Part shown: piece by piece, positions 1 to 36,051 of the stretch
Numbering within the stretch: position 1 is the first letter of the stretch
How the letters are laid out: every line of letters begins with the position of its first letter
IMG/VR virus record: IMGVR_UViG_3300046007_014531
Span: 1 to 36,051 of that record
Source of the DNA: a virus
DNA: 36,051 bases
Reading direction: 5' to 3' (one strand)
Program-made: the position numbers and the translations under genes
The notes under the pieces: generated by a model
What the model was told of the DNA's origin: nothing
The model's database searches: none
The model's input: the letters and a program-made list of their open reading frames with translations, nothing else

Positions 1-233
1 AGGGAAGGAAGATAGCGCGGACATACAAAGTGGAAAAATTCTAATTTTATGTTTTTCGCGTGTTGGTGTTTGTTGTGGGTTTGCTGTGTGTCCCCGTTAT
101 CTGCGTTTTAAGACGTTTGTAGGTGTGTTTTGGTATAAATGTACTGTATTATTTTTGTTTTCGTTAGAATGCAATTTAGGCGGTGCGATAAATATTGGAT
201 GAGTTAAAGTTAGTTCAACTTTTTCGCGTTATA
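1..233. other. Gene-free GT-rich left edge
   Basis: No convincing coding frame is visible on either strand. The plus strand between about 57 and 170 is strikingly rich in G and T and poor in A and C. A weak hairpin (206-211 with 217-222, followed by Ts) lies just beyond the 3' end of the leftward methyltransferase gene. It has a short T run only on the plus strand. The region could be an intergenic control segment or lie near a genome end; the window does not show which. Confidence 0.5.
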
Positions 234-1592
234 TTAGGGTTCCCACAATTCATCATTTAAATCAATTATATTAATTGGATTTTTTTTGGAAGCTTTTATT
301 CCATCGCCTTTAACTCCAACAATAATTGTTTGATGAATTTTAATTGCCTTTCTACCCATTTCAAATTGACCTAATCTAAAAACGCTACCGCCAATTGGGC
401 TTTTATATATATATTCATTATAATATTTTAATCCAGCTTCTTCAAATGAACGAATTGTTAATCCACACATATCAAAAATTGATCCGTTACTTTTTCTTAA
501 ATTTCCTACTACAAATATACAAAAACTATCATCTTGCAAATTTTGAACTGATCTTTTTATTATAGAGGAATATAAATCTATAAATTCTTTTTCTGTTTTA
601 TTAGAAATATCAGAATCTAATTCGGAATATTTTTCTAGGTTAAAATATGGTGGACATGTAAAAATTAAATCAATATCTTTTGGTACATCAACAGTATTAG
701 AGTCTTCTAATATCCATTTAGGAAAAAAGTCCTTGTTAAACATATTTAATCTATTTAGATATTTTGCGTTTTCGTTATTTGCGATAACTTGCTCTGGCCT
801 AATTTCGCATCCAATATATTTTCTACCCAATGTGGCCGTAACCACACCACGAACGGGACCACCAGCGAATGGATCATAGACGATAGAATTTTCTGATGAA
901 TGCCAGGAAACCATTAGTTCAGCGATAACCGGATCGAATAGCGAAATGGGATTATTTTTTTCTTGCATTTTTTGGGAAACTGGATCGTTTTGATTGGCGT
1001 AAGAAAATGCTGTTGCATCTCTAGCTATTTCACTTTCTATACCCCAGGCTTTCCACCAATTTTTTCTATTTCGCCAATTGTCATTTGTTGAATCTAAAAT
1101 TGATACTGGGCTATACCCAAATTTTTCAACAATTTTTCCCTTAGATGATTTATATAATTTTCCATCTGATCCTATAACTTTTTCAGACTTTAGCCCAATT
1201 TTTTCTCTTATTTTAGCTACAGTAACATCGGATACACCGAGTCTTTTTGCTATTGAATTATTTGAATCATTCGGACTATCAGATATTTCACCAGCTATAA
1301 CAATTCTTTTTTGCTCAGTGTTTAAATGTCGCCTAGCTACATTTAAAGATCTAGCTTCAGATCTTTTTTCCTGCTCAGTTAAATTTGATCTAACAATTTT
1401 CGGACATTCAATATTATGTTTGTCACAAATCATTTTTCTATGATGTCCGTCAATGATTTCACCATTCTCATCAACTATAATTGGAACTAGAACACCCTTT
1501 TCAATAATGCTATTTTCTAAATTGTCTAACTCAATTTGAGTTAATGGTGGAAGAAGCTGGTATGGTCCATGTGCATTAAATTCAGTTTCCAT
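234..1592 (-). CDS. ParB-like domain / DNA methyltransferase fusion
   Basis: This 452-residue protein is probably a DNA base methyltransferase with its own DNA-recognition module. The N-terminal part (about 10-135) is ParB-like: it has the DGHHR motif at 48-52 and a helix-turn-helix-like segment at 111-135 (SIAKRLGVSDVTVAKIRE). The C-terminal half carries the SAM-binding motif DPFAGG at 240-245 and the catalytic motif TCPPY at 312-316. Motif I precedes motif IV, which suits an amino-methyltransferase (N6-adenine or N4-cytosine) of gamma-like order, though the target base cannot be read from sequence. Its start overlaps the end of the upstream oxygenase gene by 11 bases, so the two are probably translationally coupled. 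ParB-methyltransferase fusions are known in phages. The link to an oxygenase is less familiar. Confidence 0.85.
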   Translation of the reverse strand: METEFNAHGPYQLLPPLTQIELDNLENSIIEKGVLVPIIVDENGEIIDGHHRKMICDKHNIECPKIVRSNLTEQEKRSEARSLNVARRHLNTEQKRIVIAGEISDSPNDSNNSIAKRLGVSDVTVAKIREKIGLKSEKVIGSDGKLYKSSKGKIVEKFGYSPVSILDSTNDNWRNRKNWWKAWGIESEIARDATAFSYANQNDPVSQKMQEKNNPISLFDPVIAELMVSWHSSENSIVYDPFAGGPVRGVVTATLGRKYIGCEIRPEQVIANNENAKYLNRLNMFNKDFFPKWILEDSNTVDVPKDIDLIFTCPPYFNLEKYSELDSDISNKTEKEFIDLYSSIIKRSVQNLQDDSFCIFVVGNLRKSNGSIFDMCGLTIRSFEEAGLKYYNEYIYKSPIGGSVFRLGQFEMGRKAIKIHQTIIVGVKGDGIKASKKNPINIIDLNDELWEP

Positions 1593-2682
1593 TGGATTTC
1601 CTTAAAATATCTATAATTTTTTCATTTACAATAGCGTCAGCAACTAAATGAATTCTTGGAGCATTACCATTATTAAATGCTGCGTGAGGTTTTCTAACAT
1701 CTAGATACCACCAATCATTGATTGACATATGATATTCCGAACATTTTCCATCCAGATTCCACATTTGAAATTTTGAATTTTCATTAGTTTGAATTGGTAA
1801 ATGAAATCTAGCAATTTTACCGATGGAAGCTCCAGCATTTTTATCAGTTATATCTGCGTGTCTAGTTAAAGATCCGTTTGAATCTAATTTCATAAATCTA
1901 ATTCTTTCAAATTCACAATCTAAAAGATTTAATACATTTTTTAAATTTGGAATTTCATAAAATAGTTCAGTATTTTTAACTTCTAAATTTAATTTATTTG
2001 GATTATCTTTTTTCCACTTTTTAGACATTTCTGATGGTTTTTCAATGAAATCTTTTTCACCACCAAAGGATCTCAGTGAAACAGCTTTCCAAGACTTTCC
2101 CTTATTATATGAGGAATAATGATTAATCCATAAGTTTTCTATTATAGAATTCCAATCTGATAAATCAATATCAGTGGATAAATTGGTTTTTATTATACTT
2201 AATTTTTCTATTGGCTCTATAGGATTAATGGTTTCTATATTTAAAGTTGCTATACTTTTTATTTCAGAAGATGCCAATATTTGAGTACCTATAATTTTTA
2301 AGTTTAAATTATTTGCTATATATTTACTTGTAGGATTCTCTGTCCAGAATTTCCATAAAATTTTATCACAATTAAAATTTTTAATAATTTCTATTATAGA
2401 ATTTGGATCGCCAGCAACTCTTTCAATCAATAAAGTGCTCGCTGGGGCGCTAGCTATTTTTATTCCCCTAAAGTCTTTTATTGGCAGTGCAGCTTTCAAT
2501 TTTTTAGCAGCAACAACAGAGCCATTTATTTCATAAATATTTTCTGACTTAATCCAGTCTGCTACTGTACTCTCATTTACTTTTGAAAATAAGCTTAAAT
2601 GATATTCTTTATCATAATTATTAAAAATTGTAGAATATTTTTTTAGTATATTTATATCAATGCCATTTTGCCATTTTTCCAT
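1582..2682 (-). CDS. GNAT-like / aspartyl-asparaginyl-hydroxylase-like 2OG-Fe(II) oxygenase
   Basis: The 366-residue protein has two parts. The C-terminal part (about 165-366) resembles the aspartyl/asparaginyl beta-hydroxylase branch of Fe(II)/2-oxoglutarate oxygenases. The RHAD motif supplies H275 and D277, ARFHLPI follows at 291-297, KPH gives the distal H333, and R343 is placed to bind 2-oxoglutarate. The N-terminal 150 residues are weaker. The stretch around 80-140, with NPTSKYIANN followed by a beta-strand-like segment, looks like the end of a GNAT acyltransferase fold, but no clear acetyl-CoA loop is seen. The gene is first in a two-gene leftward operon with the ParB-methyltransferase. 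The substrate is unknown. Modification of DNA bases or of a host protein are both possible. Confidence 0.7.
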   Translation of the reverse strand: MEKWQNGIDINILKKYSTIFNNYDKEYHLSLFSKVNESTVADWIKSENIYEINGSVVAAKKLKAALPIKDFRGIKIASAPASTLLIERVAGDPNSIIEIIKNFNCDKILWKFWTENPTSKYIANNLNLKIIGTQILASSEIKSIATLNIETINPIEPIEKLSIIKTNLSTDIDLSDWNSIIENLWINHYSSYNKGKSWKAVSLRSFGGEKDFIEKPSEMSKKWKKDNPNKLNLEVKNTELFYEIPNLKNVLNLLDCEFERIRFMKLDSNGSLTRHADITDKNAGASIGKIARFHLPIQTNENSKFQMWNLDGKCSEYHMSINDWWYLDVRKPHAAFNNGNAPRIHLVADAIVNEKIIDILRKSNGN

Positions 2683-2726
2683 AGTCGGATATTTTATATC
2701 TAAATAAGAAAAATTATCTTAATTTA

Positions 2727-2755
2727 CATTGTCAACAATGATACTTTAAAAGTAT
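2727..2755. promoter_or_regulatory. Tandem perfect palindromes in a divergent promoter region
   Basis: The 71-base gap between divergent genes holds two adjacent inverted repeats. One is CATTGT-CA-ACAATG (2727-2740). The other is ATACTTT-A-AAAGTAT (2741-2755), which runs into the ATG of the cytosine methyltransferase at 2754. No Shine-Dalgarno precedes that ATG. TGATACTTT could act as an extended -10, giving a leaderless transcript. The layout suits an operator that controls one or both divergent modification genes. Function is inferred. Confidence 0.5.
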
Positions 2756-3860
2756 GAATTGTTTAAGTTTATTTAGCGGCATCGGTGGTTTCGATTTAGG
2801 TTTCGAACGTGCCGGTATTCAAACGGTTGCCATGTGTGAAGCCGATAGCATTGCACGAAATATTTTACATAAACATTGGCCTGATGTGCCTGTGATAGAA
2901 GATGTGAGTGATTTAGATGGAAGAGAATATCGAACAGTTGAAATTATTTCAGGTGGATTCCCCTGCCAAGACATCTCAGTCGCAGGAAACAGAAAAGGTC
3001 TCGCAGGATCCAAGTCTGGGCTTTGGTGGGAGTTTTATCGAATCGTTTCTGAATCAATGCCAAAATGGGTTGTCATTGAAAACGTCGCTGGACTCATGTC
3101 TTCTGGAGGAAGACGGGACTTGGGTGCCATCATCGGGTCGTTGGGGGAACTCGGGTATTTGGGGGGGTATCGAGTGTTGGACGCTCGGTATTTCGGAGTG
3201 GCCCAGAGACGTAGAAGAATGTTTATTGTCGGAAGTCTTGGAAACAACGGTGGACAGAAAGTATTTTTTGAGTCAGAAGGCTTGCCAGGGGATCTTGAAA
3301 AGAGCAGACAAGAGGGGAAGAAAAATTCCGGAGCAGCTTTACAAAGCTCTTCAGAGAGTAGCAAATTGCTCGCAGAATCAGGAGTAGTTGGCAGTTTAAC
3401 TAAAAGTTTTGGTGGTGCTGGTGCCGACGCTCAACACGCTCAAAATGGTTGGCTGGTTCCGGTTCCTTTTGCGGAGAATCAGCGTTCTGAAGTTATCTAC
3501 ACTGATTTACCAACTTTAAGCACTGGTGGTGGAAAACCGGGGCAGGGTTATCCTGCAATTTTGAGCTATCCTAATAATAGTGGAACTGTGATGGCTAGTT
3601 GGGCGAAAGGGCCTGGGAACGCTCAGGTTGATGAAGGCCATGTTATCCCTTCTTTAGATTCACAGCAGAATTTAGAAGTGAGGAGATTGACTCCTGTTGA
3701 GTGTGAAAGATTGATGGGTTTACCGGATAATTGGACCAAGTTTGGGGCCGACGGTAAAACTATTGCAGATAGTCATCGTTATCGTTTTTGTGGTAATGCT
3801 GTTGTTTCAAATGTTGCTGAGTGGCTGGGTAAGCGAATTGTTGCAGTAGATCAATCGTAA
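2754..3860 (+). CDS. dcm: C5-cytosine DNA methyltransferase
   Basis: This 368-residue enzyme transfers a methyl group from SAM to C5 of cytosine in DNA. Motif I is LFSGIGGFDLGFE (6-18). The catalytic PCQ has its nucleophile at C71, ENV is motif VI at 109-111, and GVAQRRRR is motif VIII at about 148-155. The target-recognition region (about 170-300) is followed by the C-terminal motifs RLTPVECERLMGLPD and FCGNAVV. Length and motif order are normal for a phage orphan methyltransferase, and no partner restriction endonuclease is visible. Roughly residues 55-211 are encoded by DNA that is also open in the +1 frame (see the overlapping gene). The gene has no clear ribosome-binding site and its ATG lies inside a palindrome. 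Confidence 0.95.
   Translation: MNCLSLFSGIGGFDLGFERAGIQTVAMCEADSIARNILHKHWPDVPVIEDVSDLDGREYRTVEIISGGFPCQDISVAGNRKGLAGSKSGLWWEFYRIVSESMPKWVVIENVAGLMSSGGRRDLGAIIGSLGELGYLGGYRVLDARYFGVAQRRRRMFIVGSLGNNGGQKVFFESEGLPGDLEKSRQEGKKNSGAALQSSSESSKLLAESGVVGSLTKSFGGAGADAQHAQNGWLVPVPFAENQRSEVIYTDLPTLSTGGGKPGQGYPAILSYPNNSGTVMASWAKGPGNAQVDEGHVIPSLDSQQNLEVRRLTPVECERLMGLPDNWTKFGADGKTIADSHRYRFCGNAVVSNVAEWLGKRIVAVDQS
2917..3387 (+). CDS. Embedded overlapping gene inside the cytosine methyltransferase
   Basis: A 156-codon open frame, +1 relative to dcm, lies wholly inside it. Its product has features I recognise from phage hypothetical proteins associated with cytosine methyltransferases. There is an early SPAKTSQ segment (about 15-21), a central GLSLKTSLDSC, then LSEVLE and the C-terminal block YFLSQKACQGILKRADKRGR followed by KIPEQLYKAL. 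That last block recurs in phage proteins as a YFLSxxACxGILRRAxxRGK-type motif. Both frames therefore appear to carry recognisable family signatures. The dcm segment concerned also looks less AT-rich than its surroundings, as dual coding would require. No strong ribosome-binding site is seen before the ATG, so the start is uncertain. The function is unknown. Confidence 0.6.
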   Translation: MEENIEQLKLFQVDSPAKTSQSQETEKVSQDPSLGFGGSFIESFLNQCQNGLSLKTSLDSCLLEEDGTWVPSSGRWGNSGIWGGIECWTLGISEWPRDVEECLLSEVLETTVDRKYFLSQKACQGILKRADKRGRKIPEQLYKALQRVANCSQNQE

Positions 3861-3894
3861 GCCTTTTTGTCCGTTGACAGTGTGAGGTGCTGTC

Positions 3895-4152
3895 ATGGAT
3901 ATGGTTTTGGTTTCGTGGTATGACGCTTTTGATTTGCCGCCACAGTGGGCTTCTTTTGACGATCTTCAAAAGGATGGGCCTGCTGTTGTGAGATCCGTCG
4001 GATGGCTTTTGGATCCCGAGCCTTTAGATGGCTACATTACTTTAGCTACTTCTTTTGTGGATGAAAATTTTGGTAGCGGAATTCATATTCCCAAAAGCTG
4101 TATTATTGAAATAGAAATTTTGTCTAAAAGGAAAAAGAAAAATGAAGCTTAA
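3895..4152 (+). CDS. Small conserved-type phage protein
   Basis: The 85-residue protein is soluble and has no named domain that I can assign. Its pattern is W-DA near the N-terminus, then VVRSVGWLLD, YITLATSF, a glycine-containing turn, IHIPKSCI and a lysine-rich tail. It resembles small beta-rich proteins common beside DNA methyltransferases and lysis genes in actinobacterial phages and prophages. It starts 34 bases after dcm and overlaps the next gene by 11 bases. GAGGTGC lies about 5 bases before the ATG as a plausible ribosome-binding site. Confidence 0.7.
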   Translation: MDMVLVSWYDAFDLPPQWASFDDLQKDGPAVVRSVGWLLDPEPLDGYITLATSFVDENFGSGIHIPKSCIIEIEILSKRKKKNEA

Positions 4153-4432
4153 GCCAAGCGGATATGCTTGGGTGGGATTAGTTCTTTATGTCACTGGTGT
4201 TGACATTATTCTATTGCGTTTAAAGAAAACTCGCGGTTTCCCATATCGCTCAATGAGCGAAGCTTTTGGTGAAGCTTTGAAACATCCTTGGAAAAGATGG
4301 CCAATTATTGTTTCTTGGATGGTTTTAACTTTGCATTTGTTTGGGGTTTTCATTCCTGAAAGATTTGAAAAACTTAAAAAGCTTGATCCTATAGGTTTTG
4401 TGGCGAATCAAGTTGCTTCTGAACTTGAATAA
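4142..4432 (+). CDS. Small integral membrane protein
   Basis: This 96-residue protein has two hydrophobic segments: about 9-26 (YAWVGLVLYVTGVDIILL) and about 53-72 (WPIIVSWMVLTLHLFGVFIP). A basic loop joins them, and the tail is charged. It resembles a small membrane protein widespread in actinophages. It lies two genes upstream of the endolysin, so a lysis role (second holin or lysis modulator) is possible, though the gene at 18504 is the better holin candidate. Translation is probably coupled to the preceding gene, whose last 11 bases it overlaps. Confidence 0.65.
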   Translation: MKLKPSGYAWVGLVLYVTGVDIILLRLKKTRGFPYRSMSEAFGEALKHPWKRWPIIVSWMVLTLHLFGVFIPERFEKLKKLDPIGFVANQVASELE

Positions 4433-4438
4433 TTTTTT

Positions 4439-4470
4439 CTTGGGACGTTATTTATACAAGTCCAAGGAGA
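4439..4470 (+). promoter_or_regulatory. Hairpin partly masking a Shine-Dalgarno, with GACGTTATTT box
   Basis: CTTGGGAC (4439-4446) can pair with GTCCAAG (4460-4466) with one bulged base. The 3' arm overlaps the start of the Shine-Dalgarno AAGGAGA (4464-4470) of the small basic protein, so the structure could limit its translation. The loop side carries GACGTTATTTAT (4444-4455), which recurs upstream of the genes at 12519 and 34203. Confidence 0.4.
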
Positions 4471-4477
4471 TGTTGAC

Positions 4478-4633
4478 ATGAAGAAACCAATGAAAAAAAC
4501 TTCAAAAGGTTCCAGTATGCCTAAGAAAGCTGCACCAGCAAAGAAAGCAGCTCCAGCTAAAAAGACTGCGGCACCGAAGAAATCTTCAAAAGCTGGTGGC
4601 ATGATGCCAATGCCGAAGAAGCGTATTTACTGA
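4478..4633 (+). CDS. Lys/Ala/Pro-rich basic mini-protein (histone-H1-tail-like)
   Basis: This 51-codon gene has a strong Shine-Dalgarno (AAGGAGA, 4464-4470) seven bases before its ATG and ends at TGA 4631-4633. The product has about a third lysine/arginine residues, built around tandem KKAAPAKKA-type repeats, with methionine-rich ends (MKKPMKK and GGMMPMPKKRIY). Such composition is typical of nucleic-acid-binding tails, as in histone H1-like and HU-tail proteins. It could coat or compact DNA or bind RNA. It lies between a membrane protein and the endolysin. There is no globular domain. The strong ribosome-binding site and the intact frame through a repetitive sequence argue that it is real. 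Confidence 0.75.
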   Translation: MKKPMKKTSKGSSMPKKAAPAKKAAPAKKTAAPKKSSKAGGMMPMPKKRIY

Positions 4634-4654
4634 TAAAAAGTAAAAGGATTTATT

Positions 4655-5452
4655 ATGGGAACTGCACGACAGGCTTTAGATCTTGCGCGTCAACATATCG
4701 GTTATGTTGAGGGTCCGAGAAATAATGAAACAAAATTTGGTGCTTGGAGTGGATATAATTTCCAGCCTTGGTGTGGCAGTTTTGTAAACTGGATTTTCCA
4801 TAACACTGGCACAGGCAATGAGCCTTCAGTTGTGTGGACCCCTGGTGGCGCTGCCGCCTATAAGTCAAAGGGAAGACTTCTGTCCCGAAACAGCGGTGAT
4901 GTTCGCCCTGGCGATGTGATCTTTTTTGACTGGGGTGGAAGTCAGAATACTGGTGCAACCGATCACGTTGGTTTAGTTGAAGCTGTTCTTCCAGATGGCA
5001 GGATTCAAACTATAGAAGGCAACACTTCCCCAACTGATGCTGGTAGCCAAAGTAATGGCGGTGGAGTTTACCGTAGAATTAGACCTAGGGGTGTTGTTGT
5101 TGGTTTTGGTAGACCTAATTATGCTGCCGATAACAATAACCCATATAATCCCAATAGCAATGTTGATTGGGCCAAGCTTCGCAGGTTTGTCGCAGCAGCT
5201 CTTCAGAATGAACTGAAGCCCGTAGGAACGCTTCAAAGAGGTTCTAGGGGTGGACAGGTTACTTCTCTACAGAAGGCTTTAAATCTAATTACAGGAGCTT
5301 CACTGGTTGAGGATGGAGACTTTGGAAATTCCACTCATGCTGCAGTCGTAGCTTTTCAAAAGTTCTTTAAACTTGGAGCAGATGGTGTTGTTGGTCCTAA
5401 GACCAAAGCAATGATTCTTCTTTGTCTAGAGAATATTAAGAATGGAAAATAG
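4655..5452 (+). CDS. Endolysin: CHAP hydrolase plus peptidoglycan-binding domain
   Basis: This 265-residue enzyme should cut host peptidoglycan at lysis. The N-terminal CHAP/NlpC-type domain (about 5-150) has C40 in PWCGSFVNW, H104 in TDHVGLVE and the EGN element at 121-123. A Pro/Asn-rich linker (about 155-172) leads to a peptidoglycan-binding domain (about 195-253) with GSRGGQVTSLQKALN, DGDFGNSTHAAVVAFQ and DGVVGPKTK. There is no signal peptide, so a holin is needed for export. AAAAGGA precedes the ATG. The 3' end overlaps the convergent glycosyltransferase by 17 bases. The architecture points to a Gram-positive host. Confidence 0.92.
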   Translation: MGTARQALDLARQHIGYVEGPRNNETKFGAWSGYNFQPWCGSFVNWIFHNTGTGNEPSVVWTPGGAAAYKSKGRLLSRNSGDVRPGDVIFFDWGGSQNTGATDHVGLVEAVLPDGRIQTIEGNTSPTDAGSQSNGGGVYRRIRPRGVVVGFGRPNYAADNNNPYNPNSNVDWAKLRRFVAAALQNELKPVGTLQRGSRGGQVTSLQKALNLITGASLVEDGDFGNSTHAAVVAFQKFFKLGADGVVGPKTKAMILLCLENIKNGK

Positions 5453-6248
5453 GGGCTGGATCGTAGACCAACTGACCTTCATGGAATTTGTGAAAACCAG
5501 AGAGTGTCATCTGCGGCTCATTTGAAGGATTCGGAAAGTAAAAATTACTCCAAATTTCATTTATACAAGAATCCCCTTCTTTCATCCAAGCATCATAATA
5601 ATTTGTCCAAGCAGTCTTTACCCCAGCAGCTTTCAAAGCCGCTGATCCTTGAGTGATTTTGAATTTTAGATGCTCTAAAGATCTATATGGAAAATGTCTT
5701 ACTTGTAAGACTTCATCATTAATCTTGGCACAATTTCTTGTTGCTGTATGGTTGCCAAAACCAATTTTTAAAGATTTATCATATCTAACAGCGATCTTTG
5801 GTCCGAAAGCTGTAGACCATTTCCAAGGCATTCTTAAAAACGGATTTTTATTAATAGCATCTTCTCCAGTTGCAAAATGATTAAAAACTTTAGCTATGAC
5901 GATATTTTCACTTATCGAAGATAGGGTTTCGTAAATTGTAAATTTTTTATCTTGGTCAGAAATTGTTGAAGACCAAATCTCATCAGCGTCAACTGGAATA
6001 ATCCAGTCAGCTCCATGCTTATCAGCAACAAAATGAGCAAGTTCCGTCATTTTTTCAGACTGCCTGTAAGCAAGCACCGGATCGGTGATTACTTCAGCTC
6101 CATGAGATAATAAAACTTCAGAAGTGTCATCTTCTGATAAATTATTTAAAAATGTTGCACCATGAATACCTTCAGAAAATAAATGATCTAAATTGTGACC
6201 AATTAAATCAGATTCATTTTTTACCATTCCTATAACCCAAATAATCAT
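5436..6248 (-). CDS. GT2-like glycosyltransferase
   Basis: This 270-residue protein begins MIIWVIGMVKNESDLIGHNL, typical of the nucleotide-binding start of GT-A family 2 enzymes of the 'KNE' type. The metal-binding DADE is at 87-90. The C-terminal half has aromatic and His-rich segments (GFGNHTATR, VRHFPYRS), as in related sugar transferases. Donor and acceptor are unknown. It is transcribed leftward directly behind two tRNA genes. Its only Shine-Dalgarno-like sequence (GGGAG, 6253-6257) lies in the 3' acceptor strand of tRNA-Asn. It lies about 14 kb from the main glycan cluster but probably serves the same or a related glycan. Confidence 0.85.
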   Translation of the reverse strand: MIIWVIGMVKNESDLIGHNLDHLFSEGIHGATFLNNLSEDDTSEVLLSHGAEVITDPVLAYRQSEKMTELAHFVADKHGADWIIPVDADEIWSSTISDQDKKFTIYETLSSISENIVIAKVFNHFATGEDAINKNPFLRMPWKWSTAFGPKIAVRYDKSLKIGFGNHTATRNCAKINDEVLQVRHFPYRSLEHLKFKITQGSAALKAAGVKTAWTNYYDAWMKEGDSCINEIWSNFYFPNPSNEPQMTLSGFHKFHEGQLVYDPAPIFHS

Positions 6249-6252
6249 ATCG

Positions 6253-6325
6253 CTCCCAGGGTAGGACTCGAACCTACAACTCGCTGATTAACAGTCAGCT
6301 ACTCTGCCTATTGAGTTACCTGGGA
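6253..6325 (-). tRNA. tRNA-Asn (GTT)
   Basis: The minus strand folds into a complete 73-base cloverleaf. The acceptor arms TCCCAGG/CCTGGGA pair fully, and the D-stem is ACTC/GAGT. The anticodon stem GCTGA/TCAGC encloses the loop CTGTTAA (anticodon GTT), and the T-stem GTAGG/CCTAC encloses TTCGAGT. The discriminator base is G and CCA is not encoded. It reads AAC and AAU codons. It lies 25 bases downstream of tRNA-Tyr and ends 4 bases before the glycosyltransferase start codon. Confidence 0.96.
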
Positions 6326-6350
6326 TTGAATGTCCCGTATTTAAATTTTG

Positions 6351-6433
6351 TGGGAGCGGGAGGATTCGAACCTCCGAAGGCATACACCGGCAGATTTACA
6401 GTCTGCTCCCTTTGGCCGCTCGGGCACACTCCC
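6351..6433 (-). tRNA. tRNA-Tyr (GTA)
   Basis: The minus strand folds into an 83-base class II tRNA. The acceptor arms are GGGAGTG/CGCTCCC with one G-U pair. The anticodon stem GCAGA/TCTGC encloses CTGTAAA (anticodon GTA). It has the long variable arm expected for bacterial tRNA-Tyr and a T-arm with GGTTCGAATCC. The discriminator is A and CCA is not encoded. It reads UAC and UAU. Confidence 0.96.
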
Positions 6434-6608
6434 TAACTTCAGCTTCCCAAGAACTTAAATAAACTAGAATAAACTTAATGTAACCTATATTAACGTAGCT
6501 TTACATAGAGTAAACCATCGGCCTCCGTGTAAGTAATTTAGCAAATGGTTTTGTTTGAAAAACACAAACTTCACCGTTACTAATGATAAATCTAGCTTTG
6601 GGGATTTG
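6434..6608. promoter_or_regulatory. Divergent control region between tRNAs and phoH
   Basis: This AT-rich spacer separates the leftward tRNA-glycosyltransferase unit from the rightward PhoH gene. It contains near-repeats of the form AATAAACT (around 6457-6476). Promoters for both directions are expected here, but I cannot assign -35 and -10 boxes with confidence. GGGGA (6600-6604) shortly before the ATG at 6609 may be the PhoH ribosome-binding site. Confidence 0.35.
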
Positions 6609-7862
6609 ATGATCTACGTTGTTGATACTTCAGTTTTCCTGTCCGACCCAAAGATTCTTGAGAGGTTTCAAGATAAAAATATCGTAATTCCACTTGCAGT
6701 TCTCAATGAACTTGAGGCGAAAAGAAATCATCCAGATCTTGGATTTTCTGCAAGACAGATTTTACGTGAGCTAGAAAAATTAAGAATTTCTAATTCTTTA
6801 GTAGATCCTGCTAAAAATATTTTTGGTGGAACCGTTCGTGTTGAGCTAAACAATATTGATAATAGTGGACTTCCATTTAGTTTTAGAGAAGATACGAATG
6901 ATAATAGAATTTTATCTGTAGCATTTAATTTATCAAAAAAAGAAAATGTTATTCTTTTAACTAAAGATCTTCCATTAAGATTAAAGGCTTCCATAGCTGG
7001 AGTTGAAGCAAGCGATATTTCAGACAATACATCTGATGATTTAAACTGGTCTGGACTTGAAAGGCTTACTGTTGAAGGTCATATAATATCAGATCTGTAC
7101 GATCACGGATCAGCTTCATTGCCACTCAATGTAGTTAACAATACTGCAGTTATCACTCAGAGTGGCAACAGTTCAGCTTTAGCAAAGTATCAAAATGGTA
7201 ATTTAGTTTTAGTTAAAGAAAAAAACATTTTTGATGTTAGAGGTAAAAGTGCTGAGCAGCGTTTCGCAATAGATTTTTTGATGGATGAAAATATTGAAAT
7301 AGTTTCTCTTGGTGGCAAGGCTGGCACCGGCAAAAGTTTGTTAGCAATTGCTGCAGGGCTAGAACTTGTTTTAGAAAAAAGAAAACATAAGAAAGTTGTA
7401 ATTTTCCGTCCGCTGTATTCTGTGGGTGGACAAGATCTTGGATACCTTCCTGGAACAGCGGAAGAAAAAATGAGTCCTTGGGCCGCTGCGGTCTTTGATG
7501 CTTTAGAAGTTTTTTGCGGGCCGAATGTTATCGAGCAAATTATTGAAGAAGAATTGCTGGAAGTTTTACCGCTAACACATATCAGAGGAAGAACTTTGAG
7601 CGATTCTTATGTAATTATAGATGAGGCTCAAAATCTAGAAAAAATGGTTTTATTGACTGCACTTTCTAGAATGGGTAAAAATAGCAAAGTTGTTTTAACT
7701 CACGATATTGCTCAAAGAGACAATTTGCATGTTGGAAAATATGATGGAATTATGTCTATTATTTCATCTTTAAAAGGAAATGATATATTTGCCCATATTT
7801 TACTTCAGAAATCTGAAAGAAGTAGAATAGCTGAATTAGTGTCCACCTTAATAGATACATGA
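6609..7862 (+). CDS. phoH: PIN-PhoH ATPase (PhoH2-type)
   Basis: This 417-residue protein fuses a PIN ribonuclease-like domain (1 to about 130; MIYVVDTSVFL with D6) to a PhoH ATPase. Walker A is GGKAGTGKS at 235-243, and IIDEAQN gives Walker B at about 336-342. VIFRPLYSVGGQDLGYLPG and LTHDIAQRDN are other conserved PhoH segments. PhoH2 proteins are linked to RNA unwinding and cleavage, and phage copies are common, but their role is unresolved. I choose the ATG at 6609 because the PIN domain starts there and GGGGA precedes it. A TTG 54 bases upstream would add an unconserved tail without a ribosome-binding site. Confidence 0.9.
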   Translation: MIYVVDTSVFLSDPKILERFQDKNIVIPLAVLNELEAKRNHPDLGFSARQILRELEKLRISNSLVDPAKNIFGGTVRVELNNIDNSGLPFSFREDTNDNRILSVAFNLSKKENVILLTKDLPLRLKASIAGVEASDISDNTSDDLNWSGLERLTVEGHIISDLYDHGSASLPLNVVNNTAVITQSGNSSALAKYQNGNLVLVKEKNIFDVRGKSAEQRFAIDFLMDENIEIVSLGGKAGTGKSLLAIAAGLELVLEKRKHKKVVIFRPLYSVGGQDLGYLPGTAEEKMSPWAAAVFDALEVFCGPNVIEQIIEEELLEVLPLTHIRGRTLSDSYVIIDEAQNLEKMVLLTALSRMGKNSKVVLTHDIAQRDNLHVGKYDGIMSIISSLKGNDIFAHILLQKSERSRIAELVSTLIDT

Positions 7863-7880
7863 TTTTTCCGTTGATCTAAT

Positions 7881-9308
7881 ATGTTTAAAGCTGCTAAAGA
7901 AATAAAAGTTGGTGATCATGTTGCTTACGCTGTGCCGAAGCCACCTGATGCAACCACTTATGCTCATGGGGTAGTTAAAAGCGTTAAAACTAGTGGAACT
8001 GTGAAAGTTGCCGGAACTCAAGAATCTTATGAAGCAACTTCCGATGATCCAGTAGCAACTATTGAAGTTTGGGCTGTTGACGACAATGGTGATCCTGTGG
8101 AAAAAACAGATCGAACTGTTGCGAAACCTTTTTCGAAGCTTCGAGTTATGAGAACTCCGCTGAAAGAAAAAGCGGTTTCAGAAAGTTCTTTGAGAAAGCT
8201 CATGGAGGAGCACAATAAAAATGCTCCAGAGGGCAGAAAAGTTCAATTATCTACTTTGAAAAAAGTTTTTAATCGTGGCGTTGGGGCTTACAAAACTAAT
8301 CCAGGAAGCGTAAGACCAACCGTTAGAAGTGCGGATCAGTGGGGCTATGGGAGAGTTAAGGCATTTCTAAAAATGCTGAAGAGTGGATCAGCTCCAAGGA
8401 AACCTTTCGATCAAGATCTTTTACCTAAAGAACATCCTCTATCAAGTAAGGCTAATGAAATGATTAAAGAAGGCGATATTGTAGAGTTCATGATGGACAA
8501 CAGTGTCATGGGTCACCCTGATCTTCCAGAAGATGGGCAGCACAAGCATGTTGGTTCAGTTGAGCATGTTATGTATGACGGCTTTTTCGGTGTGCGTGGG
8601 TCAAAGTTTTATTCGCCGGCTTCCGTCGAGAATCCTGCTGTTCTTATCAGAATTTGGATGGACGATCAGGAAACTGAGCTAATGGTTGGAAGAATGGCTG
8701 ATGAGGTCACCAAAGTTGGTGAACTTGATTCAGTTGAAGAAGAGGACGAAGACCAAGATTTTGAAGATAATGAGGAGTTCGCTGCAACCTATGCGATCCC
8801 TGATCGTGTCAAGAAAAATGCTCAACGTGGTCTAGATCTTCGCAAGAAGTTTGGCCGTGGCGGTACTGATGTTGGGGAGAATACAGCTAGAACTCTAGCT
8901 GCTGGTGGATCAATAGGCATTGAAAAGGTGAAGCATATTAATCGCTACTTCCCCCGTCACGCTGGCGACAATCTGAGTGACAAGACTTCCAATGGATGGA
9001 TTGCTTGGCTGCTTTGGGGTGGAGACGCTGCTTGGTCTTGGACCAGAGGAATCATTCGTAGCTATGAAGCTGAGCAGAAGCGTGATGGCGCAAGAATGTT
9101 CACTCAGGAGCGCCGTATGAAGCTCGCCAAGGAAGGTTTAGCTCTTCCAGATGGATCATATCCAATTGTAACTATTGGTGATCTGAAAAATGCAATTCAG
9201 GCTTACGGTCGTTCAAAAGATAAGGAAGCGACCAAGAAGCATATTATGAAGAGGGCACGTTCACTTAAGGCTATGGATTTAATTCCAGAAGAATGGCTTA
9301 AGGACTGA
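7881..9308 (+). CDS. Multidomain phage protein with two Tudor-like barrels
   Basis: This is a 475-residue protein of unknown function. Its N-terminal 95 residues look like a hypervirulence-associated Tudor (HVA1/DUF2945-type) barrel: KVGDHVAYAVPKPP, HGVVKSVKTSG and SKLRVM. A short module at about 125-170 (KVFNRGVGAYKTNPGSVRP, QWGYGRVKAFLKML) is of a kind I know from phage structural or maturation proteins. A second barrel-like unit follows at about 193-280 (IKEGDIVEFMMDNS, GSVEHVMYDG). An acidic linker (EEEDEDQDFEDNEE) joins it to a C-terminal domain (about 305-400) with FGRGGTDVGENTARTLA, HINRYFPRHAG and AWLLWGGDAAWSW. It may be a chaperone, scaffold or DNA-binding adaptor. It overlaps the convergent methyltransferase by 11 bases. 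Confidence 0.75.
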   Translation: MFKAAKEIKVGDHVAYAVPKPPDATTYAHGVVKSVKTSGTVKVAGTQESYEATSDDPVATIEVWAVDDNGDPVEKTDRTVAKPFSKLRVMRTPLKEKAVSESSLRKLMEEHNKNAPEGRKVQLSTLKKVFNRGVGAYKTNPGSVRPTVRSADQWGYGRVKAFLKMLKSGSAPRKPFDQDLLPKEHPLSSKANEMIKEGDIVEFMMDNSVMGHPDLPEDGQHKHVGSVEHVMYDGFFGVRGSKFYSPASVENPAVLIRIWMDDQETELMVGRMADEVTKVGELDSVEEEDEDQDFEDNEEFAATYAIPDRVKKNAQRGLDLRKKFGRGGTDVGENTARTLAAGGSIGIEKVKHINRYFPRHAGDNLSDKTSNGWIAWLLWGGDAAWSWTRGIIRSYEAEQKRDGARMFTQERRMKLAKEGLALPDGSYPIVTIGDLKNAIQAYGRSKDKEATKKHIMKRARSLKAMDLIPEEWLKD

Positions 9309-9960
9309 TCTTTTTAAAGATTGCCAACTTTTCAGAATCTGCTCTTAAAGCAGAATTAGATCCGTGCTTTATTCTTTTGGTATCTATTGATACAATTTCG
9401 TCAATATAAAATCCAATATCTATCAGTGTAGATACATGCCATTCTACTACCGATTCTTCTTTGCCTGCTCTGATATGATTAGAGATATTAAGAAATAGAT
9501 ATCCATCTTCGTTTAGCACCTTGTAGCACTCGTTCCAAATTTGTTGATGCAATAACTTATATTTATTACCCCAATTAAATTTGGCTGTGTTTGTATCTGC
9601 AAGATCTCTACCTAAAGAGATTCTATAAGTATATCTTTTAGAATTTTTTGCATCTCCCTGATATTGATCAGACATTCTATTGCCATAAGGTGGAGATGTG
9701 ATTATTGCATCAAACTTTTGGTCTTTAAATATTTTAGTTAACTTAGTGGAGTCAGCACAAATATTTCTTTCGTGCTGATCAGCCCATTCTTTTTCTATTT
9801 CAACACCAATTGTTTTATATGGTGGACATAAAGAATGTATGCCACCAGTTCCAGCAAATGGATCTAAAACTAGAGATCCTTTATCTAATCTTTTTTGTGA
9901 ATGAATAAGTAAAGAAGATATCACTTCTTTTGAAAAGACTGCTGGATGATTGACTGTCAT
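9298..9960 (-). CDS. DNA amino-methyltransferase (N6-A or N4-C)
   Basis: The 220-residue enzyme has SAM motif DPFAGTG at 33-39 and the catalytic TSPPYGNR at 88-95. This is the small form with motif I before motif IV and no large recognition domain. HGSNSALRADSEKLAIFKK forms the C-terminus. The TSPPY motif fits N4-cytosine or N6-adenine methylation, and the site is unknown. It is the last gene of the leftward five-gene operon, and its start codon overlaps the ThyX stop in an ATGA junction. No endonuclease partner is seen, so it is probably an anti-restriction or regulatory orphan enzyme. Confidence 0.88.
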   Translation of the reverse strand: MTVNHPAVFSKEVISSLLIHSQKRLDKGSLVLDPFAGTGGIHSLCPPYKTIGVEIEKEWADQHERNICADSTKLTKIFKDQKFDAIITSPPYGNRMSDQYQGDAKNSKRYTYRISLGRDLADTNTAKFNWGNKYKLLHQQIWNECYKVLNEDGYLFLNISNHIRAGKEESVVEWHVSTLIDIGFYIDEIVSIDTKRIKHGSNSALRADSEKLAIFKKISP

Positions 9961-10742
9961 ATCATGTGCCTCAGCTGCTGCCAGCCATTAAAGTTTCCGA
10001 GTGCTTGATCTGATGGAGTTGCAATCATCTCAAATGGAGATAGATGAGGCGGCTCAGCCGAAATTAGTCTCTCATAAAGTTGCCTATCAGCATCAAAATC
10101 TTTTTTGTTTTGGTTTAGATAAGATGATCTAGCAACTCTGGCAACAGAAATCTTTTTCAAATCTTCAATGTCGAAATCTTGTTTTTCTTCAGTGGAAATG
10201 TATGGAAGATGCCATTCTCCTGAATGCACAATTTTAGGATTTGATGAATCTAGAGCTTCTTTCATTTTTATAGAAAGTTCTCTGAACTCTGGCTGAGCAT
10301 CTTTATGAATTCTTTGTTCAAAACAATTAGAGAAGTCAGTTGCTGAAATAACCGAGGTATGCCAAATAAATGGTTCAAGGATTCTTGACGCAATTTGTTT
10401 GTGCAAGCCTATAGATTCAAGTATCTGAGCGTAATCAGCTGCAGCATATGAGGCTTCTATCCAAGTTGAAATACACTCCGACGCCTTGTCCGAAGCTAGT
10501 TCCTGTTCAGCAACCATTCCACGCTGATTCTTGCCCCACTCAACTGGAATAGCAGGATTTTCCAAAACTTCTTGAATTCTTCTTTTAAGAGGTATGGCTC
10601 TTGAAGAAGCAGCATTCCTTGACCACATTCTATATGTGTTTACTTCTGGTAAGATAAATCTATGGAAAGTGCATTCCATAGTCGTTAGCCTATCTCCAGA
10701 TTCATTTATGCTGTCTTCGATAATTGTAGCTGAAATTGTCAT
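9957..10742 (-). CDS. thyX: ThyX-like flavin-dependent thymidylate synthase, divergent motif
   Basis: This 261-residue protein belongs to a phage ThyX-like group. TYRMWSRNAASSRAIP (37-52) occupies the place of the canonical RHRx7S signature, EPFIWHTSVISATDF and HKDAQPEFREL follow, and HLSPFEMIA is near the C-terminus. ThyX converts dUMP to dTMP using FAD and methylenetetrahydrofolate. Here the histidine and second arginine of RHR are replaced (SRN-A), so substrate handling may differ. The upstream neighbour is dCMP deaminase, which makes dUMP, the ThyX substrate, and ATGA overlaps link all three neighbours. This supports a pyrimidine-nucleotide role. Production of a modified pyrimidine cannot be excluded. 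Confidence 0.8.
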   Translation of the reverse strand: MTISATIIEDSINESGDRLTTMECTFHRFILPEVNTYRMWSRNAASSRAIPLKRRIQEVLENPAIPVEWGKNQRGMVAEQELASDKASECISTWIEASYAAADYAQILESIGLHKQIASRILEPFIWHTSVISATDFSNCFEQRIHKDAQPEFRELSIKMKEALDSSNPKIVHSGEWHLPYISTEEKQDFDIEDLKKISVARVARSSYLNQNKKDFDADRQLYERLISAEPPHLSPFEMIATPSDQALGNFNGWQQLRHMI

Positions 10743-11206
10743 AGTGATATTTGGATTATTTGTATGGATGCGCTGTTGAAAAATTGCCGAACATCTTTAG
10801 ATGATACCTTATCTTCTTCTTTGAGATGCACAATTCTTTTTATTCCAGCTGCAGCGATTGATTTAGCGCATGTTAGGCACGGCTCGCCATTAACGTAAAG
10901 AGTTGAATTAGAATATCTGAATCCATCTCCATGAGCTAGAGCGGAAACTTCCGCATGTGAACTATAGCATAGCCCTGGTCCGTGATCATATGGGGTTCCA
11001 CTAGGAACATTATTTAAAAATCTTGGACAGCCACCGTCTTTGCAGTGTTTCATTCCAGATGGAACGCCATTATATCCCTGTCCAACAATTCTACCATAGC
11101 CATGATCGTCTATGATGAAGCACCAGTATTGTTTTTTTCCGCATGTTGAAAATATTTTTGCACACTCAATACATGCTTTTATCCATTTAATATCTCTTGA
11201 TTTCAT
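10739..11206 (-). CDS. dCMP deaminase
   Basis: This 155-residue zinc enzyme of the cytidine/deoxycytidylate deaminase family has HAE at 84-86 (zinc ligand and catalytic glutamate) and PCLTC with C110 and C113. GQGYNGVPSGMKHC is the usual dCMP-deaminase signature. The reaction is dCMP to dUMP, feeding the adjacent thymidylate synthase. Extra cysteines upstream (C55, C60) and H75 resemble the second, structural zinc site of ComEB-type enzymes. ATGA-type overlaps join it to genes on both sides. Confidence 0.93.
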   Translation of the reverse strand: MKSRDIKWIKACIECAKIFSTCGKKQYWCFIIDDHGYGRIVGQGYNGVPSGMKHCKDGGCPRFLNNVPSGTPYDHGPGLCYSSHAEVSALAHGDGFRYSNSTLYVNGEPCLTCAKSIAAAGIKRIVHLKEEDKVSSKDVRQFFNSASIQIIQISL

Positions 11207-11463
11207 TCTTCCGGCTCAGAATTGGAATCCATTTTTTCTATTACGTCAAACCACTGTAGAGCAGTTAAATCTCTTCTCACTCTGCCGCCGACCCTTTCGT
11301 CAGTTTCCGTACATGCATCAATAAATGACTGATCAGATCTTTTAAAATGCATTGTTTTACCTTCGTGATTGAATAGGTAGGCGTATTCATTATTGCCTAA
11401 CGGAACAATTCTTTTAACTTCTCCAGAAGGCTGGTACTCTTGCTGCTTTACTTTTCTTGCCAT
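11203..11463 (-). CDS. Small hypothetical protein in nucleotide operon
   Basis: This 86-residue charged, soluble protein contains VKRIVPLGNNEYAYLF, which suggests a small beta-rich fold, followed by a helical tail (LTALQWFDVIEKM) and an acidic end. I do not recognise a family. It is locked into the leftward operon by a 16-base overlap with the ParB-like gene and a 4-base overlap with dCMP deaminase. It may be an accessory factor for one of its neighbours. Confidence 0.7.
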   Translation of the reverse strand: MARKVKQQEYQPSGEVKRIVPLGNNEYAYLFNHEGKTMHFKRSDQSFIDACTETDERVGGRVRRDLTALQWFDVIEKMDSNSEPEE

Positions 11464-11909
11464 ATCAGCTCCATAAGTTCGGGGAATAGCTCTGACAAAT
11501 CTACCGATCTTGCTTTGTGTTTGTCAACACGAACGATCTCAACAGGAAACTTTGTTAACCCGATCTGCTTTGCAGCAAGGAAACGATGGTTTCCATCAGA
11601 CAGTCTAACGCTGTTATTGTCATAAGTTAATTTGCCTGGGGTAATTATTCCATTATCTTTTATGGAAATTGCTAATTCCCGAATATAGTTTCTGTCTTTA
11701 TATACTATTTCTGCAATATATTTTGAATCAATTGTTTTTTCAATCAGAGTCATTGGAATATAATGTCTACTGTCTTGTTTAGATTTTAGTGGAGCAGCTA
11801 AACCATAGAAGCCATCGTCAGAAAACTCGGAACCCCAATGCTCCTGATTTTCAACAACTTTATGGGATTTCCTGTTCTTTAGGGAAGATAAAATCATGAT
11901 CGCCGCCAT
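11448..11909 (-). CDS. ParB/Srx-fold domain protein
   Basis: This 153-residue protein has a ParB-like nuclease/sulfiredoxin-fold core: IRELAISIKDNGIITPGKLT, then DGNHRFLAAKQIG with DGNHR at 105-109. Members bind DNA or nucleotides, and some have nuclease or CTPase activity. It leads the leftward operon that includes a DNA methyltransferase, so it may guide or regulate modification. A second ParB-like domain is fused to the methyltransferase at 234-1592. The start is uncertain: ATG 11909 overlaps the divergent gene by 14 bases, while ATG 11897 would leave only a 2-base overlap. Neither has a strong ribosome-binding site. Confidence 0.78.
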   Translation of the reverse strand: MAAIMILSSLKNRKSHKVVENQEHWGSEFSDDGFYGLAAPLKSKQDSRHYIPMTLIEKTIDSKYIAEIVYKDRNYIRELAISIKDNGIITPGKLTYDNNSVRLSDGNHRFLAAKQIGLTKFPVEIVRVDKHKARSVDLSELFPELMELIWQEK

Positions 11910-12219
11910 ATATTGTCACGAATGCGGAAGTCATTCTATTTCAGAAAATATTATAGTAAAATGCTATGAGTGTGATAGCAGAAATATTTCTTTCAAAATA
12001 GATGAAGATGAAGATTCCTTTAATGATCTGGGATTTGTTTCATCAAGTAATAATAATTTGATTTGGACAGAGTTTTTAGATAAAATAACTTTTGTTTATA
12101 GCTTAAGAAAAAACTATTCAGTAATTCCAACTCTTTGTTACGATATAATTAATGGAATTATTAGTGATCCAATTACAGAAGACAAAATAGATTTGAAAGA
12201 TATTTTCAATGAAAAATAG
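11896..12219 (+). CDS. Zinc-ribbon small protein
   Basis: This 107-residue protein has an N-terminal zinc-ribbon-like pair, CHEC (7-10) and CYEC (23-26), then an acidic linker and a hydrophobic helical C-terminal half. The rest matches nothing I know. It starts divergently from, and slightly overlapping, the ParB-like gene. AGGGAAG about 11 bases upstream may serve as a ribosome-binding site. It overlaps the next zinc-ribbon gene by 11 bases, so the two are co-translated. Confidence 0.7.
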   Translation: MIAAIYCHECGSHSISENIIVKCYECDSRNISFKIDEDEDSFNDLGFVSSSNNNLIWTEFLDKITFVYSLRKNYSVIPTLCYDIINGIISDPITEDKIDLKDIFNEK

Positions 12220-12502
12220 CAATCATCCGATTCCAGCAGGAATTCCTATAAAATCTTCAAATTCAAAGAAAAAGATATTTTGTCAAAAATGTGGTCAAGA
12301 TATAAACAACACAGACTTTAGAGATGGTGCCGCAACAGATAACATGAATTTCTGCGACTGCGGAGCTGCGGGCTTTATATCAAATTGGGTAAGCATTGAT
12401 TCAAATATCATGCACATGATGCAAGGTTTAAACTATTTAATAGTTGGAGAAAGCAGCTCCATTCAATCATCGCCTTCAAAAAATCTTTTTTATGAACTAT
12501 AG
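12209..12502 (+). CDS. Zinc-ribbon small protein
   Basis: This 97-residue protein has a basic, Ser/Pro-rich start (about 1-24), then CQKC (25-28) and CDC (49-51), which suit a zinc ribbon. A short C-terminal tail follows. Its function is unknown. It is the second of three consecutive short cysteine-pair proteins in this stretch. Confidence 0.65.
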   Translation: MKNSNHPIPAGIPIKSSNSKKKIFCQKCGQDINNTDFRDGAATDNMNFCDCGAAGFISNWVSIDSNIMHMMQGLNYLIVGESSSIQSSPSKNLFYEL

Positions 12503-12518
12503 TTGACGATTATTTATC

Positions 12519-12929
12519 ATGGATGACTGGCAATTTAAAATGGATGCAGTTATTGCATCAAGCTTTCTTTTAAAGAACATGAATGTTATTGACATTAGCT
12601 TTACTAATGGTCAACAGCTAGAAGTATATGTTGCTTTAAATCAGAGAGAAAGATCTATAGGTTTATCAACTATACCATACCTAGATGTAGATGGTATGCT
12701 TTTTTATTATGAAAAACCTTCTTATAATCCATTTTCTGTGAAAGATATGGGATTTGATTTAAGCATCGGGTTCTATAATCAACTTGGTGAATGTGTGAAA
12801 AGTGGCGACTACCCCGCTGGGGAACGTATGCCAATATATTCGCCTCAAAAATATTCATATGTAGTTGAGACTCACTTGGGTCAACTTCCTAAATCAAATT
12901 TAAGGGTAGCTAATGTCAAGGCAGTTTGA
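12519..12929 (+). CDS. DUF192 family protein
   Basis: This 136-residue protein matches the DUF192 (COG1430) pattern. The segment VALNQRERSIGLSTIPYLD is followed by DGMLFYYEKP, then FSVKDMGFDLSIGFYNQLGE (matching the usual F-W-MKNT-P-LDI core, with VKDMGFDLSI here) and a C-terminal YSYVVETHLGQL. The family is widespread, mostly of unknown function, and often secreted in bacteria, but this copy has no signal peptide. There is no Shine-Dalgarno before ATG 12519. A GACGATTATTTAT box (12505-12517) lies just upstream. The 3' end overlaps the next gene by 17 bases. Confidence 0.8.
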   Translation: MDDWQFKMDAVIASSFLLKNMNVIDISFTNGQQLEVYVALNQRERSIGLSTIPYLDVDGMLFYYEKPSYNPFSVKDMGFDLSIGFYNQLGECVKSGDYPAGERMPIYSPQKYSYVVETHLGQLPKSNLRVANVKAV

Positions 12930-13095
12930 AGAGTTTTTAGATGAAGACGAGTGTTGTTTAAACTGTGGAGAACTTGATTTTAGGCCATCAAAAATTATGG
13001 GCCTATGCTTTTCTTGCTTCTATGATCCGAAGCATTCTTTGGACATAAATGAAGAAGAGGGGGCGTTAACCCCCTCCGCTCCATATAAGTTATAA
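12913..13095 (+). CDS. Zinc-ribbon mini-protein
   Basis: This 60-residue acidic protein has CLNC (15-18) and CFSC (32-35), a zinc-ribbon spacing. It starts inside the 3' end of the DUF192 gene. A perfect G/C hairpin (13057-13076) lies within its last codons. Function unknown; small zinc ribbons in phages often act as adaptors to nucleic acids or to host polymerase. Confidence 0.65.
   Translation: MSRQFEEFLDEDECCLNCGELDFRPSKIMGLCFSCFYDPKHSLDINEEEGALTPSAPYKL
13057..13076. terminator. Perfect GC hairpin at end of rightward cluster
   Basis: GAGGGGG (13057-13063) and CCCCCTC (13070-13076) form a perfect 7-bp stem around CGTTAA. It lies just before the stop of the last rightward gene, ahead of a convergent gene. 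The position suits transcription termination, but no U-tract follows on either strand, so termination would be atypical or factor-dependent. Confidence 0.35.
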
Positions 13096-13196
13096 TTAGA
13101 TATATAATATACAATTACTACTTTCATCTGCATCTTCACATATCTTCACTAATTTTTAGCTAGATGATGATCTGGATTGATTTCCGTAGCAATGTT

Positions 13197-13215
13197 GCAG
13201 ACTTTTCATGTCTGC
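13197..13215. terminator. Hairpin in convergent gap
   Basis: GCAGAC (13197-13202) pairs with GTCTGC (13210-13215) around a 7-base loop, in the 130-base gap between convergent genes. No U-tract is seen. It may end transcription or stabilise 3' ends. On the minus strand its loop ATGAAAA looks like a tRNA-Phe anticodon loop, but no cloverleaf could be built around it. Confidence 0.3.
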
Positions 13216-13225
13216 TAAGTACAGG

Positions 13226-13510
13226 CTAATCTTTCTCCTCTGGATCAATTTCATCAAAATCAGTTGAATGACTTAATAGCATATCACCTTTATAGGATAT
13301 GTTGATTGGTGGAATTAGCATCTCAATGCTTTCTTGAGCGGCTTTGAGAAGTGTAGCAGCAACCCAAGGGGAACAATCCCCTAAATGAACCTCTGGAAGA
13401 ACATCCGGATCATTTTCATATGTGATTGTGATCACATGAATTCCGGTTCCAAGATCAGAAAGATCTTCTATCAGCTGTTCAGACTCGTTTTCGTCTCTAG
13501 GTTCAGTCAT
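13226..13510 (-). CDS. Small conserved-type phage protein
   Basis: This 94-residue acidic protein has a central conserved-looking core: THVITITYENDP-like strands (starting HVITITYEND), VHLGDCSPWVAATLLKAAQE, then IPPINISYKGDML. It resembles small alpha/beta proteins seen in many actinophages; the function is unknown. It follows the metallophosphoesterase with a 4-base ATGA overlap, so the two are co-expressed. Confidence 0.72.
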   Translation of the reverse strand: MTEPRDENESEQLIEDLSDLGTGIHVITITYENDPDVLPEVHLGDCSPWVAATLLKAAQESIEMLIPPINISYKGDMLLSHSTDFDEIDPEEKD

Positions 13511-14847
13511 AGCTTTTCACCGTTCTTATCAACAGATGATTCATATATTGAACCATTGTAGAAGGCACAGCCATCTTCTATAAGAACGGGTTCGACTACA
13601 GCTTTTTGATCGCCTCCGGGTTGATACCATACAACAAAAATTCCTTGCTGCCATTTCTCGGTCTTTTTTGCTGTTTGCTTACCAGAAGAATTTATGCCTG
13701 TTGATGACGAAGGCAGCACACCATCTATTCTAGCAGTTGTTCCCGGGGTTCCGGCAAAAATTGGTCTTGATGATCCTCTTTCTCTAATTCTTGTATACAC
13801 TAATTCTTGTCTATGTGTATGACCGAAAATTGTTGATACACGAGAATCTGCAAGGTACTTAGCTGCAGTTGATCCAGGGGTGCTTGACGCAATTGTTCCA
13901 TGTTCGAATCTTAGATAGTCATTTGCCCAATATTCACCATCTGGATATGCTTCTATTGAAACAATATTATATTCATCAAATCTGCAAAGATTTGCAATAG
14001 ATAAAACTGGTTCTCTTGAATTAGCCTTAGAGATTCCTGATAGGGCCGGAATTTTATCAACAATAGCCTTGTTTAATCTATCATCGTGATTACCACTTAA
14101 AACTACTATTTCAGCATTTGGAGCAAGACTTCTTTGAATGGCTACTTCTGTCCCAAATCTGTCGATCTCCAGCTGAGTGTTCGTCATGTAACCAGGCGCA
14201 GTTCGATGAGAACTGAAAGCGCTGAAATCATGATTATCGCCAAGGATTACGGAAAGGTCAACACCGTAAGCAGTTTCTAGAAACCCAGTTATCTGATGGG
14301 CCACATCTAGAGCGCTCTCATCGTGGGTAGTCGTCAACTCACCATCAACGCCCCTGTGGTAGCCTATTTGTGGGTCTGGTATAACCACACATAGGTTCCA
14401 TCCAGATGGCTTAGAAAGCTTCTTAGCGCCTCTGATAGAGATTTTGAAATCTGTTACAGAAGCCTTTGATGGCAAAGGTGGTGCTGGAATTAAATCAACA
14501 TTCCAAGAAGTTGACTCTTTTTCAACTTGGACATTCTGTCCATCAATTTTTTCCCACCCAGGAAACTTCTTTTTTGTGAAACCCATTTTCACAACAGAAG
14601 CTATTCCAGAGTCCTCTATCTCTTGCAAGGTTTCAGCAATTTCTTCAGCTGACGCATCAGATGAGATACGGATCTTCTCATTCCAGAATCTTTGACCATA
14701 TCTAGCAATGGTTGACTCTTTTATAATTGGAAGAGAATTATCTTGAAGATAAGCAATGATGTCTTTTGCTCGTCCACCCGACCGCCAAATTTCTTCCATT
14801 TCATCTTTGGCTGGATGGTCGGCAACCCCTTTAGGGTGATCGGTCAT
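13507..14847 (-). CDS. HTH plus calcineurin-like metallophosphoesterase
   Basis: This 446-residue protein has an N-terminal helix-turn-helix-like segment (about 15-55; SGGRAKDIIAYLQDN and SLPIIKESTIARYGQRFW). A linker leads to a metallophosphoesterase domain with DPQIGY (158-163), GDNHD (203-207), GNHD (252-255) and GHTH (about 343). The first motif has Gln where most family members have His (DxH). This variant is common in phage relatives. It may hydrolyse a phosphodiester in nucleic acid or a nucleotide. AAAGG lies about 7 bases before the ATG. The gene is transcribed away from the sigma-factor unit, across the RNA-like region. Confidence 0.88.
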   Translation of the reverse strand: MTDHPKGVADHPAKDEMEEIWRSGGRAKDIIAYLQDNSLPIIKESTIARYGQRFWNEKIRISSDASAEEIAETLQEIEDSGIASVVKMGFTKKKFPGWEKIDGQNVQVEKESTSWNVDLIPAPPLPSKASVTDFKISIRGAKKLSKPSGWNLCVVIPDPQIGYHRGVDGELTTTHDESALDVAHQITGFLETAYGVDLSVILGDNHDFSAFSSHRTAPGYMTNTQLEIDRFGTEVAIQRSLAPNAEIVVLSGNHDDRLNKAIVDKIPALSGISKANSREPVLSIANLCRFDEYNIVSIEAYPDGEYWANDYLRFEHGTIASSTPGSTAAKYLADSRVSTIFGHTHRQELVYTRIRERGSSRPIFAGTPGTTARIDGVLPSSSTGINSSGKQTAKKTEKWQQGIFVVWYQPGGDQKAVVEPVLIEDGCAFYNGSIYESSVDKNGEKL

Positions 14848-15019
14848 AAGAAAACCTTTCAGGCGACTGTCGCAACAGTAGTATTAACGGTCGCTTCGTT
14901 ATCTTATTGTCATAAATCACCAAATTTTAATTCTGTTTAGAGGGTTACAAATTCTCCTCAAGTGTCGCATCGACGGCTTCGCGTTTTTACAATTTCAAAA
15001 CATGAGTTACCTTGGATTT
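14848..15019. promoter_or_regulatory. Non-coding upstream segment of metallophosphoesterase
   Basis: This is the first part of a 506-base gene-free interval. It contains the leftward ribosome-binding site (AAAGG on the minus strand near 14860), a GTCG-CAT-CGAC mini-hairpin (around 14964-14974) and a T-run near 14984. Promoters for the leftward gene should lie here, but no clear boxes can be assigned. Confidence 0.4.
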
Positions 15020-15270
15020 CGCTTAGACAACTGAGAGCAGCGTGGGATGCGCCCCAGATAGCGCCACAGGGACTGAAGGTGGCCCAGACTCTTCCGGTGG
15101 GCAATCCGTCATCAATGCCGTCCCGAGCGAACGGGTAGTGAACTGGTCAAGGAACGTCCGGGCAGTTCATCTAAGCAGCTTCCTAGTAGCAATCTGATTC
15201 AGTACGTGAAATTCGTATGTAGATGAAGACACCGACCGTTGCAGTTTTTTACTGCTGAAACAATGTTTCA
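15020..15270 (+). ncRNA. Candidate structured RNA, class unknown
   Basis: This GC-richer island in an AT-rich genome has no open frame and many consecutive hairpins. The stems are 15022-15026/15031-15035, 15043-15046/15053-15056, 15063-15067/15079-15083, 15122-15125/15132-15135, 15139-15145/15163-15169 (7 bp, TGAACTG/CAGTTCA), 15203-15206/15214-15217, 15241-15245/15251-15255 and 15256-15262/15264-15270 (perfect 7 bp). It lies between divergent genes, directly upstream of the sigma factor and ribonucleotide reductase. It could be a free ncRNA or a long 5' leader. A CGGTGggcAATCCG stretch recalls cobalamin riboswitches, but no B12 box follows. The strand is inferred from the downstream gene. 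Confidence 0.45.
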
Positions 15271-15353
15271 CCCAGATGGGGTGGGGTGGAGTCTGCTTAA
15301 ACTGAAGAAAAATTTTGTTTTTATTGAACCATAAAATAAATTAGTGTATTTCT
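15271..15353 (+). promoter_or_regulatory. G-rich then AT-rich leader of sigma-factor gene
   Basis: A G-rich run (15278-15293) gives way to an AT-rich stretch (15310-15352) immediately before the ATG. TTTTGTTTTTATTG and TAAAATAAAT are plausible promoter-like elements. No Shine-Dalgarno is present. A similar AAAATTTTG...TAAAATAA arrangement occurs before the ribonucleotide reductase at about 16160-16179. Confidence 0.35.
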
Positions 15354-16094
15354 ATGGATATAGATACATTATGGATAAAATATAAAGAGGATGGTTCTTC
15401 TTTTCAAGATCTTGTTATTCACTATGAATACCTTGTAAAAAGTACTGCTGCTTCTGTCTCCAAAAATCTGCCAAATCATATTGACTATGATGATTTAGTA
15501 TCTGATGGATATATTGGATTGATGGATGCAATTAAAAAATATGATTCTTCTTATGGTTTTAAATTTGAGACATATGCTTCATTTAGAATACGTGGAGAGA
15601 TCATAGATAAACTTCGTCAGTTTGACTGGGCACCAAGATCTTTGCGTTCTAAAAATAGAGAGATAGATTCTGCAGCAGAGAAATTGTCCATAGAGTTGGG
15701 ACGAGAACCAACTGATACTGAGATAGCTTCACTTCTTGGATGGAAGATATCTGAAATATCTAAAATTAGAGGCTATGGAATCTCTGCTTCAGTTTTCAAT
15801 ATAGATGAAATAGTTAACTCTAGTGGAGATTCATTTAAGCTTTCAGATATTTTAGCAGATGAAAGTTATGATTTTGAAATAATTGATGATGATGATATGT
15901 TGTTTCTTAAGGAAAAAATTCTTGAAGGATTCAAACAACTTAACTCTCAGCAAAAAACCGTATTCTTTCTACATTATATAGAAGGTCTTTCACTTAAAGA
16001 CATTGGCGAAATGCTTGAAGTTACTGAATCAAGAATATGTCAGATACATACTGGTGCGCTTGATTCGGTCTGGAAATTCTGTGTTCCAGATTGA
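15354..16094 (+). CDS. Phage sigma factor, FliA/WhiG (sigma-28) type
   Basis: This 246-residue protein contains sigma region 2 at about 43-100 (YDDLVSDGYIGLMDAIKKYD, FETYASFRIRGEIIDKLR and the hallmark DWAPRSLRSK). It also has a region-3-like segment (about 105-140) and region 4 at about 195-236 (LNSQQKTVFFLHYIEGLSL and a helix-turn-helix). RIRGEIID...DWAPRS is diagnostic for the FliA/WhiG group. It would redirect host RNA polymerase to phage promoters. Its own promoter lies in the RNA-like region. It precedes ribonucleotide reductase by about 100 bases. Confidence 0.93.
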   Translation: MDIDTLWIKYKEDGSSFQDLVIHYEYLVKSTAASVSKNLPNHIDYDDLVSDGYIGLMDAIKKYDSSYGFKFETYASFRIRGEIIDKLRQFDWAPRSLRSKNREIDSAAEKLSIELGREPTDTEIASLLGWKISEISKIRGYGISASVFNIDEIVNSSGDSFKLSDILADESYDFEIIDDDDMLFLKEKILEGFKQLNSQQKTVFFLHYIEGLSLKDIGEMLEVTESRICQIHTGALDSVWKFCVPD

Positions 16095-16117
16095 TTTCTT
16101 TCAAATATTCTGTCCCG

Positions 16118-16151
16118 AAAGAGAGGTCTCGGTTATGCTCAAGCTCTCTTT
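16118..16151 (+). promoter_or_regulatory. Leader hairpin before ribonucleotide reductase
   Basis: AAAGAGAG (16118-16125) pairs perfectly with CTCTCTTT (16144-16151) around an 18-base loop, followed by TAATTTC. It could be a weak terminator after the sigma gene or an attenuator. TTTTGCCGTAAAATAATAG (around 16164-16182) beyond it may hold a promoter for the reductase. GGGAGG at 16189-16194 is its Shine-Dalgarno. Confidence 0.4.
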
Positions 16152-16198
16152 TAATTTCGAAAATTTTGCCGTAAAATAATAGTCTACTGGGAGGCTAA

Positions 16199-18229
16199 AT
16201 GTCTGAATACCTATCATTTCATCTGTCCGACTCTTTTATTGAAGAGTATGAAAATAAGCAAGTTAATTGGGGATTCGATATTGGTGCAGGCAACTCCCTC
16301 AGTGAACTAACATTTCTTACTAAGTACAGCAGAAAAAAGTCTGATGGAACAAAAGAAAAATGGTATGAAGTTTGCCGTCGATGCATTGAAGGAATGTATT
16401 CAATACTAAAAGATCACTGCGCACATCAGAGAACTCCTTGGAATGAGTTTAAGGCTCAGAAAGCGGCGCAAGATGCTTTCGATAGAATGTTTCATTTTAA
16501 GTGGACACCACCTGGCCGTGGCATGTGGGCTATGGGCACAGAGTATGTTCACCTGAATCAGTCAAATTCTAGCCTAAATAACTGCGCTTTTATTTCCACA
16601 GAGAAGCTTTCTACCCATTCAGCCTATGAAGCGACAATGCCTTTTGCTCGCTTAATGGAAATGTCAATGAATGGTGTTGGCGTCGGGTTCGACACTAAGG
16701 GTGCTGGGAAGCTGACTATCTGGGAGCCAGTTGGCGATCCAGTAGATTTTGTTGTTCCAGACACGAGAGAGGGTTGGGCTGATTCAATATCCGCTCAACT
16801 TGAATCATTCTTTTTCAAGAATCGTCAGCCAATCAATTTTGATTATTCTGAGATTCGCCCATCCGGCGCTCCTCTGAAGTCATTTGGTGGAACAGCTTCA
16901 GGTCCGGGTCCACTCATGGATGTTCATGAATCTATCAACAAGCAATTCTCTGGCAGGCACGGTGAAAAGATCACTAGCAGAGATATTGTTGATATTATGA
17001 ATAAGATCGGTAAGGCTGTTGTTGCTGGTGGGGCAAGAAGGTCTGCTCTCATTGCTCTCGGAGAATCCGATGATGATGATTATGTAAATCTTAAGAACTG
17101 GGAGCTTCCTGAGAACGCTGAAAGAACTGGTCCAGATGGTTGGGCTTGGACAAGCAATAACTCTGTCTTAGTTAACTCTGGAGATATCCTTGATCATCTT
17201 GTTGACAAGATTGCTATCAATGGAGAGCCTGGAGTTATTTGGCTTGATATGATGCGTCGTTTTGGTCGCATGGCTGACGCTGAAAACAATCGTGACTACC
17301 GTGTAACTGGATGTAATCCATGCGCAGAAATTTCTCTTGAGTCACATGAGTTTTGCTGTCTTGTAGAACTTTATCCATCAAAGCATGATTCTTTTGCTGA
17401 TTTTAAGAAGTCAATTAAACATGCTTACATGTACGCTAAGGCTGTTACTTTGATGCCCTCTACTTGGGCTGAAACTAACGAAGTCATTACTCGAAACCGC
17501 CGTATTGGTATTTCGATGACCGGAATTGTTGACTTCATTGAGTCAAGAGGCTGGTCTTCCATGCAAGAGTGGATGGACGAAGGATATCAGTATCTAAACT
17601 TTGTTGATACAAAGTATAGTGAGTGGCTTGGTGTAAGAAATTCAGTTAAGCTTACTACTGTAAAGCCAGCTGGCACAACTTCAATTATTGCTGGCACAAC
17701 TTCTGGTGTTCACTGGCCAACAACTTCAGGGTACTACATTAGAAGAATTAGATTCCATAAGACTGATCCATTAATTCCTCTTCTAAAGAAGGCCGGATAT
17801 CACATTGAGGATGATGTCATGGATTCTAAGACGACTGTTGTTGCATCGTTCCCAACGAAGGGTTTGGATGTTAGATCCGAGCTAGATGTTTCAATTTGGG
17901 AAAAAGCTTCTCTTGCTGCGATGGCTCAGCGTTACTGGGCTGACAACATGGTTTCTGTAACTGTTTCGTTCAAGGAATCTGAGCAGCAGGAAATTTCACC
18001 GTTGCTCAGATCACTTCAGGGTCAGGTTAAGAGCCTGTCATTCCTTCCGATTAGCGAAGAGGGAACAACTTACGCCCAAGCACCATACGAACCAATTTCA
18101 GAAGAGGATGCTTTGAAGATGATGAAGAAAATTAAGCCTCTTGATCTTGATGCAGTTTATTCTTCTGCAGCAGATGGTTCTGGAGAAAAGTTCTGCACAA
18201 CAGATGTTTGCGAGATTGATCTGGGATAA
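16199..18229 (+). CDS. nrdJ: Class II (B12-dependent) ribonucleoside-triphosphate reductase, monomeric
   Basis: This 676-residue enzyme reduces ribonucleotides to deoxyribonucleotides using adenosylcobalamin. It matches the Lactobacillus leichmannii RTPR type. The thiyl-radical cysteine is C375 in NPCAEI (373-378), with E377 as the other catalytic residue. The redox pair is C129 (LNNCAFIS) and C386. The C-terminal shuttle cysteines are C666 and C671 in FCTTDVCEIDLG, with the same 5-residue spacing as RTPR. PPGRGMWAMG, GGARRSALIALG and KPAGTTSIIAGTTSGVH are other signatures. The host must supply or import B12. Its stop overlaps the next start (TAATG). Confidence 0.95.
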   Translation: MSEYLSFHLSDSFIEEYENKQVNWGFDIGAGNSLSELTFLTKYSRKKSDGTKEKWYEVCRRCIEGMYSILKDHCAHQRTPWNEFKAQKAAQDAFDRMFHFKWTPPGRGMWAMGTEYVHLNQSNSSLNNCAFISTEKLSTHSAYEATMPFARLMEMSMNGVGVGFDTKGAGKLTIWEPVGDPVDFVVPDTREGWADSISAQLESFFFKNRQPINFDYSEIRPSGAPLKSFGGTASGPGPLMDVHESINKQFSGRHGEKITSRDIVDIMNKIGKAVVAGGARRSALIALGESDDDDYVNLKNWELPENAERTGPDGWAWTSNNSVLVNSGDILDHLVDKIAINGEPGVIWLDMMRRFGRMADAENNRDYRVTGCNPCAEISLESHEFCCLVELYPSKHDSFADFKKSIKHAYMYAKAVTLMPSTWAETNEVITRNRRIGISMTGIVDFIESRGWSSMQEWMDEGYQYLNFVDTKYSEWLGVRNSVKLTTVKPAGTTSIIAGTTSGVHWPTTSGYYIRRIRFHKTDPLIPLLKKAGYHIEDDVMDSKTTVVASFPTKGLDVRSELDVSIWEKASLAAMAQRYWADNMVSVTVSFKESEQQEISPLLRSLQGQVKSLSFLPISEEGTTYAQAPYEPISEEDALKMMKKIKPLDLDAVYSSAADGSGEKFCTTDVCEIDLG

Positions 18230-18504
18230 TGCATTCTAGAGAAGAATTATATAGATTTCTATGGTCAAATAGAAATAGTAACAATATCGTAAATATACCA
18301 CAGGGAGATGTTGCAAAACATTTTGGAATTTCTTATCAAAGACTTTCTATTGTGATGAAAGAATTTCAAGAAATTGGATTAATATCCAAAAATAAGCATG
18401 ATTTTCTTTTGCGATATGATCCAGATAGGATTCCTTGGGGTAAGAAATTTGATAAGTTTAGATCACACTACATTTCGAGCAAAAATAAGGACAAGGAGTC
18501 ATAG
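18229..18504 (+). CDS. Small winged-helix DNA-binding protein
   Basis: This 91-residue protein fits a winged helix-turn-helix. The segment IPQGDVAKHFGISYQRLSIV is a typical helix-turn-helix, followed by a recognition helix (MKEFQEIGLI) and a wing (SKNKHDFLLRYD). A basic C-terminus follows. It is probably a transcriptional regulator. It is coupled to the reductase by a TAATG overlap and to the holin by a one-base stop/start overlap, so it could control this unit. Confidence 0.7.
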   Translation: MHSREELYRFLWSNRNSNNIVNIPQGDVAKHFGISYQRLSIVMKEFQEIGLISKNKHDFLLRYDPDRIPWGKKFDKFRSHYISSKNKDKES

Positions 18505-19016
18505 TGAAGAATCAGATTATTGGCCTAATTGAAAAGGCTGTAACAACTTATATTGAAGCATTTGTTGCTCTGCTTGCAGCTTCCACTGCTCTTGATATTT
18601 CTATTGTTCAGAGTGCTGCGATTGCAGCTATTCCAGCAGCGTTTACAGTAATTGCTAATGGTATTCCCCAGCCACCAACTGGTATGTCTTTTTATGGTGA
18701 TTTAGTTTTTAGAACTGTGAGAACTTATGTTGTATCTTTTGTCGGACTTTTGGTCGCTGCTCCGGTATTTGAATTCTCGCTCGGCGCATTTCAGGCAGCA
18801 GCTATTGGAGCAATTCCCGCTGCTTTAGCGGTAGTCAAGGGTGTGCTAGCCGGTCATATCGGCAACAGGGAGACGCCAGCGTTACTTCCATTTAAGTACG
18901 ATGACTTTGGTCTCCTTACTGTTAACAATAACAATTGGCAAGACTGGCAAAAGTTTGCTATCGACCCTCAACCTACAGTCGAGGTCGAGGTCGATGGTGG
19001 GCTTGACGAAGGCTGA
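18504..19016 (+). CDS. Holin-like membrane protein with duplicated transmembrane unit
   Basis: This 170-residue protein uses a GTG start preceded by AAGGAG (18493-18498). It has two similar hydrophobic units. One is about 14-52 (TTYIEAFVALLAAST, IAAIPAAFTVIANGI). The other is about 73-115 (RTYVVSFVGLLVAAP, IGAIPAALAVVKGVL). The repeated TY...F-ALL...AIPAA pattern suggests internal duplication of a holin-type unit. The C-terminal 50 residues are soluble and acidic. It is the best holin candidate, releasing the CHAP endolysin encoded about 13 kb upstream. Confidence 0.72.
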   Translation: MKNQIIGLIEKAVTTYIEAFVALLAASTALDISIVQSAAIAAIPAAFTVIANGIPQPPTGMSFYGDLVFRTVRTYVVSFVGLLVAAPVFEFSLGAFQAAAIGAIPAALAVVKGVLAGHIGNRETPALLPFKYDDFGLLTVNNNNWQDWQKFAIDPQPTVEVEVDGGLDEG

Positions 19017-19037
19017 CCCATTCGATACTATCATCGC

Positions 19038-19376
19038 ATGGAACCAATGTTTGAGCCAATTATCAGCGAAATTGAAACTAGGCTAAGTAACCTGGGTTTA
19101 TATATGGCAAATGTTGATGTTGGGGTAGTTCCATCATCAAACGATATTGACAATCCAGATGATATCAATCTAGAAGACATAGTTAAAGATCCGGAAAAGT
19201 CAACCATATATATTACTGGAATCTTTCAACTATCTGATATCGCTTGGAGCGATAGGATAATTAATCCTGAAGTTCATGCTGAAACCCAAGAGTTTAAGCA
19301 GATTGCTCCAACTGAATTTGAAATTGGTTTAGAATCTTTCAAAGATGATTTAATCAACTGGGAAGACGAAGATTAA
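19038..19376 (+). CDS. Hypothetical acidic protein
   Basis: This 112-residue acidic protein begins with a helix (MFEPIISEIETRLSNLG) and contains STIYITGIFQLSDIAWSDR, so the fold is probably alpha/beta. It ends in an acidic tail (LINWEDED). I do not recognise the family. It follows the holin by 21 bases and lacks a clear ribosome-binding site. Confidence 0.6.
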   Translation: MEPMFEPIISEIETRLSNLGLYMANVDVGVVPSSNDIDNPDDINLEDIVKDPEKSTIYITGIFQLSDIAWSDRIINPEVHAETQEFKQIAPTEFEIGLESFKDDLINWEDED

Positions 19377-19411
19377 GTTTAGTGAACTTCCGTCCATTAT
19401 AAAATTGGTGG

Positions 19412-19789
19412 GTGGAAAACTTTGTAATCGAAGATTTTGATATAAATATTTCACTTGACGTAATTTCTCCTTCAATGTTGTGGGAAGCTAGGTTTGTGGA
19501 ATTTAAGAAAACTCAACGTTCTCACGAAATTTATGAGTCAATGACTTCAGATCAAAGAAAAGCTCTAGCTGATAGAATCAAAAGAGCAACTGCTGTAATG
19601 TACGATACAGTTGATGACTGGCTTCCAGATGCATTATCAATGCACGACGATGGAGCTTGCGTTAAAATTGAATTCAATTTGATTTTATCAAAAATTGATA
19701 TTGATGTAGAAAATAAAAACAAAGCCACAACCTTCAAATTGCTTGAAGTTAAAAGAGAAATAGAATCTTTACTTGAAGAGGAAGAATGA
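19412..19789 (+). CDS. Hypothetical protein at head of long operon
   Basis: This 125-residue protein starts at GTG and is mostly charged. SMTSDQRKALADRIKRATAV and LLEVKREIESLLEEEE form predicted helices, and HDDGACVKIEFNLILSKIDI forms strands. No family is recognised. Its stop overlaps the next start by 4 bases. From here every gene to 28284 overlaps its neighbour, suggesting one transcription and translation unit. Confidence 0.6.
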   Translation: MENFVIEDFDINISLDVISPSMLWEARFVEFKKTQRSHEIYESMTSDQRKALADRIKRATAVMYDTVDDWLPDALSMHDDGACVKIEFNLILSKIDIDVENKNKATTFKLLEVKREIESLLEEEE

Positions 19790-20148
19790 AAACTTCAACA
19801 GCTAAACGTAAGGGTGCGGAAACCGAAATTAAGTATGTAGATTATCTAAAATCTAACGGTGTCCCAAATGCAGAAAGACGCCATCTAAATGGGGTTTTCG
19901 ACAAGGGAGATATAGCTGGCTGGAATGCAGCAGACGGCTCTTGGAATGTTGTTGTCGAAGTTAAGAGCGGAGCTTCTTTAAAGATTCCTCAGTGGCTAAA
20001 AGAGCTTGATGTAGAGATACATAATGCAAAAGCTGCAACTGGGCATATCGTTGTTCGACCAAAGGGCAAACCAAATCCAGAAGATTGGTTTGTTATTATG
20101 CCTGTTCCAGAGTTTATGGATTTAATGGGCGAAGCTGGATATGTTTGA
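19786..20148 (+). CDS. Holliday-junction-resolvase-like PD-(D/E)XK nuclease
   Basis: This 120-residue protein matches a small actinophage nuclease type. The start is KGAETEIKYVDYLKSNG, then AERRHLNGVFDKGDIAGW with the catalytic aspartate, and VVVEVKSGASL with the E-x-K pair. NAKAATGHIVVRPKG and EDWFVIMPVPEFMDLM follow. Such enzymes probably resolve branched DNA before packaging. AGAGGAAG before the ATG is a good ribosome-binding site, lying inside the previous gene. Confidence 0.85.
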   Translation: MKTSTAKRKGAETEIKYVDYLKSNGVPNAERRHLNGVFDKGDIAGWNAADGSWNVVVEVKSGASLKIPQWLKELDVEIHNAKAATGHIVVRPKGKPNPEDWFVIMPVPEFMDLMGEAGYV

Positions 20149-20374
20149 CATTTTAGGTTGGATTGGCGCAATACTAATATTGCTTGCTTATTTCAAAGCT
20201 TCAATAGGCCATTGGCCAGCTAACAAACCTTTAAATGCTATCCTGAATTTAACTGGTGCGTCTTTTCTGGCTTTGAATGCTTGGAATCGTGGCGCCTATC
20301 CAAATCTTGGTTTAGAAATAGTTTTCTGTATGATTGCTATAAATGTCATTTATACGGATATTAAAAATGATTGA
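20141..20374 (+). CDS. Small membrane protein, CBU_0592-like
   Basis: This 77-residue protein has three hydrophobic segments. FDILGWIGAILILLAYFKAS, LNAILNLTGASFLALNA and a C-terminal LEIVFCMIAINVIY are spaced as in the CBU_0592-type small membrane family (G-W-GA-LIL-AY, then NL-GA-LA-NA). Function unknown. It overlaps both neighbours by 8 bases, so it is translated with the nuclease. Confidence 0.7.
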   Translation: MFDILGWIGAILILLAYFKASIGHWPANKPLNAILNLTGASFLALNAWNRGAYPNLGLEIVFCMIAINVIYTDIKND

Positions 20375-20591
20375 TGCTTTTGGTTTTAATATAGACATTG
20401 GAGACGATGTTATTGGCATAGCCAATGTTGCACAAACACAAACTTTTTATTGTGGCAAAGTTACTAAATTTATGGGTAATTGTGTTGAAGTAAAGATAAC
20501 AAAATCCGCAGACATTTTAGAAAACGCAGAACCATACTCTTCACATAACGATAGAAGAGTTTGTCTTTCCTACCGTTTGGTCAAGCTATGA
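20367..20591 (+). CDS. Small hypothetical protein, beta-rich
   Basis: This 74-residue protein probably starts at ATG 20367, inside the previous gene's end. A 5' extension to 20343 would overlap more and has no ribosome-binding site. IDIGDDVIGIANVAQTQTF, CGKVTKFMGNCVEVKI and DRRVCLSYRLVKL read as a small beta-barrel such as an SH3/KOW-like fold. No family is recognised. It overlaps the first glycosyltransferase by 4 bases. Confidence 0.6.
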   Translation: MIDAFGFNIDIGDDVIGIANVAQTQTFYCGKVTKFMGNCVEVKITKSADILENAEPYSSHNDRRVCLSYRLVKL

Positions 20592-21292
20592 ATATTGTTA
20601 TTGGATGCCCTTTCTCTGATCGTGGCTGGATTTTAGATAGATGGCTTGATCATATTTATGCAGCTTTTTCTGAAGCTAATATTGAACCTTCTTTTATTTT
20701 TGTTACTGGAAGCGGAAATGAAGAAGACATAGATCTTCTTTCCTCTATCCCAAATGCCACAACAAGAGTTGTTTCTGAAGATTCAAGAAACGATATTAGA
20801 AGATGGAATCATTCAAGATATGAACATATGGTATATTTACGAAATGTTCTCTTGAATTGCGTAAGAGAAAGAAATCCAGATCTATTTCTAAGCCTAGATT
20901 CAGATATCTTACTTGCCCCAAATTCTATAGTTTCAGCTCTAGATGCTTTGGATAACCATCCATCAGCTTGGGCGGTTGGTTTGAAATGTTTTATGAGTCC
21001 AACTTCTTTAGTTCATCCAAGTATGGGAATTTGGAGAGATTTATCTTTCACAAGATTCTCTAGAACAAACACTGATGATATTGCAACTGTTGATATTGTT
21101 ATGGCTGCTAAATTAATGAAACCAGAAGCATACAATATTGATTATTCATTCCATAGAAATGGTGAAGATCTTGGATGGTCATTGAATGTTAAAAATGCTG
21201 GCGGCAAGTTTATTTGGGATGGACGAGTAACTAATAAACATGTAATGGGTGAAAAGTTTTTAAATGTCACCGATAAGAGGGCCGGATTTTGA
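20588..21292 (+). CDS. GT-A-type glycosyltransferase
   Basis: This 234-residue protein opens the glycan cluster. MNIVIGCPFSDRGWILDRWL is followed by an acidic metal site in PDLFLSLDSDILLAP (DSD at about 107-109). ATVDIVMAAKLMKPEAY and HRNGEDLGWSL follow. The fold looks GT-A-like, distinct from the KNE-type enzymes. Donor and acceptor are unknown. I choose ATG 20588, which overlaps the previous stop in an ATGA junction, over an upstream start that would extend into the preceding gene. Confidence 0.78.
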   Translation: MNIVIGCPFSDRGWILDRWLDHIYAAFSEANIEPSFIFVTGSGNEEDIDLLSSIPNATTRVVSEDSRNDIRRWNHSRYEHMVYLRNVLLNCVRERNPDLFLSLDSDILLAPNSIVSALDALDNHPSAWAVGLKCFMSPTSLVHPSMGIWRDLSFTRFSRTNTDDIATVDIVMAAKLMKPEAYNIDYSFHRNGEDLGWSLNVKNAGGKFIWDGRVTNKHVMGEKFLNVTDKRAGF

Positions 21293-22065
21293 ATATCGAA
21301 TTAGTGGTTATCAACTATAGAACATATCATCTGCTACAAGAGTTTATTGATTCTTATTTAGACAATAAACCTTCAATAGATTCTCACTTGACGATTATTG
21401 ACGTAGACTCTACTGACGAATTTGATTCTCTGAACTTTCCGGAGGATTGTGTTTCTGCAGTACGAACCGACTGGAATCTTGGTTATGCTTTAGCGTGCAA
21501 CTACGCCGCCTACACATCTCAGTCAGATTATTTAGCATTTTTTAATGCTGATACTAGATTTATTAATGATACTTGTATTGACTATTGTGTAAACTTCATG
21601 GAAGAAAATCCAACTGTAGGTATAGTTGGGCCACTTCAATTTGACGAAAATAAAAAAGTTACCCACGCCGGAATCTTTGGTTCTCTATCTAAACCTAAGC
21701 ATCATGGTTGGAGATCCTCAGACATTGAGGCAATGAGATTTAATAGAAAAGCTGTCACTGTTTCAGGATCGGCTTTCTTTATTAGAAGAGATCTTTGGTC
21801 TAATTTGACCAACTGCGAGATCTATAGATCCCAGTTCCCTGATGTTATAGGCGCATTTCTTCCAACGCAGCACTACTATGAAGAGACAGGCTGCGCATAT
21901 CATGCCTATGCTCACGGCTACGATGTTTGGTATCTTGGTGAAGCAGAGATGATTCATCACTGGCATAAGTCTTCTCCAGTTGGATCTTCTGTCGATTCAA
22001 AGATGGGTGAAGCTAAGAAAATTTTTGTAGATTTTTGTGAAGCTCATGGAATAGATCATGACTAA
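21289..22065 (+). CDS. GT2 glycosyltransferase, rhamnosyltransferase-like
   Basis: This 258-residue GT2 enzyme starts at TTG, overlapping the previous stop. IELVVINYRTYHLLQEFIDS, then DWNLGYALACNYAA, FFNADTRF (metal-binding region) and VGIVGPLQFDENKKVTHAG match the rhamnosyltransferase-like branch. VSGSAFFIRRDLW and a His-rich EAEMIHHWHKSS close the catalytic domain. Its sugar is not determinable from sequence. Confidence 0.87.
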   Translation: MNIELVVINYRTYHLLQEFIDSYLDNKPSIDSHLTIIDVDSTDEFDSLNFPEDCVSAVRTDWNLGYALACNYAAYTSQSDYLAFFNADTRFINDTCIDYCVNFMEENPTVGIVGPLQFDENKKVTHAGIFGSLSKPKHHGWRSSDIEAMRFNRKAVTVSGSAFFIRRDLWSNLTNCEIYRSQFPDVIGAFLPTQHYYEETGCAYHAYAHGYDVWYLGEAEMIHHWHKSSPVGSSVDSKMGEAKKIFVDFCEAHGIDHD

Positions 22066-22774
22066 TATCTTTGCTTTGATGATCGTCAAGAACGAGTCTA
22101 ATAGATACCTTGAATCAGTTCTGAAACATCTTTCATGGTATGTAGATGATATCATCATTGTTGATGATCATTCAACTGACTCTACTGTTGATATTGCTTC
22201 ACGATTTGCCAGAGTTGAAAGTCGTCCCTGTGAGGTTCCATCTTTCTTGGAGGATGAATCACAATTTCGCCAGTTTGCTTGGAATCAACTTGAAGAAAGA
22301 TTGATGCCATCAACCGATGATTGGATTTTGTCTGTTGATGCAGATGAGTTCATTATTGCTGATCATCCAAGAGATGATTTAATTGATTTAACTAAAACTA
22401 CTGATGTTGGCGTAAACATTCCAATTCCAGAACTTTGGAATCTTGATCCACCAAAGATAAGAGTTGACGGCTTTTGGAATAAGAATATGGCGCCAAGATT
22501 TTTTAGGTATATGCCTGGTGGAGTATTTCCAAATAAAAAGATGGGCTGTCCTCCATATCCAACTTATGTAAAATCAAATGTTGTTTCTAATCATTTAGAA
22601 ATACTGCATGTCGGATATGCTGATCCAGATGATGTTCAAAATAAGTATGAGAGATATTCGACTTTTTCAGTCGGACATAGTTCGCAGCATATTGCTTCTA
22701 TTATAAAAAAGCCAACTCTCATAGATTACAATAGACATATTCCAAATATTTATAGAGGCAATGATGGACAATAA
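22058..22774 (+). CDS. GT2 glycosyltransferase, KNE type
   Basis: This 238-residue enzyme begins NIFALMIVKNESNRYLESVL and has YVDDIIIVDDHSTDSTVDIA and the metal site LSVDADEF. It resembles the leftward enzyme at 5436-6248 in N-terminal architecture, so the two may use related donors. Its C-terminal half is rich in Pro and aromatics (MPGGVFPNKKMGCPPYP). It overlaps both neighbours in the operon. Confidence 0.88.
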   Translation: MTNIFALMIVKNESNRYLESVLKHLSWYVDDIIIVDDHSTDSTVDIASRFARVESRPCEVPSFLEDESQFRQFAWNQLEERLMPSTDDWILSVDADEFIIADHPRDDLIDLTKTTDVGVNIPIPELWNLDPPKIRVDGFWNKNMAPRFFRYMPGGVFPNKKMGCPPYPTYVKSNVVSNHLEILHVGYADPDDVQNKYERYSTFSVGHSSQHIASIIKKPTLIDYNRHIPNIYRGNDGQ

Positions 22775-23363
22775 TATATCTGTAATTATTGGCACATTTG
22801 GATCTGACGCATGGAAGAGCAAAGCAGACTCAAGAGCAAATTTTTCTGTCTCTCAGCAGTCTCTGATTCCTGAGCATGTTTATGTGCATCTACCTAACGG
22901 GACTCTTGCTGAAGCGAGAAATTCTGGAGCTAGTAATGCCACTAAAGATTTTCTCTGCTTTTTAGATGCTGACGATTTTTTAGATAAAAATTTTATCTAT
23001 TCAATGAATCAGGCGATTCGAGATTCGAACTTTTCTTCAAAAGTTTTGTTCCAGCCAGCCACTAAAACTTTTCGTTCGGACGAGAATCCAATTGTTATAC
23101 CAAAGAAAAATATTTTTGTTTCAAATTATTTGATTATTGGAACCGTTGTTCATCGTCAGACATTTTTGGATGCTGGCGGGTTTCATGAACTTGATGCTTT
23201 TGAAGATTGGGATCTTTGGATAAGATGTTTTCTTTCCGGCTGCTCCAGTGTTTCAGTCAGTTCTGCAATTTATGAAGTTGCAAATGAGCCAAATTCCAGA
23301 AATAAGAATGATCCAAAGATTTTAAATAAGGCTTATAATTCGATCAGGGCAAAATATAGATGA
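22761..23363 (+). CDS. GT2 glycosyltransferase, short
   Basis: This 200-residue GT2 enzyme has NISVIIGTFG at the N-terminus, LAEARNSGASNATKDFLCFL followed by DADDF as the metal site, and AFEDWDLWIRCFLSG near the acceptor side. It is short, holding little beyond the catalytic GT-A core. Two ATG codons lie in tandem at the start. It overlaps the previous gene by 14 bases and the next by 4. Confidence 0.86.
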   Translation: MMDNNISVIIGTFGSDAWKSKADSRANFSVSQQSLIPEHVYVHLPNGTLAEARNSGASNATKDFLCFLDADDFLDKNFIYSMNQAIRDSNFSSKVLFQPATKTFRSDENPIVIPKKNIFVSNYLIIGTVVHRQTFLDAGGFHELDAFEDWDLWIRCFLSGCSSVSVSSAIYEVANEPNSRNKNDPKILNKAYNSIRAKYR

Positions 23364-24019
23364 TCTCTTTTTTAATTCCTTGGAATGATGGTGATATCTT
23401 TCGTGAAAGATCTTATAAATATAATATTTCTTATTTGACATCTTCTTTTCCAGATGCGGAGATTTGCATTGGTGGCGATAATGGAAATGTTTTCAATCGT
23501 TCTAAAGCCAGAAATAATGCTTTTAATAAATCCTCCAATGAAATCATATGTATTTTAGATGCTGATACTATTGTTCCAGCTACTTCAATCATCGAAGGTA
23601 TAAATTTAGTAAAATCAAAAAATACATGGGTCATCCCATATAATGACTACTATAATTTAACTAAAGAATATAGTAATTATATTATTGACAATATTGATGC
23701 TGCCGATCTTGATGAATCAAATTTTAAATACGATTTCAAGATCCTATCTTGGGCCGGCGCTCTGATTCTAACTAGAGAAATGTATTCTCGTCTTGGTGGC
23801 TACGATGAAGAATTTGAAGGATGGGGATGGGAAGACGTTGCATTTAGAATTAAATTAGACAACGAAATTTCTAAGCACATTAGATGTGGTTCTTATGTTG
23901 CTCATTTATGGCATCCTAGGAAAGATGCAGATTTTGGTAATTCATTTGAATTAAAAAATAGAAAACTGTTTGATCGCAAATATAGAAAAAAATATGGGTG
24001 GAAAGATGAGCGAATATAG
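23360..24019 (+). CDS. Galactosyltransferase-like GT-A enzyme
   Basis: This 219-residue enzyme combines a GT2-like start (ISFLIPWNDGDIFRERSYKY, KARNNAFNKSSNEIICILDA with DAD) with a C-terminal LGGYDEEFEGWGWEDVAFRI. That GW-GWED-R motif is the signature of GT7-C/beta-1,4-galactosyltransferase-like domains and of polypeptide GalNAc-transferases. This suggests transfer of a galactose- or GalNAc-type sugar. It sits centrally in the overlapping operon. Confidence 0.87.
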   Translation: MISFLIPWNDGDIFRERSYKYNISYLTSSFPDAEICIGGDNGNVFNRSKARNNAFNKSSNEIICILDADTIVPATSIIEGINLVKSKNTWVIPYNDYYNLTKEYSNYIIDNIDAADLDESNFKYDFKILSWAGALILTREMYSRLGGYDEEFEGWGWEDVAFRIKLDNEISKHIRCGSYVAHLWHPRKDADFGNSFELKNRKLFDRKYRKKYGWKDERI

Positions 24020-24818
24020 TTTTAAAAATCTTGAGAAAGTTGGAAGACTCGGAAATCAGCTTTTCCAAATTGCATGGACTTACGGTCAGGCGTTAAGCAA
24101 CAATGGTGATCCAACCATCATTCCATCTTGGGAGTATAGAAAGTATTTTTCTGTTCCAGATTCTTTATTTAGGGATGCTTCTGAAAATTCAATAGATGGT
24201 GGAACTGAATATTATCAAGAGTTGAGGTATTGGTCAGATTATTCTTCTGATGTATGGAATATGTTTCAGCCGTCAGATTATGCGCGATCAGAGCTAGAGA
24301 ATTATATTGGAAATATTAATGATGTCAACAACATGGAAAACTATGGATGTTCTATTCATCATCGTCTAGGAGATTATCTAAAGTATCCTAATCATTTTCC
24401 AATTCCTTCAAATCAATACTATATTTCTTCGATAGTAACCATTCTGGAATCAAATCCAGAAACAGTTTTTTATGTATTTTCTGATAATATTAAAAGAATA
24501 CGTAATATGTATAGACAAAACGATTTTACATCTAATTTGATCGAAGAAGGAAAGATGGTGTTTTTCAACGGAACACCTAGACCAGTTGAGGTTTCTGAAA
24601 GATTTGGTGAGCCATCAGATTGGCTTGATCTTTTTGCTATGAGTAAGTGCAAAAATCATATTATTGCTAACTCCACTTTTTCATGGTGGGGCGCATTTCT
24701 TTCCGCTGATGGAACTGTTATCTACCCTTCAGTCTGGTTTGGCTCAGATCCAGCTGTTTCATCTATTCCTTGGAGAAACATGATTCCGGAAAGTTGGGTT
24801 GAGATAGATGCTCATTAA
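24006..24818 (+). CDS. GT11 alpha-1,2-fucosyltransferase-like
   Basis: This 270-residue enzyme matches family GT11. VGRLGNQLFQIAWTYGQAL is the N-terminal signature, CSIHHRLGDYLK carries the H-x-R-x-GD donor motif, and FYVFSDNIK and IIANSTFSWWGAFLS complete the set. Known members transfer L-fucose from GDP-fucose in alpha-1,2 linkage. No GDP-fucose synthase is encoded here, but a GDP-mannose 3,5-epimerase is. Its product GDP-L-galactose is a close analogue. ATG 24006 is chosen for GGGTGGAAAG just upstream. Confidence 0.9.
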   Translation: MSEYSFKNLEKVGRLGNQLFQIAWTYGQALSNNGDPTIIPSWEYRKYFSVPDSLFRDASENSIDGGTEYYQELRYWSDYSSDVWNMFQPSDYARSELENYIGNINDVNNMENYGCSIHHRLGDYLKYPNHFPIPSNQYYISSIVTILESNPETVFYVFSDNIKRIRNMYRQNDFTSNLIEEGKMVFFNGTPRPVEVSERFGEPSDWLDLFAMSKCKNHIIANSTFSWWGAFLSADGTVIYPSVWFGSDPAVSSIPWRNMIPESWVEIDAH

Positions 24819-25416
24819 TTGGAATGATTTAAAAACATATATAAATTCAGAAATAACCGGAGTTTTACATGTTGGTGGACACCTTGCAGAAGAACTGGAT
24901 ATATATTCGTCAAACGGCATTGATCATGTGACCTGGGTAGAGGCCGATCGTTCAAGATCTGAAAAAATAAGGAAGCTAGTTCCCTCAAACCATCTTGTTG
25001 TTGAAGCGGTTGTTGGCGACGAAGATGGAAAGATTGTTACTTTCCATGAAGCAAATAATGGCCAGTCAAGTTCAATTCTTGAATTGGGAACTCATTTAGT
25101 TGAGCATCCTGAAGTTTATTATGTTTCTGAAAATCAATTTACTATGAGAAGAATTGATAGTTTAATTGAGGAATTTAATATACCCAATTTTAATTTTGTA
25201 AATCTTGACATTCAGGGTGCAGAACTTTTGGGTTTAATCGGCATGGGTCAAGCTCTTGATCAAGTTACATACATTTATACAGAAGTTAATAAAAAATCTT
25301 TATATGAAAACTGTTGTCTAATTTCCGACTTAGATATTTATCTAAAGGATTTTCAAAGAGTTATAACTGAGATAACTCAATTTGGCTGGGGAGATGCTTT
25401 CTATGTTAGAGCTTGA
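24808..25416 (+). CDS. FkbM-type SAM methyltransferase
   Basis: This 202-residue protein shows the FkbM pattern. GVLHVGGHLAEELDIY is the SAM-binding motif (VGGH at 22-25), VTWVEAD is the acidic loop, and RRIDSLIEEFNIPNFNFVNL followed by DIQGAELLGL is the diagnostic C-terminal part. FkbM enzymes O-methylate sugars or sugar-like hydroxyls, so this one probably caps or decorates the phage glycan. It overlaps the fucosyltransferase-like gene by 11 bases. Confidence 0.87.
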   Translation: MLINWNDLKTYINSEITGVLHVGGHLAEELDIYSSNGIDHVTWVEADRSRSEKIRKLVPSNHLVVEAVVGDEDGKIVTFHEANNGQSSSILELGTHLVEHPEVYYVSENQFTMRRIDSLIEEFNIPNFNFVNLDIQGAELLGLIGMGQALDQVTYIYTEVNKKSLYENCCLISDLDIYLKDFQRVITEITQFGWGDAFYVRA

Positions 25417-26056
25417 CGAAAATAGCGGACTCTGGTTTCGCCCTTCAACATCTGATGAATTTGTTTTGAATGAAATCTTTTTACACGATGTTTATGGATT
25501 GTCATCATTGAGCGATATTGAAACGGTTTTAGATATTGGTGGAAATATTGGGGCGTTCGCTGTTCAGATTTCCAGACTGTTTCCAAGTTGCTCAGTAACA
25601 ACTGTTGAACCTGAGCCAGATAATTTTTCTGTTCTTCAAAAGAATTGTTTAAATATAGATAATATTAGAATTATAAATAAGGCTGTTTGGTCACATTCTG
25701 ACGGTGTTGAAGTTGTTCCAGATTGTGGTGGGACTTCTGTTAGCTCTGGAGTCAATTCAGTTTCGGTTGATTCAATTTCTTTTGACCAGCTTTTAGATCA
25801 ATTTTCAAAAGTTGATCTTATGAAAATAGATATTGAAGGTGCGGAGGTTGAAGCAATTCTTAGCGCATCTCCAGAATCCTTACGTAAAATAAATAAAATA
25901 ACTGGAGAGTTTCATGGATATGACCCTCGATGGGGCGACTGGGTTAGATATCTTGGAGCTTTTTTTGAGCTAACAATTATTCCACATCCATATCCAGATC
26001 ATATTTATGGTGGAATTTTTTCTGGCGTTTCTAGAGCCAGAGAGGGGGAAGCGTGA
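25403..26056 (+). CDS. FkbM-type SAM methyltransferase
   Basis: This 217-residue protein is a second FkbM enzyme. VLDIGGNIGAFAVQIS (about 42-57), TTVEPEPDNFSVLQKN and VDLMKIDIEGAEVEAI are the canonical blocks. It is clearly divergent from its neighbour, so the two probably methylate different positions or sugars. ATG 25403 is preceded by GGGGAG at good distance. Earlier in-frame starts lack that spacing. Confidence 0.88.
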   Translation: MLELDENSGLWFRPSTSDEFVLNEIFLHDVYGLSSLSDIETVLDIGGNIGAFAVQISRLFPSCSVTTVEPEPDNFSVLQKNCLNIDNIRIINKAVWSHSDGVEVVPDCGGTSVSSGVNSVSVDSISFDQLLDQFSKVDLMKIDIEGAEVEAILSASPESLRKINKITGEFHGYDPRWGDWVRYLGAFFELTIIPHPYPDHIYGGIFSGVSRAREGEA

Positions 26057-26811
26057 ATTTTAAAATTATTGTTGCAGCTTATAAATGCCCAAATCTTATT
26101 GAGGCTTGTTTAAAGTCAATAGTAAATCAAGATTATGAAAATTATAATGTATGCATAGTTGATGATGATAGTGAAGCTGGCGAACAGTGGGATATCATAT
26201 CGCAATACTCAAAGGAGTATGGTTGGTCTTCAGCAAGAATGACTGATCGAATGGGGGCCATGCACAATCAAACATTTGCTATCAAAAAAATTTGTAAAGA
26301 TCCAGAAGATGTAATTGTATTTTTGGATGGTGATGATAAATTTTCCAATTCTGAAGTTTTAAGTTATATCAATAGTATTTATGAAGCAAATAATAAAGTT
26401 GAATTAACTTATGGATCCTACCGATCAGTTCCAGCTTCTTCAACCTGTCCCACTCCAAGAGCTTACCCTAGAGATGTTATATTAAATAAAAGCTATAGAA
26501 AGTTCGCTTCTAATGGTGGCGGAATTTATTTCAATCATTTGAGAACATTTAAATATAAACTTTTTCTACAAATGAATCCTGAAATAGATTTCAAAGATCA
26601 AAATGGTAATTGGTTCATGACATGTACTGATACTGCAATGATGATGCCCGCATTGGAACTTGCAGATCAGCATGTTTTTGTAGACAAAATTCTATATGAT
26701 TATACGAGCAATAATCCAATTTCAGATTGGAGAGTTTCTTCAAGATTGATAGATTCAAATCATGACTATATTTTAAATCGTTTAACGCCAAAGGTTAGAA
26801 ATGTTAAGTGA
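26053..26811 (+). CDS. GT2 glycosyltransferase
   Basis: This 252-residue GT2 enzyme starts at GTG in a 4-base overlap with the preceding gene. FKIIVAAYKCPNLIEACLKS and NVCIVDDDSEAGEQW are followed by VIVFLDGDDKFS with the metal-binding DGDD. The C-terminal region includes FMTCTDTAMMMPALELADQH. Substrate unknown. Confidence 0.88.
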   Translation: MNFKIIVAAYKCPNLIEACLKSIVNQDYENYNVCIVDDDSEAGEQWDIISQYSKEYGWSSARMTDRMGAMHNQTFAIKKICKDPEDVIVFLDGDDKFSNSEVLSYINSIYEANNKVELTYGSYRSVPASSTCPTPRAYPRDVILNKSYRKFASNGGGIYFNHLRTFKYKLFLQMNPEIDFKDQNGNWFMTCTDTAMMMPALELADQHVFVDKILYDYTSNNPISDWRVSSRLIDSNHDYILNRLTPKVRNVK

Positions 26812-27316
26812 AGAAAATTTTTATAAATTTGTTTTAGACTGCAAATCTGATAGAAAAATTTTTGTTGAAACCGGAACTGCTGTTGGCAACACATCAATTT
26901 GGGCTTCAAATTTTTTTGATTCTGTAATCACTGTTGAATATATGAATGACCTTTACAGGTCTTGTATTGAAAGATTTTGGAATGTTGATAACATTAAATT
27001 AATTCATGGAGATTCTTCTGAATGGATTGATTTGATTGTCCATAATGTTGACGAGGATGCTGTATGGTTTTTGGATGCGCACAACGTCAACCGTGAAGAT
27101 GGGTTAAGGCCACCAAGCGAAACTCCAGTTGTAGACGAGATTGTGGCAATTTTTAAAGCAGCATACAATCATATTGTCATTGTTGATGATTTAAGACTTT
27201 TTGGTTCAGAAGCCGGATATCCTTATTTAAATGAAATTAGAGATCTTGGCGATAAATATCGTTTCAATATCGAAGTGCATGAACAAAAAGATATTTTTGT
27301 GGCTAGGAGAATTTGA
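26801..27316 (+). CDS. Class I SAM methyltransferase-like protein
   Basis: This 171-residue protein has RKIFVETGTAVGNTSIW (motif I, VETGTAVGNT at 22-31), VITVEYMNDLY and a WFLDAHNVN metal- or substrate-site motif. IVIVDDLRLFG follows. The pattern recalls methyltransferase-like proteins of glycan clusters in phages and bacteria, although methyl transfer itself is unproven. It overlaps the epimerase start by one base. Confidence 0.75.
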   Translation: MLSEENFYKFVLDCKSDRKIFVETGTAVGNTSIWASNFFDSVITVEYMNDLYRSCIERFWNVDNIKLIHGDSSEWIDLIVHNVDEDAVWFLDAHNVNREDGLRPPSETPVVDEIVAIFKAAYNHIVIVDDLRLFGSEAGYPYLNEIRDLGDKYRFNIEVHEQKDIFVARRI

Positions 27317-28284
27317 TGAAAGCATTGGTCGCTGGGGCTGGCGGATTCATTGGCGGGCATTTGGTTAAAAGATTGCTGAACAACGGTTTTGATGTCGTTG
27401 CTGCAGATATCAAGCCCGCTTCTGACTGGTATCAGGTAGACAATAGATCTAATAATTTGTTTAATCTCGACCTTAAGTCTTATGGCAATTGCTTAATTGC
27501 AACAAATGAATGTGATCAAGTTTATAATCTGGCTGCAGATATGGGCGGCATGGGCTTTATTTCAAGTCACAGAGTTGACTGCATGGAGTCTGCTCTTATA
27601 ACTATCAACATTCTGAAAGCTTCAGAGTCTAACGATATTGACACATTCTTTTATGCTTCCTCAGCTTGTGTTTACAACGATTCTCTACAGTCGGTAGAAG
27701 ATGTTTCCTTAAAAGAGTCTGATGCTTGGCCAGCGGATCCTGAACCTGGTTATGGTTTAGAAAAACTTTTTGGCGAAGAAATAGCAATGTTTTACAGACA
27801 GGAAAAGAATATAAAAACTGTTATCGCTAGATTTCACAATATTTTTGGACCAAATGGGACTTTTGATGGGGGAAGAGAAAAGGCTCCTGCTGCTATTTGT
27901 AGAAAAGTTGCTCAGGCTTCATTGACTGGAGATCTTGAGATTGAAATTTGGGGTGACGGAAACCAGACAAGATCATTTCTGTATGTAGATGAATGTCTTG
28001 ATGGGATAGAAAAAATGGTTTCTGTTGGCTATGATAAGCCTCTAAATCTTGGAAGCAGTGAGCTTGTTTCGATCAATCAACTTGTTTCAATGGTTGAGAA
28101 TATTGCTGGAATTAAATTGAATAGAGTTTACAATCTTGATGCACCACAGGGTGTCAGGGGAAGAAACAGCAATAATGATTTGATTGATGAAATTCTTGGG
28201 TGGAAGCCGACTCAATCACTTGAGGTTGGCTTAGCTAAGACTTATGCTTGGATCAAGGATCAAGTTTACAATTCTGTCCCTTAA
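27316..28284 (+). CDS. GDP-mannose 3,5-epimerase-like
   Basis: This 322-residue NAD-dependent short-chain epimerase closely follows plant GDP-mannose 3,5-epimerase in memorable segments. The Rossmann motif is GAGGFIGGHL (7-16). ADMGGMGFI, SSACVY (C118), SLKESDAWPA, YGLEK (Y146, K150), RFHNIFGPNGTFDGG and REKAPAAICRK follow. C118, Y146, K150 and K189 match the known catalytic Cys, Tyr and Lys residues. The expected reaction is GDP-D-mannose to GDP-L-galactose (or GDP-L-gulose). AGGAGA (27305-27310) precedes ATG 27316. It is the last gene of the glycan operon. Confidence 0.88.
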   Translation: MKALVAGAGGFIGGHLVKRLLNNGFDVVAADIKPASDWYQVDNRSNNLFNLDLKSYGNCLIATNECDQVYNLAADMGGMGFISSHRVDCMESALITINILKASESNDIDTFFYASSACVYNDSLQSVEDVSLKESDAWPADPEPGYGLEKLFGEEIAMFYRQEKNIKTVIARFHNIFGPNGTFDGGREKAPAAICRKVAQASLTGDLEIEIWGDGNQTRSFLYVDECLDGIEKMVSVGYDKPLNLGSSELVSINQLVSMVENIAGIKLNRVYNLDAPQGVRGRNSNNDLIDEILGWKPTQSLEVGLAKTYAWIKDQVYNSVP

Positions 28285-28294
28285 TTTTGGGACA
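28275..28294 (+). terminator. Hairpin between glycan and packaging genes
   Basis: TGTCCC (28275-28280) pairs with GGGACA (28289-28294) around an 8-base AT loop that contains the stop codon of the epimerase. It sits in the only real gap between the glycan operon and the packaging genes. It may attenuate read-through, though no U-tract follows. Confidence 0.4.
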
Positions 28295-28314
28295 AAGATT
28301 CCGTAGGATTTTAT

Positions 28315-28977
28315 ATGTCTGATGATTTTGATGATTTTGATATTAGTCAAATAATAGATAGCGCAGATGGTGATACTGCGAATGGTGTTGAGGTAACCAC
28401 TCCATCTGGTGCAACCATAACGGTGATGAATCAGTCAGAAGCAGATTATTACGATCAAGTTCATCAAAGATATCTTCAGGACAACAAGTTCAAAAATGTT
28501 TCAGATATCCTTGAATTAGACAGAATTCTTATCATGGAATTAATGTGTTATCGCTGGGGCATTTGGATTCTTGCAGAAGAAGATTATTTTGGCAGAAAAG
28601 TAAATCCAACTGAAGTTCAAAAATCAATTGAAACTTATTCCAGAGAGATTCGTGGAATTAAAAAAGATCTTGGTATCGACAAGAGCACCAGAGACAAGGA
28701 TAAGGGCGACTCAGTTGCTGAATACATTCAGATGCTTGGAATCAGAGCTAAAGAGTTTGGCATTTCTAGAAACAATCAATCCGCAAAAGCTATAGAGATT
28801 TTGATGGAAGCTCGTGCCTTGATTACTCTTTATGAAAATTCTTCTGATGCAGAGAGAAAGGAATTTAAGGCGAATGTAGAAGATATAGTTACATGGTTTA
28901 AGTCTAAGTTTGAAGAATTTGAAACTATTGATGCTGCTCTGAGAAAAAATCAGGCTACTTGGATTCGTGATCTGTGA
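28315..28977 (+). CDS. Putative terminase small subunit or packaging accessory
   Basis: This 220-residue protein has an acidic N-terminus (DDFDDFDISQIIDSAD) and a mainly helical remainder with many charged repeats. Helical segments include LELDRILIMELMCYRWG and VQKSIETYSREIRGIKKDLG. No domain is recognised with certainty. Its place directly before an HTH protein and the large terminase suggests a packaging role. AGGA (28305-28308) precedes the ATG. Confidence 0.55.
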   Translation: MSDDFDDFDISQIIDSADGDTANGVEVTTPSGATITVMNQSEADYYDQVHQRYLQDNKFKNVSDILELDRILIMELMCYRWGIWILAEEDYFGRKVNPTEVQKSIETYSREIRGIKKDLGIDKSTRDKDKGDSVAEYIQMLGIRAKEFGISRNNQSAKAIEILMEARALITLYENSSDAERKEFKANVEDIVTWFKSKFEEFETIDAALRKNQATWIRDL

Positions 28978-29486
28978 TGGCAAAGAAGCAGTCCTGGGAT
29001 AAGAGATATCAGTCAATCAAGAAGTCTTATCCTCTAATAGATGATCCTGATTGGAATAATGCAATATCAGATGATGATACTTTTATTAAAGTTCTTGGAG
29101 ATATTTTAAAATCAGAGAGAAAAATTTCTACTCCTGGCAAGAGGCCAAGTTTAAATAAGTCTGATGGGATAGAGAAATTAAATCGAATACTTGAGAGAGA
29201 CTATTCTGATTCAGAATTTTGTATTGCGTTCAAAAATCTGGTTGGGCAGAGATCGGTTCGTGCTATTAACGCTAAAACAGGATTAAGCAAGTCTCATGTT
29301 CAGAGATTGTTGACTGGGGCGGATGATCCATCCATTGAAACAATGGAAAAAATTGCTACTGCTTTTCGAAAGCATCCTTCATATTTTTTAGAGTATAGAA
29401 GTTTTAAAGTTCTTCAAAGTATCAATGATTTTTTAATTAAAAATCCTGAAACTGCTACAACTTGGTATAAAAAGGTTTGGGGATAA
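28977..29486 (+). CDS. HTH protein, possible terminase small subunit
   Basis: This 169-residue protein has a Cro/C1-type helix-turn-helix: RSVRAINAKTGLSKSHVQRL, then LTGADDPSIETMEKIATAFR. The following HPSYFLEYRSFK is typical of helix-turn-helix regulators with variable C-termini. Immediately upstream of the terminase, it may be the DNA-recognition small terminase subunit or a late regulator. The ATG at 28977 shares its A with the previous TGA stop. A GTG three bases earlier is possible. Confidence 0.7.
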   Translation: MAKKQSWDKRYQSIKKSYPLIDDPDWNNAISDDDTFIKVLGDILKSERKISTPGKRPSLNKSDGIEKLNRILERDYSDSEFCIAFKNLVGQRSVRAINAKTGLSKSHVQRLLTGADDPSIETMEKIATAFRKHPSYFLEYRSFKVLQSINDFLIKNPETATTWYKKVWG

Positions 29487-29487
29487 A

Positions 29488-31110
29488 ATGGGTGTTTACG
29501 AGAATCTTTCAGAAGAAGAATGCTATTTATACTCTATTTTGCAAGATGAGTCTGGTTTAGATTTGGCTGAGTTCTCATACCTTGACGAGACTCAAGATGA
29601 TAATATTTTTAGAGCTTGGCCTGTTCAGTGGTTTTGGTGGCGTTGCACTGATCAAAAGCAGATAGATAGGGGAAGTAGGTCTGTTGGTAAATCTCTTTCA
29701 ATCAAGTTTAGAGCTTTTGCTTTCCCGTTTGTTTGCCCTGGTGAAGAAATGGTTATTACAGCCCCAGAAGGAATTCACCTTGATGCTGTAACCGACAATA
29801 TTGAGAGCCTTTATACAAATAACCGTTTGGCTAAAGAGATGATTGCGAAGGGTCGTGGAGGAATCAAGCATCGACCATTCATGATCAACTTTGTCAATGG
29901 TGGAAGAATCATTGGCCGTATTCCACAGAGAGACGGTAAAGGACTGAAGGGAACCCACCCTTTGTGGCTTGAACAAGATGAGGCCAGCGATTTCCCCGAA
30001 CAGGCTTGGGCTGAAATTATTGAAACTGTAAAGATTCAGAATCCTAAAGCTAGATGGAGAGCGCATGGTGTGACTAGGGGTGTCGGGGGCGGTTTCGATG
30101 AGAGATGTCAGCCAGATAGCGGTTGGAAAGTCCATGCTCTTCCTGCAATGTTTCGTCCAAACTGGACTAATGAGGAACGAGAGCAAAAAATTCAAGAATA
30201 CGGTGGTCACGTAGATTCTATTGATTATCGTAGGAATATTTTAGGTTTGCCCGGGGATCAAAATAGTCCAATTTTTGTTTTGTATAGATTGATGGCTGCA
30301 ACAGATGTTGATACTGGAAGCAACTATAATGAATTCGAATACACTTCTTTAGAGATAGATGAAGCTGCTGTTAGAGATTATGGATCAATAATTCCTCTTT
30401 TAGATTTGCCAGCAAATCACAGATCTTATAAAAGATTTTGGATTGGAATGGACTTGGGTTGGACCATCGCGCCAACTTCAATTGTTATCTTTGCTGAAGA
30501 TACAAAAACTAGAAAAGGCAAGACTTGTTTGAAGTTGCTTGCAAGAATTCTTTTGAAGAAAATTTCTGCGCCAGATCAGGCTGCGGCTATCTTGCATCTT
30601 CTTGACATTTATAGACCTATGGCTTTTGCGCTTGACTCAACTGGCGCAGGTTTACCGCTTTTTGATTATGTTCAGAAGGCAACTAGAGAAGATCCAAATT
30701 TGAAGTCTTTAACTTCAAGAATTAAGGGATACAACTTTTCTGAAAAGATAATTGCAGAATTTGATGATTCTGTTCAGATAGACGAATTATCTCCTGATGG
30801 ATACAAAGAAGCAGCAATTCACCGTAATGTTTTAGAGTGGAGTACTGATATACTAAGGAGTATGGTGGATGAACAAACTATCATACTTCCTTATGATAAG
30901 TCAATCATCTCTGAGTTTCAAGGTCAAACTTGGTCTTATGCGAAAGCTGCTATGGACTCGTATGGAAGAAAACGTATTTTCAGTACTGGCAGCTTCCACA
31001 CGCTTGATGCGTGCCGCATGGCAGCTCTCGCTTTCCAGCAGCAAACTATTAATGAATTCATTGATGGCCACAAGAATTCGTGGGATCCGCCCCCCATGCT
31101 CTTTCTCTAG
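29488..31110 (+). CDS. terL: Terminase large subunit
   Basis: This 540-residue packaging motor has a Walker A-like RGSRSVGKS (61-69) and Walker B LWLEQDE (159-165). Its RNase-H-like nuclease domain has D322 in IGMDLGW and D383 in FALDSTGAG. It couples ATP hydrolysis to DNA translocation and cuts the concatemer. Length and order are normal. GGGGAT precedes the ATG. The 3' end overlaps the next small gene's probable start. Confidence 0.94.
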   Translation: MGVYENLSEEECYLYSILQDESGLDLAEFSYLDETQDDNIFRAWPVQWFWWRCTDQKQIDRGSRSVGKSLSIKFRAFAFPFVCPGEEMVITAPEGIHLDAVTDNIESLYTNNRLAKEMIAKGRGGIKHRPFMINFVNGGRIIGRIPQRDGKGLKGTHPLWLEQDEASDFPEQAWAEIIETVKIQNPKARWRAHGVTRGVGGGFDERCQPDSGWKVHALPAMFRPNWTNEEREQKIQEYGGHVDSIDYRRNILGLPGDQNSPIFVLYRLMAATDVDTGSNYNEFEYTSLEIDEAAVRDYGSIIPLLDLPANHRSYKRFWIGMDLGWTIAPTSIVIFAEDTKTRKGKTCLKLLARILLKKISAPDQAAAILHLLDIYRPMAFALDSTGAGLPLFDYVQKATREDPNLKSLTSRIKGYNFSEKIIAEFDDSVQIDELSPDGYKEAAIHRNVLEWSTDILRSMVDEQTIILPYDKSIISEFQGQTWSYAKAAMDSYGRKRIFSTGSFHTLDACRMAALAFQQQTINEFIDGHKNSWDPPPMLFL

Positions 31111-31414
31111 CATTAAATGCTTTGATTGTGGTGACAGCAACCCGGTTCGCCGCGGTGGAAATTCTGGAATCAAATTCTTTGTTTGCGATTCCTGTTTCAC
31201 TAATTGGGTTTCGTATATCTTTTACTATAACGGAGATTGGTGCGTTTATCTGGTTCAGCCATATAAATGTCTGATAATGAGTTCACCCAGGTTGTCTGAT
31301 GCCGTACAGTCAAGTATTGATTTTTCGGGCATTGCTGACGATAAAACTTGGAGTAGAAAGTGGATAAAAATTCATCTGAGGAAGTTGTTAAAGCTTGGAG
31401 AGAAGAACTTTTAG
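31064..31414 (+). CDS. Zinc-ribbon small protein behind terminase
   Basis: An open frame encodes CFDCG and CDSC about 20 residues apart, a zinc-ribbon pair, followed by aromatic strands (WVSYIFYYNGDWCVYLV) and a basic C-terminus. The start is uncertain. ATG 31064 lies inside the terminase gene and lacks a ribosome-binding site. An unusual ATT at 31112, just after the terminase stop, is another option. The 3' end overlaps the next gene by 55 bases. The cysteine pattern and the otherwise empty 250-base gap support a real gene. Confidence 0.5.
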   Translation: MATRIRGIRPPCSFSSIKCFDCGDSNPVRRGGNSGIKFFVCDSCFTNWVSYIFYYNGDWCVYLVQPYKCLIMSSPRLSDAVQSSIDFSGIADDKTWSRKWIKIHLRKLLKLGEKNF

Positions 31415-31662
31415 GATTTCTTAGGGAAATGGCAGATTTTGTAAATCTTAATGATGCTAATATTATTTTAAGAAAACTATCTGCTTTTTCTGCTCGTGCA
31501 ACTTATATGAATAATCTGATTGGTTCTTCTAAGAATAGGCAACTAACTGAATTTAAGTTTGATGAAATAGTTCCTTTTCTGAAGGAAAATGAGTTTCAAT
31601 TTAAGGTTTGGTCTAGAGTAGCTTCTATTTCTGCTTCAGAGTGGGAAATGTCGAAAGGTTAA
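31360..31662 (+). CDS. Small helical protein before portal
   Basis: This 100-residue protein starts at GTG with GGAG (31350-31353) six bases upstream. It is largely helical (VVKAWREELLGFLREMADFV, IILRKLSAFSARATYM). No family is recognised. It lies between the terminase and portal, where head-assembly accessory proteins are common. It ends 2 bases before the portal ATG. Confidence 0.65.
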   Translation: MDKNSSEEVVKAWREELLGFLREMADFVNLNDANIILRKLSAFSARATYMNNLIGSSKNRQLTEFKFDEIVPFLKENEFQFKVWSRVASISASEWEMSKG

Positions 31663-31664
31663 AA

Positions 31665-33296
31665 ATGGCTGAGGGTTCAGAGCTAGAATATGATCCAGAG
31701 TTTGGTGTTTCATTCATTAATGAAACAGATGTTCCAATTTCTGATATAAAGAATCAAATTGAGTCTATGCCAGAGGTGGCTGCCCTACGTCGTTGGGCTA
31801 TGGGAAATCAGACCGCTTCTCGTCGTAGAACAATATTTGACAGAGATCGCTATGTTAGTCCTTCGAATGTTTTCGAGAAGTTTCAGATTGCACTTCAGGC
31901 AGTTGAGCATGATGATGCAGTATCTAACGTAGTTGAAACTACTGAGCAGCTCGCTTTTAAGCGTATCGCTATGGAGTGCGAAAACGAAGATGAGCAAAAT
32001 GTTTGGTCTCAGATTGTTGATGAGCTAGATCTTCCTGAGAGATTAAGGGAATGCTGGAGAGAGATCTTCACTATTTCTCAAGCTTACCCAGCTGTTCTTT
32101 ATAAGAGAAAATCTTACAAAGTTAAGGGCAAGGGTAGAAAGAGGGAGTTCAAGGATCTTATTGTTCCTGTCGGCATTTCTTATCTTGATCCCATGAAGGT
32201 TATTCCTGTTGGAAACTTCATGTTCAACCAAGAAAGACTCGTTTATTTAGCTGATAGGCAAGAAGCTCAAGAGTTTGATACTTTAGCTGGCTACAACACT
32301 TCTGATCTGATTGTTGATCAGCTTATTGAAAGAAAGTATCAGCCTTGGAACGAGGGTCCAGATTACGAATCTGGTAGAGACGAACTTCGTTATTTAATGG
32401 AGCTTACTGGACAGTCAAATATTGAAAGCAGAATGTATCTTCTTCGACCGGAAAATGTTTGGAGAATTACTGCGACCAGACCTCAGTATCAGAGATTTGC
32501 TGCTGTTCGAATGGAGTCGATTTTCGAGCTTCTTGATATGAAAAATCTTCTCAGAGAGATGGACCGCTCTTCGATTCTTGGAACAACTAATGCCATTATT
32601 CTCATTAAGAAGGGCGACAAGGATCATCCAGCTCGTCCGCAGGAGCTGGAACAGCTCAGTTCTCAAGTTCAGATGACTTCAAGGGTTCCAATTATTGTTG
32701 GTGACCATCGTTTAAATATTGAGATCATTACTCCAAAGATGGATAAAACTCTCGCCCCTGAACGATACAATGGTATTGATTCTAGAATTACTGCTAGAAT
32801 GTATCAGATTCTTTCCACTGGTAACTATGCTGCTGGTACGGCGACTGATGATTCAATGAAGCTTCTTAAGGTTATCGCTTCTTCTATGGAAGCCCGTCGC
32901 GATCAGATTCGTGATTCTTTCATGATGAAGCTGTTTAGACCGATGTGGATGAAGAATGATCAGCTTTTAAGTGAACCTAAGATGCAGTTTTATCCTCGAA
33001 GAATTGCTCTTGATTTCGATCCGAACATTGCGAACTTCTTGCAGCAGCTTAGGGATCGTGGAGATATTTCTAGGGAAACAATTCTTGCAGAGCTGGATAT
33101 CATGGAGGACGAGGAAGCTATTAAGAGGGCTAGGGAAGCTGAGAGATATGATGAGATCTTCTCTCCTGTTAATGTTCCTTTCTCCTCTCCGAATCCTGTG
33201 AATCCAGCGAATCCAACCGGAAATGTTACACCTAATGGCAGCGGTTCTTTTGGTGGCACGAATCCTGATTCGTTCATAGCAAATCCACAATCTTGA
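31665..33296 (+). CDS. Portal protein
   Basis: This 543-residue protein forms the portal ring through which DNA enters the capsid. I identify it from position (after the terminase, before the protease and capsid), length and portal-like features. YVSPSNVFEKFQIALQAVEH, the central beta-rich part with LLRPENVWRITATRPQYQRF, the SSILGTTNAIILIKKGD segment and a long helical C-terminal stretch all fit. The tail (about 500-543) is Pro/Asn/Gly-rich. ATG 31665 is preceded by AAAGG. An upstream start lacks one. Confidence 0.88.
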   Translation: MAEGSELEYDPEFGVSFINETDVPISDIKNQIESMPEVAALRRWAMGNQTASRRRTIFDRDRYVSPSNVFEKFQIALQAVEHDDAVSNVVETTEQLAFKRIAMECENEDEQNVWSQIVDELDLPERLRECWREIFTISQAYPAVLYKRKSYKVKGKGRKREFKDLIVPVGISYLDPMKVIPVGNFMFNQERLVYLADRQEAQEFDTLAGYNTSDLIVDQLIERKYQPWNEGPDYESGRDELRYLMELTGQSNIESRMYLLRPENVWRITATRPQYQRFAAVRMESIFELLDMKNLLREMDRSSILGTTNAIILIKKGDKDHPARPQELEQLSSQVQMTSRVPIIVGDHRLNIEIITPKMDKTLAPERYNGIDSRITARMYQILSTGNYAAGTATDDSMKLLKVIASSMEARRDQIRDSFMMKLFRPMWMKNDQLLSEPKMQFYPRRIALDFDPNIANFLQQLRDRGDISRETILAELDIMEDEEAIKRAREAERYDEIFSPVNVPFSSPNPVNPANPTGNVTPNGSGSFGGTNPDSFIANPQS

Positions 33297-33336
33297 TTCT
33301 TGAATACAGAAACCGTTTACATTCTAGGTGATTAAT

Positions 33337-34155
33337 ATGACTATTCTTACAGAGAATTCAAATTCATTTTATTTTACTGGACCAGTTGAGTTAATTAATG
33401 CCGAAAGAGATATGGCGGCTCATTGGGCTTCTGAATTCATTAATCAGAATCCTGCGTTTAAATGGATTATTGGCAAATATGTTGAGGCTGATAACGCTAA
33501 TTCAAATGGTCAGTATTGGTCACTTGAAGATCTGAAAATGTCTAAGCCCAGCATTGAATATGCCCCCATGAATATGGGTCATCGTCAGAATCATATTGTT
33601 GGAACATATGTTGCTTCGGAGATGATGTATCCAGTTGAGCAGGAAATGAATGCATATATTGAGACTGCTTCGGTTCTCTGGAAGTACTATTTTCCAGATG
33701 AGTTAGCAATGGTTCAAAAGGCTTATGATATTGGCGCTCTACATCAGAGCATGGAGTGCATTGCTGAGTCAGTTACTTGTGCTGGTCCTATGGGATGTGG
33801 TGAAACATTCAAGTATGGTGGCCCAATGTCTTCCGAGTATTGTGAGCACATCAAGTCAAGAGAGTCATATAGACAATTGAATAATCCACATTTTCTTGCT
33901 GGTGGGTTAATTCTTCCACCTGATCGTCCTGGTTGGAAAAATGCTTCAATTGATGAGGTTGCCGCTTTTTCAGATGAGGAACTTGATAGAGTTTATAAGC
34001 AGGTTTCTGAAGGTTCTCCTCATCTAGATCCGAAGCAGTGGGAAGCTTTAATGTTTGAAATTATTGCTTTTACAGCTGAAAAAGATGATGATAATGTTGC
34101 CTCCGCAAGCCATCTTGCTTCTAAAGCAATTTTAAATATTCCTAAATTGCTTTAA
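33337..34155 (+). CDS. Prohead maturation protease
   Basis: This 272-residue protein resembles capsid maturation proteases of actinophages. NANSNGQYWSLEDL, then PMNMGHRQNHIVGTYVAS with H82, AYIETASVLWKYYFPDELA and GALHQSMECIAES with S138 are the recognisable blocks. H82 and S138 are candidate catalytic residues. An insert (C148, C154, C169, H171, ending YCEH) could bind zinc, as in related proteases. AGGTGA precedes ATG 33337. A GTG nine bases earlier falls within that site. The product should cleave scaffold and capsid precursors. Confidence 0.82.
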   Translation: MTILTENSNSFYFTGPVELINAERDMAAHWASEFINQNPAFKWIIGKYVEADNANSNGQYWSLEDLKMSKPSIEYAPMNMGHRQNHIVGTYVASEMMYPVEQEMNAYIETASVLWKYYFPDELAMVQKAYDIGALHQSMECIAESVTCAGPMGCGETFKYGGPMSSEYCEHIKSRESYRQLNNPHFLAGGLILPPDRPGWKNASIDEVAAFSDEELDRVYKQVSEGSPHLDPKQWEALMFEIIAFTAEKDDDNVASASHLASKAILNIPKLL

Positions 34156-34158
34156 TTA

Positions 34159-34180
34159 AAATAACAGTAAGACGTTATTT
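34159..34180 (+). promoter_or_regulatory. Hairpin with GACGTTATTT box before scaffold gene
   Basis: AAATAAC (34159-34165) pairs with GTTATTT (34174-34180) around AGTAAGAC. The 3' arm carries GACGTTATTT (34171-34180), also found before the genes at 4478 and (with one inserted A) 12519. It could be a late-gene control element or a weak terminator between protease and scaffold. Confidence 0.4.
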
Positions 34181-34202
34181 CATCAGGCGTGAAAGGTTTA
34201 TT

Positions 34203-34931
34203 ATGATTCTAAAAGAGTTCCATGATCTACTGTTAGAGCAGAAGCCTGAAAGCGCTGAGCATGATGAAGATAATTGTCCTTTTTGTAATGAGGGCATTGA
34301 TCATGATCATGATGATACACAAGACAATTCTAATTACTCCATTGGAGGGGGTGACATGAAGACTTATACCGAAGATGAGTTTACTGCTGCTGTAACAGAG
34401 GCTGTTGCCCCTCTTCAGGCCGCGGCTGAAGCCAAGGTCGCAGAGCTACAATCTGAGATTGACGAACTCCGTACTTCTCAGGCTCGTCCTGAGGTGGAGG
34501 GTCAGATTGCCGAACTACAGGCAGATCTTGACAAAGCAGAAATCCGTGTTGCTGAAGCTGAGCGTAAGCATGATGAGCTGGTTGCCTATCTTGAGGCCGA
34601 GGCTGCTGCCGCTGAGCAGGCTGCACTTGTTGAACTTCGTCGCTCTGAGCGCCGTGATGCAGTTAAGGCTGCCGCACCGTTCGGTGACGATTACATTGAC
34701 GCCAACCTAGATCGCTGGGTAGCGATGGAGGATGAGGCGTTTGACGCAGTTATTGAGGATTGGAAAGCTGTTTCCGCTTCTTCCCGTCAGGCAACTGATG
34801 AGGTTGAGGAGGCTGCAGAGGTTCCAGCCGAGACTGCTATGTCCAATGTCCGCAATGAAGACCACGGTGGTTCTGTTGCAGCTAGCGTTTTTGCTGCCCG
34901 TAACCACGGTGTTGACGTTCGTTACCTGTGA
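34203..34931 (+). CDS. Scaffolding protein with CPFC leader and internal start
   Basis: This 242-residue protein is a capsid scaffold by position and composition. A coiled-coil (about 60-155) is rich in Ala, Glu and Gln. It is followed by a folded C-terminal segment (RRDAVKAAAPFGDDYIDANL, VAMEDEAFDAVIEDW) and a capsid-binding-like tail. The first 50 residues are different: CPFC and HDHD form a possible metal site. Two starts look usable. AAAGG precedes ATG 34203, and the stronger GGAGGGGG precedes in-frame ATG 34356 (M52), which would give a scaffold without the CPFC leader. Confidence 0.82.
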   Translation: MILKEFHDLLLEQKPESAEHDEDNCPFCNEGIDHDHDDTQDNSNYSIGGGDMKTYTEDEFTAAVTEAVAPLQAAAEAKVAELQSEIDELRTSQARPEVEGQIAELQADLDKAEIRVAEAERKHDELVAYLEAEAAAAEQAALVELRRSERRDAVKAAAPFGDDYIDANLDRWVAMEDEAFDAVIEDWKAVSASSRQATDEVEEAAEVPAETAMSNVRNEDHGGSVAASVFAARNHGVDVRYL

Positions 34932-34951
34932 TCTGAAAGGAGGGAATAACA

Positions 34952-35515
34952 ATGTCATATGGTCGTAATTTTTCATTCCGAGTCACCCCCAAGGGTGGCA
35001 ACCGTGCAGGCCGTTACTACCTTGATGGTTCAGATGATCTTCCCATTGGTGCTCCTGTGGTACTGAGTGGTGAAGAGGATTCATCTACTGGCCGTCTAGG
35101 TGTTCAGCTTGCTACTGGCGCTCAGGCTAAGCCGAAGCCAGGTAAGGGCGGTATTCTGGTCTATGAGCACATTCAGCCCATTGGTCAGGATCCTTACCTT
35201 TACACCTACTCTGACTTTGACACCGCACCTGCTGGTGAGGCTGTCCAGGTCGTGAATGGTGATGATGTCAAGGTTGCTTTCAAAAATACAACTGCAACCA
35301 GCTTCCTGACCCGTTCAAACTATCCTACAGCCCGAGTGATGGTTGCTGGCCTTGGTGCCACTCCCACTGTTGCTGTTGGCGATTATCTTACCCCTGGCAC
35401 TGGCAATGGTACTGCCGGTTACTGGGCTGAGACCGCTACAGAGGCAAACGCTTGGCTTATTGTAACCGCTGTCAATGCTTCAACCGGCGAGGTTGAGGCC
35501 CGTGTGAACTTCTGA
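34952..35515 (+). CDS. Capsid decoration protein
   Basis: This 187-residue beta-rich protein sits between scaffold and major capsid protein, the usual place for a head-decoration protein. DLPIGAPVVLSGEEDSSTGR, an AGEAVQVVNGDDVKVAF segment and the Ala/Gly/Thr-rich C-terminal half are typical. AAAGGAGGGAA gives a very strong ribosome-binding site. Codons are more GC-ending than in the upstream genes, suggesting high expression. Confidence 0.8.
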   Translation: MSYGRNFSFRVTPKGGNRAGRYYLDGSDDLPIGAPVVLSGEEDSSTGRLGVQLATGAQAKPKPGKGGILVYEHIQPIGQDPYLYTYSDFDTAPAGEAVQVVNGDDVKVAFKNTTATSFLTRSNYPTARVMVAGLGATPTVAVGDYLTPGTGNGTAGYWAETATEANAWLIVTAVNASTGEVEARVNF

Positions 35516-35529
35516 AAGGGGGGTTAACA

Positions 35530-36051
35530 ATGTCTAGCATCAAACTTTTTGGTAAAGAATCTAATCCAGAACTTGACGCCCTCCGTCAGAAGGTTGCTCA
35601 GCTCAACGCTGAGGCTCGCGATAAGTTCGATGATCCTCAGTGGCGTCGTGAGCGTGCTCAGGAGATGACTGAGACAATTTACGAGGGTTTCCAGCACGAG
35701 AATCTTCTGTCAATCATGGCTGAGGTCGAGAACCTCCCATTTGACGGTCGTTCTTTCGTGAAGGAAGTTCGTGGTCTCAAGGCTTTCTGGGTCGCCCGTG
35801 GTGGTCATATTGAGGCTTCAACTCTGAACGCTGACGTTATGGAGATTACCCGTGACACGGTTGGTTTCCATGTGACTGAGTTCGAAGAGAAGATGGAGAC
35901 CAACTTTGCTGAGACTTCAGCTACTCTGGTGGATCTTGCTATCCAGCGTATGGATGCTGCTGTCAACCAGCGTGTGTTTGGTCTTTTCCAGGCTGCTATT
36001 CCTAGCTCAAGCGCATACTACGTCTCTGGTACAAGCGTGAGCCTTTCTGCT
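35530..36051 (+). CDS. Major capsid protein, 5' part
   Basis: The gene starts at ATG 35530 behind AAAGGGGGG and runs 174 codons to the window edge with no stop. The N-terminal sequence (SSIKLFGKESNPELDALRQK, then LPFDGRSFVKEVRGLKAFWV and VMEITRDTVGFHVTEFEEK) fits an HK97-like major capsid protein, consistent with its place after scaffold and decoration genes. Codon use is GC-ending, as expected for a very highly expressed virion protein. The rest lies beyond the window. Confidence 0.85.
   Translation, partial: MSSIKLFGKESNPELDALRQKVAQLNAEARDKFDDPQWRRERAQEMTETIYEGFQHENLLSIMAEVENLPFDGRSFVKEVRGLKAFWVARGGHIEASTLNADVMEITRDTVGFHVTEFEEKMETNFAETSATLVDLAIQRMDAAVNQRVFGLFQAAIPSSSAYYVSGTSVSLSA

Follow-up and report, generated by a model that had tools for sequence, protein, structure and literature searches.

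A widespread phage enzyme set that pairs a GNAT-fused 2OG oxygenase with a ParB-methyltransferase: a candidate module for amino-acid hypermodification of DNA bases

Here we report that two adjoining phage genes, one encoding an oxygenase with a GNAT-fold N-terminal domain (OX) and the other a methyltransferase-fold protein with a ParB-like domain (MT), are part of a widespread conserved phage enzyme set. Both were found in a stretch of viral DNA of 36,051 nt (IMG/VR record IMGVR_UViG_3300046007_014531), referred to here as the window. The module and its tie to DNA modification are well supported, and we give a probability of about 0.57 to the reading that it hypermodifies phage DNA bases by adding a SAM-derived amino-acid side chain that is then hydroxylated by OX. 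The more specific proposal, at even odds, is that the MT family transfers to DNA bases not methyl but a 3-amino-3-carboxypropyl (acp) group, or an aminopropyl group in a decarboxylase-linked branch, and that OX and an inserted PLP enzyme (PALP) tailor this side chain. A preliminary description of the window had placed the pair in a hypermodification pathway of methylation followed by oxidation or acylation; the pairing and the setting stand, whereas the two routes are not favoured.

Both reading frames lie on the minus strand at the positions first described (Table 1), and their 11-nt overlap is likely to couple the translation of the two genes. PF05118 (Asp_Arg_Hydrox) matches OX with 41.5 bits (cut-off 22.6, E 1.6e-10), and the predicted structure, with a mean pLDDT of 95.4, has the DSBH fold. 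The HxD...H and Arg residues are intact, as had been claimed, and among the 67 OX cluster representatives in the matches listed the only departure is a single Q in place of H275. Comparison of the predicted structure with the PDB also bore out the GNAT-like N-terminus, with acetyltransferases making up 50/50 of the chains listed in two comparisons. The acyl-CoA loop motif of GNAT acyltransferases, RxxGx[GA], is absent from the window OX, which has RVAGDP instead, and is present in only 4/67 representatives; the domain has probably degenerated into a binding module, and methylation followed by acylation by OX is unlikely because this loop is mostly missing. The Mom family does not appear in the Pfam or PHROGs match lists for the window proteins.

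Table 1. Features of the OX and MT genes in the window
Feature	Position	Strand	Basis
OX, 366 aa: Fe(II)/2OG oxygenase of the Asp/Asn-hydroxylase type with a GNAT-fold N-terminal domain	1582..2682	-	ORF, PF05118, model
GNAT-fold domain, OX residues 1-155	2218..2682	-	PDB structure comparison, best Z 12.4 to SbzI 8zt3
Double-stranded beta-helix 2OG oxygenase domain, OX residues 161-358	1609..2202	-	7v4m Z 16.5, rmsd 2.6, 156 aligned; 4p7x Z 16.4
H275-A-D277, two predicted iron ligands of OX	1852..1860	-	H 66/67, D 67/67
H333, predicted third iron ligand of OX	1684..1686	-	67/67
R343, predicted 2OG-binding Arg of OX, counterpart of Cpz10 R170	1654..1656	-	67/67; Cpz10 residues from the accessible part of PMC9814697
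MT, 452 aa, with ParB-like and N6_N4 DNA-methyltransferase-fold domains; candidate SAM aminocarboxypropyl transferase	234..1592	-	ORF, Pfam, PHROGs
ParB-like N-terminal domain, MT residues 9-75	1368..1568	-	PF02195 E 0.0027, below cut-off; PHROGs ParB-like
MT motif I DPFAGGPVRG, residues 240-249, 'GG..R' type	846..875	-	sequence alignment
Predicted MT catalytic motif TCPPY, residues 312-316	645..659	-	sequence alignment
Overlap of OX end and MT start, 11 nt	1582..1592	-	ORF coordinates

The solved structures nearest to OX are those of L-proline cis-4-hydroxylase (4p7w), a member of the same DSBH oxygenase superfamily with a sequence profile E of 3.8e-10, and of the caprazamycin beta-hydroxylase Cpz10 (7v4f), followed by proline 3-hydroxylase and AspH; AlkB is more distant than these amino-acid hydroxylases in structure comparison. 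No TET structures were among the PDB matches listed, although kinship with TET may still exist, and PF12851 (Tet_JBP) was not among the Pfam matches of the window OX at E<=1. The nearest relatives, by sequence and model, suggest an amino-acid side chain as the substrate class. Proline hydroxylases and AspH act on free proline and on EGF-domain Asp, respectively, and we know of no linkage of either to MTases. Cpz10 (7v4f, 7v4m) shares with OX its fold (Z 16.5 over 156 residues), the H-x-D...H triad and the 2OG Arg, but it has no GNAT domain and is only about 24% identical over the aligned part. In the accessible part of the published account, Cpz10 beta-hydroxylates amino-acyl-glycyluridine, so that its substrate is a nucleoside-borne amino acid in an antibiotic intermediate and not DNA (PMC9814697).

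The description of the second gene as a DNA methyltransferase with its own ParB-like part also held. PF01555 (N6_N4_Mtase) matches MT with 54.2 bits, with a complete domain and an intact CPPY motif, while the ParB part scores 18.2 bits in Pfam vs a cut-off of 26.3 and is matched by the ParB-like phrog_620 at E 5.5e-11. Motif I of N6_N4 DNA methyltransferases is usually DPFxG(S/T)GTT, from which the DPFAGGPVRG of the window MT departs (compare DPFAGTGTT in methylase 2zie). Among the matches listed, neither OX nor PALP nor a decarboxylase lies within 2 kb in 71/87 GG..R MT loci; GG..R MTs can therefore function without these partners and might be plain methyltransferases, and on its sequence the window MT may likewise simply methylate.

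The conservation of the OX/ParB-MTase pair, for which a neighbourhood survey had been proposed, is evident among the matches listed: with grouping at 90% identity, an MT lies no more than 3 kb from OX in 45/67 clusters, as does PALP, the usual third member of the set, in 39/67. One or both of these genes occur within 3 kb in 51/67 clusters, TET and/or ADDT in 14/67 and none of the four in 2/67, and wherever MT or PALP is present in the 67 sampled clusters it is on the same strand as OX. The 341 kb examined at up to 3 kb from OX contain 43 MT and 38 PALP ORFs, compared with 2 and 0, respectively, in the 269 kb examined at 3-8 kb, which confirms that their proximity is more than chance. In 16 clusters the only MT, up to 2.8 kb away, is a member of a remote subfamily (E from about 1e-13 to 1e-25). 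The window is among the 12/67 clusters with MT and OX and no PALP nearby; its ORFs gave no PALP or ADDT match and one weak TET match (E 0.49), on a fragment in which no more than 233 nt separate the end of MT from that of the contig. Fusions of MT with OX are present at four loci (L045, L048, L015 and L059), and at a fifth (L058) PALP and OX are inserted within the MT domain of a single 1218-aa ORF, in the order ParB 55-176, MT N-half 212-378, PALP 371-602, OX 626-997 and MT C-half 1027-1201. The same domain order is split over two overlapping ORFs in L049, and in the isolates Pam4 and R6L PALP lies inside the MT gene. PALP also occurs without OX, and thus does not need a hydroxylated product.

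All of these counts are samples biased to near relatives, drawn from the best 80 of 313 relatives in the viral scan A2, the best 80 of at least 561 in scan A4 and the best 80 of 264 in scan A5. The 67 clusters group the 108 loci that were left after removal of the window itself (L002), two loci with no OX (L004 and L006), L005, L040, a second copy of the LilMcDreamy genome (L039) and seven repeats of contigs (L041-L044, L047, L050 and L057). Phage oxygenases with a PF05118 match only (the Limnohabitans phage DC33 gene in L005, that of L040, and Pelagibacter phage Mosig) were not counted as relatives; DC33 and L040 were left out because theirs are short ORFs (208 and 175 aa) that match only the C-terminal part of OX, with no MT or PALP profile match nearby. 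A ThiS/MoaD-like gene, not seen to recur, adjoins OX in L001.

A second type of operon (type B) accounts for the 14 OX clusters in which TET/JBP-like and/or ADDT genes (PF18724, amino acid:DNA transferase) stand in place of MT and PALP, and OX is also found with ADDT and no MT. Together with the domain fusions, these operons uphold the DNA-hypermodification setting that had been suggested for the pair.

A sister clade of MTs has GD[ST]VFG in place of GGSVRG in motif I, with loss of the Arg. In the 172 MT loci among the matches listed, a SAM decarboxylase accompanies 75 GD..F MTs and is absent from 7, and it accompanies 0/87 GG..R MTs; in 73/75 it is directly downstream of the GD..F MT, with a gap of <=60 nt. 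The R is present in 114/114 GG..R and the F in 82/82 GD..F sequences, the motif itself having defined both groups, and as the A5 loci were found by a pattern containing the GD motif, only the presence of the decarboxylase is independent there. GD..F sequences form one branch (support 0.999) with several discriminating columns within motif I, and the switch of motif and decarboxylase is a single evolutionary event that concerns the sister clade and not the window MT. PF02675 was confirmed in the decarboxylases of two isolates, and PF01564 (spermidine synthase) had no match in 22/22 decarboxylase-linked records, many of them fragments. The decarboxylase of phage P2559s adjoins a GD..F ParB-MT of the window MT family. 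According to the accessible part of its report, this SpeD acts as a genuine AdoMetDC in E. coli; the report presents it as polyamine metabolism and, in the main text accessible, mentions no methyltransferase or ParB (PMC9992855). A phage SpeD might contribute to polyamine synthesis in the host, and the accessible part of another study describes some phage SpeD homologues whose decarboxylase activity is towards Arg or Orn instead (PMC10407285). In vB_BcoS-136, phiYS40 and S-PM2 no ParB-MT is annotated next to speD, so that an MT neighbour accounts for only part of the viral speD genes.

In the mechanism that we propose, the ParB-like domain would bring MT to DNA, where MT, through its CPPY motif, would flip a base out and load an exocyclic amine with a SAM-derived alpha-amino-acid side chain; the group transferred would most likely be not methyl but the acp arm of SAM. 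OX would then hydroxylate the side chain, most likely at the beta carbon, and in most relatives the small PLP enzyme, with its ACC-deaminase/PALP fold, would act further on this amino acid or on the donor SAM. The decarboxylase of the sister branch would supply decarboxylated SAM, and with it an aminopropyl group; in type B, the TET/JBP-like and ADDT route would supply the amino acid for the same oxygenase to tailor. It is the PLP enzyme, the ADDT context and the decarboxylase-linked sister MTs, none of them noted in the preliminary description, that suggest that the SAM-derived group transferred is larger than methyl, and we infer the group, the base, the position and the order of steps.

The complete N6_N4_Mtase domain with its CPPY motif, and the 12 clusters of MT and OX without PALP nearby, are consistent with a pathway in which MT produces N6-methyladenine or N4-methylcytosine, whose N-methyl group OX converts to hydroxymethyl or removes. 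We consider this route unlikely because AlkB is farther from OX than are proline 3-/4-hydroxylase, Cpz10 and AspH, and Tet_JBP does not match OX. It also offers no role for a PLP enzyme that is common beside OX and shares one polypeptide with MT and OX, and against it stand the occurrence of OX beside ADDT without any MT and the change of the motif I GTGTT of methylase 2zie to GGSVRG. Cysteine and tryptophan synthases work by beta-replacement and are matched by the profile of PALP, whose Lys 26 in the GGSK motif is invariant (18/18 aligned); by such a reaction PALP itself might add an alanyl-type group, with MT methylating or only flipping or binding the base and OX tailoring the product. However, the best profile match of PALP is ACC deaminase (1j0a, E 5.2e-11), OX and MT also pair without PALP, and the decarboxylase-linked MT branch would be left unexplained, and we regard installation by the PLP enzyme as distinctly unlikely.

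A protein substrate for OX (MT, capsid or a host protein), as for AspH or the EF-Tu prolyl hydroxylase, with a regulatory pairing, appears improbable: PF05118 by its name includes protein hydroxylases and human AspH structures match OX (Z about 15), but in L058 OX sits within the catalytic domain of MT, and this and the association with ADDT and TET point to DNA. Phage genomes are mosaic, and the many GG..R MT loci free of OX and PALP would suit an ordinary orphan methyltransferase beside an unrelated oxygenase; the enrichment relative to distal flanks, the constant strand and the several fusions contradict such a chance arrangement, which we judge very improbable.

The preferred reading, transfer of a SAM-derived side chain followed by its hydroxylation, has a functional analogy in wybutosine synthesis, in which the MTase-fold enzyme TYW2 transfers the SAM aminocarboxypropyl group and the 2OG oxygenase TYW5 hydroxylates that side chain, as may MT and then OX; the substrate there is tRNA and not DNA, and TYW5 is of the JmjC subfamily. 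The likeness that we propose between MT and SAM aminocarboxypropyl transferases of the TYW2, TapT and Tsr3 types is one of function. Carboxymethylcytosine formation by CmoX, CmoA and CmoY, in the accessible part of its report, likewise combines a DNA MTase-fold enzyme, a modified SAM, a handle for hypermodification and a ParBc nearby, but is C5-type (SPPC) with carboxy-SAM and no OX or PALP (PMC12783734), whereas the window MT is of N6_N4 type with CPPY. In mainly open-access literature we found no paper on DNA modification by MT, PALP and oxygenase, an earlier description of the type-B operon being possible, and none on DNA aminopropylation or aminocarboxypropylation. Base-modification systems were reportedly surveyed by Iyer and colleagues in NAR in 2013. 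If true, the reaction would be, to our knowledge, the first aminocarboxypropylation or aminopropylation of DNA.

Hypermodified bases shield phage DNA from restriction and CRISPR enzymes and are a source of new nucleic-acid chemistry. If our reading is true, the module would add a new route for loading an amino acid on DNA, directly from SAM, and a modular set of tailoring enzymes for DNA side chains. Viral SAM decarboxylases, at present interpreted as polyamine genes, would then have a second possible role, and this would explain some viral speD genes without spermidine synthase. Isolates open to test are Croceibacter phage P2559S, Pseudomonas phage ZRG1, Pseudanabaena phage Pam4 and Mycobacterium phages Vincenzo and LilMcDreamy. 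Genes 1-4 of LilMcDreamy resemble the window in having a full-length OX homologue (TM 0.85) next to base-modification genes, but the ParB gene is without an MT domain and a TET-like gene and ADDT replace MT and PALP. The GenBank name of its gene 2, tRNA-guanine transglycosylase, was dropped in favour of a weak Tet_JBP match in Pfam (E 0.0022, below cut-off).

The oxygenase and methyltransferase genes that the preliminary description had paired are a genuine couple, with both ORFs confirmed and overlapping by 11 nt on the minus strand of the window. OX consists of a GNAT-fold domain fused to an Asp/Asn-hydroxylase-type 2OG oxygenase (PF05118, residues 188-350), and MT matches PF01555 (N6_N4_Mtase) and begins with a ParB-like part, for which the match is weak in Pfam but clear in PHROGs. 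We agree that the module serves DNA hypermodification (probability about 0.85), while favouring a different chemistry. Among the window ORFs neither a PLP-dependent enzyme (PALP) nor an amino acid:DNA transferase (ADDT) was found, and the single match to a TET/JBP-like gene (TET; E 0.49) is at chance level. As IMG/VR lists no end repeats for this 36,051-base record it is possibly a fragment, and since MT stops 233 nt from the contig edge a PALP gene could lie just beyond it. The order OX then MT recurs in five other loci (L067, L077, L091, L108 and L114), although their MTs belong to a distant ~523-aa subfamily.

Features of the window and of related loci
Sequence	Feature	Position	Strand	Remark
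Window	MT	234-1592	-	452 aa ORF
Window	MT motif I	846-875		DPFAGGPVRG, GG..R type
Window	OX	1582-2682	-	366 aa ORF
Window	C5 cytosine methyltransferase	2754-3860	+	71 nt from OX start, divergent
Window	N6_N4 MTase	9298-9960	-	second cluster
Window	ThyX-like thymidylate synthase	9957-10742	-	second cluster
Window	dCMP deaminase	10739-11206	-	second cluster
Window	ParB-like gene	11448-11909	-	second cluster
Window	Glycosyltransferase family 2	21289-22065	+	overlapping run, 21289-23363
Window	Glycosyltransferase family 2	22058-22774	+	same run
Window	Glycosyltransferase family 2	22761-23363	+	same run
Window	Nucleotide-sugar epimerase	27313-28284
L001	ThiS/MoaD-like sulfur carrier	3587-3889		overlaps OX start
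L003 (Mycobacterium phage LilMcDreamy)	Gene 2	855-1787		annotated queuine tRNA-ribosyltransferase; Pfam, weak Tet_JBP match only
LilMcDreamy	Gene 3			annotated hypothetical; ADDT, E 2.7e-12
L018	GNAT-like acetyltransferase	5115-5600		FR47, E 0.0017, below cut-off; directly after PALP
L021	Homologue of the L018 gene	10000-10338		same position
L125 (haloarchaeal virus HCTV-2)	ParB-MTase relative with adjacent MTase gene	3339-5567		directly followed by second N6_N4 MTase gene
L128 (Microcystis phage Mae-JY30)	PALP-family PLP enzyme	4238-4948		E 4.6e-12; annotated 'DNA modification methylase'

OX relatives were taken from one IMG/VR scan (35), from the best 80 of 313 in another and from GTDB genomes (3), giving 108 loci after removal of repeats and 67 clusters at 90% identity. 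Within 3 kb of OX, these clusters carry MT with PALP (33), MT alone (12, including the window), PALP alone (6), TET with ADDT (10), ADDT alone (2), TET alone (2) or none of these (2); L025, counted here as TET-only, does contain an ADDT according to Pfam, and the second TET-only locus, L028, has a homologue of that gene. All MT and PALP neighbours share the strand of OX. Up to 3 kb from OX (341 kb) there are 43 MT, 38 PALP, 12 TET and 12 ADDT genes, against two MT and none of the others at 3-8 kb in the same loci (269 kb). Two contexts emerge: type A, with ParB-MT, OX and PALP, and type B, exemplified by LilMcDreamy, with a ParB-like gene, TET, ADDT and OX followed by terminase. ADDT is the amino acid:DNA transferase family of Pfam (PF18724). 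Should it provide the amino acid in type B, the simplest OX substrate common to both types would be a base-linked amino-acid side chain, in keeping with the closest structural relatives of OX. In type A the side chain would need another source; SAM, which itself carries one, is a candidate donor.

The fold of OX bears directly on the methylate-then-oxidise and methylate-then-acylate routes proposed in the preliminary description. In a structure model built from 30 aligned sequences (mean pLDDT 95.4), the C-terminal domain is closest in the PDB to L-proline cis-4-hydroxylase and Cpz10, followed by proline 3-hydroxylase and AspH, with AlkB and the HIF prolyl hydroxylases ranking lower, so that oxidation of a methyl group is not the favoured mechanism. 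A sequence search at E<=0.01 returned only cis-4-hydroxylase (3.8e-10), Cpz10 (2.2e-5 to 0.0012) and proline 3-hydroxylase (0.0038). According to PMC9814697, Cpz10 hydroxylates an amino-acyl-glycyluridine at the beta position, with His115, Asp117, His160 and Arg170 as ligands; the OX counterparts H275, D277, H333 and R343 are each kept in 66-67 of the 67 cluster representatives. The N-terminal 162 residues, modelled separately (pLDDT 95.9), adopt a GNAT fold, acetyltransferases making up 50/50 of the matches listed in both PDB comparisons (best Z 12.4). Because the acyl-CoA loop survives in just 4/67 representatives, acylation is likewise disfavoured and the domain is read as a putative degenerate binding domain.

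We propose instead that MT would load an amino-acid-like arm from SAM onto DNA, a specific transfer to which we give even odds, and that OX would then hydroxylate this arm. Among solved structures PALP is closest to ACC deaminase (E 5.2e-11), followed by cysteine and tryptophan synthases and serine dehydratases, and all 18 aligned sequences keep the PLP lysine of its GGSK motif. It might strip the OX-placed beta-hydroxyl in the manner of threonine dehydratase, a tentative order and reaction given that PALP also occurs without OX (14 of 172 MT loci). Domain fusions join the same enzymes. A single ORF encodes both MT and OX in L015, L045, L048 and L059, and a 1218-aa ORF in L058 runs ParB, first half of MT, PALP, OX and second half of MT, an order spread over two overlapping ORFs in L049. 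Two isolates, Pam4 and Erythrobacter phage R6L, likewise have PALP between two matched MT pieces. When an enzyme is inserted next to a DNA-modifying enzyme's catalytic motif, the two likely share a base or a donor.

ParB-MT relatives also occur without OX, which was not found in eight of nine isolates tested, the ninth being LilMcDreamy. In Pseudomonas phage ZRG1 and in Croceibacter phage P2559S, a SAM decarboxylase (Pfam E 1.6e-23 and 2.1e-19, respectively) lies immediately downstream of MT, and motif I reads D[TC]FAGDTVFG as against DPFAGG.VRG in the remaining family. Among 172 MT loci, sampled with weight on near relatives and grouped by motif I itself, the decarboxylase accompanies 75 of the 82 GD..F loci (L124, L129 and L210-L289; 7 without) and 0/87 GG..R loci, which carry PALP (14), OX with PALP (2) or none of the three genes (71); neither motif was found in 3/172. 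The decarboxylase lies <=60 nt downstream of MT in 73/75 loci. All 82 GD..F MTs form one clade (support 0.999), so the switch arose once, and it has been retained, the decarboxylase being kept in 48/51 clusters. The two groups are told apart by eleven alignment columns, and motif I contributes three of these (P70C, G74D and R77F). Decarboxylated SAM is chiefly known as an aminopropyl donor; given this, the altered cofactor loop and the adjacent decarboxylase, the GD..F MTs are best read as candidate DNA aminopropyltransferases. By extension, the Arg-containing GG..R MTs, associated with PALP and OX, would move the aminocarboxypropyl arm of SAM. No spermidine synthase was matched in 22/22 decarboxylase-linked records, many of which are fragments and whose hosts may supply the enzyme. 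According to PMC9992855, P2559s SpeD restored spermidine to an E. coli speD mutant and thus makes decarboxylated SAM; the main text of that paper refers to neither ParB nor a methyltransferase.

The second window cluster (9298-11909), whose genes have tiny overlaps, is possibly another nucleotide- or base-modification operon. The GNAT-like gene of L018 and L021 is a possible fourth tailoring enzyme. The L001 contig, judged by eye, also carries apparent sliding clamp and clamp loader genes.

Follow-up and report, generated by a model that had tools for sequence, protein, structure and literature searches.

The locus and its two reading frames

The window considered here is the whole of a 36,051-nucleotide stretch of viral DNA (IMG/VR record IMGVR_UViG_3300046007_014531). 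On its plus strand, positions 2754..3860 carry dcm, a gene coding for a C5 cytosine DNA methyltransferase (C5-MTase) of 368 amino acids, referred to below as alpha, which is matched by PF00145 (4.5e-62) and TIGR00675 (2e-57) and has M.HhaI as its best PDB match. Motifs I to X of this protein all lie in one frame; motifs I, IV, VI, VIII, IX and X are present, as in members of the C5-MTase family, and the match to M.HhaI includes IX and X. Wholly inside dcm, in the +1 frame of the same strand, lies a second open reading frame (2917..3387), which starts with ATG, stays open for 156 codons and encodes a product of 156 amino acids, here called beta; codon-shuffle tests, synonymous-site constraint, homologues and a match to PHROG 16143 all bear on it. 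The DNA common to both frames extends from just upstream of motif IV to past motif VIII. It thus includes, on the plus strand, the segments for motif IV of alpha (PCQ, residues 70-72, with the catalytic Cys71; 2961..2969, where the +1 frame reads SPAKTS), motif VI (ENV, residues 109-111; 3078..3086) and motif VIII (QRRRR, residues 151-155; 3204..3218). Motif IX (RRLTPVECERLMGLPDNWT; 3681..3737, plus strand) falls outside the overlap, and motif X (the YRFCGNAVVSNVAEWLGKRI region) is encoded at 3780..3851 (plus strand). A preliminary description of this DNA had reported the 156-codon opening, its coincidence with motifs IV, VI and VIII, and four peptides in the +1 product (SPAKTSQ, GLSLKTSLDSC, LSEVLE and a block recognised from phage proteins). 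All of this was recovered, including the four peptides, and the recognised block (YFLSQKAC...KRADKRGR) is the most conserved portion of a very widespread family.

The C5-MTases carry a target-recognition domain in the region that matches alpha residues ~176-305 (3279..3668, plus strand). In the AlphaFold model of alpha, obtained with a 36-row alignment, a sound catalytic domain (residues ~1-175 and 310-368) encloses a region of little confident structure at ~176-305, with pLDDT mostly 27-62 against more than 90 in the flanks, although these low values may simply come from the shallow and heterogeneous alignment. In the case of beta, about 110 residues are predicted to be unfolded and are followed by a confident terminal helical hairpin; the N-terminal half is probably long and disordered. 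The basic hairpin (residues 113-150; 3253..3366, plus strand) contains KYFLSQKACQGILKRADKRGRKIPEQLYKALQ, has pLDDT values of 95-97 and holds the most conserved columns of the family. Its two predicted helices span residues 120-133 and 139-150, its consensus is YFLSxKACxGILRRAxKRGKxLP, and its median net charge in the family is +5. No meaningful match to beta was obtained in Pfam, in NCBIfam or among PDB structures, and the Foldseek search came back empty. As for PADLOC, no defence model was matched by the product from the window, and weak MTase_II matches were the only ones given by other members of a 78-row family alignment.

Two minus-strand genes lie on the other side of the dcm start. The first of them (234-1592), close to the C5-MTase, is ParB-like in its N-terminal part and of the DNA methyltransferase type in its C-terminal part (phrog_498, phrog_620). 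The second (1582-2682), divergently oriented and directly upstream of dcm, encodes a protein of 366 amino acids with no PHROG match.

Evidence that the nested frame is coding

Since both frames share the same DNA, similarity between +1 products could be a by-product of dcm conservation. The null model was therefore built by permuting synonymous codons within each dcm gene, which leaves the encoded protein and the codon use of the gene unchanged. Under this model, the 156 open codons of the window compare with a median of 38 and a 95th percentile of 84 (p=0.0015), while the +2 frame is unremarkable in the same shuffles (p=0.13). When 36 non-redundant loci were combined, Fisher's chi2 reached 404 on 72 df for the +1 frame and 62 on 72 df for the +2 frame, the former value being inflated because most of these loci had been picked by their +1 similarity. 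Openness alone was rejected as sufficient proof of a gene, and a family score was also used, in which the training sequences had less than 50% identity. The +1 product of the window scored 180.5 bits, compared with 52.5±11.0 for shuffles that keep the dcm protein, none of which matched it; when the shuffles were forced to stay open in +1, the figures were 171 bits and 64±11 (z 9.9). At 43 of 46 loci the real +1 score exceeded all 200 shuffles, with a median z of 10.6. The loci found by +1 similarity agree with a separate set chosen by dcm.

Part of the +1 resemblance is nevertheless a by-product of the dcm motifs. Shuffled genes still reach about 50-70 bits against the +1 family, whereas the real gene reaches 171-180, and the excess above the shuffles is real. 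Peptides such as SPAKTSQ in the N-terminal part were rejected as stand-alone evidence of a family because motif IV largely forces them. This free ride of much of the N-terminal similarity is an argument for a reading in which there is no gene at all, the open frame and the similarity resulting only from the conservation of dcm or from an RNA element. We regard the chance of this as practically negligible: the real score lies 100 bits above the shuffles, stops are avoided, conservation in the +1 frame is protein-like, synonymous constraint covers the whole overlap, and Dcm of E. coli K-12, a true negative, gave no +1 signal in the shuffle test (p=0.25).

Selection was examined at synonymous sites. 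In a +1 overlap, each third-position change in dcm is a second-position change in the nested gene. Four-fold divergence was 0.23 within the overlap and 0.54 outside it, and 82 of 83 disjoint family pairs agreed in direction; the sole exception, L058/L059, belongs to the sister class described below (class B, as opposed to class A, the type of the window). In a subset of 23 pairs, in which a few loci were used twice, the divergence was 0.17 in the overlap and 0.49 in the more N-terminal portion of this catalytic domain, a comparison region with even fewer amino-acid changes. Neither protein conservation nor mosaicism of the C-terminal part can therefore explain the low values. In the comparison of the window with its nearest relative, L001, four-fold differences amounted to 10 of 45 sites in the overlap and 15 of 28 outside (p=0.011).

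Translation signals have also been found. Shine-Dalgarno pairing of -6 kcal/mol or stronger precedes 43% of the first ATGs of nested ORFs and 14% of control ATGs, taken from elsewhere in the same genes (p=1e-8). The pairing at the beta start of the window is weak (-2.2 kcal/mol), and the dcm start of the window has none. Relative to motif IV, the starts of nested ORFs fall into two clusters. Both the enrichment at internal ATGs and this clustering speak against the alternative that frameshifting, and not internal initiation, yields the +1 product, which would then be attached to an N-terminal portion of alpha; such a mechanism, which could also serve to read the L036-like fusions that carry motifs IX-X in the +1 frame (see below), seems to us very improbable. 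Taken together, openness, family-score shuffles, four-fold sites and Shine-Dalgarno enrichment strongly support the extensive dual coding proposed at the outset: that 2917-3387 is a real, conserved overlapping gene is near certain. Beta would be translated in the phage of the window.

Distribution of the nested gene

The class A beta family is very widespread. The +1 product matched 187 phage records and, in a simple search, 52 viral contigs; a profile search matched more than 585 viral stretches and 102 bacterial ones. Another 536 matches were plasmid records, most of them from Escherichia and, where this was listed, P1-like. The family spans phage P1, the Omegavirus mycobacteriophages, pneumococcal phages and prophages of many bacterial phyla, and the register and stop position of beta are conserved from Streptococcus phages to P1. 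PHROG 16143, the main family matched, is hit by 63 of the 78 family members (best 1e-31); it represents the same +1 product in those genomes where annotators called a gene, although its label is only 'DNA methyltransferase' and the overlap goes unmentioned.

Phage P1 itself has a +1 ORF of 165 amino acids within Dmt. In the other P1-like, prophage and plasmid relatives examined from enterobacteria the ORF is intact; the two exceptions are a com-dcm locus with a degenerate copy and a plasmid in which an IS element cuts the ORF. In E. coli 2013C-4081 (L250, 3619-4825), a regulator of the Com family overlaps the start of dcm, as in com-mom of phage Mu, and the beta inside this dcm is degenerate and reduced in length. 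Another peculiarity was seen in a P1 dmt gene (OP279344; L085, 1416-4457), where the cytosine-MTase half is apparently interrupted at the Pro-Cys of motif IV by an intein-like insertion (PC-FTAGHMVLCKNGYKPIEDV...VVHN-CQAF); the dmt gene of the P1-like locus L253 is shorter than this one.

A match to beta was present in 240 of 250 loci, and all 248 matches are nested in the same +1 register of a C5-MTase. Stand-alone copies numbered 0 of 248 in the phage, viral, bacterial and plasmid searches, in which the best 80 matches per scan were considered and a distant copy could escape. Of the two observations that, according to the preliminary description, would speak against its proposal, one was made and the other was not: no homologue was found in the searched data outside DNA that overlaps dcm, whereas synonymous changes clearly do not break the +1 frame freely. 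The same description had offered, among several functions, an unrelated defence or anti-defence protein. Overprinted viral genes often have unrelated roles and alpha is complete, which would suit an independent protein, for anti-defence or host take-over, that happens to sit inside dcm. The lack of stand-alone copies among the 248 matches and of any meaningful match in PADLOC, Pfam or NCBIfam, together with the register and stop conserved between such distant phages, makes this quite improbable.

A sister class and fused lineages

Loci of the L056-L077 type had been taken as dcm controls without a nested gene. They comprised ten loci without a class A match and a few weak matches, and in an initial comparison their four-fold sites diverged to the same extent within the region equivalent to the overlap and beyond it. 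This control was dropped, and the loci were renamed class B, because the shuffle test revealed long +1 ORFs with motif IX at their end. By inspection, these ORFs end in LNPxWVEWLMGFPxGWTDL, which corresponds to C5-MTase motif IX, while in the main frame motif IX is missing and motif X is retained. Class B includes L056, L058, L063-L065, L069, L073-L077 and L339-L418. Of 90 class B loci analysed, all 90 are nested in +1; motif IX is found in 85 of 90 nested products and in 1 of 90 main products, and motif X is kept by 87 of 90 main products. In the shuffle test 30 of 30 loci lay above the null, and four-fold divergence was 0.23 in the overlap and 0.56 outside. More than 582 viral stretches were matched by the class B profile; these C5-MTases are very abundant in phages, and annotation of a single frame mostly misses them. 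In their N-terminal halves, the betas of the two classes resemble each other slightly more than expected, the class A and class B scores lying on average 1.9 and 1.1 z units above the null (3.7 for the window), a weak likeness that is suggestive only.

The division of motifs between frames also varies within class A. In two or three rare lineages, namely L036/L037 (two contigs, 99% alike) and the single contigs L282 and L159, the latter containing N bases, the nested ORF runs on into motifs IX-X and the main frame stops before them; in these fused lineages beta would supply essential motifs. A different arrangement was observed in Lucky2013 (gp113/gp114; L087, 2823-4023), L008, L012 and L018, where motifs IX-X of dcm occupy a separate overlapping ORF. 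In these four, a split like that of M.AquI is added to the nested beta, giving three polypeptides.

Comparison with known systems and proposed role

The arrangement is not wholly unknown. Lee, Kam and Shaw are said to have reported in 1995 that the beta gene of M.EcoHK31I lies wholly within the alpha gene in a different frame. In this enzyme (YGGCCR), two polypeptides form one C5-MTase; as summarised in PMC3404938, the large subunit has motifs I-VIII and X and the small subunit only motif IX. Compared by description, class B fits this published split. Nesting of beta is shared by the window and by every one of the 248 class A matches; in the window, on the other hand, motif IX is not in beta but stays in alpha, and beta ends in the YFLS hairpin. 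A second precedent is Streptococcus phage MM1 1998 (DQ113772), whose orf13 and orf14 were deposited as alpha and beta subunits of a C5 methyltransferase. There, orf14 occupies the +1 frame inside orf13, and its product is similar to that of the window, although this beta is divergent and has a shorter C-terminus; no experiment was found behind the subunit annotation. M.AquI is likewise a C5-MTase made of two polypeptides, and L008, L012 and Lucky2013 (gp113/gp114) resemble it in their separate IX-X ORF, but it is a single chain split end to end whose second gene, unlike beta, is not nested across motifs IV-VIII. Finally, the insertion in the methylase of phage ShiLan contains a hidden out-of-frame HNH endonuclease (PMC11855218). 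As with beta, a phage methylase gene conceals a second protein in a different frame, but that protein belongs to a mobile insertion of sporadic distribution and is not overprinted on catalytic motifs.

Among the functions first suggested, that of a methylase partner or specificity subunit has the best support, because beta is always nested in a C5-MTase, the sister class has motif IX in its beta and rare class A betas are fused to IX-X. The explanation that we consider probable is that beta is the nested subunit, and the obligate partner of alpha, in a form of two-subunit C5-MTase whose alpha retains both motif IX and motif X. Beta would be made by internal initiation on the dcm mRNA and would form a heterodimer with alpha, the two genes sharing one stretch of DNA in two frames on the plan of M.EcoHK31I; its hairpin would dock on alpha, on DNA or on both, and would supply or stabilise target recognition. 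We infer the heterodimer and the part in recognition. Since the AlphaFold model of alpha shows no folded region for target recognition, beta may supply this function. The stronger version, in which class A beta is the missing specificity subunit of a vast group of phage C5-MTases with alpha chains devoid of a target-recognition domain of their own, is possible but doubtful.

Having every catalytic motif, class A alpha might on the other hand work alone. Beta could then be real and yet not required for methylation, acting as a regulator or inhibitor of alpha that, for example, delays methylation or guards against toxic methylation. The presence of motifs I-X in a single frame agrees with such a role, strict genetic linkage would suit a dedicated regulator equally, and beta is small, with one folded hairpin. 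However, class B beta itself bears motif IX and a few betas of class A continue into IX-X, and a structural subunit fits these facts better, so that we hold a regulator to be rather unlikely.

Significance

The pair found in the window is likely to be a variant of the known two-subunit C5-MTase plan. For most such genes the annotation reads simply 'DNA methylase', yet in hundreds of phages and prophages, the laboratory phage P1 included, a further conserved gene of some 150 codons appears to span the catalytic motifs. To our knowledge, this is among the broadest same-strand overlaps known outside small viruses, and the hundreds of diverged homologues make the rules of dual coding testable. On the practical side, beta would be lost without notice when such an MTase is cloned or codon-optimised, and this could account for seemingly inactive orphan methylases of phages. 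If the role in recognition is true, specificity would rest with a protein whose gene is overprinted on the catalytic motifs, and catalysis and specificity would co-evolve within one stretch of DNA.

Follow-up and report, generated by a model that had tools for sequence, protein, structure and literature searches.

Gene context of the junction

The DNA analysed here, called the window throughout, is the whole 36,051-base virus contig of IMG/VR record IMGVR_UViG_3300046007_014531 (positions 1-36,051), which represents a phage of freshwater type. It contains a noncoding gap of 506 bases (14848-15353) between a leftward metallophosphoesterase gene and a rightward gene for a sigma-70 family factor with regions 2, 3 and 4, followed by the gene for a class II (B12-dependent) ribonucleotide reductase (Table 1). 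A previous sequence-only reading of the window had proposed an unclassified structured RNA of GC-richer, noncoding sequence at 15020-15270 of this gap, between divergent genes and ahead of the sigma factor and the reductase. The gene coordinates and the Pfam and phrog matches confirm this placement, and the GC content is indeed raised (52% in 15021-15310 versus 38% in the window). The rightward gene block is uninterrupted from 15354 to the end of the window, and the RNA is its first element on the same strand. Since both the reductase and the phosphoesterase have relatives in phages of Actinomycetia, Mycobacterium, Microbacterium and Clavibacter, the host is likely actinobacterial. A second conserved stretch, 14848-14916, lies just upstream of the phosphoesterase gene (89% identity over 65 bases to the relative L011) and is probably the promoter and leader of that gene.

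Table 1. Positions of genes, promoters and helices at the junction (window coordinates unless a contig is named)
Feature	Position	Strand	Evidence and remarks
Metallophosphoesterase	13507-14847	-	divergent upstream neighbour; phrog_20266
Predicted RNA promoter (-35 TTTACA 14986-14991, 16-base spacer, -10 TACCTT 15008-15013)	14986-15013	+	geometry kept in relatives
Structured noncoding RNA gene	15021-15310 (5' end ~15021; 3' end approximate, 15296-15325)	+	conservation, model R1, no Rfam match
h2 helix GAAGG/TCTTC (tentative)	15075-15079/15090-15094	+	GAGGG/TCCTC in L007: one covarying pair
h3 helix CCCG/CGGG	15122-15125/15159-15162	+	CCCA/TGGG in L012 and L006: one covarying pair
h4 helix TGAACTG/CAGTTCA	15139-15145/15163-15169	+	GAAACTG/CAGTTTC in L009, L012; manual structural alignment
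h5 helix TTCATCTA/TAGATGAA, closes a junction	15166-15173/15220-15227	+	U-G in L009/L012; one C-A mismatch in L011
h7 hairpin GTACG/CGTAT	15202-15206/15214-15218	+	GTGCG/CGCAT, GTGGT/ACCAT, GTGAT/ATCAT in relatives: three covarying pairs
h8 hairpin GCAG/CTGC	15241-15244/15252-15255	+	GTAG/CTAC, ACAG/CTGT in relatives: two covarying pairs
h9 hairpin ACCC/GGGT	15270-15282	+	followed by conserved G-rich GGGGTGG-TCTG 3' region; little variation, weak evidence
Predicted -10 box TAGTGT of leaderless sigma transcript	15342-15347	+	TANNNT conserved near sigma ATG
Sigma-70 family factor	15354-16094	+	downstream neighbour; Pfam Sigma70_r2/r3/r4, phrog_351
Class II (B12-dependent) ribonucleotide reductase	16199-18229	+	Pfam RNR_Alpha, RNR-II_ins_dom (B12-type insertion domain)
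Second structured RNA	L182:1961-2300; L183:1991-2345		conserved between both phages

Conservation of the RNA in related phages

The sigma factor, reductase and phosphoesterase served as queries to gather relatives. Five other contigs span the junction and hold the element (L002/L007, L003/L011, L006, L009 and L012), all with the order metallophosphoesterase, RNA and sigma factor, while a sixth contig (L004/L008) starts just past it. Our covariance model R1 gives one match per record, at 255-278 bits. Among the relatives the RNA core is 81-94% identical in pairwise comparisons. The corresponding values are 71-88% for sigma gene DNA, 69-82% and 77-87% for the phosphoesterase and reductase genes, and only 26-69% for the spacers that flank the RNA. 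Therefore, the RNA is the slowest-evolving DNA at the locus, and over more than 150 positions it is nearly invariant.

Open reading frames of 58 and 51 codons overlap the element, so that a small protein gene had to be considered. The frames have no Pfam match, they differ among the relatives, in which single-base insertions and deletions break every frame, and the covariation described below fits an RNA; we practically discount a coding function, and the noncoding character assigned to the segment from the window alone holds.

Four DNA patterns run over viral contigs recovered the same five contigs and chance matches, no match was present in a collection of 50,697 phages or in 399 genomes of one actinomycete class, and plasmids gave a chance match only. 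Three candidates were rejected as homologues, namely the genome contigs L106 and L107 and the gut phage L180, which share only 17-27 bases with the element; the match in L180 falls inside an open frame of 555 codons. Neither model R1 nor nhmmer detected a diverged copy of the window RNA in L010/L031, L014, L032, L182 or L183, and a 9.6-bit match in record G008 was discarded as a copy, being 20 bases long and away from the junction.

Folding and covariation

The proposal of a structured RNA had originally been based on at least eight consecutive perfect or near-perfect stems in the window. This argument does not hold, since such stems are no more frequent than expected by chance: 15010-15320 folds with a minimum free energy of -88.6, versus -94.2 in dinucleotide shuffles (z +1.08), which makes the segment less stable than shuffled sequence, and for 15044-15296 the difference from shuffles is not significant either (z +0.20). 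A list of perfect stems alone is therefore no evidence, and many of these stems are meaningless. The structured RNA itself is nevertheless supported, as the evidence for it is comparative and comes from conservation and covariation in the relatives.

Covariation was assessed in a hand-checked structural alignment of five distinct sequences only, in which the gaps around h4, h7 and h8 were placed manually, and significance was estimated from 200 column shuffles. The pattern of two such local hairpins as h7 and h8 was equalled in none of the 200 shuffles, and a helix with three covarying pairs arose in one of them. By this sequence comparison we regard h7 and h8, and only these, as strongly proven helices. 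The perfect 7-bp stem h4 had been singled out beforehand as the place where compensatory changes would be telling, and such changes are seen in L009 and L012, where G140-C168 is replaced by A-U and T139-A169 by G-C, by way of a U inserted on the 3' side that pairs up with a G-to-A change on the opposite strand. Helix h3 may extend to CCCGAGCG/CGTCCGGG with one mismatch, which we only infer since the sequence of the extension is invariant. As h3 and h4 cross, the core would be pseudoknotted if both form. Helix h2 is tentative because it competes with h1 (15063-15067/15079-15083), whose variation consists of wobble changes only. The window alone carries an insert between h8 and h9 (15256-15270), a perfect hairpin of the form TGAAAC-AAT-GTTTCA.

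The RNAalifold energy of the window family does not differ significantly from column shuffles (z -0.73) because most columns are invariant. For a 3' part of the alignment the minus strand reached z -2.89, which we attribute to the symmetry of the hairpins. The compensatory changes in h7 and h8 would preserve hairpins in single-stranded DNA as well, and the element sits between divergent transcription units, as might a replication origin or a regulatory DNA region. However, the wobble changes are mostly G-U on the plus strand, with one exception (h5 of L011), the promoter spacing on this strand is conserved, and full or near-full consensus promoters flank the RNA found at the same junction in L182 and L183 (see below). 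A DNA element is accordingly an improbable explanation.

Promoters and transcript ends

The putative promoter of the RNA is recognised by its geometry. The -35-like hexamers in five distinct relatives are TTTACA, TTTACG, TTAACA, ATTACA and ATTACA, and in all five a spacer of exactly 16 bases is followed by TANNNT, 6-8 further bases and an invariant GCTTAG, while the spacer sequences differ. A pattern scanner independently detected this promoter in L009 (ATTACA-16-TACAAT). From these sequence features the RNA appears to have its own sigma-70-type promoter, and because the promoter geometry precedes the invariant GCTTAG, the 5' end is predicted at ~15021. The segment, first delimited as 15020-15270, is better set at about 15021 to 15296-15325.

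The sigma gene also shows signs of separate transcription. TANNNT is present at -12 to -7 or -13 to -8 of the sigma ATG in all six homologues, which is the geometry of a leaderless transcript, and the scanner detected TTAACA-16-TAATAT before the sigma gene in L007. No Shine-Dalgarno sequence was found before the sigma gene; this is weak evidence on its own because many genes of the phage lack one (in our scan 18 of the 40 genes of the window phage have it, including the reductase). Together these signals suggest that the sigma gene is transcribed from its own promoter.

These observations bear on an alternative in which the RNA serves the rightward operon as a leader in cis and acts on the polymerase transcribing it, either an antitermination element of the put or EAR type or a riboswitch or attenuator for the sigma factor and the B12-dependent reductase. 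The RNA lies on the same strand directly upstream and heads the unbroken gene block, and the Shine-Dalgarno sequence of the reductase would suit control of this kind. Moreover, no canonical terminator was found between the RNA and the sigma gene, so that the 3' end of the RNA is approximate and read-through into the sigma gene is possible. The leaderless position of the sigma -10 box in six of six homologues speaks against a leader, as does a near-perfect sigma promoter downstream of the RNA slot in L182, L183 and L014. Terminator-like sites, furthermore, are not enriched in the rightward block (14 versus 12.5 expected), and no cobalamin or other riboswitch of Rfam matches. We consider a cis-acting leader the main alternative, although rather unlikely. 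Of the three functions suggested by the sequence-only reading, a metabolite-sensing leader is disfavoured by the -10 box right before the sigma ATG and by the near-perfect downstream promoters of two distant phages, whereas a free noncoding RNA is favoured.

Comparison with known RNA families

A search of the segment against the 4227 families of Rfam gave no match at the gathering score, and up to E 10 only four weak matches, which are snoRNA noise. The homologous loci gave nothing except one chance miRNA match. No Rfam model of 6S RNA, of GOLLD or ROOL, or of a cobalamin or other known riboswitch matched, and resemblances to HDV-like, group I and T-box RNAs that were seen by eye found no Rfam support. 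The RNA thus matches no identified family with confidence. The family is new to Rfam, while its kind, a stand-alone structured phage RNA, is already known.

GOLLD and ROOL are, to our knowledge, the best-known large phage RNAs, and they are without assigned function. Both are represented in Rfam and often lie near tRNA islands, and many GOLLD members exceed 800 nt. They are phage-encoded, complex, pseudoknotted and highly conserved, with no known protein partner (PMC12286853). The window RNA is likewise phage-encoded, structured and highly conserved, with a probable pseudoknot. However, at ~280 nt and with drifting flanks it falls short of the several hundred to >800 nt of these RNAs, and it lies 8.6 kb from the two tRNAs of the window. 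The membership of GOLLD that had been suggested for it therefore finds no support. The two tRNA genes, Asn(GTT) and Tyr(GTA), are adjacent on the minus strand at 6252-6433.

6S RNA consists of one long hairpin with a central bubble. It is comparable in size to the window RNA and also stands alone, and the window RNA adjoins a sigma gene; its helices, in contrast, form several short hairpins and a pseudoknot. Processive antitermination RNAs such as EAR and the putRNA of HK022 act on polymerase in cis. The putRNA, an RNA working alone, does so from the start of a phage transcription unit (PMC9378689). The window RNA also heads such a unit and could act on polymerase, so that by analogy a putRNA-like role is possible. 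It differs in that the downstream gene is apparently transcribed from a separate promoter, and neither a match to putRNA or EAR nor a motif in common with them was found in it.

The long near-invariant core and the pseudoknot would also fit a ribozyme, such as an RNase P-like RNA in reduced or rearranged form. The invariant AAGGAACGTCCGGGC shares 13 of 14 bases with AGGAAAGTCCGGGC, which we take to be an RNase P motif. No other feature of bacterial RNase P RNA that was looked for is present: Rfam gives no RNase P match up to E 10, the ACAGAA...GGCTTAT motif and the other conserved regions of RNase P are absent, and the local similarity to two bacterial RNase P RNAs stays at the level of shuffled sequence (38 and 139 of 200 shuffles were as good). 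RNase P RNA was dropped as a candidate, and a ribozyme appears very improbable.

Different RNAs at the same junction in distant phages

The phages L182 and L183, whose sigma factors are ~36% identical to that of the window, have the same divergent phosphoesterase-sigma junction with ~500 noncoding bases. In both, these contain a second structured RNA (Table 1), for which RNAalifold gives z -4.9 versus column shuffles, with 18 of 61 pairs compensatory and none broken. No sequence similarity to the window family is detectable, and neither Rfam nor the phage collection holds a match. In L182 and L183, TTGACA-17-TATACT precedes the RNA, and TTGACA-17-TATAAT or TTGACT-17-TATAAT follows it before the sigma gene. 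Two RNA families unrelated to each other thus share the order promoter, RNA, promoter, sigma gene, and nothing else argues as strongly for an independent RNA gene rather than a sigma leader.

At the same junction of L014, the segment 2700-3060 folds better than 100 of 100 shuffles (z -2.89) and a perfect promoter precedes the sigma gene. It resembles neither RNA family, and no relatives of the same sequence were found. The L032 junction has no strong fold and no perfect promoter of the kind seen in L014. The junction thus seems to be a place where phage RNAs reside. More speculatively, it may be a slot reserved for a structured RNA, made early, that cooperates with the phage sigma factor in redirecting or blocking host RNA polymerase, with at least two families that share no detectable sequence; we regard this extension as doubtful.

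Proposed mode of action

As expected for a structured phage noncoding RNA gene, the element is noncoding and has a conserved structure with covariation, and a putative promoter of its own can be recognised in the sequence alone. With only a little more confidence than doubt, we propose that it is a stand-alone noncoding phage RNA gene with its own promoter and a folded core, whose product probably acts in trans. The RNA would be read rightwards from the sigma-70-type promoter, starting at ~15021, and its structured body would extend to ~15296. Hairpins h7 and h8 and the h3/h4 pseudoknot, connected by long near-invariant stretches, would form a compact core. The sigma gene would be transcribed from its own promoter, the RNA not being simply its leader.

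Early in infection, the invariant core may bind a conserved host protein or RNA complex in trans. Several reviewed examples of phage-derived small regulatory RNAs pair with mRNAs or act through Hfq (PMC12197685). The window RNA shares with these its phage origin, a predicted promoter of its own and a probable action on host or phage gene expression; in contrast to them, more than 150 of its positions hardly vary, which points to a folded core. Because such long invariant stretches are unexpected for a short-seed antisense RNA, we favour binding of a conserved partner by this core, and the RNA could work as a regulator of ribonucleoprotein type or as a decoy rather than as an antisense RNA. Large structured phage RNAs are few, and the window RNA adds a compact family as well as a second RNA at the same slot elsewhere. 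Both are neighbours of a phage sigma gene and have recognisable promoters on either side, so that expression and pull-down are easy. Should the RNA act on host polymerase, phages would have in it a rare counterpart to regulators of the 6S type.

Other features of the phage genomes

The window reductase has no insert, while those of three relatives, L011 (5120-6200), L032 (near 375-1720) and L015 (near 5101-6065), carry in-frame inserts after the same NPC motif (residue ~375). The insert of L011 matches intein splicing and LAGLIDADG models, and those of L032 and L015 are open reading frames throughout. At the left end of the window, a minus-strand gene (234-1592) encodes a ParB-like/methyltransferase fusion and another gene (2754-3860) a separate DNA methyltransferase. 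In the region 234-3860 the GC content of the minus-strand genes is very low (25-37%), in contrast to that of the methyltransferase (45-48%), which suggests a recent acquisition.
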